Shown: one piece after another, positions 1 through 64,000 of the stretch
How the letters are laid out: each line of letters starts with the position of its first letter
Position numbering within the stretch: position 1 is the stretch's first letter
The notes under the pieces: model-generated
Seen by the model: only the letters and a program-made list of their open reading frames with translations
What the model was told of the DNA's origin: nothing
The model's database searches: none
Translations under genes and position numbers: made by a program
Assembly (NCBI RefSeq): GCF_009936275.1
Contig: NZ_AP019797.1
Coordinates: forward strand, 2,029,890-2,093,889
From: Rhodothermus marinus
Lineage (GTDB): Bacteria; Bacteroidota; Rhodothermia; Rhodothermales; Rhodothermaceae
Length of the DNA stretch: 64,000 nt
Direction of reading: 5' to 3'

Positions 1-460
1 GGCGGGCCAGATTGCGGTCGGGGGTCAGGATGAGGGGGTCGAAGATGAACACGTAGGTGCCGGGCTGCGAGAGCGAAGGGTGCTCGTCCAGCAGCCGCAT
101 GCGGCCTTCCACGTCCTCGGCCCAGATGCTCAGCGAGCCGCTCAGCGACGAAAAGACGTGAAACGGCACGCGCACTTCACCGCTTCCTGTGTACGGGTTC
201 GGATAGGCCGGATCGAAGCGTAGATACCCCCGGAAGGCCGGTGCCACCCGCCAGTCGTCCGGGTCTTCCGAGAGCACCTGGCCGTTTTCGTCGGTGCGCG
301 TGAAGCCTTCCGGCGGCCGAAACGCCGCGCTCAGAAAATCTTCCTGCTGGCGGTTGTCGCATCCCGTCAAAATCAGAAGAAGCAGCAGCGCGGCTTGCAC
401 CAGACGGCCGGCCGTCGTAGCATAGGGGCGTCGATCCTGCGGGCAAGTCGTCGAAGGCAT
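1..460 (-). CDS. Lipoprotein, partial (C-terminus outside window)
   Basis: This reading frame runs leftward off the window, so only the first ~153 residues are visible. A hydrophobic stretch ends in the lipobox LTGC near residue 34, so the product is probably an outer- or inner-membrane lipoprotein. Downstream the text FDPAYPNPY followed by alternating beta-type sequence resembles the FlgD-like Ig folds found in secreted Bacteroidetes/Rhodothermota proteins; this is only a resemblance. The first ATG (460-458) overlaps the start codon of the divergent ABC ATPase, so a later in-frame GTG about 20 codons in is a possible alternative start that still leaves a complete signal peptide. Function unknown. 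Confidence 0.6.
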   Translation of the reverse strand, partial: MPSTTCPQDRRPYATTAGRLVQAALLLLLILTGCDNRQQEDFLSAAFRPPEGFTRTDENGQVLSEDPDDWRVAPAFRGYLRFDPAYPNPYTGSGEVRVPFHVFSSLSGSLSIWAEDVEGRMRLLDEHPSLSQPGTYVFIFDPLILTPDRNLAR

Positions 461-1247
461 GGTTGCGGCCAATGGATTGCGGGTAGCGCTAGGTGGACGT
501 ACGATTCTGGACGGGCTCACCTTCGAGATCCCGGCCGGTTCCTTCGTAGGCCTGCTGGGACCGAACGGCAGCGGCAAAACCACGCTGATCCGCACGATCA
601 GTGGCGTCCTTCCCTACACGGGACACCTGTCGCTGCGGGGACGGCCGCTGCGAAGCTGGCCGCGCCGGGCACTGGCCCGCCAGGTGGCCGTCGTGCGACA
701 GGCCCCCACGCTGGCGTTCGACTTCACCGTCGAGGACATCGTGCTGCTGGGCCGCGCCCCACACAAGGGCTGGCTCGAGCCGTTCACGGCGGCCGACCGC
801 GCCCGCGTGCGCGAAGCGCTGGCCGCCGTCGACCTGGCCGACGCCGCCCATCGGCTGATCCACACGCTCAGCGGCGGCGAGCAGCAGCGCGTCTTTCTGG
901 CCCAGGCACTGGCCCAGGAGGCCGACCTGCTGCTGCTCGACGAGCCCACGGCCCACCTCGACGTGCACTACCAGTTCGAATTCCTCGACCGCGTGCGCGG
1001 TCTGGTGGCCGAAGGCCGTACGGTCGTGGCCGTCTTTCACGACCTGTCGCTGGCCGCCCGCTACGCCGATCGCCTGCTCGTGCTGCATCGGGGCCGCCTC
1101 GTGGCCGACGGTCCCCCGGCCGAAGTGCTCGCCGAAGCGCTCATCGCCCGCGTCTTCCGCATGGCCGCCCGTATCCACTACCTGCCCGACGGCCTGCCCT
1201 GCATTCAGTACCTCCACCCGATCACCGAAAACGCAACGTCCGCATGA
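459..1247 (+). CDS. btuD: ABC transporter ATP-binding protein, cobalamin/iron-chelate type
   Basis: A 262-residue ATPase subunit of an importer of the FecE/BtuD family. The Walker A motif GPNGSGKTT lies at residues 34-42, the signature LSGGEQQR near 141-148, the Walker B segment LLLLDEPT follows, and the H-loop is in VFHDLS. The Q-loop region reads VVRQAP. The permease and binding protein are not in the window. The 3' end overlaps the cobalamin adenosyltransferase gene by ATGA, so the two are translated together and vitamin B12 is the most likely substrate; iron-siderophore or haem uptake cannot be excluded from the ATPase alone. Start ATG at 459 gives the normal N-terminus for the family. 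Confidence 0.75.
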   Translation: MVAANGLRVALGGRTILDGLTFEIPAGSFVGLLGPNGSGKTTLIRTISGVLPYTGHLSLRGRPLRSWPRRALARQVAVVRQAPTLAFDFTVEDIVLLGRAPHKGWLEPFTAADRARVREALAAVDLADAAHRLIHTLSGGEQQRVFLAQALAQEADLLLLDEPTAHLDVHYQFEFLDRVRGLVAEGRTVVAVFHDLSLAARYADRLLVLHRGRLVADGPPAEVLAEALIARVFRMAARIHYLPDGLPCIQYLHPITENATSA

Positions 1248-1801
1248 AGATTTACACCCGCACCGGCGACGACGGCACGACCGGACTCTTCGGCGGGGGA
1301 CGCGTGCCCAAATCCCACCCGCGCATTGCCGCCTACGGGACGGTGGACGAGCTGAACTCCTGGCTCGGACTGGTGCGCGCGCACCTGCTGCCCGAAGAAA
1401 ACGAACTCGACGCCCTGCTCCAGCGCCTGCAGGGCATGCTCTTCGACACCGGCGCCGACCTGGCCACTCCGCTCGACAGCCGCGCCCGCACCGTCCGCAT
1501 CGAACCCCGTCACGTGGAAGCGCTCGAACAGGAAATCGACCGGCTCGAAGCACAACTGCCCCCGCTGAAGACGTTCATCCTGCCGGGCGGTGCGCCGGCT
1601 GCGGCCATGCTGCACGTGGCCCGCACGGTCTGCCGCCGGGCCGAGCGGCACGTCGTCAAAGCCATGCAGCAGGAGACGCTCAATCCCGAGGTGCTGCGCT
1701 TTCTGAACCGTCTCTCCGACCTGCTTTTCGTGCTGGCTCGATGGCTCAACCACCGGCGGCACGTGGCCGAAACGCCCTGGCTGCCGGAAAAACGCACCTG
1801 A
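1244..1801 (+). CDS. pduO: Cob(I)alamin adenosyltransferase, PduO type
   Basis: This 185-residue protein transfers the adenosyl group of ATP to cob(I)alamin, giving adenosylcobalamin. The family N-terminus is clear: KIYTRTGDDGTTGLFGG forms the ATP-binding loop, followed by AAYGTVDELNSWLG. The C-terminal helix has the typical VCRRAER and LNRLSDLLFVLAR text. Start ATG 1244 lies inside the stop region of the upstream ATPase (ATGA overlap), which implies coupling and a shared role in B12 uptake and activation. Its product is also the chromophore expected for the CarH-like regulator at 13148-14035, a functional link that I infer and that is not shown by proximity. Confidence 0.88.
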   Translation: MKIYTRTGDDGTTGLFGGGRVPKSHPRIAAYGTVDELNSWLGLVRAHLLPEENELDALLQRLQGMLFDTGADLATPLDSRARTVRIEPRHVEALEQEIDRLEAQLPPLKTFILPGGAPAAAMLHVARTVCRRAERHVVKAMQQETLNPEVLRFLNRLSDLLFVLARWLNHRRHVAETPWLPEKRT

Positions 1802-1876
1802 CGCCGAACTTTTATCCGGCACGTTGCTTTGTTAAATTGACCCCGGAAGCGCTTTTGATCAAGACACCCGGTCGCC

Positions 1877-3541
1877 ATGGAGACGACGCCGATCACCGTT
1901 CGCGCCCCGCGCGGCACCACGTTGCACTGCAAGGGCTGGCATCAGGAGGCCGCCCTCCGCATGCTGATGAACAATCTGGACCCGGAAGTCGCCGAGAAAC
2001 CCGAAGAACTCATCGTCTACGGCGGCACCGGCAAGGCCGCCCGCAACTGGGCCTGCTTCCACAAGATTGTCGAGACGCTCAAGCGCCTGGAAAACGACGA
2101 GACGCTGCTCGTGCAGAGCGGCAAGCCGGTAGGCGTATTCCGCACGCACGAACTGGCCCCGCGCGTGCTCATCGCCAACAGCAACCTGGTCCCCCGCTGG
2201 GCCACCTGGGACGAATTCCGGCGGCTGGAGGCGCTGGGCCTGACCATGTACGGCCAGATGACGGCCGGCTCCTGGATCTACATCGGCACCCAGGGCATCC
2301 TGCAGGGCACCTACGAGACGTTCGCCGAATGTGCGCGCCAGCACTTCGGCGGCACGCTGAAAGGCCGACTGGTGGTAACGGCGGGCCTGGGTGGTATGGG
2401 CGGGGCCCAGCCACTGGCCGCCACCATGAACGAAGCCGCCTTCCTGGGCGTCGAGGTCGATCCGGAGCGCATCCAGCGCCGCATCCGCACGGGCTACCTC
2501 GACCGCATGAGCACCGACCTCGACGAAGCGCTGGAGCTGGTCCTCCGGGCGCGGGAGCGCGGCGAGGCGCTCTCGGTGGGCCTGCTGGGCAACATCGCCG
2601 ACGTACTGCCCGAGCTGGTGCGCCGGGGCATCGTGCCCGATGTGGTCACCGACCAGACGGCCGCCCATGACCTGCGCTACGGCTACATTCCGTCCGGCCA
2701 CACCGTGGAGTCGGCGGCCGCCTTCCGCGAAAAGGATCCGAAGGGCTACGAGGAGGCCGTACTCGACTCCATGCAGCGGCACGTCGAGGCCATGTTGAAA
2801 CTGCAGGAGCTGGGCGCCGTGGTCTTCGACTACGGCAACAACCTGCGCGGCCAGGTGGCCGACCATCGCGGCATGAAGGAGGCCTTCCGCATTCCGGGCT
2901 TCGTGCCCGCCTTCATCCGGCCCCTCTTCTGCCGGGGTGCCGGACCATTCCGCTGGGCGGCGCTTTCGGGTAACCCGAACGACATCGCCGTCACCGATCA
3001 GGCCGTCATCGAAACCTTCCCGCACAAGGAAAGCCTGGTCCGCTGGATCAAGAAAGCACGGGAAAAGGTGCGCTTCCAGGGGCTGCCCGCCCGCATCTGC
3101 TGGCTCGAGTACGGCGAGCGGGCCGAAATGGGCCTGAAGTTCAACTGGCTGGTGCGCAAAGGCAAAATCGAAGCGCCCATTGTGATCGGCCGCGACCATC
3201 TGGATGCCGGTTCGGTGGCCTCGCCCAACCGCGAAACCGAGGGCATGAAGGATGGCTCCGACGCGATCGCCGACTGGCCGCTGCTCAACGCCCTGCTCAA
3301 CACGGCCTGCGGCGCCAGCTGGGTTTCGATCCACCACGGCGGCGGCGTGGGCATCGGCTATTCGATCCATGCCGGCATGGTCTGCGTGGCCGACGGCACC
3401 GAGCAGGCCGACTTCCGCCTCGAGCGCGTGCTGACGGCCGATCCCGGCACGGGCGTCATGCGCCATGCCGACGCCGGCTACGAACTGGCCATCCAGACGG
3501 CCCGCGAACGCGGCCTCGATCTGCCCATGATCACCGGGTAA
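1877..3541 (+). CDS. hutU: Urocanate hydratase
   Basis: The 554-residue enzyme hydrates urocanate to 4-imidazolone-5-propionate, the second step of histidine breakdown. Family landmarks are the N-terminal [10 protein letters not shown] block, the NAD+-binding segment [15 protein letters not shown] near residues 175-189, the segment [16 protein letters not shown] and the C-terminal [15 protein letters not shown]. Length is normal for the family. It is the first gene of a compact hutU-hutH-hutI-hutG run on the plus strand, separated from the upstream adenosyltransferase by a 75-base gap that probably holds the operon promoter (AT-rich TAAATT at 1833-1838). Confidence 0.96.
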
Positions 3542-3610
3542 GGCCGTTGGTTGCGAACGCACACAGCTGGTACGCCCCTACGTGTTGTTGCCAACGTGAT
3601 TGCAAAGACC

Positions 3611-5137
3611 ATGGAATATCCCCTGCCCACGCTGGAGTTTTCGGTTCGGATTGATTCACTCTACGAAGACCTGGAGCGGCGCGTCGAGGAGCTGCGGCGG
3701 GACCATTCGGCCGTAGCCGCCTCGCGGGCCCGCGTCGAGGCGGCGCTGCAGAGCGGCGGCGTTTACTACGGCATCAACACCGGCTTCGGTGCACTGGCCC
3801 GCACCCGCATCCCGGACGACAAACTGGCGCAACTTCAGGAAAACCTGCTCATCAGCCACGCGGTGGGCGTGGGTCCCTGGCTGCCCCGCGAACTGTGCCG
3901 GCTGATGCTCTTGCTGAAGATCCACGCGCTGGGCCTCGGCTACTCGGGCATCTCGGTGCCGACCTTCGAACGGCTGCTGGACTTTGCCGAGCGCGACCTG
4001 ATCCCGGCCGTGCCCAGCCGCGGAAGCGTGGGCGCCTCGGGCGACCTGGCCCCGCTGGCTCATCTGGCATTGCCGCTCATCGGCCACGGCTACTTCTGGA
4101 ACGAAGACGGCACTGCGGTGCGTCCGGCCGCCGAGGTGCTGGCCGAAGCGGGTCTTTCGCCGATTCGCCTGCAACCGAAAGACGGCCTCTCGCTCATCAA
4201 CGGCACCCAGTTCATGAGCGCCTGCGGCGCCTACGTGCTCGAAAAGGCATTGCATCTGGTGAAAGTGGCCGACATCCTGGCGGCCATGAGCCTCGAAGCG
4301 CTGCAGGGAAGCATCAAGCCATTCGATCCCCGCATCCAGGCCGTGCGTCCGCATCCCGGCCAGGCCCTTGTGGCCGAAAACATCCGCACGTTGCTTGTCG
4401 ATAGCGAGATCCTCGAATCCCACCGGCACTGCGGTAAGGTGCAGGACCCCTACTGCCTGCGCTGCGTGCCGCAGGTACACGGGGCCAGCCGCGACGCGCT
4501 CGACTATGCCCGCCGCGTCGTGGAGATCGAGATCAATTCGGCCACCGACAACCCGCTCGTCTTCGAAAACGGCGACATCCTCAGCGGCGGCAACTTCCAC
4601 GGTCAGCCGCTGGCGCTGGCGCTCGATCTGGCCGCCATGGCGCTGGCCGAGCTGGCCAGCATCTCGGAGCGCCGCACTTACCTGCTGCTGGAGGGGCACG
4701 ACGGCCTGCCCCGCCTGCTGATGAAAGACACCGGCATCAACTCAGGCTTCATGATCCCCCAGTACACGGCCGCTGCACTCGTCTCCGAAAACAAAGTGCT
4801 CTGCCACCCGGCCTCGGTCGATTCGATCCCGACCAGCCTGGGCCAGGAAGACCACGTGAGCATGGGCAGCATCAGCGCGCTGAAGCTGCTGACCGTGCTG
4901 GAGAACGTCGAGCACGTGCTGGCCATCGAGCTGTTCACGGCCGCCCAGGCGCTCGACTATCGGCTGCCGCTGCGGCCCGGACGGGGCGTGGAGATTGTCC
5001 ACCACTACGTGCGCCGGCACGTGCCCCATCGCGAAGCCGATTACTTCTACCAGCAGGACATCGCCCGCTGTCTGGAGATGATACGGAGCCGGGAACTGCC
5101 CGATCTGGTGGCCCGCGAGCTGCGCCCGTTGCACTGA
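3611..5137 (+). CDS. hutH: Histidine ammonia-lyase
   Basis: A 508-residue lyase that removes ammonia from L-histidine to give urocanate. The tripeptide Ala-Ser-Gly in GSVGASGDLAPLAH cyclises to the MIO electrophile that does the chemistry. LINGTQFMSA and the QDPYCLRCVPQVHG block are also diagnostic. I chose ATG 3611; the frame stays open upstream to a TTG at 3551, but the extra 20 residues are not typical of the family. The intergenic stretch before it contains a short CGCCCCTACGTG sequence also found in the palindrome-rich gap near 35900. Its stop overlaps the hutI start (TGATG). Confidence 0.96.
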   Translation: MEYPLPTLEFSVRIDSLYEDLERRVEELRRDHSAVAASRARVEAALQSGGVYYGINTGFGALARTRIPDDKLAQLQENLLISHAVGVGPWLPRELCRLMLLLKIHALGLGYSGISVPTFERLLDFAERDLIPAVPSRGSVGASGDLAPLAHLALPLIGHGYFWNEDGTAVRPAAEVLAEAGLSPIRLQPKDGLSLINGTQFMSACGAYVLEKALHLVKVADILAAMSLEALQGSIKPFDPRIQAVRPHPGQALVAENIRTLLVDSEILESHRHCGKVQDPYCLRCVPQVHGASRDALDYARRVVEIEINSATDNPLVFENGDILSGGNFHGQPLALALDLAAMALAELASISERRTYLLLEGHDGLPRLLMKDTGINSGFMIPQYTAAALVSENKVLCHPASVDSIPTSLGQEDHVSMGSISALKLLTVLENVEHVLAIELFTAAQALDYRLPLRPGRGVEIVHHYVRRHVPHREADYFYQQDIARCLEMIRSRELPDLVARELRPLH

Positions 5138-6369
5138 TGCCGGTCCTGACGAACATCCGCCAGCTCCTGACCTGCCGGGCCGAAGGCGGCCAGGAGACGC
5201 TGCACTCCATCGAGCGGGCGGCGCTGGCCTGGGAAGGCGACACAATCCGCTGGGTGGGGCCCGAGGCCGAGCTGCCCGTCCGCTTTCGGGAAATGCCACG
5301 CCTCGACGCGGGCGGCTGCCTGGTGGCGCCCGGCCTGGTCGATTGCCACACGCACCTGGCCTTCGGGGGCTGGCGCGCCGACGAATTCCGACTCCGCTGC
5401 CGGGGCGTCTCCTATCTGGAGATTGCCCGACAGGGCGGCGGCATCCGGCGCACGGTCGCGCAGACGCGGGCCGCTTCGGAAGACGCGCTGTACCATCGTT
5501 GCCTGGGCTTTCTGCGCGAGATGGCCCGTCTGGGCATCACGACCGTCGAGACCAAAAGCGGCTACGGGCTATCCTTCGAAGAAGAACTGAAGCTGCTGCG
5601 CGTCTATCGACGGCTGCAGGCGACCCAGCCGGTCCGACTGATCCCCACTCTGCTGGCCGCCCACATCGTGCCGCCGGAGTACGCAGACCGCCGCGAAGCC
5701 TACCTGCAGTTGATTACGGACGAATTGATCCCCCACGTGGCCCGCGAGCGGCTGGCCGAATGCTGCGATGTGTTCGTGGAAGAGACCGCCTTCACCGTGG
5801 AGGAAGCCCGGCGCATTCTGGAGCGCGGCAAAGCGTTCGGGCTGCGGCCGAAGCTGCACGCCGACCAGTTGCACGATGGTGGCGGCGCCCGCCTGGCGGC
5901 CGAGGTCGGGGCCGTCTCGGCCGATCATCTGGAGTACGCCTCCGACGAAGGCATTCAGGCAATGGCACGGGCCGGCGTGGTGGCCGTCGCGCTCCCGATC
6001 GCCACGCTATATCTGCGCCAGCGGCCCATGGACGCCCGCCGCTTCGTCGAAGCGGGCGTGCCGGTGGCCGTCGCCACCGACTTCAATCCCGGAAGCGCCC
6101 CGTCCTACCACCTGCCGCTGGCCATGACGCTGGCCTGCGTGCTCTGCGGCCTGACGCCGGCCGAAGCGCTGAAGGGGGCCACCTGCTATGCTGCCCGGGC
6201 CATCGGGCGCGACCGCGAGCTGGGATCGCTCGAACCCGGCAAAAAAGCCGACTTCATCCTGATCGACGCCGAGGACGTGGATCACTGGCTCTATCACTTC
6301 CGTCCCAATGCTGTACAGGCCACGTTCATCGGAGGAAAGCGCCTCGAAGACCATGACGCTACCGCCTGA
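5137..6369 (+). CDS. hutI: Imidazolonepropionase
   Basis: This 410-residue amidohydrolase opens imidazolone-5-propionate to N-formimidoyl-L-glutamate. Metal and substrate motifs visible are GLVDCHTHLAFGG (metal histidines), ETKSGYG, HADQLHDGGG, SADHLEYAS and VAVATDFNPGSAP with the conserved aspartate. The start ATG at 5137 shares a base with the hutH stop, and the 3' end overlaps hutG by 17 bases, so the three genes are clearly cotranslated. Confidence 0.96.
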   Translation: MPVLTNIRQLLTCRAEGGQETLHSIERAALAWEGDTIRWVGPEAELPVRFREMPRLDAGGCLVAPGLVDCHTHLAFGGWRADEFRLRCRGVSYLEIARQGGGIRRTVAQTRAASEDALYHRCLGFLREMARLGITTVETKSGYGLSFEEELKLLRVYRRLQATQPVRLIPTLLAAHIVPPEYADRREAYLQLITDELIPHVARERLAECCDVFVEETAFTVEEARRILERGKAFGLRPKLHADQLHDGGGARLAAEVGAVSADHLEYASDEGIQAMARAGVVAVALPIATLYLRQRPMDARRFVEAGVPVAVATDFNPGSAPSYHLPLAMTLACVLCGLTPAEALKGATCYAARAIGRDRELGSLEPGKKADFILIDAEDVDHWLYHFRPNAVQATFIGGKRLEDHDATA

Positions 6370-7303
6370 CGCCTTTCTGCCGCCACCTGAACCGTCCGAT
6401 CCCTGGGACCCGACGGACCTGCGCGTGGGCCAGCTCCTCGGCCGGGCCGTCCGGAGCGTGGAAGCGGCCCGCATCGTGCTCGTCGGCTTTCCGTCCGACA
6501 CGGGCGTGCGCCGCAACGGCGGCCGCCCCGGTGCCCGCGAGGCGCCCCGAGCCATCCGCGAAGCCTTCTACCGCCTCACGCCCGATCCCCGCTCCGGAAA
6601 GGCCTTCACCGAACTGCTGGCGCACACGTTCGATCTGGGCGACCTGCGCCTGAAGCGTACGCTGGAGGCGTCCCAGGAGCATTTCGGACGGCTCATGGCC
6701 CCGTTACTGCGCGAGGGGAAGCTGCTCGTCATCCTGGGCGGCGGCCACGAAACCGCCTACGCCCACTTTCTGGCCTACGTGCACGCCGAGCAGTCCGTGC
6801 ACATCCTGAACTGGGACGCCCATGCCGACGTGCGGCCGCTCCGGGACGGAAAGGCCCATTCGGGCTCGCCGTTTCGCCAGGCGCTCACCCATCCCTCGAA
6901 GCGGTGCCGGAGCTACACGGTGGCCGGTCTACTGCCGCACAGCGTCGCGCCCGAGCATCTGCACTTTCTGCATGAGCAGCACGCCCACTACGTCTGGCGC
7001 GACGCATTGACCGCCGACCGGATCACCGATCTCTATCATCAGGCCCACGCGCCGCTCATGGTCAGCTTCGACCTGGACGCCGTCGATCAGGCCTTCGCAC
7101 CCGGCGTCAGCGCCCCGAGCATCGACGGCCTGGATCCCGAGCACTGGCTGCAGGCCGCCTACGAGGCCGGCCGCTGCCCGGCCGTCCGGTCTATCGACCT
7201 CGTCGAATGCAACCCACGCCTGGACCGCGACCGCCAGACCGTGCGCCTGGCGGCACTTACGCTCTGGACCTTCTTTCGCGGGCTGGCCGAGCGAATCTTC
7301 TGA
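6353..7303 (+). CDS. hutG: Formimidoylglutamase (arginase/agmatinase family)
   Basis: The 316-residue protein is a binuclear-manganese ureohydrolase placed at the end of the hut operon, so it should split N-formimidoyl-glutamate into glutamate and formamide. Metal-binding motifs are GGGHETAYAH, NWDAHADVR and SFDLDAVDQAFAPG. An earlier in-frame ATG at 6308 exists, but it would add 15 residues inside hutI; ATG 6353 fits better. Operon position, rather than sequence alone, separates it from arginase or agmatinase. Confidence 0.9.
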   Translation: MTLPPDAFLPPPEPSDPWDPTDLRVGQLLGRAVRSVEAARIVLVGFPSDTGVRRNGGRPGAREAPRAIREAFYRLTPDPRSGKAFTELLAHTFDLGDLRLKRTLEASQEHFGRLMAPLLREGKLLVILGGGHETAYAHFLAYVHAEQSVHILNWDAHADVRPLRDGKAHSGSPFRQALTHPSKRCRSYTVAGLLPHSVAPEHLHFLHEQHAHYVWRDALTADRITDLYHQAHAPLMVSFDLDAVDQAFAPGVSAPSIDGLDPEHWLQAAYEAGRCPAVRSIDLVECNPRLDRDRQTVRLAALTLWTFFRGLAERIF

Positions 7304-7389
7304 AAAATACATGGCCGGCTTCATGAATTGCCCAACTTCGCGTATATTCCGGCGTCGCAGGTGGTTCTGATCCTGAAGCTGTATCCCGC

Positions 7390-8703
7390 ATGGAAACACG
7401 TCGCACGGTCGAAGTGAAACGTCCGGTTCGTTTTTTCCTGCTGCTGTTGCTTGTGGGCGCTGCGGTGATGGCGCTGTGGTATGTCCGTAGCCGCCCAATC
7501 GACCCGCCTTCCGCCTCCAGGCCTGGTCGGTCTGCGGCCTTTCGCCCGGTCACCATCGTGTACGACGCCTTCGGCATCGAAGAAGGACCCTTTGAACGTA
7601 GCACGCACCGCATCCGGCGGGGCGAGACGTTCGCCGACATCCTGACGCGCTACGACGTACCCTATGCCGACGTGCTGGCGCTGGCCGAAGCGGCGCGCGA
7701 CGTGTTCAACGTGCGTCGCCTGCAGGCCGGCCGTCCGCTTCACGTTTACCGCGACTCCACGGGCGCCCGCGTGTTCGTCTATCAGCCCGATCCCGTGCGA
7801 TACGTGGTGTTCGACCTGCGCGAGCCGGTGCGGGTCTATACGGGTCGGCGGGCCGTCGAGCGCGTACTGCGCACCGCACAGGGCGTCATCGAAAGCTCCC
7901 TGTACGAGACGCTTCAGGCTGCCGACGCCGATCCGGAACTGGCCGTTCGGCTTTCGGAGATTTTCGCCTGGCAGATCGACTTTTACCGCATTCAGCGTGG
8001 CGACCGCTTCGTGGCCCTCTACGAAGAGACGCTGATCGACGGTGAGCCGGTAGGCATCGAACGGGTGCTGGCCGCCCGCTTTCAGCACATGGGCGAGGAC
8101 TTCTACGCGTTTCGCTTCGAGCACGACGGCGGCGTGGACTACTACGACGAGGCCGGCCGCAACCTGCGCAAGGCTTTCCTGAAAGCGCCGCTCCGCTACA
8201 GCCGCATCACCTCGCGCTACAGCCTGCGCCGCTTCCACCCCGTTCAGAAACGCTACAAGCCCCACCTGGGCACCGACTATGCCGCTCCGGCCGGCACGCC
8301 CGTCTATGCCACCGGTGACGGCGTGGTGATCGAGGCCGGCTACAATCAGTACAACGGCTATTACGTCAAAATCCGGCACAATGCGGTCTACACGACCGGC
8401 TACCTGCACTTTTCGCGCATTGCGAAGGGCATCCGGCCCGGCGTGCGCGTGCGCCAGGGCCAGGTGATCGGCTACGTGGGCAGCACGGGGCTGGCCACGG
8501 GACCGCACGTGTGCTACCGCTTCTGGAAAAACGGCCGCCAGGTGGATCCTCTGCGCGAGCAGTTGCCCCCCGGCGAGCCCGTGCCCGATTCGCTGCGCGA
8601 CGCCTTTTTCGCACTGCGCGACCGTCTGATGCCCCGCCTGCTCTTCGAGCCGCCGGCTTATGCCGAGGCGAGCGCAGCAGTCGAAGGCGACGTTACATTG
8701 TAA
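7390..8703 (+). CDS. Membrane-anchored M23 metallopeptidase with OapA/LysM-like region
   Basis: A 437-residue murein endopeptidase candidate. A basic N-terminus is followed by one membrane segment (about residues 15-33, FFLLLLLVGAAVMALW). Residues ~65-115 look LysM/OapA-like (HRIRRGETFADIL). The C-terminal third is the M23 lysostaphin-type domain, with the zinc motif HLGTDYAAPAGTPV, the second metal histidine in GYLHFSRI and the turn GSTGLATGPHVCYRF. This is the MepM-type architecture that trims peptidoglycan cross-links during growth. Its 3' end overlaps the convergent crtI gene by 46 bases on the opposite strand. Confidence 0.85.
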   Translation: METRRTVEVKRPVRFFLLLLLVGAAVMALWYVRSRPIDPPSASRPGRSAAFRPVTIVYDAFGIEEGPFERSTHRIRRGETFADILTRYDVPYADVLALAEAARDVFNVRRLQAGRPLHVYRDSTGARVFVYQPDPVRYVVFDLREPVRVYTGRRAVERVLRTAQGVIESSLYETLQAADADPELAVRLSEIFAWQIDFYRIQRGDRFVALYEETLIDGEPVGIERVLAARFQHMGEDFYAFRFEHDGGVDYYDEAGRNLRKAFLKAPLRYSRITSRYSLRRFHPVQKRYKPHLGTDYAAPAGTPVYATGDGVVIEAGYNQYNGYYVKIRHNAVYTTGYLHFSRIAKGIRPGVRVRQGQVIGYVGSTGLATGPHVCYRFWKNGRQVDPLREQLPPGEPVPDSLRDAFFALRDRLMPRLLFEPPAYAEASAAVEGDVTL

Positions 8704-10175
8704 TCCTGCGCGATGGCCCAGGCGGTCGCCTCGGCCGAGAGCACCACGCCCGGCAGTCCGGCGCCGGGATGCGTGCCTGCTCCGACCAGATAGAGTCCCC
8801 GGATGTCTTCGCTCCGGTTGTGCGGCCGGAAGTATGCGGTCTGGGTAAGGCGTGGTTCGATACTGAAGGCGCTACCGTAAGGCGCATTCAAATGCCGGGC
8901 AAAATCCTCGGGCGTAAAGTAGTGGCACACTTCCAGATTCTCCTGTAAACCTTCCAGTCCCCAGGCCTCCAGGAATTCGAGTAAGCGCTCGGCATAGCGC
9001 GGTGCTTCTTCAGACCAGTTGATCGACGCCTGCAAATGCGGCACGGGTGCCAGCACATAGAGGCTTTCACAACCGGGTGGCGCCATCGTGGGGTCGGTAC
9101 GCGTGGGCGCATGCAGATAGAGGCTGAAATCCGGCGCCAGCACCTTGCGTTCGAAGATGTCTTCGATCAGCTCGCGATACCGCGGTGAGAGCATCAACGT
9201 GTGATGGAGCAGTTGTGGGTAGGTGCGCCTGACGCCCAGATACAGCAGAAAGCAACTCATGCTGTAATGCAGTCGCGCGATGCGCCGATCGGTCCAGCGC
9301 CGGCGCCAGGCCGGATCGACCAGATACTGGTAGGTGTAGCCCGGATCTGCATTGCTCACCACCAGCTCGGCCGGATGAAACCCGTCGGCGGCCTCTACCC
9401 CGACCGCCTTTCCCTTCTGCACGACAATCCGCTGCACCGGTGTACCGGTATGGATACGCCCCCCGATTTCCATAAACAGACGGGCCATTGCCTCCACCAG
9501 GCTGTACATCCCTCCCCGGGCAAACCAGACGCCCTCTTCCCGTTCCAGATAAGGGATCATGATGTAGACGGCCGGTGCCCGGAACGGATTGCCCCCGATA
9601 AAAAGCGGATGAAAGCTGTAGAGAAAATGGTGGCGAAAATCTTCGAAATAGCGGCTGGCAAATCGGGCGACGGGCTGAATCGCACCGAGGCGAAGCGCAC
9701 GGGGCAGAAAAGCCAGCAGTTTCCCCAGTGTATCGAACGGCCGGGCTCCCAGTCCTTCCCTGATGACGGCTTCATAGATGGGCCGCGTCGCCTCCATGAA
9801 ACGATCGTAACGGGCGGCATCCTGCGGGTTGAAGCGGGCCATCTGGGCACGCATCCGCTCCCGATCGGCCGTATAGTCGAGATACGTACCGTCGTGAAAG
9901 TACACCCGATAAAAAGGATCGAGCGGGACAAGCTCGACGTAGTCTTCAAGCGGTCGCCCGGCCGCGGCAAACAGACGCCGCAGGATCGAAGGCGCTGTAA
10001 TGAGACTGGGGCCCATGTCGAACGTATAGCCGCGATCTCGCAGCTGATAGGCTCGGCCGCCCACTTTTTCTCGCTTTTCCAGCAATGTCGTCTTGAAGCC
10101 CATGGCCTGCAGGCGAATGGCAACGGCCAGACCTCCGAATCCACTTCCGATCACAATGGCACGATGTTCTTTCAT
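8658..10175 (-). CDS. crtI: Phytoene desaturase CrtI
   Basis: A 505-residue FAD-dependent desaturase that converts phytoene toward lycopene. The N-terminal dinucleotide fold IGSGFGGLAVAIRL and the following LLEKREKVGGRAY are typical, and the C-terminal GAGTHPGAGLPGVVLS is the CrtI carotenoid-binding signature. It is the last gene of the leftward pigment operon and its ATG overlaps the stop of the acyltransferase gene (ATGA). Within this family CrtI and the 3,4-desaturase CrtD are hard to separate by eye; the G-A-G-T-H-P-G-A-G-L-P-G block favours phytoene desaturase. Confidence 0.92.
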   Translation of the reverse strand: MKEHRAIVIGSGFGGLAVAIRLQAMGFKTTLLEKREKVGGRAYQLRDRGYTFDMGPSLITAPSILRRLFAAAGRPLEDYVELVPLDPFYRVYFHDGTYLDYTADRERMRAQMARFNPQDAARYDRFMEATRPIYEAVIREGLGARPFDTLGKLLAFLPRALRLGAIQPVARFASRYFEDFRHHFLYSFHPLFIGGNPFRAPAVYIMIPYLEREEGVWFARGGMYSLVEAMARLFMEIGGRIHTGTPVQRIVVQKGKAVGVEAADGFHPAELVVSNADPGYTYQYLVDPAWRRRWTDRRIARLHYSMSCFLLYLGVRRTYPQLLHHTLMLSPRYRELIEDIFERKVLAPDFSLYLHAPTRTDPTMAPPGCESLYVLAPVPHLQASINWSEEAPRYAERLLEFLEAWGLEGLQENLEVCHYFTPEDFARHLNAPYGSAFSIEPRLTQTAYFRPHNRSEDIRGLYLVGAGTHPGAGLPGVVLSAEATAWAIAQDYNVTSPSTAALASA

Positions 10176-10873
10176 GTCCGGATCTGATTCTGTGCGGTAT
10201 GTTCAGCCAAAAACTCCTCCCATTTTTCGGCGGCATGCTCACCGACGCGGCTCAGCCATCCCTGTAGCCGGTCCAGGAGCAATGTGGTAGCCGTTTCGAG
10301 CGCTTCGGGTGAGGGATCGCAGGCCGTGTCGATCGGCGCGCCCATCACCACGAAAGCCGTGGGAGCCGGATGCCGCAAGGGCTCCAGATGAATCGCCGTC
10401 GGGATGATCCATCCGGGGTGTATGGCCCGGACCATGAGCCGCACACCGGGCCGAAAGTCAAGCGGCCGGGCAAAAGACGGGCGGATCCGCCCCTGCGGGA
10501 AAAAAGCCAGCCAGTAAGGCCGACGGCGGCGCTCCTGGTACAGGAAACGAAACACCCTGCGAAGGGAAGCCGGCCGTCCCGGTTCAAGGCCCAGGGCGCC
10601 CATCCATCGAAACCAGGGGAAGCGCCTTCGTTGCGATGCCAGCATGACGGTATAAAGGGAACGCCCTGCTCCCTGGCGACGGTGCACCTCACGCAGCAGA
10701 AAGCCGTCCCACCAGCTCGTGTGATTCGCGCACAGCAACACGGCGCGTTCGTCGTCAGGCAACCCGAGCGGTCCTGCAACGAGGATGCGGTGCAGGCACA
10801 ACCGCCGATAGGGTGCCAACATCCCGAAAAAAATCGTTACCAACGAAGGGCACCAGTAAGCAGGGCGACTCAT
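10172..10873 (-). CDS. PlsC-like acyltransferase, candidate carotenoid-glycoside acylase (CruD-like role)
   Basis: This 233-residue protein has the lysophospholipid-acyltransferase HX4D motif in NHTSWWDG near residues 50-57. The third block, normally FPEGTRS, reads FPQGRIRPS, so the glutamate that contacts the glycerol phosphate is replaced by glutamine. It lies between the hypothetical gene and crtI in the pigment operon with ATGA overlaps on both sides. Rhodothermus/Salinibacter carotenoids are acylated glycosides, so acylation of the sugar on the carotenoid is the inferred role; a phospholipid acyltransferase is the alternative. A partner glycosyltransferase was not seen in the window. Confidence 0.72.
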   Translation of the reverse strand: MSRPAYWCPSLVTIFFGMLAPYRRLCLHRILVAGPLGLPDDERAVLLCANHTSWWDGFLLREVHRRQGAGRSLYTVMLASQRRRFPWFRWMGALGLEPGRPASLRRVFRFLYQERRRRPYWLAFFPQGRIRPSFARPLDFRPGVRLMVRAIHPGWIIPTAIHLEPLRHPAPTAFVVMGAPIDTACDPSPEALETATTLLLDRLQGWLSRVGEHAAEKWEEFLAEHTAQNQIRT

Positions 10874-11427
10874 GGCAGGCGCGCTTCGCTGCGTCGGAGT
10901 TCACGATACAACGTCTGCAACCGCATCCGCTCCACCTGATCGAGGGGCGCATTGGCCAGCAGGAATTCCACCATCATGCGCCGATAGGTATCCGGCAGCG
11001 ATGCCTCCCCGGCCAGCAACTGCTGCGTCAGCCGGCGCATGTCTTCGCGGGCCATCTCTTTGCGCCCGAAGAAAAAAGGCAGGTAGTAAATGCTCAGCAG
11101 TCGCAGGCATCGAATTTCCATATGATCGGGATGGGCCGCCACGAGGCTGTCCAGAACCGGAAGCCCCTCCCGGAGGTAGCGCATTTTGGTCTGCGGCCAG
11201 AAAGCGTAGCGCGCTTTTAAAATGGTCAGCGCCGCCTGGTAAGCGTTGGCCAGCGTTTCAGGCAAACGTGCGCGTTGCGTTTCCAGGAAAGCCATCCCTG
11301 CCGCAATAGCCTTCTCGTCTTCGGCACTGCGCAGGTAATAGCGACGCACGCATTCGATGGGTTCGGTTACAGCTTCGCACGTAACCGAACCGGTCCACAG
11401 CAACAGCACAAACAAACCGAGCATCAT
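10870..11427 (-). CDS. Hypothetical secreted protein in the carotenoid operon
   Basis: A 185-residue protein that I do not recognise. The first ~18 residues (MLGLFVLLLWTGSVTC) look like a signal sequence. The rest is mostly alpha-helical and rich in Leu, Arg and Ala, reminiscent of helical repeats (AIAAGMAFLETQRARL, AYQAALTILKARYAFW). Both its start and its stop overlap neighbouring genes by ATGA, so it is translationally locked between the CruF-CrtB fusion and the acyltransferase. That conservation of coupling suggests a role in pigment assembly, export or membrane placement, but no function can be assigned. Confidence 0.8.
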   Translation of the reverse strand: MMLGLFVLLLWTGSVTCEAVTEPIECVRRYYLRSAEDEKAIAAGMAFLETQRARLPETLANAYQAALTILKARYAFWPQTKMRYLREGLPVLDSLVAAHPDHMEIRCLRLLSIYYLPFFFGRKEMAREDMRRLTQQLLAGEASLPDTYRRMMVEFLLANAPLDQVERMRLQTLYRELRRSEARLP

Positions 11428-13151
11428 AGGGCCTGCATACCTGTCATCAAAACCGCCCGGCGCAGACGACGCAGTGCAGCCACCGAAAGACCGATTTTTT
11501 CAGGGAGCGTCGTGTAGGCGCGACGCGTCAGATTGTCGTAGTGGTTCTGTCGAAGCACTTCATGAATCCCCCGATAGACCTCGGCGGCCACGGCAATGGC
11601 ACTGCGAACGCGCGGTGGCAGTGCCGGAATGGCCTCCCAGGCGGCCTCATAGTCACGTTCGGCCCGCTGCATGAGTTCTTCCAGCAGCGCCACATAGGAA
11701 GGATCGAGCACGCCGGTCTGCTGCATACGTAGCAGATCCGCGAGGTCCAGTCCATAGGCGGCCATCCGATCCGCGGGCAGATAGAGGCGATCACGCCGCA
11801 GATCTTCTCCCACGTCGCGCACGATGTTCGTGTACTGCATGGCGCGGCCGAGCGCTTCGGCGCGCGCAAGCAATGGGGGCGTGCACACCCCCATCAAATA
11901 GCACATCCAGACACCTACCGTCGAACCCACGCGGTAGGCATAGCGATCCAGTTCCTCATAGGAAGCCACTCGGACCGGTCCGATGTCCTGGCGCACCCCG
12001 TCCAGCAGCGCCTGCACGACCTCCCAGCGCAATCCGGCCAGGCGCGAGCGTTGCATAAGCCGATCGAGCCAGGGGAGTCCGGAGGGGCGTCCTTCGTAGG
12101 CCATCCATACCTGCCGTTGCCACCGATCCAGGCGCTTCTGCAGCACCTCGGGCGCAACCTGCGTCGATGCGCCGTCTACCAGATCGTCCGTAAGCCGACA
12201 GAAACCATAGAGCAGGACAACTTCCTGACGAAGGTCCTTTGGAAACAGCCGCGCGGCAAAAGAAAACGAACGGGCATGTGCTGCGAAAAAGCGCGTACCA
12301 TCTTCCTCGAAGGCATCCCGCACGGGAAGCGTGCCCGTTGTATCCATGCGCGGCCGTCTGCGCCGGATCAGCCAGACGACACTTCCCGCCAGGCCCAGTG
12401 CGGCGACCGTAGCAGCGACGGCCCCCCAGAGACCAGCCACAGCCACCATACCGAGCGGCATCAGCAACACCGCTCCATAGAACACCGTCATCCACTGCAC
12501 GCTGAACGCTTCGGTCCAGCGAAACGCGCGCATCGCTTCCAGTACACCCATAATCACCAGCCCGGTCAGCGCCCATCCGGCCAGATTGATCAGCGGCATC
12601 CCGTAATAAGGGCCGGTCTCCCCCCAGGTCCAGTACGACGTCAGGTAGCTCATGGCCGGATCCAGACTCAGATCCCAGGTCACCAGCAGATAGGTTGCCA
12701 GCAGCAGCCGGGCCAGCCACCACCGCTGCTCCGAAAAGGCGGCGCGGGCCAGCACGTAACAGGGCACCGCCATCACAAACCAGCTGAGCGGAATCAGATA
12801 GGGCACGCGGCCGAACCACTTTCCTCCGAGCAGGGTGGTGTAGCTGTAGGTCCCGAAAGGCACGCCATACGTGGTCCCCAGCGTCTCGCTGAGCAGGCTC
12901 ACGCCGTAAACGACCAGCCCGGCCGGCACCCAGCGCCCGCCGGTACGACGACCCATGTACACGAACAGGACAAGGGCCGTCAGCAGCACATGCAACCGCG
13001 CAAAGAGCGTAAAAGACCGGGCATAGAACGCGGTAAGCTCCGGCCAGCGGGCAAGCAATTCCGGGTGGCGTCCGAAAATCCCGAAGCCGGCGATGGCAAT
13101 GATCGTGAAACCATACAACCCGTAAAGCAGCAGCCGATCGAAGCGGCTCAT
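11424..13151 (-). CDS. cruF-crtB: CruF-CrtB fusion: carotenoid 1',2'-hydratase plus phytoene synthase
   Basis: A 575-residue two-domain protein. Residues ~1-265 carry several membrane helices and text typical of the CruF/DUF422 hydratases (LSETLGTTYGVPFGTYSYT, WDLSLDPAMSYL). Residues ~280-575 form a complete phytoene synthase, with the first Asp-rich motif in CRLTDDLVDG and the second in NIVRDVGEDL, which bind Mg-diphosphate. The soluble synthase makes phytoene from two geranylgeranyl diphosphates and the membrane part hydrates the psi end of a later intermediate, so the fusion places the first and a late step in one polypeptide at the membrane. ATG 13151-13149 overlaps the carH stop. Confidence 0.9.
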   Translation of the reverse strand: MSRFDRLLLYGLYGFTIIAIAGFGIFGRHPELLARWPELTAFYARSFTLFARLHVLLTALVLFVYMGRRTGGRWVPAGLVVYGVSLLSETLGTTYGVPFGTYSYTTLLGGKWFGRVPYLIPLSWFVMAVPCYVLARAAFSEQRWWLARLLLATYLLVTWDLSLDPAMSYLTSYWTWGETGPYYGMPLINLAGWALTGLVIMGVLEAMRAFRWTEAFSVQWMTVFYGAVLLMPLGMVAVAGLWGAVAATVAALGLAGSVVWLIRRRRPRMDTTGTLPVRDAFEEDGTRFFAAHARSFSFAARLFPKDLRQEVVLLYGFCRLTDDLVDGASTQVAPEVLQKRLDRWQRQVWMAYEGRPSGLPWLDRLMQRSRLAGLRWEVVQALLDGVRQDIGPVRVASYEELDRYAYRVGSTVGVWMCYLMGVCTPPLLARAEALGRAMQYTNIVRDVGEDLRRDRLYLPADRMAAYGLDLADLLRMQQTGVLDPSYVALLEELMQRAERDYEAAWEAIPALPPRVRSAIAVAAEVYRGIHEVLRQNHYDNLTRRAYTTLPEKIGLSVAALRRLRRAVLMTGMQAL

Positions 13152-14035
13152 GCGTGCGGATGCGTCGTGTAGTCGCGAAGCCATCTTGCAAAATCGCTCA
13201 GTTTCTGAAAAATATGAATGCTGCGGAAAGGCCCGTGCAGACCCCCTACCTCGGCAGCTCCCCTGCCTCCCAGCACCAGCGTGTAGGGGCGTGTTTCATC
13301 GTAGAGCTGCCCCAGAACGCGCAGCGTGCGCAGCACGTCGGCACGCGTCAGCGGCGGCACGAACGAAAGCGCCACCAGTTCAGCCCGCCATTGCTGCTGT
13401 TGCCAGCCAACCTCTTCAGGCGGGACATCTGCCCCGAGATAGAGCACCCGCCAGCCCAGCTCTTCCAGAATCAGCCGCACCAGAAGTGCCCCCAGCTCAT
13501 GATGCGCACTTTCCGGACACGCCACCAGCGCAAAGGGCACCTCCCGCTCGGCCTCGGGCCGCCTCAGCGCGTAAAGCGCATCGATCAGCATGTGGGTCAT
13601 GCGGTGTTCTTCGCCAATGCCTACCCGCCCCGCCTCCCAGTCGACACCGATTCGTCCTACCAGTGGCCCGAGCAACAGATCTCCCAGCGCCGCAACCGAA
13701 ACGCCGCGTCGATACAGAAAAACGACAAGCCGGATCAGCCGACCACTTTGCCCTTCCCGCAGCCACCGGTACATCAAAGCGATCAGATGCTCCGGGATGA
13801 CCCCCTGGCGAAGCTGCTGCAATCCTTCCCACACCTGTGCTTCGTACGGAGCAAACTTCAACAATGCGATCGCTAATTGCTGCTGCCGGGCAAAGGCAAG
13901 GAGCGTTTCAAGAGCAAAGCGTCGATGACCTCCCGGCGTGCGCTCCGCCTTCAGCTTTCCCGCACGACTCCATCGCTTGATCGATGACACGTGCACTTCG
14001 AGCACCTCGGCCGCTTCTACAGACGAAAGCTCCAT
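13148..14035 (-). CDS. carH: CarH/LitR-type MerR regulator with adenosylcobalamin-binding photosensor
   Basis: A 295-residue regulator. Residues 1-60 are a MerR-type winged helix (SSVEAAEVLEVHVSSIKRW ... TPGGHRRF). A four-helix cap follows, containing the light-sensing Wx9EH motif (Trp133, Glu143, His144). The Rossmann B12-binding domain has His179 in AHHELG as the expected lower axial ligand; the residue two before it is Ala where Glu/Asp is usual. In known CarH proteins the dark AdoCbl-bound tetramer represses carotenoid genes and light disassembles it. It is the first gene of the leftward operon and borders the shared control region 14036-14128, so autoregulation and control of both operons are likely. 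Start chosen at ATG 14035; the open frame upstream lacks a better codon. Confidence 0.92.
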   Translation of the reverse strand: MELSSVEAAEVLEVHVSSIKRWSRAGKLKAERTPGGHRRFALETLLAFARQQQLAIALLKFAPYEAQVWEGLQQLRQGVIPEHLIALMYRWLREGQSGRLIRLVVFLYRRGVSVAALGDLLLGPLVGRIGVDWEAGRVGIGEEHRMTHMLIDALYALRRPEAEREVPFALVACPESAHHELGALLVRLILEELGWRVLYLGADVPPEEVGWQQQQWRAELVALSFVPPLTRADVLRTLRVLGQLYDETRPYTLVLGGRGAAEVGGLHGPFRSIHIFQKLSDFARWLRDYTTHPHA

Positions 14036-14063
14036 TCCGATCTTTATGCCATGATGATCGAAT

Positions 14064-14092
14064 TTGACTTTTGTATTGTCGGTTCTTATTTT
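14064..14092 (+). promoter_or_regulatory. Sigma-70-like promoter for the SDR-photolyase operon
   Basis: TTGACT at 14064-14069 is followed after exactly 17 bases by TATTTT at 14087-14092. The SDR start codon lies 37 bases downstream. The -10 element overlaps the one of the opposing carH promoter. Read by eye only. Confidence 0.6.
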
Positions 14093-14116
14093 AATAAAAA
14101 AGATCATCAAAAGCAA
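14088..14116 (-). promoter_or_regulatory. Sigma-70-like promoter for the carH-cruF/crtB operon
   Basis: On the minus strand TTGCTT (14116-14111) is followed after 17 bases by TAAAAT (14093-14088), about 52 bases before the carH start. The -10 hexamers of the two divergent promoters overlap by five bases, so RNA polymerase should occupy only one at a time. The flank also holds GATCATCAA ... TTGATC, a possible operator half-site pair. Confidence 0.55.
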
Positions 14117-14128
14117 TTGATCTGTTTC

Positions 14129-14866
14129 ATGGACGGATGCGTTGTTGTTTTTGGCGCGACGGGAGGGATTGGAAGGGTGCTGGTAGACGAAGTGCATCGA
14201 CGCGGCCTCGGCCCCATGGTGCTGGTAGGACGGCGCGCCGATCCTCTCTACGAACTGGCCACCCGTTACGGGGCAACAGCCGTCGTGGCCGACGCGCGCA
14301 AGCCTGAAGCGGTCCAGCGCGTTTTCGAAACAGCCCGGCAACACCACGGGCGTGTGGCCGGCGTGGCGCACCTGGTCGGCTCGCTCCTGCTCAAGTCGCT
14401 GGTAGCCACGCGGGACGAGGAAATGGAAGAGGTGCTGGCACAAAACTTCTGGAGTGCTTTCTACGTGTTGCGCGAAAGCGTCCGGGCCATGATGAAAGAC
14501 GGCGGGAGCATCGTACTGACGGCTTCGGCGGTGGCCATGCAGGGCCTGCCCAACCATGAAGCCATCGCGGCGGCCAAGTCGGCCGTCATGGGACTGGCGC
14601 GCGCTGCCGCCGCCTCTTACGCGCGCCGGGGCATCCGTATCAATGTCGTGGCCCCGGGCCTGACCGAAACGCCCATGACGGCCTCGCTTTTCGCCAGCCA
14701 GCAGGCTGTTGAGCGTTCGCTACGCTACCATGCCCTTGGCCGGCTCGGCAAACCCGAGGATATCGCCCGCGCGATTGCCTTTTTACTGAGCCCCGATGCT
14801 TCCTGGATTACCGGCCAGGTGCTGGCCGTCGATGGGGGGCTATCAAGTCTTAAAGTGCTGGACTGA
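14129..14866 (+). CDS. Short-chain dehydrogenase/reductase-like protein lacking the catalytic tyrosine
   Basis: A 245-residue Rossmann protein. The cofactor loop GATGGIGRV is at residues ~8-16 and the C-terminal segment ITGQVLAVDGG is standard for SDRs. The catalytic serine is present in LTASAVAMQG, but the YxxxK motif reads IAAAK, so the proton-donating Tyr is Ile while the Lys is retained. The protein may therefore bind NAD(P) without normal reductase activity, or use another residue. It heads the rightward operon, five bases before the photolyase gene. The substrate is unknown. ATG 14129 is preferred to the upstream frame because it begins directly at the nucleotide-binding strand. Confidence 0.85.
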   Translation: MDGCVVVFGATGGIGRVLVDEVHRRGLGPMVLVGRRADPLYELATRYGATAVVADARKPEAVQRVFETARQHHGRVAGVAHLVGSLLLKSLVATRDEEMEEVLAQNFWSAFYVLRESVRAMMKDGGSIVLTASAVAMQGLPNHEAIAAAKSAVMGLARAAAASYARRGIRINVVAPGLTETPMTASLFASQQAVERSLRYHALGRLGKPEDIARAIAFLLSPDASWITGQVLAVDGGLSSLKVLD

Positions 14867-14870
14867 CGCC

Positions 14871-16331
14871 ATGCCGATCACCCTCCTGCTTTTTACGCCG
14901 GGCGACCTGCGCCTGGCCGAAAATCCGGCGCTCGATGCGGCGCTCCGCACAGGCCATCCCATCGTACCGCTTTTCATCTGGCCGCGCCGAGGTGAGGGAT
15001 TCGAGCGTCCCGGTGCTGCCCGACGCTGGTGGTTGCATCATAGCCTGGCTGCGCTCGATGCCGAGCTGCAGCGCAGAGGGAGTCGGCTTATCCTGCGCGT
15101 TGCTGAAGATCCGGCCGAGGCGCTCATTCAGCTTCTGGAGACCCTGCCGGTGGCCACCCTCTGCTGGAATCTTCCGTTGCTTCCTCACGAGCGGCGCCTG
15201 GCCTCGAGCATTGCCCCGGTGCTGCGCCGTCGCTCCATCCGTCTGATCGAAACCGTTGGCCGGACGCTTCTCGATCCGGAGCAACTGCGAACGCAGAGCG
15301 GCGACGTCTATCGCGTGTTTACGCCGTTCTGGAAGGCGTTGCGGCGACAGTACATCCCGCCGACCCCATTTCTACCGCCCGCGCGCATCCCTGCCCCTTC
15401 TTTCTGGCCCGAATCGGACACCCTGGAATCGCTCCAGTTACTGCCCCGACCCGACTGGGCCAGCGAGACTATTGCCCAGCACTGGTTGCCCGGCGAAGCA
15501 GCCGCCTGGAGCACACTCCGAACGTTTCTGGCGTACGGCCTTCCCCACTACGATCGGGCACGCGACCGACTCGACCAGGAGGTCACCTCGAAGCTTTCGC
15601 CGTATCTGGCCAACGGCGAACTCAGCCCCCACCTGCTCTGGCGTGTCGTGGGCGAAGCCCAGCGCGCAGGCATTTCGTCGAAGGCCGTGGAGGCCTTCCG
15701 TCGCCAGCTCGCCTGGCGGGAGTTCGGCTACTATTTGCTGTATCACTTTCCCGAGACGATGCACCGGCCGCTGCGTCCTGAATGGTCCGACTTTCCCTGG
15801 CGCACGGAGGCCCCCGAACTCGAAGCCTGGCAACGCGGCCGCACCGGCATTCCGGTCATCGACGCAGCCATGCGCCAGCTCTGGCAGAGTGGCTGGATGC
15901 ACAACCGGGCGCGGCTGCTGGTCGCATCGCTGCTGACGAAAAATCTGCGCATTCACTGGCTGCGCGGCGCCGAGTGGTTCTGGGATACGCTCGTCGATGC
16001 GGACCTGGCCAACAACACGCTGGGATGGCAATGGACAGCCGGATGCGGTGCCGACGCTGCGCCTTACTTTCGCATCTTCAATCCAGTCCTACAAAGCAAG
16101 AAATTCGACCCGGAAGGCCGCTACATCCGTCGCTGGCTCCCGGAACTGGATCGCCTGCCGGCTCCCTGCATCCACGCCCCCTGGGAGGCACCCTCCTGTG
16201 CCGAGATGCTGCGCGAGATCGGCTACCCTTCGCCCATCGTTTCGCTTATGGACAGCCGCGAAGAGGCGCTGGCCCTGTACGAAAACTGGAAAGCTTCCAT
16301 CAAAAATCGCTATGACATCCATTCGCAATGA
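14871..16331 (+). CDS. phrB: Deoxyribodipyrimidine photolyase / cryptochrome family, class I
   Basis: A 486-residue flavoprotein that uses blue light to split pyrimidine dimers. The N-terminal alpha/beta antenna domain starts LLLFTPGDLRLAENPAL. The C-terminal FAD domain shows FRRQLAWREFGYYLL, TGIPVIDAAMRQL, MHNRARLLVASLLTK and the signature DADLANNTLGWQWTAGCG. The DxD/ADLA-NN arrangement and the length match repair-type class I photolyases. It belongs to the rightward operon under the CarH-flanked promoter, which fits light induction. The next gene starts 20 bases before its end. Confidence 0.94.
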   Translation: MPITLLLFTPGDLRLAENPALDAALRTGHPIVPLFIWPRRGEGFERPGAARRWWLHHSLAALDAELQRRGSRLILRVAEDPAEALIQLLETLPVATLCWNLPLLPHERRLASSIAPVLRRRSIRLIETVGRTLLDPEQLRTQSGDVYRVFTPFWKALRRQYIPPTPFLPPARIPAPSFWPESDTLESLQLLPRPDWASETIAQHWLPGEAAAWSTLRTFLAYGLPHYDRARDRLDQEVTSKLSPYLANGELSPHLLWRVVGEAQRAGISSKAVEAFRRQLAWREFGYYLLYHFPETMHRPLRPEWSDFPWRTEAPELEAWQRGRTGIPVIDAAMRQLWQSGWMHNRARLLVASLLTKNLRIHWLRGAEWFWDTLVDADLANNTLGWQWTAGCGADAAPYFRIFNPVLQSKKFDPEGRYIRRWLPELDRLPAPCIHAPWEAPSCAEMLREIGYPSPIVSLMDSREEALALYENWKASIKNRYDIHSQ

Positions 16332-17592
16332 TCCGGAAGTAATCGTTGTCGGTGCCGGACTGGCCGGACTGCGCTGTGCCGGACTGCTTCATGCGCAGGG
16401 GATCGATGTCCTGCTGCTCGAACGCCAGGATCAGGTAGGGGGCCGCGTGCGCACCGACCAGATCGATGGCTTCCAACTGGATCGTGGCTTTCAGGTGCTG
16501 CAAACGGCCTATCCGGCCGCGCAACGCGCCTTCGATTACGAAGCGCTGGACCTTCGCCCTTTCCCGGCCGGCGCGTACGTGTTTACAGAAGGGTGCTTTC
16601 AGCCTTTCTTCGATCCGCTCCGCCATCCCGAGCACCTGTGGGGTACGCTGCGCAGTGGTCTTTTCGGTGCCCGGGATCTATTTGGTCTGCTAAAACTGGG
16701 ACGCCGACTGGAGACCTTCTCGATGGAGACAGCCGAATCTGACGATGCTGAGGCCGATCGAACCACCACGCGAACCCTGCTGGAGACACTGGGCTTTTCC
16801 GAGGCATTCATCCGGCGTTTCTGGCAACCGTTTCTGCGTGGCGTCTTTCTCGAAACGACCCTGGAGACGCGTGCCAGCAAGTTTTTCTTCGTGATGAAAG
16901 CTTTTCGCGAAGGTGAGGCGGCGTTGCCCGCCCGAGGCATGCAGGCCCTGCCCGACCAGCTCGCCGCGCGGCTGCCGGCCGAAACCATCCGAACCGGCTG
17001 CACTGTGACGCGCGTCGAGCCGGACGGCACCGTGCAGCTTCAGGACGGCACGACATTACGCCCACGCATTACGGTGCTGGCCGTCGATGCAGCCGCAATG
17101 ATCTGGCTGTGGCCAGACTGGAAGCTGGACGTGCGCTGGAATCAGAGCACGACCGTTTATTTCGCCGCCGACAGCGAACCGCCGGACGTACCCGATGCGC
17201 TGCTGCTCGAAGGCGACCCGGACGCCGGCCCCGTGGCAACGGCCGCAGCGCTCCACCGCATAGCGCCCTCTTACGCGCCTGCCGGCTCCTTCCTGCTGGC
17301 TGCCACAATGCCTGGATTCCTGCCTGATCGGCCCGCCATGGCTTTTGAAGTAGCCCTTCCCCAGCTTCGCCGCTGGTTCGGGCCGACAGTGAACCGATGG
17401 CAAGCGCTGGCCTGTTATCCGATCCGCCATGCTCTGCCCGCAGAGCCCGCCGGCTGGCAACCTCCCCGCCGGTATCAACTCAGCGATAAGGTATGGTGCT
17501 GTGGCGATTATTTTGGACCGGCTTCCATTCAGGGAGCCCTCTGGCATGCCGAACGTGTAGCCGAGCAGATTCTTGCGCAATATTATGGCTGA
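16312..17592 (+). CDS. FAD-dependent oxidoreductase, amine-oxidase/CrtD-like superfamily
   Basis: A 426-residue flavoprotein beginning with the dinucleotide-binding motif VVGAGLAGLRCAGLL and LLLERQDQVGGRVRTD, and ending with YFGPASIQGALWHAERVAEQIL, as in amine-oxidase/protoporphyrinogen-oxidase-type enzymes. Such genes often sit beside photolyases in this phylum. Being inside the carotenoid cluster it might be the 3',4'-desaturase (CrtD role) that the pathway needs, but no residue proves this. It overlaps the photolyase gene by 20 bases and the next gene by 8. Confidence 0.78.
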   Translation: MTSIRNDPEVIVVGAGLAGLRCAGLLHAQGIDVLLLERQDQVGGRVRTDQIDGFQLDRGFQVLQTAYPAAQRAFDYEALDLRPFPAGAYVFTEGCFQPFFDPLRHPEHLWGTLRSGLFGARDLFGLLKLGRRLETFSMETAESDDAEADRTTTRTLLETLGFSEAFIRRFWQPFLRGVFLETTLETRASKFFFVMKAFREGEAALPARGMQALPDQLAARLPAETIRTGCTVTRVEPDGTVQLQDGTTLRPRITVLAVDAAAMIWLWPDWKLDVRWNQSTTVYFAADSEPPDVPDALLLEGDPDAGPVATAAALHRIAPSYAPAGSFLLAATMPGFLPDRPAMAFEVALPQLRRWFGPTVNRWQALACYPIRHALPAEPAGWQPPRRYQLSDKVWCCGDYFGPASIQGALWHAERVAEQILAQYYG

Positions 17593-19042
17593 TATGGCTG
17601 AAATGCGCGTGCTGGTTACCGGCGCAACGGGTTATGTGGGCGGTCGGTTGATCCCGAGACTGCTCGAAGCCGGTTATCACGTCCGTGCCATGGCACGTGA
17701 CCGGCGCCGCCTGGAAGGACGCCCCTGGTCCGACCGCATCGAGATCGTCGAGGCCGACGTGCTACGCCCCGAAACACTTCCGGACGCCGTAAGCGGCATC
17801 CATACCGTATTTTATCTGATCCACGCGCTGGGTGGCGGCGATGATTTTATGCAGAAAGAGCAGGCCGGCGCCCGTAATCTTGCAGAGGCGGCTGCGCGTG
17901 CCGGAGTCCGCCATATCATCTATCTGGGAGGCCTACAGCCTCCTCAGCCTGTTTCGCGCCATCTGGAAAGTCGCCGGCTTACGGGCGAGGCCCTTCGAAG
18001 CGGTCCGGTTCCTGTTACAGAGCTGCGCGCCGGGATCATTCTGGGGTCGGGAAGTCTGTCCTTCGAACTGATTCGTTACCTGACAGAACGCCTGCCTGTG
18101 ATGATCACGCCGCGCTGGGTGAAAATCCCCACACAGCCGATCGCTATCCGCAACGTACTGGATTATCTGGTGGCGGCGTTGCAACACCCGCCGGAGCACT
18201 CCCGGATTGTGGATATCGGGGGACCGGACGTGCTCACCTACGCCGATCTGTTTCGCCTTTATGCCCGGCTGCGCGGTCTGCGGCGCTGGATTGTTCCTGT
18301 TCCAGTACTCTCGCCCCGACTCTCCTCGTACTGGATCGGGCTGGTCACGCCCCTGCCTGCGCGCATCGCACGCAAGTTGATCGACAGCCTTAAAGCGCCG
18401 ACGGTATGCCGCGACGATCTGGCCCGCCGGCTTTTTCCTGAAGTAACAACGCTTTCCGCCGAAGCCGCCATGCGACTGGCCCTTCAGCGTCTCGACGCCG
18501 GCCATGTCGAAACCATCTGGTTCGGGGCCTATTCCTCGGGGGATGCGGAGCGACTTACCACCCATTTAGAGGACCGCGAAGGCCTGCTGCGCGACAGCTA
18601 CTCCATCTGGATAGCGGCTGCGCCCTCCGCCGTCTTTGCTTACCTCAAGCGGCTGGGAGGATCCCGAGGATGGCCCTACGCCAACGGACTCTGGCGCCTG
18701 CGTGGCGTGCTGGATCGGCTGGTGGGCGGCATTGGTTATCGTCGCGGCCGTCGTCATCCGGAGGAATTGTACGCAGGCGATGCGGTTGATTTCTGGCGGG
18801 TCGAAGCGCTCGAGCCCGAGCGTCGTCTCCTGCTCCGCGCCGAAATGAAAGTGCCGGGACGTGCCTGGCTCCAGTTCGTCGTCCAACCGGAAGGGAAAGG
18901 GACCCGCTTGATCCAGCAGGCGCTTTTCGAGCCGCGCGGTCTGGCGGGTCTGCTCTACTGGTACAGCATCTATCCGCTCCATCGCCTCGTCTTTCGGGGC
19001 ATGCTCCGCGCCATCAAACAACAGGTAGAAACCAGCACGTAG
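17585..19042 (+). CDS. NmrA-like NAD(P)-binding domain fused to DUF2867 (SRPBCC-like)
   Basis: A 485-residue fusion. Residues ~7-290 are an atypical SDR ([16 protein letters not shown], then HIIYLGGLQ), which binds NAD(P) without the usual active site. Residues ~330-485 match DUF2867, a lipid-binding START-like fold ([20 protein letters not shown] ... [16 protein letters not shown]). Proteins of this fusion are usually annotated YbjT-like; their function is unknown. I chose ATG 17585 over the upstream TTG at 17573. Its position between two redox enzymes of the pigment operon suggests a carotenoid- or quinone-related role, as inference. Confidence 0.82.
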
Positions 19043-19046
19043 CCTC

Positions 19047-20579
19047 ATGCCAGACACCGATGTCATCGTTGTAGGAAGCGGGCACAATGCGCTGGTGGCC
19101 GCCGCCTATCTGGCCCGAAGCGGCCGGCGCGTGATGGTCTTCGAACGCCGAAGCCATGTGGGCGGCGCCGTTTCCACCGTGGAACTGGTGCCGGGCTATC
19201 GTTTCGACCTTGGAGGTAGCGCCCACATTCTCATTCGTCTGACGCCTGTCGTCGAGGAACTGGAGCTGGAGCGCTACGGCCTCGCGTACCTTGAAATCGA
19301 CCCGCTTTTCGTGGCCCCTTTCGAAGACGGCGAGACGCTTTTCATTTATCGCGATCTGGAGCGTACGGCCGCACTGCTCGAAGCGCATCTTCCCGGAGAA
19401 GGGGAAGCCTACGTGCGTTTCTGTAATCACTGGCTACCGTTTGCCGAAGCGGTATGCGAAACGTTCCTGCGCCCGCCGACGCCCTGGTCGATGGTGCGTG
19501 CGTTCAGCAGGCGGCGTCTGCCGAACTGGCGCCAGACGCTTCCACGCATTCTCAAACCGTTCGCACAGATTCTGGACGAATCATTTCGTTCCAAAAAGGT
19601 AAAGGCGCTGCTGGGCTGGATGGCGGCTCAATCAGGACCACCTCCGGGAGAACCGCTCAGCGCTCCGTTTCTGCTGTGGCATCCCCTCTATCATCGAGGC
19701 GGCATTGCCCGGCCACGAGGCGGATCGGGCATGCTGTCGGTAGCTCTGGCGCGATGCATCGTGGATCACGGGGGACTGGTTTACACCGACACGCCGGTCC
19801 GCCGCCTGCTCTATGAGCAGGGCCGCGTGACCGGGGTCGAGCTGGCCGACGGCGACCGTTATACGGCCCGCGCCGTGCTCTGCGGTACGCATCTGCTGGA
19901 AGTGATCGACCGGCTGCTTCCGATTGCCGAACTGCAGACGCTTCGGTCCCTGCTCCGCGTCGGCAACGGATTCGGCATCATGCTACGGCTGGCGCTGAAC
20001 GCACCCGTGCGTTATCGCGCCACGAACCATCCCGAGGCACGCATCGGTCTGCAATTGCTCTGCCGCTCGGTGGCACAGATCGAACGCGCCTACGGTGCCT
20101 ACCGAATGGGGCAACCGGCCTCGGATCCACCACTGGTTGCCATGACATTCAGCGCCGTGGACGATACGCTGGCGCCTCCAGGGGGCGAGGTGCTCTGGCT
20201 ATGGGGCCAGTACTTCCCCTACGAGCTGCACGGAAGCTCCTGGGATACCGAGGCGCCGCGCGTGCGCGAAATCCTGCTGCGACAATTCGAGCGCTACGCT
20301 CCCGGTACGCGTGAGCACATTGTCGGGGAACTGCTGCAGACGCCCGTCTGGCTCGAACGTGAACTGGGACTGCGCCGCGGCAACGTCATGCATCTGGAAA
20401 TGAGCCCGGATCAGATGTTCGCCCTCCGTCCTGCCTTGGGATGGTCCGGTTACCGCACGCCGATTCGCGGCCTCTATCTTACCGGAGCCAGCACGCATCC
20501 CGGTGGTGGCATCATGGGCGCCTCGGGGCGCAATGCCGCACACGTACTGCTGCACGACTTGGAACGCCGCAGCCTATGA
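19047..20579 (+). CDS. crtO: CrtO-like carotenoid oxidoreductase (candidate 4-ketolase)
   Basis: A 510-residue FAD enzyme of the CrtI/CrtO superfamily. The N-terminal fold reads [20 protein letters not shown] and [11 protein letters not shown]; the C-terminus [19 protein letters not shown] is the CrtO form rather than the CrtI form. The expected reaction is insertion of a 4-keto group on a beta-ionone ring, matching the monocyclic keto-carotenoids known from this group. It is followed by crtYcd through an ATGA overlap, so ring closure and ketolation are cotranslated. CrtD-type desaturation remains possible. Confidence 0.78.
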
Positions 20580-21328
20580 GCTACCTGTCGTTTCTAGCGC
20601 TGTTCATTGCGGTGCCGCTGCTTCTACTGCAACTTGCGCTTTACCGAAGCAACAGCCTGAAAACTTTCCGGAATCCGCACCGCGCTCTATGGCTGCTGGC
20701 TCTCATTGCGTTCGCCTACACCACCCCCTGGGATAACTATCTGGTGTATCGAGGCATCTGGAGTTATGGTCCGGACCGGGTGCTTTTTACGATCGGCTAT
20801 GTACCGATCGAAGAATATCTGTTTTTCCTGTTTCAACCGCTTCTAATAGGCAGTCTCTTTCTACTCCGAATCCCGAAGCCCGCCCCACCCCATCCGCAAC
20901 CACGCTGGCACCGGAGCCACCGGGCCGGCGTGCTGCTCTACGGGCTGCTGACCCTGCTCGGCTGGTTGGCCCTGAGCACGCCGCAGGGGCTGTACGCCGG
21001 CCTGATCCTGAGCTGGGCCGGACCTGTACTGATGGGCCAGTGGGCGATTGGCGGCTCGCTGGTACGTGCCTACCGCCGCCCCTTTCTTGAAGCGCTCCTT
21101 GCAGGCACCCTCTACCTCTGGGCCGCCGATGCCCTGGCCATCGCCGACGGAATCTGGACCATTCATCGGGCCACCAGCAGCGGGCTGCTTCTGGGAAACC
21201 TGCCCGTGGAAGAAGCGCTCTTTTTTCTGGTGACCAACCTGATGGTACTTCAGGGACTTCTTTTACTTCTTAAACCCGAAAATCACCATGACCGAAACAC
21301 CTCATCGTCTGCGCGTGGGCATCAGTAG
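20576..21328 (+). CDS. crtYcd: Lycopene cyclase, fused CrtYcd type
   Basis: A 250-residue integral membrane protein made of two homologous halves, each with about three helices and the conserved acidic element ([17 protein letters not shown] in the first half, [18 protein letters not shown] in the second). These match the CrtYc and CrtYd subunits of the heterodimeric cyclase, here joined in one chain. It forms a beta ring on lycopene; with CruF acting on the other end, a monocyclic gamma-type carotenoid results. The last 41 bases overlap the next gene in another frame. Confidence 0.9.
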
Positions 21329-22247
21329 TTGCCTGCTGGGCGAACCCGTACGCTTCAACGGCGGTCACGCCCGCGATCGCTCCCTGATCGAATTGCTCGG
21401 CCCTTTTGTCGAGTGGGTGCCCATGTGTCCTGAAGTGGCCGTGGGGATGGGCGTTCCCCGCGAGGCGGTGCGCCTAGTGGGCGACATCGAGCGTCCCCGA
21501 CTGGTGGGGTCAAACTCGGGCCGCGACTGGACCGACGCCATGCGCACCTGGAGCGAAGCCCAGGCCGAGCAGATTGCGCAAATGGATCTCGACGGCTTCA
21601 TTCTGAAAAGCCGCTCCCCTACCTGTGGCCTGTTTCGCGTGAAGGTGTACGATCAAAACGGAGTGCCTCGGAATGAAGGTCGCGGACTCTTCGCCGACGC
21701 ACTGGTCCGCCGGCTGCCTCTGCTTCCCATGGAAGAAGAGGGGCGCCTGCACGATCCGCTTCTCCGCGAAAACTTTGTCGATCGCCTGTTTGCCTATCAC
21801 CGGCTTCGCCATCTGCTCCGATCACAGCCCAGACCCGCCGACCTGGTCCGTTTCCACACGGCCCATAAACTGACGTTGCTTTCGCACAGCCCCGCCTACC
21901 TCAAGCGGCTGGGGCAGCTTGTGGCCCGCGCCGGAAGCGACGCTTTTCCTGAGATTCTGGACCGCTACGCCCGGTTGTTTATGGAAGCCATGAACCGTCC
22001 GGCCACCCGCAAAAAACACACAAACGTGCTGCAGCATCTGGCCGGTTACCTCCACGAACACCTCTCGGCCGAAGACCGTGCCGAGCTACATTCGCTGATC
22101 GAAGACTATCGGCGAGGCATGGTGCCTTTGATTGCACCACTCATTCTGCTTCGGCACCACCTCCGGCGCGCTCCGGTTCATCCCTGGGTGAAGGTGCAGG
22201 TCTATCTGGAGCCTTATCCTAAGGAGCTCATGCTGCGCAATTTCTGA
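21288..22247 (+). CDS. DUF523-DUF1722 fusion protein
   Basis: A 319-residue protein. Residues ~8-150 are DUF523 ([40 protein letters not shown]), a cysteine-rich domain; relatives act as thiouracil desulfurases with an Fe-S cluster. Residues ~185-305 are DUF1722/YbgA (LVRFHTAHKLTLLSHSP, YLHEHLSAEDRAEL). The same fusion is frequently encoded next to photolyase genes, so an accessory role in photodamage or modified-base handling is plausible but unproven. It is the last gene of the rightward operon. Confidence 0.85.
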   Translation: MTETPHRLRVGISSCLLGEPVRFNGGHARDRSLIELLGPFVEWVPMCPEVAVGMGVPREAVRLVGDIERPRLVGSNSGRDWTDAMRTWSEAQAEQIAQMDLDGFILKSRSPTCGLFRVKVYDQNGVPRNEGRGLFADALVRRLPLLPMEEEGRLHDPLLRENFVDRLFAYHRLRHLLRSQPRPADLVRFHTAHKLTLLSHSPAYLKRLGQLVARAGSDAFPEILDRYARLFMEAMNRPATRKKHTNVLQHLAGYLHEHLSAEDRAELHSLIEDYRRGMVPLIAPLILLRHHLRRAPVHPWVKVQVYLEPYPKELMLRNF

Positions 22248-22294
22248 TGCGATATCGGTCTTCTTCTATCGCGGGCGCAACGCGCGGAAGCGTT

Positions 22295-22337
22295 CCGAAG
22301 CGGGCGCGCCGGGCTGCAGCCCGACGGCCCGCTTCGG
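22295..22337. repeat. Nested inverted repeat between convergent genes
   Basis: CCGAAGCGGGC (22295-22305) and GCCCGCTTCGG (22327-22337) form a perfect 11-bp stem. Its loop contains the perfect 14-bp palindrome at 22310-22323 (CGGGCTGCAGCCCG). There is no T-run, so it is not a textbook intrinsic terminator, but its position between the converging DUF523 gene and sodC suggests a transcription barrier. The rest of the gap 22248-22424 shows no gene. Confidence 0.75.
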
Positions 22338-22424
22338 GGTTCGGACCGTGTCGAGGGTGCACACCGGTAGCGGATGCGCGTCGCGCGACCGCCTTCAGCA
22401 GGACAGCGGGCCGGAGTATCCGGG

Positions 22425-22979
22425 TTATTCCGTGGCCGGCGCGGCGATACCGATCACGCCGCAGGCCAGCCGGCCGCCTGCATTGCCCGTGGGCTGCGAG
22501 GCCAGGTCGTCTTCGGCCGCGTGTACGATCACGGCCCGACCGATGATGGAACGCGGACCGCTGAAGGCCACCACCGTATCGACGCGGCTGTAGCTGGCCA
22601 TCCCGTCTTCGCCAGCTTCCAGGTTGCCCAGGTCGCCCACGTGCCGCGCCGGGCTATCGGGCGCGCCGTGCGGCTGACCGGTGGGGTTGAAGTGGCCGCC
22701 CGCCGAGGTGGCATCCGGCGCGCTGCAGTCACCCCACTCATGAATGTGAAACCCGTGACGGCCGGGCGTCAGCCCCGAAACGGTCGCCTCGATGCGAATG
22801 CCCTCGGCCGTCCGGGTAAAATGCACCACGCCCTCCACCTGATTGCCTTCCGTGGGGTGCAGCACGGCGACGGCCCGGGAAATTTCCGGCGCGGCGGGCG
22901 TCTCGGCCGGAGGCGGCGCCGGTTGCTGGCAGGCCGCCCAGAGCAACGCAAAGGCAAACAATAGACTTTCTCGGCGCAT
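22425..22979 (-). CDS. sodC: Cu/Zn superoxide dismutase, lipoprotein form
   Basis: A 184-residue periplasmic/lipid-anchored enzyme that dismutes superoxide. The N-terminus has a signal peptide ending at LLWAAC followed by a Pro-rich linker (QQPAPPPAE). Copper and zinc ligands are in GFHIHEWGDC, AGGHFNPTGQPHG, ARHVGDLGN and AVIVHAAEDDL. Full length for the family. It is transcribed on its own, converging on the light-regulated operon. Confidence 0.92.
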   Translation of the reverse strand: MRRESLLFAFALLWAACQQPAPPPAETPAAPEISRAVAVLHPTEGNQVEGVVHFTRTAEGIRIEATVSGLTPGRHGFHIHEWGDCSAPDATSAGGHFNPTGQPHGAPDSPARHVGDLGNLEAGEDGMASYSRVDTVVAFSGPRSIIGRAVIVHAAEDDLASQPTGNAGGRLACGVIGIAAPATE

Positions 22980-23078
22980 GATTCCATCGGGGTCTGGTGG
23001 GTGGTTTCAGGTGCATAAAAAAAGCATTCGCCGGCAGAAAATCCACCGCCGGAGGTAACAGGCAGGTAATCCTTCCGG

Positions 23079-23600
23079 TCAGTCCACCAGCCCGAAGTAG
23101 GCCTTCACGGCCTCGTAATCGCGCAGATCGATGGGCGCTTTGCCGACCGGGAAGCCGTCGATGATCACCACCTTGAGCTGCCGGGGCGTCTGCACCAGGG
23201 CCAGCTGGCGCAGGTCGATCTCGTCGGTCGAAGCCTCGTAAAAGACCTCCAGAAAGCCCACCTCGAACGCATACCCCAGCGTGACGGTAAAGTCCACGGC
23301 CGGAAGATCGGCCGACTCGTAGGCGAACGTGTAGGGCAGCGCCGTCCAGGTGCCCTGCTCGTAGAAGTAAAGCAGCACGGCGCCGCCTTCGACCACACTC
23401 GGAGTGATTTCCGGCACGTCGTACCCGACGGAGGCGACGGGGCCGTTGTAGCGCAGCGTTTCGGGATTCAGCGTGAACGAGAAAGAAATCACGTTGGCGT
23501 TGCCGGGCGGTCCCGGCGGTCCGGCCGGTCCCTCGCAGGCCATCGGCAACAGCGCGGCGATCAGCACGACCAGAACGGGCACCAGACGATTTTTTCGCAT
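23079..23600 (-). CDS. Lipoprotein with a collagen-like Gly-Pro-Pro stretch after the lipid anchor
   Basis: A 173-residue protein, function unknown. The signal sequence VPVLVVLIAALLPMAC ends in a lipobox cysteine that is followed at once by EGPAGPPGPPGNAN, four collagen-like triplets, then a beta-rich domain (VISFSFTLNPETLRYNG, AVLLYFYEQGTWTALPY). The short GXY stretch just after the acylated Cys is a common spacer design in Bacteroidetes surface lipoproteins. I chose ATG 23600; the upstream frame reaches 23630, but its extension would precede the signal peptide. Confidence 0.75.
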   Translation of the reverse strand: MRKNRLVPVLVVLIAALLPMACEGPAGPPGPPGNANVISFSFTLNPETLRYNGPVASVGYDVPEITPSVVEGGAVLLYFYEQGTWTALPYTFAYESADLPAVDFTVTLGYAFEVGFLEVFYEASTDEIDLRQLALVQTPRQLKVVIIDGFPVGKAPIDLRDYEAVKAYFGLVD

Positions 23601-23634
23601 GACACACAGGGATTGGGTTGCGGAATGCACTCAG

Positions 23635-23664
23635 AAAAAACACAAAGGGCGCACCGTGGCGCCC
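23635..23664 (-). terminator. Intrinsic terminator after the asparaginase gene
   Basis: On the minus strand GGGCGC and GCGCCC (23664-23659 and 23652-23647) form a hairpin followed by TTTGTGTTTTTT. It lies between the iaaA stop and the next leftward gene. Confidence 0.75.
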
Positions 23665-23714
23665 TCTGGTATTTTTACCGCTCCTGTTGTCCAGCGTAGT
23701 GGACGGCCGTCCGT

Positions 23715-24728
23715 TCAGTCGCGATAAATCTTAATGGTGATGTGGCCGTGTTCGTCCACGTAGCCCCGGTACATGCCCTCCGTGTTGAAGACCATGGCCG
23801 CCCGGCCGTTGCGGTCCAGCGCGATGACGCCGCCGGTGCCGCCCATGCGCGTCAGTGTGCCGTGGATGACGGCGGCGGCGGCCTGCTCGACCGTCAGGCC
23901 GGCATACTTCATCAGGGCCACGATCTCATGGGCAATGGCGGCACGGATGAAGTATTCGCCCTGTCCGGTGGCCGAGATGGCGCAGGCGGCATTGTCCGCG
24001 TAGGTGCCCGCTCCGATGATGGGCGAGTCGCCTACGCGTCCGAACCGCTTGCCCATAATCCCGCCGGTCGAGGTGCCGGCCGCCAGGTTGCCGTAGCGGT
24101 CCAGCGCCACGGCGCCTACGGTTCCGTAGGCGTGTTCCTGCAGCTCGGGCACGGCGCCCATCCCCCGCTCTTTCATCCGACGCAACTGCTCCCGCCGCTC
24201 CGGCAGGATGAAGTACTCGTTCGGCACCAGTTCCAGCCCCTGTTCCTGCGCGAACGTCTCGGCACCGCGTCCGATCAGCATCACGTGCGGCGAGGCTTCC
24301 ATCACGCGCCGCGCCAGCAGGATCGGGTTCCTGACGGTCTTCACGCCGGCCACGGCACCCGCCTGCAGCGTGCGGCCGTCCATGATCGACGCGTCCAGTT
24401 CGGCCGTTCCCTCGCTGGTCAGCACGGCCCCGCGTCCCGCATTGAACAGCGGCGAGTCTTCCAGAATCCGGATGGCCGCCACCACGGCGTCCAGACTGGT
24501 ACCGCCTTCCTGCAGGACCCGGTAGCCGGCCTCCAGCGCCTCGCGGAGCGCCGCCCGGTACTGCTGTTCCCGCTCGGGCGTCATGCGATCGCGCGTGATC
24601 GTGCCGGCACCGCCGTGCACGACCAGCACCACGCGCGCCGTGTCGGCCGGTGCCGCTCGTAGTGCATCTGAAGTGGTACTGATTGACAAAAGGAGCATCC
24701 CGGCAATCAACAGCTTGAAGGCTCGCAT
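23715..24728 (-). CDS. iaaA: Isoaspartyl peptidase / L-asparaginase, plant type, secreted
   Basis: A 337-residue Ntn-hydrolase precursor. A signal peptide (~residues 1-26) precedes VVHGGAGTI. Autocleavage should occur before the Thr of YGTVGAVALD (near residue 200), which becomes the catalytic nucleophile of the beta chain; the beta chain also shows GDSPIIGAGTYADN and ISATGQGE, both family signatures. The enzyme hydrolyses isoaspartyl dipeptides and asparagine, probably in the periplasm. It has its own terminator downstream. Confidence 0.93.
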   Translation of the reverse strand: MRAFKLLIAGMLLLSISTTSDALRAAPADTARVVLVVHGGAGTITRDRMTPEREQQYRAALREALEAGYRVLQEGGTSLDAVVAAIRILEDSPLFNAGRGAVLTSEGTAELDASIMDGRTLQAGAVAGVKTVRNPILLARRVMEASPHVMLIGRGAETFAQEQGLELVPNEYFILPERREQLRRMKERGMGAVPELQEHAYGTVGAVALDRYGNLAAGTSTGGIMGKRFGRVGDSPIIGAGTYADNAACAISATGQGEYFIRAAIAHEIVALMKYAGLTVEQAAAAVIHGTLTRMGGTGGVIALDRNGRAAMVFNTEGMYRGYVDEHGHITIKIYRD

Positions 24729-24915
24729 GGCGTTACTTCCTGGTTTGCAAAAAGCCTGTGAGATACGAATCGTCTGGTAGGATCGTTACAATTCAGGTGT
24801 TTCGTTTTGTGTAAACTTACGAAGTGCTGTTTTAAAAAGCAGAGCGAAAAGGATTTAACGAATATTTCGCACCTTTTTTCGGTAGCATCGTATATATTAT
24901 TGAGTCTGTAGAATT

Positions 24916-25611
24916 TTGCCAAACCAAACCCAGCCAGAAACGACCGTGCTGCATAGAACCCGCATCGTCAAGAAGACCCAGCGTCCGCGTTCGGAGGAAG
25001 CGGAACAGCAGGACCGTCTGGCGCTGCTTCAGCAGATGAGCGACGAGGACCTGATGGAGCAGTTCCAGGCGGGCACCGTCGAGGCGTTCAACATCCTGGT
25101 GGAACGCTACTCCGAGCGCCTGATGCACTACCTCTACGGCTTCCTCGGCGACGCCCGTCGTTGCGAGGACCTGCTGCAGGAAACCTTCCTGCGCGTCTAC
25201 CGCAACCGGCACTCCTATCAGCGGATCGCCAAGTTCTCGACCTGGCTTTACACGATTGCCGGCAACCTGGCCCGCTCGGAGTACCGGAAGCGCAAGCGGC
25301 GGCGCGTCTACTCCATCCAGTCGGTCAATCGCGACGACGAGGAGTACGAAATCGCGCTGCCCGACGAGACGTTCTCGCCGGACAAGCACGCCGAAAGCAT
25401 CATCCAGGACAAGTACATTCAGGAGGCGCTCAGCAGCATCCCGCCCGACTTCCGGGAAGTGGTCGTGCTGCGCGACGTGCAGCAGCTCACCTACGAGGAG
25501 ATCGCCCAGATCACCGGGCTGCCTATGGGAACGGTCAAGAGCCGCATCAACCGTGGGCGCACGAAGCTGCAGGCGCTCCTGAAGGACATTTACGCCCCCG
25601 AGGAAGTCTGA
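24916..25611 (+). CDS. RNA polymerase sigma factor, ECF type
   Basis: A 231-residue ECF sigma factor. Region 2 is clear (AFNILVERYSERLMHYLY, DLLQETFLRVYRN, FSTWLYTIAGNLARSE) and so is region 4 (LSSIPPDFREVVVLRDVQQLTYEEIAQITGLP in two halves, then GTVKSRINRGR). The frame opens with TTG 24916; a GTG at 24946 is an equally good start, there being no ATG before the conserved part. The ~50-residue charged N-terminal extension is longer than usual. No anti-sigma gene follows; the gene stands alone, preceded by an AT-rich region with TATATT near 24893 and followed by a strong terminator. Confidence 0.9.
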   Translation: MPNQTQPETTVLHRTRIVKKTQRPRSEEAEQQDRLALLQQMSDEDLMEQFQAGTVEAFNILVERYSERLMHYLYGFLGDARRCEDLLQETFLRVYRNRHSYQRIAKFSTWLYTIAGNLARSEYRKRKRRRVYSIQSVNRDDEEYEIALPDETFSPDKHAESIIQDKYIQEALSSIPPDFREVVVLRDVQQLTYEEIAQITGLPMGTVKSRINRGRTKLQALLKDIYAPEEV

Positions 25612-25632
25612 TAACTTCCCCTGAAAGCCAGC

Positions 25633-25663
25633 GCGGCGTTCCGCTTCGGGACGCCGCTTTTTT
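25633..25663 (+). terminator. Intrinsic terminator after the sigma factor gene
   Basis: GCGGCGT (25633-25639) pairs with ACGCCGC (25651-25657), with an inner CCG/CGG stem, followed by six T (25658-25663). On the minus strand the same hairpin follows the small membrane gene at 25667-25771, so it may serve both directions. Confidence 0.9.
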
Positions 25664-25666
25664 GTT

Positions 25667-25771
25667 TCAGCCGGCCAGGATCCCGATCAGGATCATCAGC
25701 GCCGTAAAGCCCAGCAAAATCCCCAGCGCCAGCAACAGTTCCCGGCGGCGACGACGGCTCAACCAGGCCAT
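25667..25771 (-). CDS. Small single-pass membrane protein, 34 residues
   Basis: An ORF too short for usual gene calling. It starts MAWLSRRRRRELLLALG and continues as one unbroken hydrophobic helix (ILLGFTALMILIGILAG), a positive-inside single-span topology. A weak GAGGG lies ahead of the ATG. It ends just before the bidirectional hairpin at 25633-25663. The five-arginine patch next to a perfect helix is not expected by chance, but expression is unproven and no relative is recognised. Confidence 0.45.
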   Translation of the reverse strand: MAWLSRRRRRELLLALGILLGFTALMILIGILAG

Positions 25772-25856
25772 GGGACGGCCCTCATCAGGTGATCCCTGTC
25801 GTTTCTTCTACAATCGTACGACAGGCGCATCAAAAACGCAAATGCCCGAAGGCGCG

Positions 25857-27767
25857 TCAGCCCGCTGCAACGTGGTAGCGCTGCTTCAGGGCCTGTTGGA
25901 GGGCTCCAACGGCCTCCAGCGCTTCGCGGAGCAGCTTCTGCTGCACCCGGGAAAGCGTTTCAGGGTTCAGGAAATTGTCCGGCGGCTCCCCTGCTTCCAT
26001 CTGGCGCAGCTGGTGCTCCAGACGCACATCGATCAGGTAATGGTAGGCCTCAATTGCATCGTGGAGCACCGAGGCCAGCTCCGAGAGGGACTCGGCCGCC
26101 ACGCGCAGGCGATCGAACGTGTTGGTCGAATCGAAATAGCGAAGCTCCAGCGCCAGGATGCGCGCGGCGTCGACCACCAGCCGGGTCCCACGCCGCTCCA
26201 GATCGATACGTCCACGGCCGGGACCGGACCGTTCGGTCGCCCAGCGTCCCAGCGGTGCCAGGGACGGCCGCTGGCGCAGGGCTAACTCGGCCAGCAGCCG
26301 GAAAAACTGGCGCGTGCGATCCAGCTCCTGAATGTTCAGCGCATCCTCCACTTCCTGCCAGAGCGTCTGCACCAGCGACGTTTCACCACATAACGGCCTC
26401 AGGTCGAAAAAGGGAAGCACGCGCTCCAGCTCGGCCGCGTTGGCCTGCAGAATCCAGTGACGGATCGACTGACGCCATCCCGCAAGTGGTTGCCGCCATT
26501 GTGCTTCCCGCGCAATGGTTTCGCTGGCCGGAAAGCCACAGGCTTCAAGTGCCTGGTTGACCTGCTCGGCCATGCGCCGAAACCAGTACGAGGCGGCTTC
26601 GGCCGCTTCGGCGTCTCCGGGATCGGCGTACACCAGCGCATTCTGCTGGTGGGTGGTGAGGGTCATCTCCTGCCGGCCGGTGGCTCCCAGGCGCAACCAG
26701 GCCCAGTCCACATCCGGACGGGCCAGATCTTCACGCGTGCGCAGCTCCCGTGCTACCAGACGGATCACACGGCGGGCAATCCGATCGCCCACCACCGAAA
26801 GCATACGCCCCAACTGCTCCGGGGCTGCTCCCTGGCGCTGCAGCCGGAGCAGTTGCTCGTGGATTTCTTCCTGAATGTTGGTCAGGTCGGCCACGCTGGT
26901 GGCGCTTTCCATGCGGTTGACGGTGGCCAGTGGATCCTGCCCGCGCCAGTGCGCCACGTCCCGATCCGTGAGCACGCCCAGCGGCCGCTCATCGGCATCG
27001 ACGACCACCAGTCGGTGCACGCCGTGCGAGAGCATCTGCATCATGGCGTCGAAAAGCGTAGCGTTCGCCGCAATGGTCTGCACCGGCGCGCTCATCAACC
27101 GCCGCACCGGCGTGTTCGGCAAACCGCCACGCGCCACCAGGCGCCGCAGGTCGGCGCCGGTAACCAATCCGGCCAGCCGCCCGTTGCGCAATACCAAAAC
27201 GGAACTCACCCCTCGGCGAATCATCTGGCGGGCTACTTCCTGCGCGGTACTTTCCGGGGTACAGGTAATCAATCGCCGATAGGCCAGCTGCCCCAGACGC
27301 CGCCCGAAAAGCTGGCGCGCCCCCGTCACATCCACCTCGGTGCCCAGGCGGTTCAGATACTGTTTGATCTGGCGGTCGAAGTACGTGGCCACCGCCTCGT
27401 TTTGCTCGTAGAGCTTCAGAAAACGCTCGGCCCGGATCAACGCGCAGACCGTCGGAGCCACCGCCCGCGCTTCGTAAGGCGCTGCGCCGCCTTTGATCAA
27501 TCCGAATGCGCCAAAGGTATCCCCCTCCCCGCATTTGTCCACCAGGCGTTGCCGGGTTACGTCCATCAGGCGCACCATCCCCGATTCCACCACATACAGG
27601 CCTTTGTGCGCCGTACTTCCCTGCTCGATGATGATTTCCCCGGGTTTGAAATATTCCAGCGTCAGATCGGCCAGGACGTCCTGCAGCTCTTCCGATGAGA
27701 GTTGATCAAACGGCGGAGTTGCCCGGAGCAACCCGCGCAATCGCTCCAGGATGGTTGAACCTGCCAT
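25857..27767 (-). CDS. Cyclic-nucleotide-binding/CBS/DUF294 putative nucleotidyltransferase
   Basis: A 636-residue signalling protein. Residues ~15-135 are a cNMP-binding domain (YFKPGEIIIEQGSTAHKGLY), ~165-280 two CBS domains that bind adenine nucleotides (GVSSVLVLRNGRLAGLVT, GVHRLVVVDADERPLGVLT), and the rest is DUF294 with its C-terminal helical domain, a degenerate nucleotidyltransferase of the GlnD type (LRLGATGRQEMTLTTHQQNA, where the GSxxR-like signature is visible). The DUF294 core aspartates are only partly conserved by eye. The role is unknown; it probably senses adenylate state. The antiporter gene lies just downstream, 18 bases away. Confidence 0.88.
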   Translation of the reverse strand: MAGSTILERLRGLLRATPPFDQLSSEELQDVLADLTLEYFKPGEIIIEQGSTAHKGLYVVESGMVRLMDVTRQRLVDKCGEGDTFGAFGLIKGGAAPYEARAVAPTVCALIRAERFLKLYEQNEAVATYFDRQIKQYLNRLGTEVDVTGARQLFGRRLGQLAYRRLITCTPESTAQEVARQMIRRGVSSVLVLRNGRLAGLVTGADLRRLVARGGLPNTPVRRLMSAPVQTIAANATLFDAMMQMLSHGVHRLVVVDADERPLGVLTDRDVAHWRGQDPLATVNRMESATSVADLTNIQEEIHEQLLRLQRQGAAPEQLGRMLSVVGDRIARRVIRLVARELRTREDLARPDVDWAWLRLGATGRQEMTLTTHQQNALVYADPGDAEAAEAASYWFRRMAEQVNQALEACGFPASETIAREAQWRQPLAGWRQSIRHWILQANAAELERVLPFFDLRPLCGETSLVQTLWQEVEDALNIQELDRTRQFFRLLAELALRQRPSLAPLGRWATERSGPGRGRIDLERRGTRLVVDAARILALELRYFDSTNTFDRLRVAAESLSELASVLHDAIEAYHYLIDVRLEHQLRQMEAGEPPDNFLNPETLSRVQQKLLREALEAVGALQQALKQRYHVAAG

Positions 27768-27785
27768 ACACTTGTCGGTCAGGAC

Positions 27786-28724
27786 TCAGGGCGCCAGCGT
27801 ATAGAGATACGCCGCATAGATGATCAAAAGCAAGCCCCCTTCCCAGCGCATCATGCGAAAGCGGCTCCAGAAAAGCGGAAGGATCAACATCGTCACGCCC
27901 GTCATCACGGCCAGGTCCAGATTTCGCAGGCCGTCGCTCTGAATGGGATGCACGAGCGCGGTCAGGCCCAGAATGGCCAGAATGTTGAAGATATTCGAGC
28001 CCACGACGTTGCCTACGGCCAGATCCGACTCCTGACGGATGGCGGCGACGATCGTGGTGGCCAGCTCCGGAAGGCTCGTGCCCACGGCCACGACACTCAG
28101 CCCGATGACCGCCTCGCTCACCTCGAGCGCCCGTGCCAGCGCCACGGCCGCTTCCACGAACAGGTTGGCGCCCGTCAGCAGCAGCGCCAGCCCGCCCACC
28201 GTGAAAAGCAGATCCAGCCAGACGCTCCGCGAGGGGCGCGCCGGCACGTCCAGCTCCACCGTCTGGTTCGTCCTGCGGGCAATCCAGAAGCTGGCCAGCA
28301 GATACAGGATCAACAAACCGAAAAGCACGGCGCCCTCGGCCCGTCCGATCCGGTGGTCATGCAGCATCCAGAGCAGCAACAGCGTGCAGCCGATGGCCAC
28401 CGGGACGTCGAAGCGCACCAGCTGGAGCTGAATGCGGATCGGCCGAATGGCCGCCGCCACACCCAGAATCAGCGCCAGGTTGGCAATGTTCGAGCCCACC
28501 ACGTTGCCCACCGCCAGATCCGGGCTTCCTTTCAGCGCCGCCTGCAGGCTCACGCCCAGCTCCGGACTGCTCGTGCCGAAGGCCACCACGGTCAGTCCCA
28601 CCACCAGAGGCGTCAGCCCCAGGCGCAATGCCAGCGCCACGCTACCCCGGATCAGCCCCTCCGCGCCCAGATACAGCAGCAGGCCGCCGACAACCAGCAA
28701 CAGCAAACTCAGCAGAGGGCTCAT
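27786..28724 (-). CDS. Calcium/sodium antiporter, YrbG family
   Basis: A 312-residue membrane antiporter of the cation/Ca2+ exchanger superfamily. Two inverted halves each carry the alpha-repeat ion-binding signature (FGTSSPELGVSLQAAL with GNVVGSNIANLALILG in the first, VGTSLPELATTIVAA with GNVVGSNIFNILAILG in the second). About ten transmembrane helices are expected. It exchanges Ca2+ or a related ion against Na+ or H+ across the inner membrane. It follows the DUF294 gene on the same strand closely enough to be cotranscribed. Confidence 0.92.
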   Translation of the reverse strand: MSPLLSLLLLVVGGLLLYLGAEGLIRGSVALALRLGLTPLVVGLTVVAFGTSSPELGVSLQAALKGSPDLAVGNVVGSNIANLALILGVAAAIRPIRIQLQLVRFDVPVAIGCTLLLLWMLHDHRIGRAEGAVLFGLLILYLLASFWIARRTNQTVELDVPARPSRSVWLDLLFTVGGLALLLTGANLFVEAAVALARALEVSEAVIGLSVVAVGTSLPELATTIVAAIRQESDLAVGNVVGSNIFNILAILGLTALVHPIQSDGLRNLDLAVMTGVTMLILPLFWSRFRMMRWEGGLLLIIYAAYLYTLAP

Positions 28725-28848
28725 CTTCTATCTTCACCGGCTGGTTTTCCAGTTTTCAGGTCATTTGCCGCGCGATTCCACGAAAAACCCCGGGTCAAAG
28801 TTTTGCACCTTGCTGTGAAAAGCCGGGAACCTTTCTGCTGAGGTGGCG

Positions 28849-29508
28849 ATGGAGCGCGCCAGACCCATCGACCGCAGGCGTATGGCTTCCTGGATCGACC
28901 CGTTCATCGAAACCCTGGCCCGCCAGGGATGGGCCACCACAACCGAAGCGTTCACCCCTGCGCAGATCCAGGCGCTCTACCGGGAAGCGCAGGAGCTGGA
29001 CCGTGTCGGCGCGTTTCGTCCGGCCGCCATCGGACACGGTGCCGAACAGACGTTGCGGCGCGACATCCGCGGCGACCGCATCTACTGGCTGGATCCGGAG
29101 CATCCTACCCCGGCCCAGGAAGTCTACTGGCAGGTGGTTGACCAGCTGCGCCGGCGCCTGAACGAAACGCTGTTCCTCAGCCTGCACGACGCCGAAGCGC
29201 ACCTGGCCATCTATCCGCCCGGCAGCTTCTACCGACGCCACCTGGACCAGCACCGGGGCCGCGCGTTGCGTCTGATCACGCTCGTGCTGTACCTGAACCC
29301 CGACTGGCGACCGGAAGACGGCGGCCAGCTCCGAATCTATCCCGACCCCGAAGCGCCGGACGAAGGGATCGACCTGCTCCCTGAAGGCGGCCTGCTGGTG
29401 GGCTTCCGCAGCGATACGATCCCCCACGAAGTGCTACCGGCCCGCCGCGCGCGCTACAGCCTGACCGGCTGGCTGCGGCGGTTCGATCCGCTGGCGCTGC
29501 TGCGCTAA
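28849..29508 (+). CDS. 2-oxoglutarate/Fe(II)-dependent dioxygenase family protein
   Basis: A 219-residue oxygenase of the prolyl-4-hydroxylase-like group. The iron ligands are visible as HLDQHRG (His-x-Asp) and the distal His in DTIPHEVLP; the 2-oxoglutarate-binding Arg is in ARYSLTGWLRR. The double-stranded beta-helix is supported by LITLVLYLNPDW and DGGQLRIYP. Start ATG 28849 has GAGG just upstream; a GTG at 28843 is an alternative. The substrate is unknown; possible targets are a ribosomal or surface protein. Its 3' end overlaps the convergent lgt by four bases. Confidence 0.85.
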   Translation: MERARPIDRRRMASWIDPFIETLARQGWATTTEAFTPAQIQALYREAQELDRVGAFRPAAIGHGAEQTLRRDIRGDRIYWLDPEHPTPAQEVYWQVVDQLRRRLNETLFLSLHDAEAHLAIYPPGSFYRRHLDQHRGRALRLITLVLYLNPDWRPEDGGQLRIYPDPEAPDEGIDLLPEGGLLVGFRSDTIPHEVLPARRARYSLTGWLRRFDPLALLR

Positions 29509-30425
29509 CCCGCCTGGGCTTCGGCGGTCGGTACCGTGGCCGGTTCGGTCCGGTGCCAGAACCGGATCAATCCCACCAGGCCGACCACCATTAGCAGCAC
29601 GGCGATCACTTCGGCCTGCGTCACCGAAAGTCCCAGCAGGTCGAAGCGATTGTTGACCCGGATCTGCTCGATCAGAAAGCGCTCCAGCCCGTTGAAAATC
29701 AGATACAGCGAAAACAACCAGCCGGGCCGGTACGGGTGCTTCCGGAGCGCCCAGAGCACGCCGAACAGCACGGCGGCCATGGCAAATTCGTAAAGCGGGG
29801 TCGGATAGACGGGCTGTGGAGGCGGCCCGATGATGGCCTTCGGATAGCTTTCGGCCCAGAGCCACATGGGCAGCCAGTCCGGCTTGGCGGCCAGGTTGGC
29901 GGCAATGCCCCAGTCGCCGTCGCCCGCCAGATGACACCCGATGCGCCCGATCCCGTAGGCCAGCATCAGGCCGGGCGCGGCCGCATCGGCCAGCACGGGT
30001 ACCGAGATGCCCTTCTTGCGCGCATACCAGATGACTCCCAGTGCGCCGAAGATGAGTCCGCCGTAGAAGGTGAAGCCGCCCGTCGAGAAGATCATCCCCA
30101 GCGGGTCCAGCGCGAAGGCGTCCAGATTCTCCAGAATGTGGAAAATCTTGGCGCCTACGAAGCCGAAGCCGACGGCCACCAGCGTCATCGTGCCGATGAG
30201 CGACGCCGGGCTGGCCTGGCGCGTGCGGACGCGCCCGCGCTCGTCCTTCTCCCGCACGCGCACCGGACCGATCTCGCCGGCCCGGTAGCGACGGTCCAGC
30301 TCCCGGGCCGTCAGCCAGGTAGCCGCCAGCACGGCCAGAGCCACCATGGCCCCGAACGAGTAAATGGGAAACGGGAGTTCGATGCCCAGCAGATCCTTGA
30401 ACAGGTCGCTCAGTCGCGGATACAT
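29505..30425 (-). CDS. lgt: Prolipoprotein diacylglyceryl transferase
   Basis: A 306-residue inner-membrane enzyme that adds diacylglycerol to the lipobox cysteine of prelipoproteins. About seven transmembrane segments are seen. The family signature appears as LAYGIGRIGCHLAGDGDWG, and the essential Arg/Glu region as NGLERFLIEQIRVN. The sequence supports the many lipoproteins elsewhere in the window. It ends the rluD-ptsN-hisS-lgt gene run, 15 bases after hisS. Confidence 0.94.
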   Translation of the reverse strand: MYPRLSDLFKDLLGIELPFPIYSFGAMVALAVLAATWLTARELDRRYRAGEIGPVRVREKDERGRVRTRQASPASLIGTMTLVAVGFGFVGAKIFHILENLDAFALDPLGMIFSTGGFTFYGGLIFGALGVIWYARKKGISVPVLADAAAPGLMLAYGIGRIGCHLAGDGDWGIAANLAAKPDWLPMWLWAESYPKAIIGPPPQPVYPTPLYEFAMAAVLFGVLWALRKHPYRPGWLFSLYLIFNGLERFLIEQIRVNNRFDLLGLSVTQAEVIAVLLMVVGLVGLIRFWHRTEPATVPTAEAQAG

Positions 30426-30440
30426 GGCGCTCTGGAAGGA

Positions 30441-31751
30441 TTATGAAACACGCACGGCTCCCTTCAGAAAGTCGGCCAACTCGTCCAGCGGCACTTCCTG
30501 TTGCTGGCCGGATTGCATGTCGCGCACGACGGCTCGCCCTTCGGCCAGTTCGCGATCGCCCATGATGACGGCATAGCGGGCCTGCTGGCGGTTGGCCTCG
30601 CGCATCTGCGCCTTCATCGAACGGCCTTTCAGATCCAGGTCCACACGCAGGCCGGCCCGGCGCAGCGCCTGCGCTTCGACCAGCGCCCGACGCATGGCTG
30701 CTTCACCCAGCGACACCAGGTAAGCATCCAGGGGCGGCTCTTCGGGGAAAGCGTATCCCTGTGCCTGCAACGCGATGAACAGCCGCTCGATACCCGCCGC
30801 AAAGCCCACGGCCGGCACCGGGGCGTCGTGCCCCAGATCCATGGCCAGCAGGTCGTAGCGTCCGCCGCCGGCCAGCGCGCTCTGCGCCCCCAGGTCCGGG
30901 CTCTCCAGCTCGAACGTCGTGTGCGTGTAATAATCCAGGCCCCGCACCAGGAAGGGATCTTCCTCGAAGGCGATGCCCAGCGCCTGCAGGTGCGCCTTGA
31001 CCGCTTCGTAATGCGCCCGGCCTTTTTCGTCCACGAAGTCGATGATCCGGGGCGCACCTTCCAGCAGGCGGCGTTCGCGCTCGTCTTTCGTATCGAGAAT
31101 GCGGAGCGGGTTCGTCTCGAGGCGTTGCCGGCTGGTGGGCGTCAGCCGATCGGCCAGCGGCTGAAGGTAGGCCCGCAGCGCTTCACGGTAGCGGGGCCGG
31201 CTTTCGGCGTCGCCCAGTGTGTTGATGCGCAGCCGCAGATTTTTCAGGCCGAACGCCTCGTAGACGGCCATCATGGCCGCGATCACCTCGGCGTCGGCCT
31301 CGGGTGTCTCGGCGCCGATCAGCTCGACGCCGAACTGGTGGAACTGCCGGTAGCGGCCCTTCTGAGGATTTTCGGCCCGGAAGCAGGGGCCGATGTAGTA
31401 GAGCTTCTGCACGGCGCCCTGCTGATCGAGCCGGTGCTGCAGATAGGCCCGCATGACCGGCGCCGTCACCTCGGGGCGCAGCACGTAGTTGGTGTCGCCC
31501 CGCCGGAAGGCGAACATCTCCTTGGTGACGATGTCGGTCAGCTGGCCGACCCCCCGGGCGATCAGCTCGGTGGGCTCCAGAATCGGCGTGCGAATCTCCC
31601 GGAAATTGAAGCGTTCGAGCACCTCCCGGACAACCTGTTCGACGTGCTGCCAGGCCCGGCTTGGCATATCGTGTGCTCCTTCGCTGCGGCCGTCCTGGGG
31701 CAGGATGTCGAACGTTCCCCGGATGTTGCGAAACGTCGGTTCCAGACTCAT
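30441..31751 (-). CDS. hisS: Histidyl-tRNA synthetase
   Basis: A 436-residue class II synthetase that charges tRNA-His. Motif 2 is in CFRAENPQKGRYRQFHQFG, the histidine-specific loop in LVRGLDYYTHTTFELES and motif 3 in AVGFAAGIERLFIAL. The C-terminal anticodon-binding domain follows (DAYLVSLGEAAMRRALV). Its start overlaps the stop of the PTS IIA gene (ATGA). The N-terminus has ~15 extra residues (DGRSEGAHDMPSRA) between the first strand and the catalytic domain. Confidence 0.96.
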   Translation of the reverse strand: MSLEPTFRNIRGTFDILPQDGRSEGAHDMPSRAWQHVEQVVREVLERFNFREIRTPILEPTELIARGVGQLTDIVTKEMFAFRRGDTNYVLRPEVTAPVMRAYLQHRLDQQGAVQKLYYIGPCFRAENPQKGRYRQFHQFGVELIGAETPEADAEVIAAMMAVYEAFGLKNLRLRINTLGDAESRPRYREALRAYLQPLADRLTPTSRQRLETNPLRILDTKDERERRLLEGAPRIIDFVDEKGRAHYEAVKAHLQALGIAFEEDPFLVRGLDYYTHTTFELESPDLGAQSALAGGGRYDLLAMDLGHDAPVPAVGFAAGIERLFIALQAQGYAFPEEPPLDAYLVSLGEAAMRRALVEAQALRRAGLRVDLDLKGRSMKAQMREANRQQARYAVIMGDRELAEGRAVVRDMQSGQQQEVPLDELADFLKGAVRVS

Positions 31752-32311
31752 TGATCAACCAGTTGCGACTCTCCTTCTTCGAAGAGGTGCAGCACCTCCT
31801 CAGGGGTGCGGGCTTCCAGCAGGCGCGTCCGAAAACCGTCGCGGTTCATCAGGCGCGAGATGCGGCTGAGCAGCTTGATATGCTGCGACTTGGCCGCCTC
31901 GGGTCCGACCAGCAAAAAAAGCAGCCGCACCGGCTGCTGGTCGATGGCGTCGAACTCGACGGGCTCGGCGGTGATGGCAAAAGCGGCGACCGTGGTCGTC
32001 ACGGCCGGCGTCTTGGCATGGGGCAGGCCCAGCCCTTTGCCGACGCCCGTCGACATCATGCGTTCACGTGCCAGCACGGCCTGCCGGACGGCCTCCAGGT
32101 CGCGCACGGCCGGATGCCCCCGCAGCAGGTCGATCAGGTGGTTGAGCACCTCTTCTTTGGTATGCCCCGGCAATCCCACGCGAATCGTTTCGGGGACCAG
32201 CAATTGATGAATCTGCGAAGTTGACGTCTGCATGGCAGGTTCCGGTCGCACCTCGGCCGGCGCCGGGGTCGTCTGTTCTCCTGTACGCCGGTGCTTACGA
32301 AAGCGAATCAT
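31748..32311 (-). CDS. ptsN: PTS IIA-like protein (EIIA-Ntr/fructose type)
   Basis: A 187-residue protein with a PTS EIIA type 2 domain. The phosphorylated histidine is in GKGLGLPHAKTPAV, and the surrounding text (LLFLLVGPEAAKSQHIKLLSRISRLM) is typical of PtsN. No permease is near, so a regulatory role in the nitrogen PTS branch is likely. The first ~26 residues are basic and Pro-rich; a second ATG at 32233 would give a normal-length 161-residue protein and may be the true start. It is translationally coupled to hisS downstream. Confidence 0.85.
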   Translation of the reverse strand: MIRFRKHRRTGEQTTPAPAEVRPEPAMQTSTSQIHQLLVPETIRVGLPGHTKEEVLNHLIDLLRGHPAVRDLEAVRQAVLARERMMSTGVGKGLGLPHAKTPAVTTTVAAFAITAEPVEFDAIDQQPVRLLFLLVGPEAAKSQHIKLLSRISRLMNRDGFRTRLLEARTPEEVLHLFEEGESQLVDQ

Positions 32312-32377
32312 GGTTGTTCACCGCGGTCTTTCTGAACGGCGTAGAACGAAGCAGCCGGGGCCTTGTTCTTTCGGCTG

Positions 32378-33445
32378 CTACAGGGGATCCTGGCGCAACT
32401 GCTCCAGCGCGCGGGCCATATCTTCCGGCAGGGGTGCCTCGAACTCGAGCCACTCACCGGTGCGCGGGTGTCGGAAGCCCAGCGTGTGCGCGTGCAGAGC
32501 CTGCCGCGTCAGCCGTGCAAACAGTTGATCGTAGAAGGCCTTGCGCCGGGGCGTATGCGGCCCGTAGCGAATCGTGCGGCCGCCATAGGTCGGGTCGCCC
32601 AGCACCGGATGGCCGATGTGTCGGGCATGCACGCGGATCTGATGCGTACGACCCGTCTCCAACTTGAAGCGTACGAGCGCGGCGGCCGGCAACGTCTCGA
32701 CGACCTCGTAGTGCGTCACCGCCCGCTTACCCCGGTCTTCGGGCACGACGGCCATGCGCTGCCGGTCGCGCGGGTCGCGTCCGATGGCCGCCTCAATACG
32801 TCCCCGTGGCGGATCGGGCACACCCCAGACGATCGCCAGGTAGGTGCGGGCGATCGTCCGGTGCTCGAACTGGCGGGCCAGCCCGGTGTGCGTCACGTCG
32901 TCCTTGGCCACCACGATGAGCCCGGTCGTGTCCTTGTCCAGTCGGTGCACGATACCGGGCCGCGGCGCTTCCAGTTTTGCTTCGGTCGGACCGGTGCTGA
33001 CCATCGAGAGCCCGATCTCGTCGTCCTCGGGCAGGTCGTCTTCTTCGTCGAAGCGCACCGGACCGCTTCCGATGTGGTAGAGCAGCGCGTTGACCAGTGT
33101 GCCCGAGCGGTTGCCCCGGGCCGGATGCACCACCAGCCCTGCCTGCTTGTTGATGACGATCAGATACGGGTCCTCGTAGACGATGTCCAACGGAATGGGC
33201 TCGGGGACGATCTCGACCGGCGGCGGCCGCAGGATGCGCAGCGTGATCACGTCGCCGGGCTGCACCGTGTAGGACGGCTTCTGCACGACGACTCCGTTCA
33301 CGGTCACCCGCCCTTCCCGGATGCCGCGCTGAATCTTCGTACGTGAAGCCTGTGCCAGGAAGCGCGCCAGGTAGGCGTCCAGCCGCCCCCCTTCACGGTA
33401 ACCCGGCGGCACTTCGAGTTGAATGCAAACTTCCTGCAGCTCCAT
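32378..33445 (-). CDS. rluD: RluA-family 23S rRNA pseudouridine synthase (RluD-like)
   Basis: A 355-residue enzyme. Residues ~20-85 form an S4 RNA-binding domain (RLDAYLARFLAQASRTKIQR). The catalytic Asp is in the family signature HRLDKDTTGLIVVAK, and the C-terminal part has RTHQIRVHARHIGHPVLGD. RluD-type enzymes modify the 23S rRNA helix 69 loop; RluC or a close paralogue cannot be excluded. It heads the ptsN-hisS-lgt run with a 66-base gap. Confidence 0.93.
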   Translation of the reverse strand: MELQEVCIQLEVPPGYREGGRLDAYLARFLAQASRTKIQRGIREGRVTVNGVVVQKPSYTVQPGDVITLRILRPPPVEIVPEPIPLDIVYEDPYLIVINKQAGLVVHPARGNRSGTLVNALLYHIGSGPVRFDEEDDLPEDDEIGLSMVSTGPTEAKLEAPRPGIVHRLDKDTTGLIVVAKDDVTHTGLARQFEHRTIARTYLAIVWGVPDPPRGRIEAAIGRDPRDRQRMAVVPEDRGKRAVTHYEVVETLPAAALVRFKLETGRTHQIRVHARHIGHPVLGDPTYGGRTIRYGPHTPRRKAFYDQLFARLTRQALHAHTLGFRHPRTGEWLEFEAPLPEDMARALEQLRQDPL

Positions 33446-33513
33446 GCACTTAACGAACGTTCAGCGGAAACAAAGCGGCCGTTCGACTCATTTTCTTCGG
33501 CGCTGTCTTTTTA

Positions 33514-34632
33514 ATGGATTTGCCCATGTCAGGTTCGATCGCGCAGGCTGTTGCCACCGAGGTTATCGAGCTGCTCAAATCGCTCGTACGGTTTCCGTCG
33601 CTGAGCCATCAGGAGGCCGAGATCGCCGACTTTGTCGAGCACTACGTACGCCAGGCCGGGCTTCCCGTCCGCCGCATGGACAACAACGTTTACTTCTGGC
33701 TGGGCGAAGGGGAAGATCGGCTGCTGCTGAACTCCCATCTGGATGTGGTGCCGCCCTCGGCCGACCATCCGTTCGACCCTTTCGAACCGGTGGAGGTCGA
33801 TGGCAAGCTGTACGGCCGGGGCACGGTCGATGCCAAGGCCAGCGGCGCGGCCATGACCACGGCACTGCTGTCGCTGGCGCGGGAAGGCTGGCGGCCGCCG
33901 AACGGACAGGTCATCGTGGCGCTGACGGCCTGCGAGGAGACCGGCGGCGGCTACAACGGGCTGGAGGCCTTGCGGCCCCATCTGCCTCCACTGCAGGCCG
34001 CCATCGTGGGCGAGCCCACCTGTCTGCAGCCCTGCGTGGCCCAGAAAGGATTGCTGATCCTGAAACTGCACGCGCGCGGCCGCACGGCCCACGCCGCCCG
34101 GCCCCATCTGGGTGACAACGCTATCCTGCGGGCCGCCCGCGACATCCAGCGCCTGAGCCGGTTCCGCTTCGACCGGGCCGATCCGTTCCTGGGCGCTCCC
34201 ACGCTGACCGTCACCACCATCCAGGGCGGTACGGCGCACAACGTGGTGCCGGAGCACTGCACCTTTACGCTCGACATTCGCACGACGCCGGCCTACACGC
34301 ACGCCGAGATCGTGCAGTTGCTGGCGGGCGTGGTCGAATCGGAGATCGAAGTGCACAGCGACCGCTTCATTCCGGTGGCCACCCCGGTCGATGCCCGCAT
34401 CGTGCAGGCATGCCTGCGGGCCAATCCGGGCAGCCGCCCCTTCGGCTCGCCGACCGCCTCGGACTGGATCTTTCTGCACGACATCCCCACCGTCAAACTC
34501 GGTCCGGGTCCCAGCGAGCGTTCGCACACCGGCGGCGAACACATCGAACTGGACGAACTGGTGCGGGCCGTCCGGGTCTATCGCGACATCATCCGCCACT
34601 ACTACGCCCTCGGCGAAGAAAGCCGGGCCTGA
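33514..34632 (+). CDS. M20-family deacylase (ArgE/DapE-like)
   Basis: A 372-residue di-zinc hydrolase. Zinc ligands are in LLNSHLDVVPPS, GRGTVDAKASGAAM and TACEETGGGYNG (catalytic Glu-Glu pair), with the later Glu in VGEPT and His in GPGPSERSHTGGEH. Relatives remove acetyl or succinyl groups from arginine-pathway intermediates or diaminopimelate precursors. argH lies 3.5 kb downstream on the same strand but other genes intervene, so an arginine role is a guess. ATG 33526 is an alternative start. Confidence 0.88.
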   Translation: MDLPMSGSIAQAVATEVIELLKSLVRFPSLSHQEAEIADFVEHYVRQAGLPVRRMDNNVYFWLGEGEDRLLLNSHLDVVPPSADHPFDPFEPVEVDGKLYGRGTVDAKASGAAMTTALLSLAREGWRPPNGQVIVALTACEETGGGYNGLEALRPHLPPLQAAIVGEPTCLQPCVAQKGLLILKLHARGRTAHAARPHLGDNAILRAARDIQRLSRFRFDRADPFLGAPTLTVTTIQGGTAHNVVPEHCTFTLDIRTTPAYTHAEIVQLLAGVVESEIEVHSDRFIPVATPVDARIVQACLRANPGSRPFGSPTASDWIFLHDIPTVKLGPGPSERSHTGGEHIELDELVRAVRVYRDIIRHYYALGEESRA

Positions 34633-34715
34633 TCGGATAACGACGGCCGGCATCACGAGGCCGGTGCAGCGCGGCCCGCGGCTTCGTCTCGTCCGGGCCC
34701 CGTGCAGCCTTCCCG

Positions 34716-35471
34716 CTATTCCAGCGGCCGCACCCAGATGTTGCGAAACCGCACGCGGTCGCCGTGATCCTGCAGCATGAGCGGCAGCCGATCCGGATGC
34801 GGCTCGTAAGGCGGCCGGGCCCGATGGGCGGTGGGACCGGTGAGCACGGCGCAGTCCTGCACAAGCACACCGTTGTGGAAGACCGTCATGCGGGCCGGCT
34901 GCAGAAGCCGCCCTTCGGCATCGAAGCGGGGCCGCCGGAACACGATGTCGTAGGTCTGCCACTGGCCGGGCGGTCGCATGGCGTTCACCAGCGGCGGATA
35001 CTGGCCATAGATGGCGGCCGCCTGACCGTCGGGGTACGTATCGTTCTGATAGGAGTCGAGCACCTGCACCTCGTAGCGTCCCATCAGGAAAACGCCGCTG
35101 TTGCCGCGTCCCTGCCCTTCGCCCGTCACGTCCTCGGGCACCGACCATTCCAGATGGAGCTGTACGTCGCCGAAGGCCTGACGGGTCTGAATGTTGCCAC
35201 TTCCGGGCACCACCTCCATGTAACCGTCCACCACACGCCAGCCGGCCGGTCCGCCGCCGACCCGCTCCCAGGCCGACAGGTCCGTGCCATCGAACAGCAC
35301 GATGGCGTCCGAGGGCGGTGCCGTCGGCCGATCGAACGGGGCCGGCGTCACCACCGGCGGCCGCGGCCGGTTCATGTCGTGGATAGCCCACGTCGTGTCG
35401 ATCTGCGCCATGGTTTTCGTGATCCCTCCGTTGATGATCCACAGCGTTGCCAGCAGGATGATCCGTCGCAT
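34716..35471 (-). CDS. Secreted DUF1080 protein (3-keto-disaccharide hydrolase domain)
   Basis: A 251-residue secreted protein. After a signal peptide (MRRIILLATLWIINGGITKT) a single DUF1080 domain follows, a concanavalin-like fold marked by AIVLFDGTDLSAWER, NSGVFLMGRYEVQVLDSY and the C-terminal VRFRNIWVRPLE. Members bind or hydrolyse 3-keto-sugars and are typical of polysaccharide-degrading Bacteroidetes-like bacteria. I took the start at 35471 because the codons upstream, up to 35645, encode no plausible protein part; ATG 35483 is also possible. Confidence 0.82.
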   Translation of the reverse strand: MRRIILLATLWIINGGITKTMAQIDTTWAIHDMNRPRPPVVTPAPFDRPTAPPSDAIVLFDGTDLSAWERVGGGPAGWRVVDGYMEVVPGSGNIQTRQAFGDVQLHLEWSVPEDVTGEGQGRGNSGVFLMGRYEVQVLDSYQNDTYPDGQAAAIYGQYPPLVNAMRPPGQWQTYDIVFRRPRFDAEGRLLQPARMTVFHNGVLVQDCAVLTGPTAHRARPPYEPHPDRLPLMLQDHGDRVRFRNIWVRPLE

Positions 35472-35645
35472 GGCCCGTTGCATTTCGTTGAAGATTTTTT
35501 TCGAATGCCGACGAACCGCAGGCACTTCTGCGCTCAGGCACGCCCTCCAATCCTCCCGGTGCGCCCTCCCCTTTCGGCACAGGCTACGATACAGGGCGCT
35601 TTCGATCAAGCGTGAATCCAGAAATCGTCCGAAAAATAGTTTCAA

Positions 35646-35998
35646 AAAAGCTCACTTTTGAACTGTAAATGAAGCACGACCAGCGCGCCTGTAGTCAGGC
35701 ACGGAGCGAAGCGAAGTGCCGTCTCGGGTGACGCCACGTCGGCTGACGCCTTCGTGGCGTACTACAAACCCGTGCTGCTGACCCGCAGCGCAAAGCACTG
35801 GCTTATATGAGATCGCTGATTTACTGGTGCATGAGGGTATCACACCCCGTGTGGCGAACGTGATCCGGCGGGTATGATCGGGCGGACACAGGGGTCCGCC
35901 CCTACGTGGTAGAAACGTTGTCGTTTGTCCGGTAGGGGCGCACCGTAGCGTGCGCCCGTGCTTTTTCACATGCACAATGATTTCCCGGAATTCTCGTG
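35646..35998. repeat. Palindrome-rich intergenic region (REP-like)
   Basis: No gene is supported in this 350-base gap. It holds several GC-rich hairpins: GGGCGGAC/GTCCGCCC at 35880-35901, GGGCGCAC/GTGCGCCC at 35936-35957, and a GGCAC...GTGCC pair near 35698-35721. The second hairpin shares GGGCGCACCGT with the terminator region at 23647, and CGCCCCTACGTG near 35897 recurs at 3573-3590. They look like dispersed repetitive palindromes. Confidence 0.6.
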
Positions 35999-36036
35999 TA
36001 AAAAACAGGGCTCCCGGTTTTCCGCCGGGAGCCCTG
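35999..36036 (-). terminator. Strong intrinsic terminator of the chemoreceptor gene
   Basis: CAGGGCTCCCGG (36006-36017) and CCGGGAGCCCTG (36025-36036) form a 12-bp stem; on the minus strand a run of T follows. It lies 15 bases beyond the gene's stop. Confidence 0.92.
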
Positions 36037-36050
36037 CCAGGAGGTGCGGC

Positions 36051-37979
36051 TCAGGCTACGGAAACGGCTTCATCGGGGCTACGCACCGCTTCACGCTGCG
36101 CCAGTCGGAATCGCCGCACCATCTCGTTCAATTCGTCGGTGAGCCGGCTGAGGTTTTCGGCCGCGCGGGCGATCTGCTCGACACCCCGAGCCGACTCGTG
36201 CGACAGGTTGGAGATCATCTCGACACTGCGGCTGATCTGATCGCTCGTCGTGGACTGTTCTTCGCTGGCCGCGGCAATCTGCGTCACCCGGTCCAGCACA
36301 CGCTGCGCCCCCTCGACGATCTGCGTGAGGGCGGCCCCGGTCTGGTCGGCCAGGGCAATCCCTTCTTCCACCTCCTGGCTACCGCGCTGGATGGCTTTGA
36401 CCGCCTCTCGGGTCTCGCTCCGAATGCCCTCGATCATTTCGGCAATTTCTTTCGTGGCCTGGGCCGTACGCTCGGCCAGTTTGCGCACCTCGTCGGCCAC
36501 CACGGCAAAGCCGCGGCCATGCTCGCCAGCCCGGGCCGCCTCGATGGCGGCGTTGAGCGCCAGCAGGTTCGTCTGCTCGGCGATTTCGTTGATGACCTGC
36601 ACGATCTCGCCGATCCGCTCGCTGGAGGCACCGAGCCGCTCGACGGTTCGGGCCGACTCCCCCACCACCTGTGCGATCTGGCGGATCTTCGCGACCGTCT
36701 CCTGCACGACCCGGGCGCCCTCGCGGGCCCGATCGCCGTTGGCACGGGCCACGTCGGCCGTCTCGCTGGCGCTGCGGGCGTTTTCAACGATGGTGCGCAC
36801 CATCTCTTCGACGGCCGCTGCCACTTCGTTGGCCTGCGCGGCCTGCTGCTGCGCCGAGGCCGCCAGCTCCTCGCTGGAGGCGCTGATCTGGGCGGCCGAA
36901 CTGGACGTTGCGGCAATCGCTTCGGTCACGCGCACCAACATCTGGCGAATGTTGGCGACGGCGCGGTTGAAGCCTTCGTAGAGGCGTCCGATCTCGTCGT
37001 TCTTCCGGACTTCCAAGTGCACGGTCAGGTCGCCCTCGGCGAAGCGCTCCATCTGGGTCAGCATGTGCTCAACGCTCTCGGCCAGGTAGCGCTGCTGCGC
37101 TTCTATCTCAGCCACGGCCTCCCGCACTTTCTGTTCGACGCTCGCCTTCTCCTCCTGCAGCGCATCGAGCGCCTCGCGCATGGACGCCACCATCTGGTTG
37201 AACGCGCGGGCCAGCTTGCCCACTTCGTCTTCGGCGCGAACAGGCACCGTCGTCTCCAGATCGCCTTCCGTGATGCGGTGCGCGGCTGCCTCCAGCTCCT
37301 GAACGGGCCCGACCACCGATCGGCGGATCACCTGGAAGGCCAGTCCGATTCCCAGCGCCACGGCCAGCAGCGCCACCAGCACTTCGATAAACACCATACG
37401 CTCCCGCCGCTCCATACGGGCCAGCCGCTCCGCGTTCAACGCCTGCTCCGCCTCCAGAAAAGCCTGCTGGATCGAAGCGATGCGGTTCTGGAGTGCTTCC
37501 TGACTTTCCTGCTGCGCCACGACCTCGGCGGCCAGCTGACTCATCCGGAGACGGCCGGTTTCCACCTCCGGACGACGCGCCAGCAGTTCGTCCATCTCCT
37601 GCTTCCACGTCTGCATGGCCGCCGCCAGCTGCTTCAGCCGCGTTACCTGCTCCGGGTTGTCCGAAACGGTCTGCTGCAGCGCGTCCACTGCCTGTTCAAA
37701 ATGTCGCCACTGGTTGGCATAAGCATCGCGAAATCGTTCCGCGCCACTCAGCAGATACGCCAGCGCAAAGTCTTCCATCTCGGAGCGATCCAGAGCCAGC
37801 GCTCGAGCCTGCTGCATCACCTCGTGAGAATGCAGTACCCAGTCCTGCGCGGCGCGCAATTCACGCAATCCCTGCCAGATCAGAACGGTTACCAGAACCA
37901 CAAGAACCTGGGGCACCAGCAAGGCCAGAATCACCTTGGTACGAATCGAGGCCTGTTTCAATCGGGTCAGTACGGACAT
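36051..37979 (-). CDS. Methyl-accepting chemotaxis protein
   Basis: A 642-residue chemoreceptor. Membrane helix 1 is at ~15-37 and helix 2 at ~195-215; between them is a ~150-residue helical sensor of the CHASE3/four-helix type. HAMP domains follow at ~220-270 and ~310-350 ([26 protein letters not shown]). The signalling hairpin tip is present as [20 protein letters not shown] and [21 protein letters not shown]. It transmits an unknown stimulus to CheA/CheW; no other chemotaxis gene is in the window. A strong terminator follows. Confidence 0.94.
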
Positions 37980-38122
37980 ATCGGTCTTCGGGCTATGGGG
38001 TTGGACGGTTTCAGGGTCCCGGTAAGAATCGACAAAATCGGCCTAATCTTTAGAGAAAAAGGGCGATCGACCCCTGTTGCCATTGTATTTTTCCACTTCT
38101 CAGCAGCGAGCCGGACGTTGCC

Positions 38123-39442
38123 ATGCTCTGGGACAAGGGTCAATCCGTTGCGGCCTGGGTGCAGCGTTTCACCGTGGGCGAAGACTATCGCTGGGACACG
38201 CTGCTCCTCCCCTACGACATCGAGGGGACCCGGGCCCATGCTGCCGGACTCCACCGGATCGGGATTCTTTCCGGCGAAGAATTTCAGGCCGTTTCGGAAG
38301 CGCTGGACGCGCTGCAGGCCGAAGTGGCGGCCGGTCGCGTGGTGGTGCGTCCGGAGGACGAAGACGCGCACACGGTGATCGAAACGTTCCTGACTGAGCG
38401 GCTGGGCGACACGGGCAAAAAGATCCACACGGGCCGCTCTCGCAACGACCAGGTGCTGGCCGCGCTCCGACTTTTTCTGAAGGACGGACTGCGCGAGGCG
38501 GGTCGCCAGGTGGCGCGGCTGGTCGAGCAACTCTGCGAACTGGGGGCCGCCTACAACGACGCGCTCATGCCGGGCTACACGCACCTGCAGCAGGCCATGC
38601 CCTCGACGGCCGGCCTCTGGGCGCTGGGCTACGCCGAGCTGCTCTTGAGCGACCTGGCCGCACTGCGGCACGCTTACGATCAGGTGGACATCTCGCCGCT
38701 GGGCAGTGCGGCCGGCTACGGCGTGCCGTTTCTGGAGCTGCCCCGCGAGGAGGTGGCACAGCGGCTGGGTTTTCGCACGCTGCAACTGCACGTGACGGCC
38801 GTGCAGCTCTCCCGCGGCAAGCTGGAGCTGCACGCCGCCCATGCGCTCGTGCAGGTGGGCGCCACGCTCAACCGCATGGCCTCGGACCTGGTGCTGTTCA
38901 ACAGCCAGGAATTCGGCTTCGTAGAGCTTCCTCCGGAATTCTGCACGGGGAGCAGCATCATGCCTCAGAAGCAGAATCCGGACGTGCCGGAGCTGGTGCG
39001 GGCAGGCTACCACCGGCTGCTGGCCGAAATGAACGTGCTGCTGACGCTCCCGGCCAACCTGCCCTCGGGCTACCATCGCGACCTGCAGCTCACCAAGGAA
39101 GCCGTCATTCGCTGCGTGCTGCACGCGCACGACCTGTTGACGGCCATGGTGCAGCTGCTGCCCGGGCTGCGCTTTCGACGTGACCGCATGCAGGCCGCCT
39201 GTACCCCCGCCCTGCTGGCCACAGCCGAAGCGCTACGCCGCGTGGCCGAAGGCGTCCCCTTCCGCGAAGCTTACCGCCAGGCGGCCGCTGCCCTCGACAG
39301 CCTCCCCCAACCCGATCCCGAAACCGTCCTGCGCGCCTATCGCGTGGACGGCTACCCGGGTCGGGGACGTCCGGACCGCCTGCTGGAGCAGCTCCGCGCC
39401 TTTCAGGACTGGCTGACCCCGACCGAATCTGCCGGCACGTAG
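38123..39442 (+). CDS. argH: Argininosuccinate lyase
   Basis: A 439-residue enzyme of arginine synthesis that splits argininosuccinate into arginine and fumarate. Family motifs are KIHTGRSRNDQV, MPGYTHLQQAMPS and the signature GSSIMPQKQNPD, whose serine loop is catalytic. It diverges from the chemoreceptor gene and ends with no gap against the convergent GYD-domain gene. Confidence 0.96.
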   Translation: MLWDKGQSVAAWVQRFTVGEDYRWDTLLLPYDIEGTRAHAAGLHRIGILSGEEFQAVSEALDALQAEVAAGRVVVRPEDEDAHTVIETFLTERLGDTGKKIHTGRSRNDQVLAALRLFLKDGLREAGRQVARLVEQLCELGAAYNDALMPGYTHLQQAMPSTAGLWALGYAELLLSDLAALRHAYDQVDISPLGSAAGYGVPFLELPREEVAQRLGFRTLQLHVTAVQLSRGKLELHAAHALVQVGATLNRMASDLVLFNSQEFGFVELPPEFCTGSSIMPQKQNPDVPELVRAGYHRLLAEMNVLLTLPANLPSGYHRDLQLTKEAVIRCVLHAHDLLTAMVQLLPGLRFRRDRMQAACTPALLATAEALRRVAEGVPFREAYRQAAAALDSLPQPDPETVLRAYRVDGYPGRGRPDRLLEQLRAFQDWLTPTESAGT

Positions 39443-39733
39443 CTATCCGAGCCGCTGCAGAAATTCCTTCCAGGGCGTGGCCACCATCGTCTCGGTCGTG
39501 GCCCGCGCCAGCGCGCGGATGATCATGGCCGCCCGCTCCACCTCGGCCTGATCGTTCGCTTCCACCACATCCACGATGTCGTAGCGGCCCAGCGTGACGT
39601 AGCTGTCCTTCCAGGTGACGCCCGGACAGCGCTTGCGGATCTCCTCCGAGACGCGATCGGCCAGCTGCCGGAATTCGGCCGGATCTTTGAAGGAGTCCGG
39701 TCCCAGCCGCGTGAAGATCAGATAGGTCGCCAT
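39443..39733 (-). CDS. GYD-domain protein
   Basis: A 96-residue protein of the GYD family (ferredoxin-like fold), marked by YLIFTRLGPDSFKD and LGRYDIVDVVEANDQ. Function unknown; members are small dimeric alpha/beta barrels. The start ATG 39733 was chosen because the frame upstream of it is not family-like. Its stop codon is directly adjacent to that of argH on the opposite strand. Confidence 0.85.
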   Translation of the reverse strand: MATYLIFTRLGPDSFKDPAEFRQLADRVSEEIRKRCPGVTWKDSYVTLGRYDIVDVVEANDQAEVERAAMIIRALARATTETMVATPWKEFLQRLG

Positions 39734-40053
39734 GGCGCCTCCTCCGGTCTGACAGGATGTTTCCGCTGCAACAGGCAACGCCGCGCACTTCAGACATTGC
39801 ACCGCGGCGACAATCCTATTCAGAAGGAATTGCCTCCCCGCTACCCGGTTCCCCGGGTATCCGGTTCGTTACAGCATGAACAACCCGCAGCGAAGGGACA
39901 CGGCTCTGTTGCTGCAAGCAGATTGGCACAAAACGCTTTCAGGTAAACGCGCACTCCAGGCACGCTCGCAGTCAGCCACGAAGCGGCATGCCGCCAGCAT
40001 AAGCTCCGCGACGGGCGCCTCTGTGGCCTACCCGCTGGTGCCCGTGCGACAGG
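39734..40053. other. Intergenic region without a supported gene
   Basis: About 320 bases between the GYD gene and the cellulase gene. A short hairpin-like CCCGGTTCCCCGGG lies near 39846-39859. The plus-strand ORF starting at 39876 runs into the antisense of cel12A and has no gene-like character. I see nothing else. Confidence 0.5.
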
Positions 40054-40839
40054 CTACTGCACCGTTACGGAAAAATCGGCGCTCCGCAGACCGGCACCGC
40101 CCTCCCAGAGTTCGAAACCCGTCTCCACCGCGTGCAGGTACCACTCCGGCCGGATGTAGCCGCGGGCGACCGCATCGTCGATAAAGGCCTTCAGGTCCAG
40201 TTCGGTCACCGAAGTGGTGGGCGTCGTGCGGCGATAGGCGATGTAGTTCCAGTCCCAGTCGGCATACCACACTTCCCAGGTGGCCCCGGCCAGTTCCACA
40301 GTGGCCACGCGGCTACCGCCAGGCATCACGCCGCCGTTCCAGTTCAACCAGATCATCAACTCGGCTCCGCCGCTGTAGCCGTTGCTGGAATTCGTGGAGG
40401 GGCTGAACCAGATGTCGTAGGCGGCATTCCAGCGACCCGTCGTGATCGGCGTGAGCGTCCAGCTCGTACGCACGTCGGACAGCTCCTGCACGCGCCGCGG
40501 CAATCCAGAATTGCCGGTACAGGCGCCCCAGTGGCACCCGAAGTAGATGGCCGGATAGGCGGCCACGTTGTTGCCGTTGTCGTGATCGGCCCGCGTGATC
40601 GTGAAGTTGCCCGTTTCCAGCCCGACCTCGATGCACTGCGCGGTCTCCGCACCCCACACGTTGTTGATCACCCGGTAGCGCCCACCGGCCACATCGCGCG
40701 CATCCCAGCGCCCGCACAGCTCGACGGTCGGTTCGGGCTCAGACTCCGGTTCCTTTCCGTTGTCGCCATCGGGAAAGAGCCAGTCGCATCCGGACAGCCA
40801 TAACAGGCTCAGGATCAGTACCGCGCGCATGACTTTCAT
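40054..40839 (-). CDS. cel12A: Endo-1,4-beta-glucanase, GH12 lipoprotein (Cel12A type)
   Basis: A 261-residue secreted cellulase that I recognise as the thermostable Rhodothermus marinus Cel12A type. The signal peptide ends in LSGC, giving a lipoprotein, followed by an acidic Glu/Pro linker (GKEPESEPEPT) and the beta-jelly-roll catalytic domain. The two catalytic glutamates are in GGAELMIWLNW (nucleophile) and HAVETGFELWEGG (acid/base). It cuts internal beta-1,4-glucan bonds outside the cell. An 8-bp inverted repeat lies just before the start codon. The esterase gene upstream on the same strand may be cotranscribed. Confidence 0.96.
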   Translation of the reverse strand: MKVMRAVLILSLLWLSGCDWLFPDGDNGKEPESEPEPTVELCGRWDARDVAGGRYRVINNVWGAETAQCIEVGLETGNFTITRADHDNGNNVAAYPAIYFGCHWGACTGNSGLPRRVQELSDVRTSWTLTPITTGRWNAAYDIWFSPSTNSSNGYSGGAELMIWLNWNGGVMPGGSRVATVELAGATWEVWYADWDWNYIAYRRTTPTTSVTELDLKAFIDDAVARGYIRPEWYLHAVETGFELWEGGAGLRSADFSVTVQ

Positions 40840-40847
40840 TTACTCCA

Positions 40848-40871
40848 TTGAAATGACAAAGGGCATTTCAA
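40848..40871 (-). promoter_or_regulatory. Inverted repeat upstream of cel12A
   Basis: TTGAAATG (40848-40855) and CATTTCAA (40864-40871) are perfect arms around an 8-base loop, ending 8 bases before the start codon. It could be an operator or a 5' UTR hairpin that affects initiation. Confidence 0.5.
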
Positions 40872-40914
40872 GGTACGAAGTGCCCCTGTCGAATGCAAAC
40901 CCCGATTGCGTCGC

Positions 40915-42948
40915 TCAGTCGCCCTCCGGCCAGTCGTCGGTGCGGAAGGGCGAAGCGGGCAGGCCGGCGCGGTTGAACAGCGTGGCGTGCGGTGTATTGG
41001 ACCAGCCGTAACGCACCGCCTGCGGATCGGGAACGCGCGGACTCCACACCACCAGCGTTTCGCCTTCGACCCGTACCCGCGCCGGATGGAAGACGCGGTC
41101 CGGTCCCGCGATCACGAACTCGCCGCCGTCGGCCGGACGCAACACCAGTCCGCCATCGGCATAGCGGAAATAGAGCCGCAGACGGGTACCCTCCCGCTCC
41201 ATACGTTCGTAGATGGGACCGGAATAGACCAGATCCTGAAAGCCATAGTCGTTGGCCAGTGCCCAGAGGGCCAGCCGCTCGCCTACTTCGCGCTTACGCG
41301 CCGGATGGATGTTGTGGTCGTCGCCCACGTCGGTCGTTACGACCATACCCGTGTGGGGCACGCGCAGCATGGTGCGTAACTGGGCTTCCCGAAGCCGCTG
41401 CGAGCGGGCGTTCGGCCCGTAATCGTAGGGCGCAATCTGGACAAAGTAGAAGGGAAAGTCGCCCAGCGCCCAGTGCGTGCGCCAGCACCGAATCAGCGTG
41501 GGGAAGAGTCGCTCGTACTGCGAGGCACGCCCGACGTTCGACTCGCCCTGATACCAGATGGCCCCCCGAATGCTGTAGGGAATGAGCGGGTGAATCATCC
41601 CGTTGAAGAGTGTGGTGGGCGTATTGGGTCCGAGCGAGACGGGCAGCTTCGGACGCCCGGTGTAGCTCAACGATCCCTCACCGAAGACGTACAGGCGACG
41701 TCCTACCAGTTCGGCCACCGGCCAGTAGTGCCACATGCCGGCCAGCGAAACAGCGGCTTGCGGTTCATTTTCGGGATAAAGCCGCAGTTGCTCGGGCTGG
41801 CCCCACAGGCCCCCACCGCCCTGCGTGTCGATCACGCGCACGGCGATCAGGTTGTCACGGCGGACCAGCGCGGCGGGCACGCGATAGCGCCGGGGCGTAT
41901 TCCAGTAGCCGAGCCGCTCGTAACCTCCGACCGGCTGCCCGTTGAAGTAGGTGCGGTCCATGTCGTCGATGGGCCCCAGTTCCAGCACCAGATCGCGGCC
42001 CAGCCAGGCCTCGGGAACCTGGACGCGCCGCTGGAACCAGACCACGCCGTCGAAGGCGCCCATTTCGGTGTTTTCCCAGCGGGTAGGTAGCGACATGGTG
42101 AGCGTATCGGGCAGCGGATTTTCGGCGTAGCGGCCATCGTTCAGGTCGAGTGTGGCCCAGAAGGTGGTGTCGTTGCCCGTGGGGACGGCGATCTGCTGCA
42201 GGCGGCTTCGCCAGGCTTCCAGTTCGTGCAGGACGGGCTCGGTGGCCTCCAGGCGGGCGACGATTTCCCGGAAGTCCTCGAGTTCGCGCAGGTGGTCTCG
42301 TCCGGTCCAGGCCTCGGCGGGCGTGCCGCCCCAGCTGCTGTGGATGATCCCGACAGGCACGCCCAGTGCCTCGTGCAACCTGCGGGCAAAGAAAAAAGCT
42401 ACGGCGCTGAAGGTCGCCACCGTCTGCGGCGAGGCCACCTGCCAGGTGCCGGCGAAGGTGTCCTGCGGCGTCAGCGCTACGGCGCGTTCGACCGTCAGCA
42501 GACGCAACTGTGGATAGTTGGCCGTGCGGACGGCCTCGGCGGCGCCGTAGACCGAGTCGCCCGGCGACCAGCCCGCCAGACGCGGCATCAGGGGCATCTC
42601 CATGTTCGACTGGCCGGAGGCCACCCAGACCTCGCCGATGAGCACGTCTTCGACGACGCGCCGTTCGCCGTTGCTTTCGACGGCGAGCGTGTAGGGTCCG
42701 CCAGCCTCCTGTGGGGGCAGCTCGACCAGCCAGCGTCCCTCCGTATCGACCTCGGTCTGCGCCGTCACCGTATCGAGACGCACCGTGACGGTGGCGCCCG
42801 GTGCCCCCCACCCCCAGATACGGATCGGCTGCTGACGTTGAAGCACGGCATGATCCGAAAAGATGGGCGCCAGACGCAGCGGACGAGTCTCGCGGGCACA
42901 TCCGACCAGCAACAGCCCGACAAGCAGCACAAGCAGATAGCTTTTCAT
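40915..42948 (-). CDS. Sialate O-acetylesterase-like lipoprotein (SASA family)
   Basis: A 677-residue secreted esterase. The signal peptide ends in the lipobox LLVGC. The SGNH-type catalytic site is split as in the SASA family: Ser in VASGQSNMEMP, the oxyanion motif in IWYQGESNVG, and Asp/His in DVGDDHNIHP. A jelly-roll insert near residues 290-390 (RVQVPEAWLGRDLVLELG) resembles a carbohydrate-binding domain. Such enzymes deacetylate hemicellulose or sialic acids; beside Cel12A a plant-polysaccharide substrate is more likely. I chose the start at 42948 because the codons further upstream precede the signal peptide. Confidence 0.9.
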   Translation of the reverse strand: MKSYLLVLLVGLLLVGCARETRPLRLAPIFSDHAVLQRQQPIRIWGWGAPGATVTVRLDTVTAQTEVDTEGRWLVELPPQEAGGPYTLAVESNGERRVVEDVLIGEVWVASGQSNMEMPLMPRLAGWSPGDSVYGAAEAVRTANYPQLRLLTVERAVALTPQDTFAGTWQVASPQTVATFSAVAFFFARRLHEALGVPVGIIHSSWGGTPAEAWTGRDHLRELEDFREIVARLEATEPVLHELEAWRSRLQQIAVPTGNDTTFWATLDLNDGRYAENPLPDTLTMSLPTRWENTEMGAFDGVVWFQRRVQVPEAWLGRDLVLELGPIDDMDRTYFNGQPVGGYERLGYWNTPRRYRVPAALVRRDNLIAVRVIDTQGGGGLWGQPEQLRLYPENEPQAAVSLAGMWHYWPVAELVGRRLYVFGEGSLSYTGRPKLPVSLGPNTPTTLFNGMIHPLIPYSIRGAIWYQGESNVGRASQYERLFPTLIRCWRTHWALGDFPFYFVQIAPYDYGPNARSQRLREAQLRTMLRVPHTGMVVTTDVGDDHNIHPARKREVGERLALWALANDYGFQDLVYSGPIYERMEREGTRLRLYFRYADGGLVLRPADGGEFVIAGPDRVFHPARVRVEGETLVVWSPRVPDPQAVRYGWSNTPHATLFNRAGLPASPFRTDDWPEGD

Positions 42949-42961
42949 AGATCGTAAATCG

Positions 42962-42971
42962 TAACCGGTTA
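42962..42971 (-). promoter_or_regulatory. Operator-like palindrome before the esterase gene
   Basis: TAACCGGTTA is a perfect 10-bp palindrome with a central CG, of the kind bound by LacI-family sugar repressors. It ends 13 bases before the start codon. Confidence 0.45.
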
Positions 42972-43060
42972 ACCTGAACAACCGCCCAAGATATGCAACG
43001 CCCCTCGAATGCACAAGACAGTTCGTTTCACCTCACCGAAAAGCCACGACGGAGGAAATG

Positions 43061-46000
43061 TGGAATATCCCAAAAAGGTGCGATTAAAACCGAGGTCTTC
43101 CTCGAGGAAGGCTGGCGCTTCTCGCTATTTCAATACCAAAAAGGTGCGATTAAAACAAATCGCCGGCCTTCCAGTAATCAGAAGAGGGCGTTTATTTCAA
43201 TACCAAAAAGGTGCGATTAAAACCGTTTGTCGAGGATGGGATAATTTTCGCCGAGAAATATTTCAATACCAAAAAGGTGCGATTAAAACCAAGCTCGACC
43301 GCACGGCCGCCTTTGTGCGTGAGCATTTCAATACCAAAAAGGTGCGATTAAAACGCGACGGACGGGAGTGGTCCCCGCCTCGTGGAGAATTTCAATACCA
43401 AAAAGGTGCGATTAAAACTTTCGGCTACGGCCGAAATGCGCTTCTCCACCTCATATTTCAATACCAAAAAGGTGCGATTAAAACATCTGTGGATCGTCGA
43501 CTCTGAAATATCTGTACCGGATTTCAATACCAAAAAGGTGCGATTAAAACCTTCGCACTTCTATCTCAAAGTCGCGCCTCAAATTCATTTCAATACCAAA
43601 AAGGTGCGATTAAAACATAAGTTGTTCGTCTATCCCAATAACGGAAGTAGAAATTTCAATACCAAAAAGGTGCGATTAAAACAGGTATTGCCGCACCGTC
43701 ATTCGCCGGCAAACTTTGATTTCAATACCAAAAAGGTGCGATTAAAACGCCTTGCGCCACCGGGGGCGGACCGGTCTCGTTCAATTTCAATACCAAAAAG
43801 GTGCGATTAAAACAGGCGCTGCCGCGCCAGTACTGGGCGACCGGTCGCGATTTCAATACCAAAAAGGTGCGATTAAAACTGTAAGCCGCCAGGGCGAAGT
43901 GCCGTGGCGGTTTGCCATTTCAATACCAAAAAGGTGCGATTAAAACCGGAGCATTACACCGTGTTCGCGTGGTATTCGCCCGATTTCAATACCAAAAAGG
44001 TGCGATTAAAACAAGAGTCGCCGCGCCCGCTCCAGGCCCGGGTCCTCCATTTCAATACCAAAAAGGTGCGATTAAAACCGCGCTTTGCGCCACGACCAGC
44101 CATACAGGCGCTGCAATTTCAATACCAAAAAGGTGCGATTAAAACCTGCAGGCCGTCCGGCGAGATCGGTATCCTTCCAGACATTTCAATACCAAAAAGG
44201 TGCGATTAAAACTCCTCGTCTGTGACGTCGCCGCCACGCTCTTCAAAGTATTTCAATACCAAAAAGGTGCGATTAAAACTCGCCGGTTCGATCTTGCCTT
44301 CCTTAATGGCCGCCATTTCAATACCAAAAAGGTGCGATTAAAACGCGCGGTCGGTAAAGCAGGACGGCTTCGATGCGCTATTTCAATACCAAAAAGGTGC
44401 GATTAAAACCAGATCAGCAGCCGGGCGCGCCGACCGGCCTTACGCATTTCAATACCAAAAAGGTGCGATTAAAACGAGCGCGTAGACACGCCGCGCTTCC
44501 GGCTTACAATCATTTCAATACCAAAAAGGTGCGATTAAAACTTGGAATCACTGTAATCATATCCCCAATCGCCCTTGTATTTCAATACCAAAAAGGTGCG
44601 ATTAAAACCCAAGACGCTCAAGCGCATGATTGACATGTACCTGCGATTTCAATACCAAAAAGGTGCGATTAAAACCTCGGCAAAGCCCGGCGCGCGGACG
44701 TCGGCAAGCGTATTTCAATACCAAAAAGGTGCGATTAAAACCTCGTAGCGCAAACGTCACACCATCGCCGCCCCACGAAGATTTCAATACCAAAAAGGTG
44801 CGATTAAAACCGACCGACGCGCTTGTCGAGCAGCTTCAGCGCCACCATTTCAATACCAAAAAGGTGCGATTAAAACCCGCCTCCCTCTCTTTCTCTTCGC
44901 GCGTCTTCACGCATTTCAATACCAAAAAGGTGCGATTAAAACTTCAGTTCGGACGACTCACGATCGCGTCCGGCATCGATTTCAATACCAAAAAGGTGCG
45001 ATTAAAACCGCTGGAGCGCTACAAGAAGACGCTGGCCGATCCGGGGATTTCAATACCAAAAAGGTGCGATTAAAACCCGCGCCCGCCGTGCTGTGGATCG
45101 ACGAGATTGAGAATTTCAATACCAAAAAGGTGCGATTAAAACACGACTGCTACGACTCGTTCACCACCCACGCCATAAATTTCAATACCAAAAAGGTGCG
45201 ATTAAAACAGGAACGATGAAGCCATGAAAGCACATCTCTGCAGGATTTCAATACCAAAAAGGTGCGATTAAAACACCGCATACTCCGTATCATAGCGTCC
45301 CTCAATAGCTTATTTCAATACCAAAAAGGTGCGATTAAAACGCGGCCGGGCGGCCCGGTGATCTGCTCCAGGCCCGTCATTTCAATACCAAAAAGGTGCG
45401 ATTAAAACTGCTTCGCTTTGCACTGGGCTACCTGCCCCGCATCGATTTCAATACCAAAAAGGTGCGATTAAAACAAGCTGAAGGGCTGGCGCTACCCGTG
45501 CGTCCTCCGAAATTTCAATACCAAAAAGGTGCGATTAAAACCCCGACGTAGTCCCCGTCGGAGTCCGCGTTGAGCACGATTTCAATACCAAAAAGGTGCG
45601 ATTAAAACTCGATTTCCTGCTCGATGACTTCCTGGCGCGTGCGGCCGATTTCAATACCAAAAAGGTGCGATTAAAACATAGACGATCTGAGCCGGGCGGG
45701 CCGGACGATCCCCATTTCAATACCAAAAAGGTGCGATTAAAACCGTCCACCGAACGCGTGGAGATCGCCCGGATTCACATCATTTCAATACCAAAAAGGT
45801 GCGATTAAAACTGCTGATAACGTAGCCTGGGAGCGGGCTTTTGACGCATTTCAATACCAAAAAGGTGCGATTAAAACCGTGTTCCTATCAGACCTACAGC
45901 GCATCCTGCAGAACCATTTCAATACCAAAAAGGTGCGATTAAAACCAGCTGAGATGGCAATGGTGACCAGGCCGCTCAGCGTGATTTCAATACCAAAAAG

Positions 46001-48013
46001 GTGCGATTAAAACCTGAGGGAGATCCAACCCATTGAGGAGAAGAAGGAGATTTCAATACCAAAAAGGTGCGATTAAAACGGAGGCCGGAGATCGCCTCAT
46101 CATCTACCATCCCGAATTTCAATACCAAAAAGGTGCGATTAAAACACACGACGGTGCGGCTTGCCGCGCGCGCCTGCTGCAATTTCAATACCAAAAAGGT
46201 GCGATTAAAACTGAGGACATTGCCGGAAGCATTCAAAACAAACACAAATTTCAATACCAAAAAGGTGCGATTAAAACTGCTGAGTCTGCTGCGTCTGCAT
46301 GACTGTGCTGTGGTTATTTCAATACCAAAAAGGTGCGATTAAAACCCTTGCAATGCAGCCATCTACCAACCCAACCAAACAAAATTTCAATACCAAAAAG
46401 GTGCGATTAAAACATGGCTGGGAAGCGCCTACGACAGCGAGTTCGAAATTTCAATACCAAAAAGGTGCGATTAAAACGCCGCCCGCGCGGCATCTCGTGG
46501 TGGATTTTGAATCATTTCAATACCAAAAAGGTGCGATTAAAACTGAACGAGGTGAAGCGACTGGCCGCCTTTCTGGAGGAGATTTCAATACCAAAAAGGT
46601 GCGATTAAAACACGGGAGATCTCGCGTCAGAACGGCTCTCATGGCTTCATTTCAATACCAAAAAGGTGCGATTAAAACCTCTCCGGGCGTACCCTTACGA
46701 CGAACTGGACTTGAAGATTTCAATACCAAAAAGGTGCGATTAAAACGAGGCTGGCGGGGATGGATGAAGAGGTGACGGTACATTTCAATACCAAAAAGGT
46801 GCGATTAAAACACGAAGACGAGATCCATAATCCGTAAACGGTCAACGCGTGATTTCAATACCAAAAAGGTGCGATTAAAACTTCGATGAGCACGCCGCCG
46901 AAATCGAACTTGCGGTGAATTTCAATACCAAAAAGGTGCGATTAAAACCGCGTGCTCAATGCCGATCCTATTGCCTACATCAAGAATTTCAATACCAAAA
47001 AGGTGCGATTAAAACCGCGCTTTCTGCTGCTGTCCCGGTATCTGTCTGAGCAATTTCAATACCAAAAAGGTGCGATTAAAACCGGGCGACGGCGTGCCGC
47101 GTATGTTGAAATGACTCACATTTCAATACCAAAAAGGTGCGATTAAAACTCCGTAATCGTCAGCTTACCGCCATACCTGACGCAATTTCAATACCAAAAA
47201 GGTGCGATTAAAACGGGCGCCGTGCCGTCGCCTGCAGCCACGACCGTCAATTTCAATACCAAAAAGGTGCGATTAAAACAAACAGAACTCACCGCACCGC
47301 CCGCGCACGTTGTTGTGATTTCAATACCAAAAAGGTGCGATTAAAACAGAGAAGGGTGATGGGTTATAACCGCGGTAGATGATATTTCAATACCAAAAAG
47401 GTGCGATTAAAACGCGGAATACGTGCGTAGCCGCCCGCGCGGCATCTCGATTTCAATACCAAAAAGGTGCGATTAAAACAATCTCTCTGGCCTACCGAGA
47501 CGGGGATCGTGTCTGGTATTTCAATACCAAAAAGGTGCGATTAAAACATCTGTTCGAGGCGCCCGTATCTGTTGAGCTTGAAGAATTTCAATACCAAAAA
47601 GGTGCGATTAAAACTGAAGGAATTGTGAAGAACGCGTGAAAAATATGTGAATTTCAATACCAAAAAGGTGCGATTAAAACGAGACCCGCGAGGGTCGCGT
47701 CTATCTGCACGTAACCATTTCAATACCAAAAAGGTGCGATTAAAACTGGTGGATTTTAGAAACAAACGTGTTCGACGACTAACATTTCAATACCAAAAAG
47801 GTGCGATTAAAACGCGTGTGGTGCGCGTTGGCTGCACCACCGCCCGCGATTTCAATACCAAAAAGGTGCGATTAAAACCTGATCGAGGATGCGAAAAATG
47901 CGATGGCTGATTAATATTTCAATACCAAAAAGGTGCGATTAAAACGCCGATCTTTGCCGCCGCGATGATCAAGGCGCATCCGGATTTCAATACCAAAAAG
48001 GTGCGATTAAAAC
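43061..48013 (-). CRISPR. CRISPR array: 75 repeats of 30 bp, 74 spacers
   Basis: The repeat, read on the minus strand, starts GTTTTAATCGCACC and ends GGTATTGAAAT, the form used by type I-B and III systems, which would leave ATTGAAAT as the 5' tag of the crRNA. I counted 75 copies from 43061 to 48013; spacers are 34-39 bases, mostly 36. Only the leftmost copy (43061-43090, starting TGGAATATCC on the plus strand) is degenerate, which marks the old, trailer end and places the leader at 48014 onward. The array is therefore transcribed leftward. Two spacers (46478-46513 and 47414-47449) share 20 bases. Confidence 0.99.
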
Positions 48014-48274
48014 CCCGGCCTTTCAAAGAGCAGAACCGGCTTCTGGAGGGTATTATAAGCGATTTGATCCGGAATGTCAAGTCCCCGGAGTCGTCGACCT
48101 CCGGTTACCCCTGAAACCCCGGGGGTCCGACGACTTTTATTAAACTGCTAAAAATAAAAGAAATAAAACAACAGATTTTCTTTTACCTATCATTTGCGTT
48201 GCCGAATTCAGTTCGTTATCTTGGGGTCGACGACGCCAGTCAGGGCACTTCTCACGTAATTACAGGAGGTTACG
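48014..48274 (-). promoter_or_regulatory. CRISPR leader and cas2 upstream region
   Basis: It holds an AT-rich core at about 48136-48190, where the array promoter should lie. The core is flanked by GTCGTCGACC at 48090-48099 and its exact reverse complement GGTCGACGAC at 48225-48234, with a similar GTCCGACGAC at 48125-48134. A GC-rich patch with CCCCGGGGG lies near 48117-48125. Cas1-Cas2 would insert new spacers at the 48013/48014 border. Confidence 0.75.
48194..48222 (+). promoter_or_regulatory. Candidate promoter of cas2
   Basis: TTGCGT (48194-48199), 17 bases, then TATCTT (48217-48222). A good Shine-Dalgarno AGGAGGT (48264-48270) precedes the cas2 ATG. Confidence 0.4.
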
Positions 48275-48541
48275 ATGCCGTACTACATTGCCGTTTACGA
48301 TGTCAACGTGCGGCGCGTCGCCAAAATGCTTAAGCTCTTCCGGCGCTATCTGACCTGGGTGCAGCGCTCCGTCTTCGAGGGCGAGTTGACCGAAGCGCAG
48401 TTTCAGCGCCTGCAGCACGAAGCCGGCCGGCTCATGAACCCCGACGAAGACGTGGTCATCTTTTACGAGCTGCGCGACGTCCGTTACAGCCGGCGTCTGG
48501 TGCTGGGTACTGAACAGGGCCACCGCGACCGCTTCCTATGA
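48275..48541 (+). CDS. cas2: CRISPR-associated endonuclease Cas2
   Basis: An 88-residue ferredoxin-fold protein, the dimeric scaffold of the Cas1-Cas2 spacer integrase. The N-terminal strand YYIAVYDVN bears the usual Asp, followed by RRVAKMLKLFRRYLTWVQRSVFEG, and the C-terminal strand is VVIFYEL. It is preceded by AGGAGGT. It is the only cas gene on the plus strand, reading away from the leader, and its stop lies one base from the stop of the convergent cas1 gene. Confidence 0.97.
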   Translation: MPYYIAVYDVNVRRVAKMLKLFRRYLTWVQRSVFEGELTEAQFQRLQHEAGRLMNPDEDVVIFYELRDVRYSRRLVLGTEQGHRDRFL

Positions 48542-48542
48542 A

Positions 48543-49625
48543 TCACCACCACATGTGCAGCCCGCGGTAAGGCTCGTTCTTCGGGTCCAGCAAATGCCGG
48601 ATCAGCTTGTAGCACTCCAGGCGAATCAAGCGTTCGTAACTGACGTGTCGCTCCAGACGACGGTGATAGACCGTCTGGCGCAGGCGTTCATCCCAGTGCC
48701 GGACGAAAATCCGTCGCCCTTCCTCCTTCAGGTAGACCCCGCCCAGCCGTTCCTCGAAATGACGCGGCGTGATCTCACCGGTCTTGACCAGCCGAAAAAT
48801 GGCTCGATCTACCAGAATCGGCTTGAAAATCTCGGACAGGTCCAGCGCCAACGAAAAGCGCCGCGCACCCGGTTCATGCAGGTACGAAATGGTCGGATCC
48901 AGCGCCGTGCGATGAATCTGACGAATGGTGGTCGTGTAGCACAGGCTGTTGCCGAAGCTGATCAGCGCGTTGATCTCGTTGGAAGGCGGCCGCCGCTCGC
49001 GCTTTTCAAAAACAAAGGCTTCGCCGGGACCGTCGGCCAGAATGGACGGCCAGGCGCTGTAGTAGGCCTCCCGGCTGCGCCCTTCGATGCCCATCAGTTC
49101 GGGAATCTTTTCGGCGGACCTGAGCTGCGTGCGTTCCTGCTCGATGGTGGCGATCGCTTCGGCGACGGCTTCCCGACGCTCCCCTTCCAGGCGGTTGACG
49201 TAGTAGCGCAGCACACGGAGCAGGTTGTAGGTGGCCGCCTCCACGATGGCCCGGGCCAGATAACGCCGCCGCTTTGGTCGCACGTAGTGCAGCACCTGCT
49301 CGATGCGCAGCCGCCCGCTGTGCAGGTAATCGCGCGGGATGTAGGTGCCCGTGTAGTTGCCGTAGTAGTCGTAGAAGTGCGCCGGGATGTCGTGCCGCGC
49401 CAGAAACGTGAGCAGCTTCGAGTTCAGATCGACCTCGCCGAAAAAGTACAGGCTTTCGACCTGTTCGACCGGAAACGGGATGCGTTCGCCGGTGGGTGTG
49501 CCCGAGGGTTCGCCTGTCTCATCCTGATCGTCCGGGATGCGTTCGCCGGCGGCTTTTTCGAAAAAGAGCGTGTTCTGTCGCCGGCGCAGGCGTCCGCTGG
49601 AGAAGATGTAATAGGGCCGCTTCAT
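48543..49625 (-). CDS. cas1: CRISPR-associated integrase Cas1
   Basis: A 360-residue Cas1 of the type I-B/III kind. The metal residues are the Glu in ELMGIEGRSREAYY (~178), the His in YLHEPGARRFSLALDL (~248) and the Asp/Glu just after it in LDLSEIFKP. The N-terminal beta domain contains an unusual insertion at ~25-50 (AAGERIPDDQDETGEPSG then TPTGERIP), coded by a 17-bp direct repeat at 49476-49492 and 49533-49549. The start ATG 49625-49623 overlaps the stop of the DnaQ-like exonuclease gene. It converges on cas2. Confidence 0.97.
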   Translation of the reverse strand: MKRPYYIFSSGRLRRRQNTLFFEKAAGERIPDDQDETGEPSGTPTGERIPFPVEQVESLYFFGEVDLNSKLLTFLARHDIPAHFYDYYGNYTGTYIPRDYLHSGRLRIEQVLHYVRPKRRRYLARAIVEAATYNLLRVLRYYVNRLEGERREAVAEAIATIEQERTQLRSAEKIPELMGIEGRSREAYYSAWPSILADGPGEAFVFEKRERRPPSNEINALISFGNSLCYTTTIRQIHRTALDPTISYLHEPGARRFSLALDLSEIFKPILVDRAIFRLVKTGEITPRHFEERLGGVYLKEEGRRIFVRHWDERLRQTVYHRRLERHVSYERLIRLECYKLIRHLLDPKNEPYRGLHMWW

Positions 49626-50311
49626 GAGCTCGGTGGCTGACAGTCGCGTGGAAGCAGCGGTAGCAGGCGCGCAAAGCAGGCCATCGTGGCCACAACGTCG
49701 GCTTCGCAGTAGCGACGCACGCCTTCGATCCCTTCGGTCTCCAGGAGGTGCTGCACCAGACTTCCGTCGCCGTGCTCCTTGGGGCTCGGAATGTGCAGCA
49801 GCGCGCACAGATCGGCCAGCCCCAGGTTGATGCCCGCAAACAGGTTGAACAGGTCGCAATGGGGATATTGCTTGTAGGGATAATCATCCAGCAGGCCGCA
49901 TGCCACGGGCAGCAGGCCGTGGTGGAGCGTGCGGGCCAGCAGAAAGGGCACGTCGAAGCGCTTGCCGTTGAACGTGATCCACAGGATTTTCTCGCCAAGA
50001 TCTACAAACTGCTGCACGTCGCGCCAGAAGCGCGCGAGCATGGCGCCTTCGTCGTCGGGCGTAGGCGCCAGATAGGAGTGCGGCGGGTTGGGCCGGAAGG
50101 GATCGTCGACGGCCCGTTGCACCGAAATGCACACGATCCAGCTCAGCAGGGGATGCAGGCTGGCGGCCCGCTGCGCCAGTGCTTCCTCGTGCGCTTCGGG
50201 TTCACGCTGGCGCAGGAAGTGCACCTCGCGCGCCAGGCGGGCCTGCTGCTGCGCCGAATACCCGTCGGCCGGCAGCGGACACGTCTCAATATCCAGCGCA
50301 AGGTAATGCAT
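49622..50311 (-). CDS. DnaQ-like DEDDy 3'-5' exonuclease coupled to cas1
   Basis: A 229-residue exonuclease of the RNase H-like PolB-exonuclease group. The DEDDy residues are visible: Asp7 and Glu9 in LALDIET, Asp120 in TFNGKRFDVPFL, and Tyr201/Asp205 in YCEADV. Start ATG 50311 places the first catalytic strand at the N-terminus. Its stop overlaps the cas1 start codon (ATGA), so the two proteins are made from one message and probably in equal amounts. DnaQ-type exonucleases trim prespacers in some CRISPR systems, and a Cas2-DnaQ fusion is known from type I-E, so a role in spacer processing is a strong inference. General DNA repair is the alternative. Confidence 0.88.
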   Translation of the reverse strand: MHYLALDIETCPLPADGYSAQQQARLAREVHFLRQREPEAHEEALAQRAASLHPLLSWIVCISVQRAVDDPFRPNPPHSYLAPTPDDEGAMLARFWRDVQQFVDLGEKILWITFNGKRFDVPFLLARTLHHGLLPVACGLLDDYPYKQYPHCDLFNLFAGINLGLADLCALLHIPSPKEHGDGSLVQHLLETEGIEGVRRYCEADVVATMACFARLLPLLPRDCQPPSS

Positions 50312-50462
50312 GGGATAAGCACATTGGCGAACAATCAAGCATACCCATTGCACTGGCAACCAGCGAAGTACAATCGCCGCGCATTTTCATGCTGCGCATG
50401 TGCAACGTAAAACCTGCAATTCTCTATCGCGGCACCAATTCTGGTAATCGTTCTGTTTTCTC
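50312..50462 (-). other. Intergenic gap between the CARF gene and the exonuclease-cas1 pair
   Basis: A 151-base gap separates the Cmr-CARF gene run from the exonuclease-cas1 pair, so the adaptation genes may have their own promoter. The AT-rich stretch 50430-50462 and the palindromic TGCGCATGTGCA (50394-50405) are the only features seen. Confidence 0.4.
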
Positions 50463-51527
50463 TTAAACCCTGTTTTCAACCTCAAAGCGTCGCCAATTCT
50501 GATAATTGCTTCGCCTCACTCCCCTTTGAATGGCCCTTTCATACGACTGATCACTGTGCCGCGTCAATTCGCAAACACGGATACCTCCCTGTTCGTCTTC
50601 AAAATAGAAAAGGCGCTCGTCACGATGTCCTTTTGGAAAAACAAAGCAATCGCAATTATGTACCTGATCAGATCCGCTGCGTCGAAGTTCTTGCAGGCGT
50701 AGTTTTGCCAGCGTACGGTCAAAAAGAGCCTTCACAGCTGGTTCTGCCTGTTCATAGGTGCGCCAAGCTGAGTCAGAAAGCCATACAGGCGTCCCTTGCG
50801 CCTGCTCCAGTCGATTCTGGTAAGCTTCGTAAAAAGCTTCACCTGTAGGCGACAGGAAGGTATATCCTTCCTCTTCTGTCAGCAGCAAATGGATTTCCTG
50901 AGTTCTGGGCAGCCCACGCAATCGATTCTCAACCTCCCTGGTATCTCTGTAATCTGCATGAATCCATTCAAAAAATTCTTCATACTCGGCCAGCAAAGAA
51001 TAATCCCATCCGATCGGTGTTGGAGGCATTTCAATAATGTCTCGAAAGGCTTCATGAATGTAGTACACGGGCACATCAAACAGCAGTCCTACCAGGGTAG
51101 CATAGGCAATTTCCGCCTTGAAGCCACCGGTCGCATTGATCAGCACCTCTCGATTTTGCTTTCGCTCTCTTCGGATAAGTTCGGTCAGCGTCGCTACCAG
51201 AGAACGTAACCCTCTCATCTTGAAGCGACGCTCGGCATAGGTAAGATCCTGGATTTCAAGTGATTCTGCCTGATACCCTTCGCTATCGTAATAACGTCTC
51301 AGGGCTTCGGCACAGACGTGCCCCTCTTCTGTCTGAGAATGGAGGAAAATAAGCTTGTCTCCTTCCTGAAGCAGTCGAGAGAGGGAATTTGTCTCTGCAC
51401 TGGCCTGCTCTGGCGAGGAGTGCCTGAGGTAATTGGCAATCTCTTGGTCATTCAACTCCTGTTTTTTGAACTCCCGCCGAGCGTTAGTCAGTAGCGAGGT
51501 TCCTACCGTAATCAGCAGCGTTCGCAT
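50463..51527 (-). CDS. CARF-domain effector with RelE-like C-terminus (candidate Cami1-type ribonuclease)
   Basis: A 354-residue protein. Residues ~1-170 form a CARF domain of the APE2256 type (LLITVGTSLLTNA at the start, INATGGFKAEIAYATL for the ligand-binding loop, FDVPVYYIHE). A middle winged-helix-like part follows. The last ~85 residues (CFVFPKGHRDERLFYFED, then IRVCELTRHSDQSYERA) resemble RelE mRNA interferases. Cyclic oligoadenylate made by the Cas10 in this operon should bind the CARF domain and activate the nuclease. The DNA is visibly richer in A/T than its neighbours. The start ATG 51527 begins at the CARF strand; Csm6/Csx1 HEPN or PD-D/ExK motifs were not seen. Confidence 0.82.
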   Translation of the reverse strand: MRTLLITVGTSLLTNARREFKKQELNDQEIANYLRHSSPEQASAETNSLSRLLQEGDKLIFLHSQTEEGHVCAEALRRYYDSEGYQAESLEIQDLTYAERRFKMRGLRSLVATLTELIRRERKQNREVLINATGGFKAEIAYATLVGLLFDVPVYYIHEAFRDIIEMPPTPIGWDYSLLAEYEEFFEWIHADYRDTREVENRLRGLPRTQEIHLLLTEEEGYTFLSPTGEAFYEAYQNRLEQAQGTPVWLSDSAWRTYEQAEPAVKALFDRTLAKLRLQELRRSGSDQVHNCDCFVFPKGHRDERLFYFEDEQGGIRVCELTRHSDQSYERAIQRGVRRSNYQNWRRFEVENRV

Positions 51528-51537
51528 AGCAGAATAT

Positions 51538-52716
51538 TCATCTGGACTTCCACAACCCGGAAAGAGACACCTGGCGGATCGTGCCATCTTTTGCCCGTTG
51601 GCTCACGGTCACCCAGATGAAGGTGCCTGGCCGAAAGCTTTCAAGATTACGCGCGCCGGTACAGGGAATAACCCGGTCGGCATAACCCGCTACCAGCAAG
51701 CGAACCTTTATCGGGCGCTGCCTGTTGTCCACAACTTCGGCCGGAATGCGCTCTTCTTGCTTCCGAGGCAGTTCTTTGAGCATCTCAGGGCGATCAGGCT
51801 CCAGACCGGTGTTCGAGGAGGCGGACTCTGTAGCCTCTTTATCGGAGCTACTCCGCGTTTCTCTCTGGCATTCCCTCCAGAGCCCGTATCCCGCCACCGT
51901 CTTTGCTCCAATGCCCATTTTCGTGAGCGCGCGGATAAGCCACTTCTGAGCCTGAGCCGCCAGTTTTTCCTCACGCGAGGCTACAGCAAAGAGAAATGCG
52001 CTCCCCGGGCCGATGGTAAGAAAGAAGACAGGCACAGGATTATGATAATCCGCCGGGGGGGCCGTCCCCTGGTAATACGGGGCATAGTGCGGATTCATCA
52101 CGTCGAGTTCCAGAGTCAGGTTTGCAGAATTGGCCGGAATCGCATCAAAGAAAATGACTTTTCCGGCCTGAGCTTTAGGTGGACTTTTACCGAAGACCTC
52201 TGCAAAAGTAGGGTCGTTTTCGTCTTTGCCTTCTATGAGTTTGGCATACGCTCGGGCCACGCCTTTGAGCGCGCTGCCCGGAATAACGGGAAAGCCGTAG
52301 ATCCGGTGCAGGCGAATGCTGGTCTCCAAGACGCTTTCAGCACCCAGACCAACGATAACGCGACTGGCAGCACACAAGGTGAACATTTGGACGATGTAAT
52401 TCTGCGCTCTTAAGGCGTCTGTCATGCGGTCCCACCGGTTTCTATAAGCTGAAAGCAACTGGCAAAGCTCCGGAAGGGTGAAAGACCTGGGAATCCGCTG
52501 GCGCTTGTCCGAGGCTTCTGTGCGCTTGAGCTCGCCACGTGGTTTCTGCCATTCGGTGAAATGGTCTAGCCACAAACCTGGATTGAGACAGGTCTGAAGG
52601 CCGCTGACCTGATCTGCCACTTCCGGCGGTAGGGGAAAACGCCAGATTCTCTCCTCAGACGATCCTCGGTAGTCTGGCCTTCGTGGCCCTCTGTGAGAAT
52701 GACGAGGCTTCGGCAT
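51538..52716 (-). CDS. cmr6: Type III-B RAMP protein Cmr6 with C-terminal extension
   Basis: A 392-residue subunit at the crRNA 3' end of the Cmr complex. The Cmr6 core is seen in GLGAESVLETSIRLHRIYG, PVIPGSALKGVARAYAK and the Gly-rich loop MGIGAKTVAGYGLW. Typical Cmr6 ends shortly after that loop (about residue 290); here a charged linker and a further ~70 residues follow (RQRPIKVRLLVAGYADRVI ... GTFIWVTVSQRAK), with a beta pattern suggesting an OB/S1-like RNA-binding domain. It is separated from cmr5 by one base. Confidence 0.9.
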   Translation of the reverse strand: MPKPRHSHRGPRRPDYRGSSEERIWRFPLPPEVADQVSGLQTCLNPGLWLDHFTEWQKPRGELKRTEASDKRQRIPRSFTLPELCQLLSAYRNRWDRMTDALRAQNYIVQMFTLCAASRVIVGLGAESVLETSIRLHRIYGFPVIPGSALKGVARAYAKLIEGKDENDPTFAEVFGKSPPKAQAGKVIFFDAIPANSANLTLELDVMNPHYAPYYQGTAPPADYHNPVPVFFLTIGPGSAFLFAVASREEKLAAQAQKWLIRALTKMGIGAKTVAGYGLWRECQRETRSSSDKEATESASSNTGLEPDRPEMLKELPRKQEERIPAEVVDNRQRPIKVRLLVAGYADRVIPCTGARNLESFRPGTFIWVTVSQRAKDGTIRQVSLSGLWKSR

Positions 52717-52717
52717 A

Positions 52718-53140
52718 TCAGTCCTCCGGCAGTTCGGCTTCGGCGAAGCGCTTGAGCCAGGTCAAAAAAGCCAGTGCCTCCGTTGTCGCTCTACGGTAGG
52801 CAACGCTGTCGTTCTCAAGCACCCATTGGAGCAGGTCTCCATTACTGGCTGTCGGGCTCGGAGCCACTTGACTCACGACCCAGTTGGAGAGATGGCGGAA
52901 GAGTACCGTATGCTCATTGGCAGGGTCGTTTTTGCCTTTTGCCTTGAGAAACGCCAGCGTCTGTCCCAAGCCGTTCGTGAGGACCAGCATCGGGACTTTG
53001 CGGGCAAGAGAATTGTACTTTTTCTTGAAGCTCTCAGGATCTTCCAGATTCTGGGCCTGGCTCAATACCTCCTGCACGCACGTCCACGCCCGTTCAGCCC
53101 GCTTCTGTTCCAGGGTTTTCTGCAGGGACTTTGTGCTCAT
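52718..53140 (-). CDS. cmr5: Type III-B small subunit Cmr5
   Basis: A 140-residue all-helical protein that lines the inner filament of the Cmr complex. The helical pattern and the segment PMLVLTNGLGQTLAFLKAKG are typical of Cmr5, as is the N-terminal QKRAERAWTCVQEVLS. The ATG overlaps the cmr4 stop codon. Confidence 0.94.
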   Translation of the reverse strand: MSTKSLQKTLEQKRAERAWTCVQEVLSQAQNLEDPESFKKKYNSLARKVPMLVLTNGLGQTLAFLKAKGKNDPANEHTVLFRHLSNWVVSQVAPSPTASNGDLLQWVLENDSVAYRRATTEALAFLTWLKRFAEAELPED

Positions 53141-54105
53141 GGCTGACCTCCCGTTTGGGTCCCACTCGTTGCCTGAGCCTGGCCTTGCCCTTCTACAAAG
53201 CGCACCTTCACGATGCCCCGACCCACCGTAGCATCGCCGCCCAGTTGGAGGCGTTTGCCGTCTACGGCTTCCCTTACGAATTCCAGAATCTTCTCAACTC
53301 GATCATTTGCTTGTTTCCAATCATCGGGCAACTCATCGTCTTTCACTCGTGGCTTGCTGGCAAAGAGTGTCGCGTACAGGAGCGTCTCGGAGGGCAGATG
53401 CTCCTCGGTCCAGAGGGCGCCCCGCTCCACCGTCTTTTTAGTGTCATCAATCCGCACCCGGGCAATGACCTCTGTAGAGAGCTGGACGAAGTCCCGAAAG
53501 GCGTTTTCGGGCAGGATCACCAAGCGCTTTTCTAAGGACTCGCGCCAGTATGTGTACTCATCCCCCTGAGGCATGGCCTTGTCTTGAAACCATTTTGCGA
53601 TGTCTGCTACGGTGTTGTTCTCCTGCGCCGTAAAGGCAAATTCTTCTAACACCACTCTTCCGTTTGCTACCACCCCACTTCCATTGGCTACGAATGCGGT
53701 CCCGTCGTCTGTCGGTGCGGGTCCGATCGGCTCCCAGTTCACCTGAAGCCCTGCCATTTCCGCTTCCCGCTTGAAGCGGGCCAGGACGTTCTGGCTCGTG
53801 ACCCAGGCAAAGACGCCCGCAAGCGAGCGCACCGGAAAGAGCAGAACGCGGGCGTCCCCCACCGAAAGCGCTCCGGCGTGATCGGACGCGCGCTGTGTCT
53901 CCGGGCCGAAGACAATCTCCACCTTTTGCGTGTCGCCTGCTGCCACGTCCCGCAGGCATCCTTTCAGACCGGAGGCCTGGATCATGGGGTAGCCCGTGGT
54001 GCGCTCCCGCTGAATGGGTAGATCCACGATACCCAGGCTCGTGCCGCTTCCCGCATGGAGCGGTGTTTCAGTGTACAGAAAGAGTATTGCTGCACGGTCA
54101 AACAT
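53137..54105 (-). CDS. cmr4: Type III-B backbone nuclease Cmr4
   Basis: A 322-residue RAMP (Cas7-like) that repeats along the crRNA and cuts target RNA. The N-terminal strand FLYTETPLHAGSG is followed by the catalytic Asp28 in GIVDLPIQRE, then ASGLKGCLRD and the Gly-rich loop GGDATVGRGIVKVR. The start ATG 54105 has a near-perfect AAGGAGGG seven bases upstream. With Asp28 intact, target RNA cleavage at six-base intervals is expected. Confidence 0.94.
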   Translation of the reverse strand: MFDRAAILFLYTETPLHAGSGTSLGIVDLPIQRERTTGYPMIQASGLKGCLRDVAAGDTQKVEIVFGPETQRASDHAGALSVGDARVLLFPVRSLAGVFAWVTSQNVLARFKREAEMAGLQVNWEPIGPAPTDDGTAFVANGSGVVANGRVVLEEFAFTAQENNTVADIAKWFQDKAMPQGDEYTYWRESLEKRLVILPENAFRDFVQLSTEVIARVRIDDTKKTVERGALWTEEHLPSETLLYATLFASKPRVKDDELPDDWKQANDRVEKILEFVREAVDGKRLQLGGDATVGRGIVKVRFVEGQGQAQATSGTQTGGQP

Positions 54106-54116
54106 AGGTCCCTCCT

Positions 54117-55244
54117 TTATGCATAATTCCATTTACCAATGGCACAAGCGCCAAAACCAATCTGGCCGTAGTTCCCTTCCCCGGAAGGGGTTTCCGTGAA
54201 GGGCCTTCCGGTCCAGGAAGCCGTGCCGTCGTGCTCAAAGAAGTACACGCTTCCGGCCGGTACAAACCGGCGCATGGGCTTCTGGAAAGCTCCCCTTCGC
54301 CGTCTGTCGTCCACATACGCTCCGCCGATCGGCTGATAGCGAGGAATGATGGCCGAAACCAGCCGAACGGAGCCGTAAAAGAACTGCCCCCAGTTTCCGC
54401 CCTGTGGCTGCCAGCCGCCGGAAAACCATGCAGGAGTCAAGAGCACAACCTTGAAGCGATCTGGCAGAGGATTCGGTGGGGTCGGAATCAGGTCGGGTGC
54501 AGCCTGCTGCACTTCGTAATAGGCTGCTCGGGCCTCTCCACCGAGCTGGAGCAAGCCCGTTTTCCCTCCCAGGTCGGTCTCGGAGATGCCTTCGACATCC
54601 ACCCAGAAAGCTACACCTTCCTTGAGCCGGAGGAATTCGGCCAGGTAGAGATACGACTCGCGCACGGTTCTACGCGCTCGCTCGATGGCAATACCAAACC
54701 GATGCTCCCGCTCCACAAACTCCGATTCGTCATACACTTTTCCCGGAGCCACTCCTCCGAGGTAACGCCCAAGCTCGTCCTCGCTGATCCAACCCCGCAC
54801 TTCTTCCAGGCGTTCAGGCGTTCGGAGCCACGGTGTCTGGAGGCCAGCGGGTAGGTTGGACTGCCAGGGAGATTTTTTGAGAGGCTGCAAAAGCGCATAG
54901 GAGCCGCTCAGGCGCACTATATCGGCTGGTAAGGGGAAGTAGCGCACCCAGCGGTCGTTTTCCTGATTGGCTAAGAAAGGCCCCCACAGCTGGAGCTTAC
55001 CGTAACTATCCTTCGGGGTGCCAATCAGCTCTTGGAGCTTCTGGGCTTCCTGGGTTTTGCCGCTGACGTAGGCCGCAGGGCTGACCCCGCTGGAAAAGAG
55101 CACCCGTGCCCGGATGGCGCCCTGGATCGTGAAGGGTGTCGGAGGGAAAAGACTCCGGGCTCGAATATCCGTGCCCGCCGAGAAGGGCTTGCCATCCCGG
55201 AAAAGCAGCACATCGTGGGGCTGGATGACCAAAGCGAAACTCAT
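54117..55244 (-). CDS. cmr3: Type III-B RAMP Cmr3
   Basis: A 375-residue subunit that binds the 5' tag of the crRNA and contacts Cas10. The N-terminus IQPHDVLLFRDGKPFSAG and the segment FPPTPFTIQGAIRARVL are diagnostic. The Gly-rich loop near the C-terminus reads YGQIGFGACAIG. Its ATG overlaps the Cas10 stop. Confidence 0.93.
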   Translation of the reverse strand: MSFALVIQPHDVLLFRDGKPFSAGTDIRARSLFPPTPFTIQGAIRARVLFSSGVSPAAYVSGKTQEAQKLQELIGTPKDSYGKLQLWGPFLANQENDRWVRYFPLPADIVRLSGSYALLQPLKKSPWQSNLPAGLQTPWLRTPERLEEVRGWISEDELGRYLGGVAPGKVYDESEFVEREHRFGIAIERARRTVRESYLYLAEFLRLKEGVAFWVDVEGISETDLGGKTGLLQLGGEARAAYYEVQQAAPDLIPTPPNPLPDRFKVVLLTPAWFSGGWQPQGGNWGQFFYGSVRLVSAIIPRYQPIGGAYVDDRRRRGAFQKPMRRFVPAGSVYFFEHDGTASWTGRPFTETPSGEGNYGQIGFGACAIGKWNYA

Positions 55245-58108
55245 ACTTCTCCTCCCCTGGCGATGAAGCTACAGACCAGAAGCCAGCGACTCATCTCACT
55301 AAAACCTTTAGGCGATTCTTTGTCGGCTTGGCAGGGGTCCGGATTTTGCTGAGGCTGTTCCATCGCCCGGACCCAGTCCACAAGCTTCTTTGAGAGCTCC
55401 TCTGCTTGAGCCTCCTTCTCTTCCCGGGAGAGTTCCTGCTCGGCCTGTCTCTTGAGCAGGCGTTTGAGCTCGGCGCGCTGGGCTTCTTCAGGGAGTGCCT
55501 CCAATGCTGCCGCTTCTGCCTGGACTGTATAGGGCCATTTGCCGCTGATCTGGCCTTCCCGCAGGCGCTTTGTCACGTCTATCAGGAACTTCACGACGTC
55601 CGGCATGCCTTCATAACTCCAGTTTGTGCCTACGCTCACCGTCTCGCCGGAGCGTTTGAGGACTTCCACGGCCAGGGCATTGCGGCCGTATTGGCGCTTG
55701 GCGGCCTGCTCGGCCCGACGCGCGGCCTGCAGTACCAGATCCAGCGGCTGGAGATGATGGGCAAAGACCAGCCCGATAGAAGCCGTCGCCTGGGGACCCA
55801 TGGTGAGAAAAATCTCCTTTCCCCACTCCACCCACTCCACATAGCCGGAGACGGACTCCCCCAGACAGACCTGCAGGCTGCCATTCTCAAACCGGATATG
55901 CCCGCTGAAGGCGGCGCGCAGTTCCCGGGCGACCGCCAGCGCATCTTCCAGCGGCACCAGGGCCAACACGTCGTCCCCGCCGGCATAGATGAGACGACCC
56001 GGAGAGCGTTCCTCCACGATGTGGGGCACAAGCCTCAGGGCAAAGCGCCCTAGGGACTGGGAAATCGCCGCATGCACCGCCGACGTGATAAGGCGCCTGG
56101 TCTGCAGAAGGGGGTGCCAGTTAGCGTCCTCCTCAAGCTGCTCTCGCACCTCGGGATGCAGAATATCCCCGAAGGTAGCCAGCCCTTCGTGGGTACCGCT
56201 GAGCCAGCGCCCCATGTGGTCGCCGTCCATGTAGAGGAGGGCGTAATACTTGCTGGGCCTGGCGCCAACTGCTTGATAAAGGGCCTGAAGCGTTTCTATA
56301 GCTTTTCGGATATCTCCGGGGTTGGACGTAGCTCCGGCTTCCTTCAAGTGCTCCTTGGTCCAGGATTCGACATGGAGCCATTCTCCATCGATTTTTAGCA
56401 ACTTTTTCGCCAGCTCCGCCTCCGCCCCGGTCAGGCTTTGTGTCTGCGCTTCCAGATACGGCATGGCCCCTTGGGCGACGGTTGCGAGCTGAGGATGGGC
56501 TATGTTTAGAAAGTCTTTCAGGGCCTGCTGGACCGCTGGGCGTCCTTTCTGCAAAGCCTCCAGTACCCGCTTTTTGAAGGGCGCCGCGGCGATTTCGCTG
56601 GTCGAGGGGAAGCCGCCTCGAAGTCCGAACTCCTGCTCCAGTACCTCTCGCTGAACGAAGCGTTTGACCGTGCAGACGGCGCAGAGGCGCTCCTTGCCCT
56701 CGGGCTTGACTTCGTGGCGGCCTCGTGCACGCAGCTCCTTTGCTACGTGATCCCAGAAAGCCCTGCTATCCAGTTTTTCTGAGCGCAGAGCGGCTCGCTG
56801 CCCGCACTGGGTGCACTTGTCGCCGGTTTCCTCCGCCTGCTCGAAGTTCCGCAGGTTTTTCCGGGCGTTGAAAGCCCGATCGGCCAGCTCGTAGAGGAGG
56901 CTCCACACCGTGCCCCAGTTGGGGTCGTATTGTCCGCTCTTATGCAGGGTTTCGTAAACCCGGCGGAATTCCCAATCCTCACCTTCCGGGGGCTTGCAAA
57001 GCTGCTCGTAAAGCTCTTTCCCCGCCTTTGCCTGCGCTGTCCCGGGGGGCTGGTCGTCTCCCGGCCAGGGAAAAACCACCCAGTAGATTTCCAGCAGGCC
57101 TTGAATCTGATTATCCCAGAGGCCCTTCGTCTGGTCATCGGCAGGCAGGATGCTTGTGCTCGTGAGGGCGTTATAAACCTCCTGCGCCAGGCGTTTCCAT
57201 TCTTCCCGGACGGCTTTTTCCGCTTTCTGAGCCGCTTCGGAAGCTTCCTTCGCAGGCAAAAGGGCCAGGAAGCGGTTGGGGAAGGTAGGGCGGCCGATCT
57301 CCTCCAGCGCGGGCTGACAGGGCAGCCCATAAGCTTTGTGTAGCCAGTGATCGCACAGCGGCTGCCCCCGAAGCGATGGGAAGACGACCACGTCCGGCCC
57401 GAACTCGTCGGCCAGGCTCTCCATGGCCTTCCAGGAGAGGTAGGATAAAATCCAGCTCCCCATCCAGAGGTCCTGGGTGCGCCGGGCCGCTGCGATGAAC
57501 TCCTGAACCGGGCCGATGGAGAAAACCAGAAACGCCGGATTCGGCAGAGCGTCTGCGATCGCCACTGAAATCGAGAGATGCTGTTCTAACGGATGATCAG
57601 GCTGGCGGGTATCGGCCGGCAGCAGGCGCATCCAGCCCTTAAGGCTCGCCTTGTGGGCAAGCTCCTCATACAGAAGCCGCCAGATGTAAAGGTAGAGGCA
57701 CTTCTCCTTATCAGGCTGCGTGGTCAGCTGGTGAACCCAGGGCTGGAGGATGCGCTGAGCGGCTTCCTCCTGTACTTCACTATCCAGGGCTTGTAGGTCG
57801 CCAGCAGGGAGCTGTACCCGGTGAGCTCGGGCACCTGCTGCGAGGGGATGCGTAAGGAGAGGTGCCACCTGGTCCCAGTATGCGGTGGCCCCTTTAGGGA
57901 AGTTTACCCGATCGGCCGCTGAGGCGATATGGTCGGCTTTCGTTGCCCGGTCGCTTTCATGTGCGTCAGCCGAACGGCCCAGCGCGATTTGTTGCAAGGC
58001 CTTGGCGAGCTGTGCATGAGGAGTATGAGGCACCGAACGCAAGACCAACGCCTTGCCCGGCGGATCGTGCAAGAAAGCGACGATTTTGCGGGTCCAACGG
58101 GTTACCAT
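55241..58108 (-). CDS. cas10: Type III-B Cas10 (Cmr2) with HD nuclease and GGDD cyclase
   Basis: A 955-residue signature subunit. The N-terminal HD motif is in VAFLHDPPGK (His14, Asp15), so target-activated DNase activity is likely. A zinc site of two CxxC pairs appears as CTQCG near ~431 and CAVC near ~473. The first palm domain follows, then the second with YAGGDDVLAL near residue 709, the active site for cyclic oligoadenylate synthesis. I chose ATG 58108, which overlaps the cmr1 stop by seven bases; the upstream frame to 58201 lies inside cmr1. Cyclic oligoadenylate would activate the CARF protein. Confidence 0.96.
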   Translation of the reverse strand: MVTRWTRKIVAFLHDPPGKALVLRSVPHTPHAQLAKALQQIALGRSADAHESDRATKADHIASAADRVNFPKGATAYWDQVAPLLTHPLAAGARAHRVQLPAGDLQALDSEVQEEAAQRILQPWVHQLTTQPDKEKCLYLYIWRLLYEELAHKASLKGWMRLLPADTRQPDHPLEQHLSISVAIADALPNPAFLVFSIGPVQEFIAAARRTQDLWMGSWILSYLSWKAMESLADEFGPDVVVFPSLRGQPLCDHWLHKAYGLPCQPALEEIGRPTFPNRFLALLPAKEASEAAQKAEKAVREEWKRLAQEVYNALTSTSILPADDQTKGLWDNQIQGLLEIYWVVFPWPGDDQPPGTAQAKAGKELYEQLCKPPEGEDWEFRRVYETLHKSGQYDPNWGTVWSLLYELADRAFNARKNLRNFEQAEETGDKCTQCGQRAALRSEKLDSRAFWDHVAKELRARGRHEVKPEGKERLCAVCTVKRFVQREVLEQEFGLRGGFPSTSEIAAAPFKKRVLEALQKGRPAVQQALKDFLNIAHPQLATVAQGAMPYLEAQTQSLTGAEAELAKKLLKIDGEWLHVESWTKEHLKEAGATSNPGDIRKAIETLQALYQAVGARPSKYYALLYMDGDHMGRWLSGTHEGLATFGDILHPEVREQLEEDANWHPLLQTRRLITSAVHAAISQSLGRFALRLVPHIVEERSPGRLIYAGGDDVLALVPLEDALAVARELRAAFSGHIRFENGSLQVCLGESVSGYVEWVEWGKEIFLTMGPQATASIGLVFAHHLQPLDLVLQAARRAEQAAKRQYGRNALAVEVLKRSGETVSVGTNWSYEGMPDVVKFLIDVTKRLREGQISGKWPYTVQAEAAALEALPEEAQRAELKRLLKRQAEQELSREEKEAQAEELSKKLVDWVRAMEQPQQNPDPCQADKESPKGFSEMSRWLLVCSFIARGGEV

Positions 58109-59049
58109 GCGGCAGTTCCTCGCATTATCCAAGTGCCTTGCCACTTCTGACAGCAATCGCTCAGGAAGTCTTGGAGCTTCCTCCAGTTTGGAGAACTCCA
58201 CGCAAAACGACTCCGGAAAGCTGTCATGAGAAGATGATACTTGTTCCCAATCTTTACAATGCGCAAATGCAAAGGAGAGGCTTGCCGTCCAGCGCTACCA
58301 GCGAAACCGAAAACTCGGTCGTCTCGATAAGGATGGGACCGAAGTAGTCTCCAAAAAGCCATCATCGCTTTTTCCCAGGTGGCGAATGGGTATTTGCAGA
58401 AAAGAATCTGCGTGTGATCGCTGTGCAAGACCGGGAAATCAGGCGGTATGCGGAAAGTGCCTGGAGCAATTTTCAATGTGCTTATGAGGTTCCGGGCTTG
58501 ATCTTGGGCTTGCTGGATAACCTGCCGTAGGGTTGTCTCAAGTTCACTCGCGTCTTTGTAAGCCTCTGGTGTAAATAGGAAGCTTTCCACCTCGTTTTGG
58601 AGCCGAAGGGTACCAAAGCCTCGCCTCGAGCGCTTCCCCAGGCCGCCGAGTAATAGCCAAAGTGCAGTGACAGAGAGCACAATAGGGCTTACCTGGGTAT
58701 GAGGTGGGCGAGGGATAAGCTCCAAGCTGAAAGCCTGATCAGGCTGTATGCCCATGAAAGTGAATTTCTTTTCGGGATTGTGAAGCAGGGGCCGATAGGA
58801 ATCGAACTGAACCTCGCCACCTATCCGCACCACGACGGGGGAGGCGCCGGTATCGGTGCTTCCGAAGACGGCGGCTTCGGCCTTCCGGAGGGCATTGAGA
58901 TCTTTATCGCCGATTACGCCGCCCAAAAGGGCTCGAAGCCAGAAGCGGAGCGCACCCCGGATGGAAGCGGCTCGAAGCTCCGGCTTGCCGCGTGGGTCAG
59001 CACCGGCCAGAAACAAGGGCGTTACGGTTTCCAGTCGGACGGTCAGCAT
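58102..59049 (-). CDS. cmr1: Type III-B RAMP Cmr1
   Basis: A 315-residue subunit located at the crRNA 3' end of the complex. The N-terminal RAMP strand VRLETVTPLFLAGAD, the helix ELRAASIRGALRFWLRALLG and the Gly-rich loop LGGLGKRSRRGFGTL are diagnostic for Cmr1. It is the first Cmr gene and begins 33 bases after cas4, so the two gene sets probably share a transcript. Confidence 0.94.
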   Translation of the reverse strand: MLTVRLETVTPLFLAGADPRGKPELRAASIRGALRFWLRALLGGVIGDKDLNALRKAEAAVFGSTDTGASPVVVRIGGEVQFDSYRPLLHNPEKKFTFMGIQPDQAFSLELIPRPPHTQVSPIVLSVTALWLLLGGLGKRSRRGFGTLRLQNEVESFLFTPEAYKDASELETTLRQVIQQAQDQARNLISTLKIAPGTFRIPPDFPVLHSDHTQILFCKYPFATWEKAMMAFWRLLRSHPYRDDRVFGFAGSAGRQASPLHLRIVKIGNKYHLLMTAFRSRFAWSSPNWRKLQDFLSDCCQKWQGTWIMRGTAAW

Positions 59050-59082
59050 TTGAATGTTGGCTTTACCCTTATAGACACCATT

Positions 59083-59625
59083 TCACCCAAAACATAACTC
59101 CTCGTACGCACATTTTTTGCAGAAGCGGCGGTTTTCGAGGCGGGACGGTGGTGTGGGTCGGGCGGCCGTCTGATGCAGCTCCTGCACGAGCGTGCGCAAC
59201 CGGGCTTCGTCGTCTGCGGTGAGCGTGACGGTTTCGGTGCGGCGCTGGCGGGGAAAGTTGAGCTGGCCTTCGAAGGGACGACCGTCGGGCCGCGTCACAC
59301 CCCGGAGCTTGAGCAACCACAGGTAGAAGCGGAGTTGCCAGCGGTGCGCTTCGAGGCCGGAGGGACTCCGTTTCGTCTCGTGGAGTACGCCGTCGCGCAG
59401 CTCGGCCCAGTCGATGCGTCCGGCCAGCCGGAGCCCTTCGGGGCCTTCCACTTCCACATTCACGTGCTGCAGCTCGTCGGCATAGGTGGTCTCGTCCAGC
59501 AGGCGTCCCAGCGCCACGGCCTCCGACTCCTGCTCCATCCAGAGCCCGTGCACGGCCAGCCACGCCTTGCGCCGACAGAGCACAAAGTAGTTCACCAGCG
59601 TGCCAGTGATGGAAAGTTCAGGCAT
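59083..59625 (-). CDS. cas4: CRISPR-associated exonuclease Cas4
   Basis: A 180-residue RecB-like nuclease. The Fe-S cluster ligands are Cys17 (VLCRRKAWL) and three C-terminal cysteines in FCKKCAYEELC. The PD-(D/E)XK core shows the Asp in AGRIDWAELRDG, HETKRS, and the QxxxY element in WQLRFYLWLL. Cas4 trims prespacers and fixes their PAM orientation before Cas1-Cas2 integration. It follows cas3 by six bases. The locus therefore encodes two different trimming nucleases, Cas4 here and the DnaQ-like protein at 49622. Confidence 0.96.
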   Translation of the reverse strand: MPELSITGTLVNYFVLCRRKAWLAVHGLWMEQESEAVALGRLLDETTYADELQHVNVEVEGPEGLRLAGRIDWAELRDGVLHETKRSPSGLEAHRWQLRFYLWLLKLRGVTRPDGRPFEGQLNFPRQRRTETVTLTADDEARLRTLVQELHQTAARPTPPSRLENRRFCKKCAYEELCFG

Positions 59626-59631
59626 AGGGAT

Positions 59632-61812
59632 TTACAGTATAGAAGCTTCCACTCGGGTCTGCCAGTCGTCGGTGAGCCGAAGTCCGCGTTCTGCGTCGTA
59701 GGGAAGGCCGGTCTGGCGCACCTGCAGGTCTGCGAGTTCCTCGAAAGCGTCCGGTGCCTTGATCAGCCAGTACACCGGCACCGGGACCAGCAGCTCCGGA
59801 AGACGCCAGCCTTCCCCCTGTTCTTTGAGCTGCAGCGCTTCCTGAACATAGCACTGAGGCAATACATCGACCGAAATCATACCCCGTCGCGTCGTAAAGC
59901 GCGCACGCAACTGCTCGTCGGTAAGGTCGATCGTGTAGCATCCCAGAATCCGCTGCAGCTCATCCAGCGTCTGGCGCCCTTCCTGCAGTTCCTGCTGCCA
60001 GGCTTCGGTATGCAGCACGTACTCGTACAGTCGATGGGTCGCCCGAGCCAGCTCTTCATCCGTGGGCTCTGCGGGAAGTGTCTGCAGGATCTCCAGACTC
60101 CGCTCCAGCACGTCCTGACCGTAAATGCGGCGCGCGCCTTCAGACCAGTTCGTGTAAATCAGAACCGGTGCCGACGGGTTGTCTCCGCGACGGTTCACCC
60201 GGCCCATTCGCTGCACCAGGGCGTCGATCGGTGCCACTTCGGTCAGCAGTACGTCGTAGGAAATGTCCAGACTGACCTCTACGACCTGGGTAGCAATAAA
60301 AATTGAGCCTGGCCGAGGCCGGGCCACTCGCTCCTCCTTGTGCTGACGATCACGAAAGGCAAAACGCGCATGCAACAGGGTACAGGGCAATCCGGTAGCC
60401 TGCAGTTGCTCGTAAAGTGCCTGCGCATCGGCCACGGTATTGGCCACCACAAGCACCCGTCGCCCCTGATGGGCAAAATTTCGGGCCTGTTGCATCCCCT
60501 CTTCCAACAGGCTTCCCTTCCGCAGCTGAACGTGATGCCGCCGCCGCTGCCAGAGATCCTCTTCTGCTTCGACCAGATATCCCTCAGGGAAAAGCTGCAG
60601 CAACGACTCCGGAAGCGTTGCGCTGGCCAGCGCCAGCCGTGCCGGCAGTTCGCGCCTGAGTGCCTCCAGCAACAACCCCAGCGTGTACGGTTCATAGGCA
60701 TGGATTTCGTCCAGTACGATGGTAGCACAGCGGGCAAGCGTCCGACGTTCTTCCCAGTGGCGTCCATGCAGATGGGCCAGGAGGTACTGATCCAGCGTAG
60801 CGACGACCACGGGTCTGGCGAAAACAGATCCGAACAGCCGCGCATCCAGTGGGTCTTCATCTGATTCAATGCGCAGCATATAGGCGGCGCGCCCGTGCGC
60901 AAGGGCCACGGCATCGTCGCCGTAGATGCGACGCAGCCGGCGCCACATGGCGTTCGTGGTTGCCTGCGTGGGTAGCAGATAGATCAGGCGTTCCGTGTCG
61001 CCTGCCCAGAGAAGCAGGGCCTCGGTTTTGCCTGTGCCTGTGGGAGCACGAAGCCAGAGCACCTTTTCAGTTGAGACACTTTGCGCCTTTCTCTGGAATT
61101 CCCGCAGGGGGCCTTCGAGCTGCCGGGCGTACCGCCCTATAGCACTCGCGCCATTCCGCAAAAACAGGATGTGGGGGTCTGGCTGTTGTGCCGACGCCAG
61201 CCAGTCGGCCAGGTGCAGCGTGGCTTTAACCCGGGCGAAACGCTCAACCTGCTGCAACCGGAGCAACCCGCGTAAAGAGTGTCGGGCTGCTCCCAGCTCC
61301 AGAACACTTTCCAGTAGATCTGCCGGCGCACTTTGAAGCAGGCCCTGAAGACTGTGCCAGAATTCAGAAACACTCGGAAGATCGCCTATCCCATATCGCG
61401 CCAGCAAATCCCAGAGCTCTGTCAAGAACGCATACAGCGACTCATGAAAGGTTACCCGACTTCCCCGATAGCCGAGATACAATCGGGCTCCCAGTGGGGA
61501 GTGGTGCGTGAGTACGGCTCCCGTAGCTTCCAGTGCATGCCGGTCAGTTCCCTGTTGCTGATTGAGCAGCCCTTCGGCCAGCAAAATAAAGGGAAGGGAA
61601 GCCAGTGCATGCGGGTAGGCCTTTTTTCGCCGTCCGCGAATGTATTCCTGAAAATCTTCAGTTGCTTTTCCGACGTCGTGGAAGGCACAGGCCAGAATTA
61701 CCTTCTGACGTAGCGGCTCTGGAAGCTTGAGCCGATCGGCAAGCGTCGCACCCAGTCGGGTTACTTCGGCCAGATGATCAAGCAGCGAAACGTCTGGTTT
61801 GGCCAGTAGCAT
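59632..61812 (-). CDS. cas3: Type I helicase-nuclease Cas3 (HD fused)
   Basis: A 726-residue effector that degrades the DNA strand displaced by Cascade. An N-terminal HD nuclease (HLAEVTRLG, AFHDVGKATEDFQ, LTHHSP) is joined to a superfamily 2 helicase: Walker A APTGTGKTEALL, DEIH in VLDEIHAYEPYT, ALASATLP and motif VI QRMGRVNRRG. Full length. It lies 27 bases after the antitoxin gene and shortly before cas4. Confidence 0.96.
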   Translation of the reverse strand: MLLAKPDVSLLDHLAEVTRLGATLADRLKLPEPLRQKVILACAFHDVGKATEDFQEYIRGRRKKAYPHALASLPFILLAEGLLNQQQGTDRHALEATGAVLTHHSPLGARLYLGYRGSRVTFHESLYAFLTELWDLLARYGIGDLPSVSEFWHSLQGLLQSAPADLLESVLELGAARHSLRGLLRLQQVERFARVKATLHLADWLASAQQPDPHILFLRNGASAIGRYARQLEGPLREFQRKAQSVSTEKVLWLRAPTGTGKTEALLLWAGDTERLIYLLPTQATTNAMWRRLRRIYGDDAVALAHGRAAYMLRIESDEDPLDARLFGSVFARPVVVATLDQYLLAHLHGRHWEERRTLARCATIVLDEIHAYEPYTLGLLLEALRRELPARLALASATLPESLLQLFPEGYLVEAEEDLWQRRRHHVQLRKGSLLEEGMQQARNFAHQGRRVLVVANTVADAQALYEQLQATGLPCTLLHARFAFRDRQHKEERVARPRPGSIFIATQVVEVSLDISYDVLLTEVAPIDALVQRMGRVNRRGDNPSAPVLIYTNWSEGARRIYGQDVLERSLEILQTLPAEPTDEELARATHRLYEYVLHTEAWQQELQEGRQTLDELQRILGCYTIDLTDEQLRARFTTRRGMISVDVLPQCYVQEALQLKEQGEGWRLPELLVPVPVYWLIKAPDAFEELADLQVRQTGLPYDAERGLRLTDDWQTRVEASIL

Positions 61813-61839
61813 AGCCCATGCCTGGATCGAGCCTTCGGC

Positions 61840-62076
61840 TTACATCGCCATGGTGGCGTTGAATTCGCGTACGTCAACCACCACGCCCTTTTTCAGCGTC
61901 TGTGCGGCGAGACGTGTAAGGGCCCGGGCCACCTCTTCGGGAAGGTACACCTCGCCACAGTTCTGGCACACCTCGGCCGGCACCTCCCGGACGACCAGTA
62001 CGGCTCCATTCTGCTCCAGCGTAACCGTGGTCTTCCCGGACTGTGTCTGTCCCGTCTTACAGATCACGCATTTCAT
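61840..62076 (-). CDS. YgiT-type zinc-finger antitoxin
   Basis: A 78-residue protein with two CxxC zinc knuckles (CVICKTG and CQNCGEVY) and the usual YLPEEVARAL segment of YgiT/MqsA N-terminal domains. It has no C-terminal HTH, unlike MqsA, so direct DNA binding is less likely. Its ATG overlaps the stop of the upstream toxin gene (ATGA). It lies inside the cas operon, 27 bases before cas3. Confidence 0.86.
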   Translation of the reverse strand: MKCVICKTGQTQSGKTTVTLEQNGAVLVVREVPAEVCQNCGEVYLPEEVARALTRLAAQTLKKGVVVDVREFNATMAM

Positions 62077-62357
62077 GATCTTCTCCGTTTGAAATCATCT
62101 TCCCAGAGGGTCGGATCAGGCTCGTAGACGGTAATCACGATCTGCACGTTGTCTTCGTCATTATCTGCTACAACCATATGCAACGGCCGCGTTCCGATCC
62201 AGCCCAGAACCAACCGGCTCGGATAAGGTCGGTCTTCCGGGTAAGAGGCGATCGTCTCGCCGGTTTTCAGGACGCGCTTCACGTCCTCCACGGTAATCTT
62301 CCGCTCGGCCATGCGTTGCAGTGCATGGTGTCGAAAAAACAGCCGCGGTTCGTCCAT
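62073..62357 (-). CDS. DUF4258 toxin-like protein
   Basis: A 94-residue protein of the DUF4258 family, related to RelE/MqsR-like ribonuclease toxins. The pattern FFRHHALQRMAERKITVEDV, then GETIASYPEDRPYPSRLVLG and a C-terminal VITVYEPDPTLW, is characteristic. It is regularly paired with YgiT-type proteins in toxin-first order, as here. It begins seven bases after the cas5 stop, so it must be cotranscribed with the Cascade genes. Confidence 0.86.
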   Translation of the reverse strand: MDEPRLFFRHHALQRMAERKITVEDVKRVLKTGETIASYPEDRPYPSRLVLGWIGTRPLHMVVADNDEDNVQIVITVYEPDPTLWEDDFKRRRS

Positions 62358-62364
62358 TAAGCCA

Positions 62365-63093
62365 TTACCCTGTCATTCCATTCGCCCATACAAAACTGCG
62401 CCCCTGCCATTGCAAAGCCTGCAGACCGGGTACTTCGATTTCGATGCCCACCGGTAAGAAACTCAGCGGGGTCATGCGCTCGGGATTACGCACGCCTTTG
62501 CGGTCCACTGAGAAGGCCAGCGGTAGCGTCTCCACAAGCGGCGGTTCAAAGTGAAGGCCGGGCGACACCTGTGGGCGCAGTCCTTCTATCTGACGAACAT
62601 CGCCGGGGAGCAACGTCCCCTGAAAGCACGGTGGGCCCGACTGCACTTCGTCCATGTCAAGCGATTCAATCACAAGCAGTTCATCATCTCGCCCCAGCGA
62701 TAGCGGATAGGCGGGCTCGTCGAAGGCTGCTGCCAGCGTTTCGAGCACCGACTTTTCTCCGCCGTAAAGCAGCGTGTAGCGCACGCCGAACAACAGTTCG
62801 CGGAAATAGGGCGAACGCTCGGCAATCCGGCCACCTTTGATTTTGAGCACGGTCCACATGTCACGGGCACGTCCGGGCATGTGGTCGTCGTCCATCAACA
62901 CGGAAACCTTCAGCTTGCGAAGCGGGCTGTTCGGTGCCCATAGGGCACGATCCGACAACCCCAGCGCCGCTCCGGCAATGCCCAGCAACGTGGTGGGCGG
63001 TGGCATCGGAAGCGTACGCTGGTAGTTGTGGTCCAGGGGACGACGGAACGACGCTACCGGTGCCCGTACCGTTACGCCGAGGACCCATTCCAT
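62365..63093 (-). CDS. cas5: Type I-B Cascade subunit Cas5
   Basis: A 242-residue RAMP that caps the 5' end of the crRNA in Cascade. The N-terminal LGVTVRAPVASFRRP and the following PTTLLGIAGAALG are typical of the Cas5 of type I-B. The start lies 22 bases inside the cas7 end. Its stop is seven bases from the DUF4258 gene. Confidence 0.9.
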   Translation of the reverse strand: MEWVLGVTVRAPVASFRRPLDHNYQRTLPMPPPTTLLGIAGAALGLSDRALWAPNSPLRKLKVSVLMDDDHMPGRARDMWTVLKIKGGRIAERSPYFRELLFGVRYTLLYGGEKSVLETLAAAFDEPAYPLSLGRDDELLVIESLDMDEVQSGPPCFQGTLLPGDVRQIEGLRPQVSPGLHFEPPLVETLPLAFSVDRKGVRNPERMTPLSFLPVGIEIEVPGLQALQWQGRSFVWANGMTG

Positions 63094-64000
63094 AGTGCGC
63101 TCACGTCTGCTTTGGCCCGATTCAGGGCCTCGTGTACGGTCAGTACCTCCCCATAGCCAGCCAGCGCGGCACGGATTTCTTCCTCATTTCCAAAAATCCC
63201 CGGCTCCACTCCGAAAAGCGTCTGCTGGCGATACCGGCCAAAGCGATCCAGTGCATTGGTAAGTGGCGCCAGGTCCAGCACATAGTGCCCGTCCTCGTAG
63301 TGCGCCGCCAGTGCTTCCAGAAAAACCGGATGCTTGGCCTCGAGTCGCGCGTAGGCAATGAATCTGGGCGAAAGGTCCGAGAGCAGGCGGGCCGTGCGCC
63401 CTCCACCCCAGAGCAAATTGAGCGCTTCCAGAAGATCCTGCAGCCGCCGACGCCGTTCGGACGGATCAAGGCTTCGCCCCTGCTCCTCCCCAAGTTCCAG
63501 CGGCGTAAAAATTCCCACACGATCCAGTTCAATCAGAAGTGCTCCCTTGAAAAGATTCGCATACAGTTCCGTCTCAAACATGTTACCGCCCGCTTCCATC
63601 GCTTGTCCGAAGCGCTCGAACGAGCGGGTGCCCAGGTCGCGATCGCCCTGGAACGGAAACAATCCCACGGCTGCAGACACGCGGACGGGCGAAGTGCGGC
63701 GCCGCCCTCCAGAAGGATCCAGATAGCCAAACAGGTCTTCGTCCACAAACTCCCACGGACGCACAGGAGGCGTCACTTCCTGCCCGCTTACGGTCGCACA
63801 AGGGTCTGAAAGCGCATAGCCCAGGTCGGCTAGGCGGTCGCGTAGCATGCGGCGGATGGCCTGTCCGGAGACATACGGTATCATGCTGCCATCCGGCAAC
63901 GTGACTTTCTTGGTCACCACCACGTTGCCTTCGGTGTGGGAAGCGTTGACGTTCCCGGCGGATACTCTGGCCAGATAGCCAATCGCAATAGCCCGGCTCA
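63072..64000 (-). CDS. cas7: Type I-B backbone Cas7 (Cst2/DevR family), partial
   Basis: The frame stays open to the window edge, so the N-terminus is missing. Visible residues begin SRAIAIGYLARVSAGNVNAS and continue THTEGN-like text (HTEGNVVVTKKVTL) that is typical of the DevR/Cst2 Cas7 backbone, then the crRNA-binding ISG-like helix SGQAIRRMLRDRL. A GTG at 63923 is not the real start, because family sequence continues upstream. cas8 and cas6 are expected further upstream, outside the window. Confidence 0.92.
   Translation of the reverse strand, partial: SRAIAIGYLARVSAGNVNASHTEGNVVVTKKVTLPDGSMIPYVSGQAIRRMLRDRLADLGYALSDPCATVSGQEVTPPVRPWEFVDEDLFGYLDPSGGRRRTSPVRVSAAVGLFPFQGDRDLGTRSFERFGQAMEAGGNMFETELYANLFKGALLIELDRVGIFTPLELGEEQGRSLDPSERRRRLQDLLEALNLLWGGGRTARLLSDLSPRFIAYARLEAKHPVFLEALAAHYEDGHYVLDLAPLTNALDRFGRYRQQTLFGVEPGIFGNEEEIRAALAGYGEVLTVHEALNRAKADVSALWNGSSA

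Follow-up and report, generated by a model that had tools for sequence, protein, structure and literature searches.

The window, by which we mean the whole 64,000-nucleotide stretch of Rhodothermus marinus contig NZ_AP019797.1 analyzed here, contains two divergent gene sets whose facing start codons are separated by exactly 14036-14128, a gap of 93 bp with a GC content of 30% compared to 62% across the window (Table 1). Within each set the reading frames overlap or sit within about 5 bp of each other, so that the minus and the plus genes are each likely to form an operon. The preliminary description had opposed a pigment operon to a photolyase operon. The photolyase arm is indeed present, but the clean split is not, since carotenoid genes lie on both arms, with the ketolase-like and the cyclase-domain genes sitting on the photolyase side, and the distinction is therefore too sharp. 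In addition, the minus operon opens with the gene of the regulator itself, which implies autoregulation. On the same arm, a CruF-like domain lies N-terminal to the phytoene synthase; two NCBIfam CruF models match it at 1.2e-32 and 4.1e-32, below their cut-offs, and the article on the R. marinus carotenoid cluster reports no CrtC/CruF homolog in the R. marinus genome (PMC5822342).

Table 1. Genes, predicted promoter boxes and candidate half-sites at the divergent locus (window coordinates)
Feature	Position	Strand	Remarks
Phytoene desaturase family (CrtI)	8658-10175	-	TIGR02734 2.1e-179, above cut-off
Acyltransferase	10172-10873	-	PF01553 6.4e-07
Small protein without family match	10870-11427	-	Pfam and NCBIfam
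CruF-like domain fused to phytoene synthase	11424-13184	-	PF04240 1.8e-44; PF00494 7.8e-64
Regulator, CarH-like/CtMerR-like, first minus-operon gene	13148-14035	-	HTH_17/MerR (PF12728, PF00376) and B12-binding (PF02310)
Half-site D, weakest of the four	14035-14046		score 4.5; GATC at 14039-14042; 17 bp from C
Half-site C (TGATGATCGAAT)	14052-14063		score 9.1; GATC kept in G001
-35 box TTGACT, SDR/photolyase operon	14064-14069	+	TTGACA in G002, TTGACT in G001
-10 box TATTTT, SDR/photolyase operon	14087-14092	+	17 bp from -35; predicted start about 14099
-10 box TAAAAT, regulator/pigment operon	14093-14088	-	17 bp from -35; predicted start about 14081
Half-site B (AAAAGATCATCA), within minus promoter spacer	14098-14109		score 6.1; GATC kept in G001
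-35 box TTGCTT, regulator/pigment operon	14116-14111	-	
Half-site A (AATTGATCTGTT), touches minus -35	14115-14126		score 6.7; GATC kept in G001
Short-chain dehydrogenase (SDR), first plus-operon gene	14129-14866	+	PF13561 2e-54
DNA photolyase/cryptochrome family	14871-16331	+	PF03441 2e-82; PF00875 2.5e-40
FAD-dependent amine-oxidase-like protein	16312-17592	+	PF01593 1e-36
NAD(P)-binding and DUF2867 protein	17597-19042	+	PF11066 9e-36; PF13460 7.4e-20
CrtO-like ketolase	19047-20579	+	NF045689 2.8e-93, 313 bits, below cut-off of 1000
Lycopene cyclase domain protein	20576-21328	+	TIGR03462 3.4e-40, above cut-off
Further plus-strand frame	21288-22247	+	presumably DUF523

It had been claimed that the gap carries the promoters TTGACT-17-TATTTT (plus) and TTGCTT-17-TAAAAT (minus) with -10 boxes overlapping at 14088-14092, and all of these elements are found there, the two opposite-strand -10 boxes sharing five bases. 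Transcription starts placed by a 7-bp rule from the box positions are predicted to lie 18 bp apart, and the gap as a whole fits the known class of bidirectional promoters. Both promoters depart from consensus, with the minus -35 agreeing at 3/6 positions. When matches to the hexamers are simply counted, 96 of 3000 dinucleotide shuffles of the gap contain an overlapping pair that is as good, which by that measure alone makes the pair only mildly unusual (19/3000 for the equivalent gap of G002, a genome described below). With a weighted sigma-70 matrix, an E. coli matrix employed for ranking only, the pair is reached by 1 of 400 shuffles. The same matrix was applied to a 464-kb sample of the genome (the window and 20 further stretches, 14% of the total, with crude gene calls in the sampled stretches), where 4 of 166 upstream stretches outscore the plus promoter and 8 of 166 outscore the minus one. 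The weaker member of the pair scores 9.6 in the window; among the 123 other gaps sampled, upstream or divergent, one attains at least 8.9 (9.1), and the window pair ranks best among the 124 sampled gaps. Likewise, a shuffle fraction of 0.03 or lower is obtained in 7 of 123 other gaps of this genome versus 7 of 20 regions upstream of regulator homologs. The median promoter score is 4.57 in upstream stretches versus 3.19 in convergent ones, a comparison made without A+T control, and the single highest score belongs to a convergent stretch (14.15 versus 12.88). The TTG/TA spacing survey of the 166 upstream stretches reveals a weak preference for 17 bp (8 forward versus 5 reversed). The Bacteroidetes-type TAnnTTTG box yields few matches in these stretches (6 versus 2). 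None of 721 GC-matched windows from the same loci reaches 8.9, a control that says little because only 0-9 such windows exist for the relevant A+T-rich loci. A scan of the genome contigs with a composite pattern of the gap gave no matches, and neither did the protein scan.

The regulator was found in 3 of the 7 genomes of the family search, a set drawn from a single genus. In four congeners (G003-G006), two of which are assembled in more than 200 contigs, neither the regulator nor the phytoene synthase fusion nor the photolyase has a match, as would follow from either loss or gain of the whole block. In G002 the regulator protein is 97% identical and the gap shows 5 differences over its 93 positions, including one that converts the plus -35 to TTGACA. 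In the more distant G001 (regulator 71% identical, gap of 79 bp), the -10 boxes TATATT and TATAAT overlap, in promoters that score 12.4 and 10.0; here the best minus register is shifted to GTGTCT-18-TATAAT, and the TTG-17-TAATAT form of the minus promoter is present but weak (6.9). In the syntenic cluster of G001, the NAD(P)/DUF2867 gene located between the FAD and CrtO-like genes is unmatched at E 1e-8. Comparison of the 93-bp region in relatives, an analysis proposed in the preliminary description, thus finds the overlapping -10 pair kept in both genomes. At a larger scale, 7 of the 20 regions upstream of a regulator, from three families of the order, carry overlapping -10 boxes of high score, with at least 8.9 for the weaker member (the window, G001, L037, L038, L040, L041 and L042), and the other 13 do not have a strong shared -10. 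These data support the view that two divergent promoters whose -10 boxes overlap are conserved between the operon of a B12-type regulator and a photolyase operon. The divergent partner genes vary among loci of regulator homologs. In both L040 and L042, the divergently oriented neighbor of the regulator gene resembles by eye a 6-pyruvoyl-tetrahydropterin synthase, with a weak photolyase-like match close by, and in L037, where an overlapping -10 pair is present, it resembles by eye an ECF sigma factor.

At the protein level, the regulator combines an N-terminal MerR-type HTH with a C-terminal B12-binding domain. Its previous identification as CarH needs to be revised: it obtains 61.6 bits against the cut-off of 400 of the NCBIfam CarH equivalog model NF052513, its best solved match in phmmer searches is 8JBS (E 1.2e-26, residues 4-287) with full-length Thermus CarH chains at 5e-11 to 6e-11, and the exact TnnACA of CarH operators is absent from the gap. 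A class II LitR was also considered and rejected; these proteins do not have the second, His-bearing B12-binding domain, and the PF02310 match rules against this assignment. 8JBS corresponds to CtMerR, which has been described as a light-responsive, AdoCbl-binding tetramer whose DNA-binding domain is unlike that of CarH (PMC11796333). Judging from its sequence, the regulator resembles CtMerR more closely than CarH. It displays the same domain order and B12-contact residues as CtMerR, including the conserved W-x9-EH and the ligand His. Against the signature GxxW/EH/GxxH/GxxxP, the window protein carries GVDW, EH and GADVP; SAHH replaces GxxH with the His kept, so that it reads SxxH where CtMerR has GxxH. 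The Glu-His pair, the ligand His and GxxxP are found in 21 of 21 aligned homologs. The photosensing position is Trp in 12 of them, as in the window protein, and Tyr in 9; the latter, which retain Glu-His and His, may perhaps differ in their response to light or ligand. Two cobalamin riboswitches above cut-off in the genome indicate that cobalamin is probably in use by the organism.

To locate a candidate operator, 11-bp direct repeats of exact CarH type were considered and discarded, as a search for exact TnnACA that covered both strands of the gap and 20 bp to either side gives no match in the gap and one in a margin, inside a gene. An initial motif search ended in a broad palindrome of 164-321 sites and was superseded by a capped model, a 12-base motif (AatcGATCgatT) learned from the regions upstream of 18 homologs. 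These homologs were selected from the top-scoring matches and, to avoid circularity, all lie outside the genus. In the gap of the window, this motif picks half-sites C, A and B. Together with the weaker D, they compose two inverted repeats, D/C (14035-14063), just upstream of the plus -35, and B/A (14098-14126), centered near 14112 on the minus -35. Half-sites A and B deviate from the CG core of the order. The sum of the three best motif scores is reached by 0 of 119 other gaps of this genome and by 18 of 500 shuffles of the gap; in G001, where half-site D is degenerate (1.5), the corresponding figures are 2 of 119 and 37 of 500. The block from half-site C to half-site A (67 bp) aligns without gaps between the window and G001, with 48 of 67 positions identical. 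The word GATC occurs four times in the gap, at positions 4, 21, 67 and 84, that is, with spacings of 17/46/17; four copies arise in 16 of 5000 shuffles, and in 1 of 5000 with equal outer spacings. The gap of G001 retains GATC at 3, 49 and 66 (spacings 46 and 17), three copies being reached in 19 of 5000 shuffles. In the 18 upstream regions, the core words CGATCA, CGTTCA and CGACCA, picked after inspection, appear 16, 12 and 7 times versus 2.7, 2.0 and 2.0 expected, and k-mer enrichment is suggestive yet noisy. A search for paired GATC half-sites in the whole genome returns 39 matches when strands are counted separately; three fall on the two places in this gap, and the rest are mostly G+C-rich by eye.

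The arrangement of these half-sites recurs across homologs. Spacing played no part in the training of the motif; nevertheless, 13 of 18 training loci contain half-sites 17-19 bp apart, in 22 pairs, where 200 rounds of shuffling give a mean of 0.4 and a maximum of 3 loci. Half-sites 61-64 bp apart are present in 12 of 18, in 25 pairs, compared to a mean of 0.3 and a maximum of 2 loci after shuffling. In the 22 closely spaced training pairs, the left element is wwwCGWTCAww and the right one its mirror image, with CG in 21/22 left and 22/22 right elements, and each pair is therefore an inverted repeat. Among 14 held-out loci, 5 show the 17-19 bp spacing, in 7 pairs that all measure 18 bp, compared to a maximum of 2 after shuffling. 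The 61-64 bp spacing is seen in 2 of them (3 pairs), a number of loci reached in 1 of 200 shuffles. Four of the seven held-out pairs are weak evidence: two, in L012, share sites with the training locus L042, a close relative, and two, in L027, are produced by consecutive 9-bp direct repeats. The cleaner cases are L015, L025 and L026. The regulator loci share ancestry, and L040-L042 are close relatives, so that locus counts are not independent. L033, from another family, displays exactly 17/46/17, as does the window. The strongest single result comes from scoring the complete four-site layout: the window reaches 25.3 and G001 23.4, neither of which served for training, and the next best layout in the sampled 464 kb (14%) of this genome stops at 6.5. 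Training loci range from 5.7 to 40.6, with at least 19.9 in 11 of 18 and less than 15 in 7 of 18. The position of the promoter relative to the repeats is variable: in L038 and L040-L042 a half-site pair encloses the shared -10, and in the window the shared -10 lies between the pairs, which indicates that the promoter/operator arrangement is not fixed. L041 and L042 carry three half-site pairs in register (18/44/18/44/18), with a period of about 62 bp. In 17 loci from relatives outside the order (L091-L107), the 61-64 bp spacing was not found; 7 of 17 contain a AAACGTACA-like half-site as 9-bp direct repeats and 7 of 17 no site. Such direct repeats, which also occur inside the order in L027, would represent a different operator design within the same family of regulators.

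Considering all these observations, the reading that we regard as probable is that of a bidirectional sigma-70-type promoter embedded in an operator of two inverted repeats, at which a CtMerR-like B12 repressor shuts both operons in the dark. In darkness, the AdoCbl-bound regulator would occupy both the D/C and the B/A repeats. Occupancy of B/A would cover the minus -35, part of the minus spacer and the start region of the plus promoter, and occupancy of D/C would abut the plus -35 and overlie the minus leader; the bound complex would thereby keep polymerase off both directions. Light would break the cobalt-carbon bond and release the regulator, allowing both operons to start together. As its gene is the first of the minus operon, the regulator would also limit its own synthesis. 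The distance of 63 bp between the two inverted repeats amounts to about six helical turns, placing the two repeats on the same side of the DNA, an arrangement that would suit a tetramer holding both. As a tentative extension, which we consider possible but less likely than not, CtMerR-type photoreceptors throughout the order might use inverted repeats every 62-63 bp (six turns, on one helical face), with a tetramer or chain clamping two of them and folding or wrapping the promoter, so that release by one photon opens both directions.

Other readings of the locus have to be weighed. The regulator might be a sensor of B12 or another metabolite, or an activator, instead of a repressor released by light. 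The MerR protein SoxR activates one side of a bidirectional promoter and blocks the other (PMC12825309), and the key Trp is replaced by Tyr in part of the aligned homologs; nevertheless, the window protein carries the Trp, Glu-His and His, its nearest solved relative CtMerR is light-responsive (PMC11796333), the spacers are 17 bp long, unlike the mis-spaced ones that MerR activators correct, and the center of the B/A repeat falls on the minus -35, outside the spacer, all of which make this alternative unlikely. It might also be argued that a single promoter is real and the other a by-product of an A+T-rich, symmetric -10, as suggested by the hexamer count, the 3/6 match of the minus -35 and the change of its best register in G001. 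This we judge quite improbable given that an operon is faced in both directions, that so few upstream stretches outscore either promoter, and that the pair recurs in relatives. Finally, competition between polymerases as the switch itself, whereby the shared -10 admits a single polymerase and a rise of one operon lowers the other, agrees with the five-base overlap and with the decrease of the opposite E. coli transcript upon strengthening of one -35 (except for bdcR), but is likewise quite improbable because basal activity was too low at all five E. coli promoters tested (PMC12825309), both window promoters depart from consensus, and opposition would be counter-productive with pigment genes on both arms. 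The earlier proposal that polymerase can open only one promoter at a time is sound on steric grounds. As a means of control, competition is probably secondary: the low basal activity of the five E. coli bidirectional promoters tested, together with the blocking of both RNAs by AcrR at one such promoter, makes common repression likelier (PMC12825309).

Both parent kinds, bidirectional promoters and B12-dependent light repressors, are already known. The operator layout described here and a B12 regulator at a shared -10 were not found in a literature search covering the top results among open PMC papers. For the CtMerR class, the DNA site is described only as an alternative to that of CarH in the literature consulted, and the half-sites reported here provide a testable candidate operator for this class of B12 photoreceptors. 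Similarly, bidirectional promoters have hardly been studied according to the authors of PMC12825309, and the present locus places a CtMerR-like B12 regulator on one of them. The six-turn spacing of the inverted repeats leads to a helical-phasing prediction that would separate looping or wrapping from plain blocking. If the proposed control is correct, the region could serve engineering as a compact light switch that acts in two directions.

Several known systems share part of these features. For the R. marinus carotenoid cluster, a shared regulatory region has already been published, with 4 + 7 genes counted as compared to the 5 + 7 counted here (PMC5822342); the words MerR, photolyase and promoter do not occur in the main text of that article. 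As in class I CarH/LitR systems (Thermus, Bacillus, Myxococcus), a B12-type repressor gene adjoins carotenoid genes. In CarH operators, 11-bp nnnnTnnACAn repeats follow one another in tandem and are in some cases accompanied by degenerate copies, and some myxobacterial operators of CarH type are expected to govern divergent promoters (PMC9304148). The window differs from this class in that the gap has no exact TnnACA and the regulator falls far under the cut-off of the CarH model. Class II LitR proteins (PplR1/PmlR2) recognize TGTACA-N12-TGTACA, with half-sites 18 bp apart, and PmlR2 has a pair of bipartite sites, the first covering the -35 and the second located between the start and the ATG, which constitutes a precedent for the two candidate bipartite sites of the window (PMC9758184). 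Unlike the window regulator, these proteins retain no more of the B12 region than its four-helix part, and they act with different half-site letters at a promoter of one direction. With regard to the promoter itself, start distances in E. coli bidirectional promoters are about 10, 18 or 23 bp, 18 being the commonest, and in shared -10 promoters such as PacrA/acrR the -10 boxes overlap on opposite strands as they do in the window (PMC12825309). PacrA/acrR is likewise flanked on one side by the gene of its regulator, and AcrR represses both RNAs (PMC12825309). In contrast to promoters of the PacrA/acrR type, the window presents two multi-gene operons of one likely regulon, an operator of spaced inverted repeats and a regulator of the B12 type, with starts that are predicted.

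Follow-up and report, generated by a model that had tools for sequence, protein, structure and literature searches.

The CRISPR locus of Rhodothermus marinus analysed here raised the question of why an exonuclease gene is located directly in front of cas1, and whether its product could take part in spacer acquisition. Cas1-Cas2 requires 3' overhangs of set length, and host exonucleases are usually assumed to provide the trimming. The window, that is, the whole stretch of 64,000 nucleotides analysed, had been described in the first-pass annotation as containing a DnaQ-like exonuclease gene, designated exo in the following, coupled to cas1 in a I-B/III-B locus with Cas4. The composition of the locus was confirmed, cas4 and the type I-B genes cas3, cas5, and cas7b being present along with a cmr module (Table 1). 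On the minus strand, the genes are read in the order cas7b, cas5, cas3, cas4, cmr1, cmr2/cas10, cmr3, cmr4, cmr5, cmr6, CARF7-RelE, exo, and cas1, and the bases at the junction of the last two read ATGA as claimed. The genes cas1 and cas2 are arranged tail to tail with one base between them, and the array is read from the leader adjoining cas2. This leader region is common to the array and to cas2, which is read in the opposite direction (48275-48543). The same genome contains a second I-B-like locus, in which cas1 and cas2 are likewise convergent (L068 4538-5802), and a third cas1 locus (L069 7329-8906) for a protein of 525 residues, the N-terminal extension of which may be Cas4-like; an array of 25 repeats is found near it.

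Table 1. Features of the CRISPR locus, ordered by their position in the window
Feature	Position	Strand	Remarks
CRISPR array	43127..48013	-	74 identical 30-nt repeats; 73 spacers of 34-40 nt, mean 36.5
Leader between array and cas2	48014..48274	-	Perfect TTGACA-17-TATAAT at 48080-48052 (-)
cas2	48275..48541	+	88 aa; convergent with cas1
cas1 (Cas1b)	48543..49625	-	360 aa; TIGR03641, 1.3e-122, over cut-off; catalytic E, H, and D motifs present
exo stop/cas1 start overlap (ATGA)	49622..49625	-	Retained in G002, G005, and the exo remnant of G031
exo (DEDDy 3'-5' exonuclease, PF10108 family)	49622..50311	-	229 aa; start ATG, stop TGA
CARF7-RelE type III effector	50463..51587	-	Directly upstream of exo; placement not conserved in relatives
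III-B module (cmr6, cmr5, cmr4, cmr3, cmr2/cas10, cmr1)	51538..59049	-	cmr6, cmr4, and cmr2 by family matches; cmr1, cmr3, and cmr5 named by position and homology to other loci
cas4	59083..59625	-	Nuclease motif and four cysteines intact
Type I-B effector genes (cas3, cas5, cas7b)	59632..63923	-	Family matches

Pfam searches assigned the exo product to PF10108 (DNA_pol_B_exo2; E value 1e-14, 55.2 bits at a curated cut-off of 24), with a second, weaker match to PF13482 (RNase_H_2; 7.5e-6). PF10108, which corresponds to COG3298, was also matched by all ten exo homologues considered. The motifs DIETC, FNGKRFD, and YCEAD could be read in the protein, and since motif III, YCEAD, is of the tyrosine type, the protein is classified as DEDDy. 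This class, together with the visible catalytic residues, had been correctly recognised in the first-pass annotation. The conservation of these residues, on which the proposal depended, was found to be complete: D7, E9, D120, Y201, and D205 are invariant in the ten homologues. The label DnaQ-like had to be abandoned, however, because exo matches PF10108, which is of the PolB type, whereas DnaQ and the domain fused to Cas2 are DEDDh. No match to DnaQ-type models was reported at an E value of 0.01, the best matches being PF10108 and PolB exonucleases. For exo, nothing near any cut-off was obtained with NCBIfam, and PADLOC yielded zero matches. A profile built from the ten sequences had family-B DNA polymerases as its nearest solved structures, the match extending across the exonuclease domain (1e-5), and it was labelled 'DNA polymerase exonuclease subunit' by PHROGs. 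An AlphaFold2 model calculated from a three-sequence alignment reached a mean pLDDT of only 46, too low for use in a fold search. In viral contigs, neither single-sequence nor profile searches revealed relatives of exo. From its sequence, exo apparently specifies a catalytically competent DEDDy 3'-5' exonuclease resembling those of PolB, which is probably thermostable.

The arrangement of the genes was compared in seven Rhodothermus genomes, five of which contain a readable module (G000, G001, G002, G003, and G005); G004 could not be judged, its contig beginning within cas1. In all five, which belong to a single genus and are hence not independent of each other, exo directly precedes cas1, so that the coupling proposed from the window is conserved. 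The ATGA overlap is retained in G002 and G005, and a short gap is present in G001. The gene upstream of exo varies. It specifies CARF7-RelE in G000. In G002, it follows a III-A-type module and specifies a Csx1-type CARF-HEPN protein; G003 and G005 have another CARF-like gene, recognised by eye only, and G001 has cas4 in this place. When G000 and G002 were aligned, nucleotide identity was down to background at the start of exo. The constant unit of the locus is exo-cas1-cas2. Judging from dN/dS values, exo evolves under purifying selection (0.06-0.17 within the genus, next to 0.06-0.16 for cas4 and 0.03-0.08 for cas1). In the window, the interval between CARF7-RelE and exo (50312-50462) showed an identity of 0.62-0.67, with values around 0.5 further upstream; the CARF-like gene found before exo in G003 and G005 may have left its 3' end there in decayed form.

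Outside the genus, a different picture emerged. Among 245 genomes of the class, Cas1 was detected in 76 and an exo homologue in 110. Both genes occur in 25 genomes besides Rhodothermus and G031, a genome from another family of the order, and were never separated by less than about 110 kb on the same contig. In the rest of the phylum, 40 of 80 exo-positive genomes also contain Cas1, the two genes being never closer than about 170 kb. In total, none of the 65 Bacteroidota genomes with both genes has them side by side; a few cases might be concealed by contig breaks. The possibility that homologues usually lie away from cas genes, considered at the outset as an argument against the proposal, is therefore true outside the genus and does not apply within Rhodothermus. 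With no adjacent pair among these 65 genomes, the exo-cas1 pairing appears to be a lineage-specific recruitment and not a widespread cas gene. Beyond Bacteroidota, the searches covered plasmid and phage records. The plasmid-borne Cas1b most similar to that of the window (60%) was found on pSR66 of Salinibacter, where neither exo nor a recognisable remnant is present between cas4 and cas1. In a phylogenetic tree, the exo copies of Rhodothermus, including a plasmid copy, form one clade (99/97), to which the closest outside homologues, those of G072 and G018 (55-60%), are sister (95/100). The simplest account is that exo joined cas1 by one recruitment in an ancestor of Rhodothermus.

A natural loss of exo is apparently documented in G031. 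Its cas1 and cas4 are 94% and 97% identical to the genes in the window. Of exo, the last 37 codons or so remain directly after the cas4 stop codon, and the ATGA overlap onto cas1 is kept. Compared to the shorter Cas1b model, Cas1 of the window contains an N-terminal insertion (approximately ERIPDDQDETGEPSGTPTGERIPF, 49470-49550); since G031 carries it as well, it is considered unconnected to exo. The G031 array consists of 59 repeats and 58 spacers, none of which is shared with the Rhodothermus arrays examined. A comparison of spacer lengths, as suggested in the first-pass annotation, revealed no significant difference between this locus (mean 36.8, sd 1.5, n=58) and the loci with exo (mean 36.5, sd 1.1, n=130), either in location (p = 0.28) or in spread (p = 0.07); the G031 spacers may predate the loss. 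The bootstrap interval for the difference in means was -0.06 to 0.79, and that for the difference in standard deviations was -0.05 to 0.87; a wider spread of spacer lengths without exo is possible. In the second I-B-like locus of the window's genome, which has cas4-cas1 and a convergent cas2 and is devoid of exo, spacers are 37.1 nt on average (sd 1.1). Normal spacers in G031 and in this second locus indicate that exo is dispensable for arrays of normal spacer length. Searches for protospacers revealed no phage match for the array in the window or that of G031. The former was also compared to plasmids, and the two matching records look like arrays of the same repeat family, so that no protospacers were obtained for a comparison of PAMs.

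These analyses led us to propose, with a probability of about one half, that a PF10108 exonuclease was recruited into a Cas4-containing I-B adaptation operon, where it would most likely trim the 3' overhangs of prespacers, mainly at the non-PAM end. The analyses establish to which family the protein belongs, that its active site is conserved, and that the gene keeps its place in the operon, is under selection, and tracks cas1; the activity, a prespacer substrate, contact with Cas1-Cas2, and the end preference are inferred. Judging from the overlap, translational coupling would ensure that exo is produced together with Cas1. The exonuclease could then act on 3' overhangs of prespacers bound by Cas1-Cas2. 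Cas4 would hold the PAM end and cut it later, while exo would cut back the non-PAM end until it has the length at which Cas1 can join it to the array on the leader side, and orientation would be kept. The preference for the non-PAM end is suggested by published biochemistry of Cas4 and of DnaQ/ExoT and by the intact Cas4, which would be expected to occupy and later process the PAM end. In Cas4 systems, the PAM end is held by Cas4 and cut late, and the other end is trimmed otherwise, exonucleases having been proposed (PMC10504553). The first-pass annotation had envisaged Cas4 and exo as two alternative routes of 3'-end processing, which is possible, but the published biochemistry of Cas4 would fit a division of labour better. 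A substitution of exo for a dead Cas4 is ruled out, the Cas4 motifs being intact at all loci. That exo constitutes a dedicated, CRISPR-encoded trimmer of the non-PAM end beside Cas4, making the adaptation module independent of exonucleases of the host, is a more tentative suggestion, with the odds somewhat against it.

Alternatively, exo could be an exonuclease of general or mobile-element DNA metabolism that came to lie upstream of cas1, serving repair or replication and kept by virtue of the transcript it shares with cas1. Several observations would be in line with this explanation. The sister copies in G072 and G018 adjoin thiL- and ftsH-like genes (identified by eye), other relatives are located on plasmids and near integrase-like genes, and the array of G031 shows no obvious consequence of the loss of exo. 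Moreover, only one exo homologue was found in the genome of the window, which could fulfil a general role from its place in the cas locus. On the other hand, G006, which lacks cas1, has not retained exo for such a role, and the adjacency to cas1 has been maintained between species with saturated synonymous sites while other neighbours changed. We regard this explanation as less likely than trimming.

A connection to the type III module had to be considered as well. In four of the five loci, exo directly follows the CARF-type gene of this module, and it might act as an accessory nuclease in the type III response, either in the 3'-end trimming of crRNAs or in nucleic acid degradation. However, exo remains where the module switches from III-B to III-A, and two genomes dissociate exo from Cas10. 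G001 (98% complete) has cas1 and exo, the latter between cas4 and cas1, and gave no match to the Cas10 palm domain; G006 (99% complete) possesses Cas10 and neither cas1 nor exo. These two genomes indicate that exo is tied to cas1 and not to Cas10. On their basis, exo was rejected as a component of type III systems, and an accessory function in the type III response is very improbable.

Relatives of exo were also detected beside CRISPR arrays. On plasmids pRMAR01 and pRHOM17201, a homologue with 77% identity and an array are separated by about 475 bp, and cas1 is not found in the vicinity. The homologue is placed between a TnpB gene and the array (L040 20001-21690 and L039 12065-14388, respectively), which has seven repeats in one case and 15 in the other. 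pRMAR01 carries several arrays of this kind as well as a III-A system. In G428, a Salinibacter-like genome of the same order, an exo homologue precedes a seven-repeat array with a period of 61 bp by 150 bp (L064 7534-8730). The repeat is I-E-like and an integrase-like gene is close; within the 12 kb read, no cas genes of the kinds found in the window were detected. These arrangements may be due to chance, or they may be a second sign of the family working with arrays. An action of exo on the array itself, where it might remove or edit spacers once they are integrated or help to repair integration gaps, could be imagined from these array-side relatives without a nearby cas1, but the array-richness of the plasmids makes chance neighbours likely, and such an activity is the least probable of the explanations.

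Prespacer trimming by exo, the reading preferred here, has parallels in known systems. In the Cas2-DnaQ fusion of type I-E, the 'trimmer-integrase', a 3'-5' exonuclease of the DEDD superfamily is likewise encoded with Cas1-Cas2, and trimming of prespacer 3' ends has been proposed; its DEDDh active site is responsible for the initial trimming as well as for PAM removal (PMC10284694). That domain forms part of a Cas2 fusion protein, and the system has no Cas4 (PMC10284694), whereas the PolB-type DEDDy exonuclease of Rhodothermus is a separate protein, coupled to cas1, and an intact Cas4 is present. Exonucleases of the DnaQ-like DEDDh type are also described as standalone proteins, widespread as ancillary components of CRISPR systems (PMC10284694, citing Makarova 2019). 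They resemble exo in being unfused and encoded in a CRISPR locus; exo belongs to another family and has a fixed place in the adaptation block. With the PF10108/COG3298 exonucleases (PMC3985635), exo shares family and catalytic motifs, but, as outlined above, the relatives outside Rhodothermus are not found by cas1. In the literature searched, mostly papers available without subscription, a single paper mentions PF10108 or COG3298 as well as CRISPR, and it draws no link between them. The type I-G Cas4/Cas1 fusion provides another parallel, since both ends of the prespacer are processed within the adaptation module itself (PMC10504553). There, the non-PAM end is cut by the Cas1 part (PMC10504553), while in Rhodothermus a separate exonuclease would be responsible. 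Standalone exonucleases near cas genes are thus already known, and what differs here is the PolB-type family and the fixed, cas1-coupled position.

The loss in G031 and the second I-B locus without exo in the window's own genome offer ready comparison pairs for a trimming role. If the proposal is true, exo would show that CRISPR adaptation has enlisted a second family of DEDD exonucleases, in an event separate from that of DnaQ. The probable role of exo in Rhodothermus is the trimming of captured virus DNA prior to storage.
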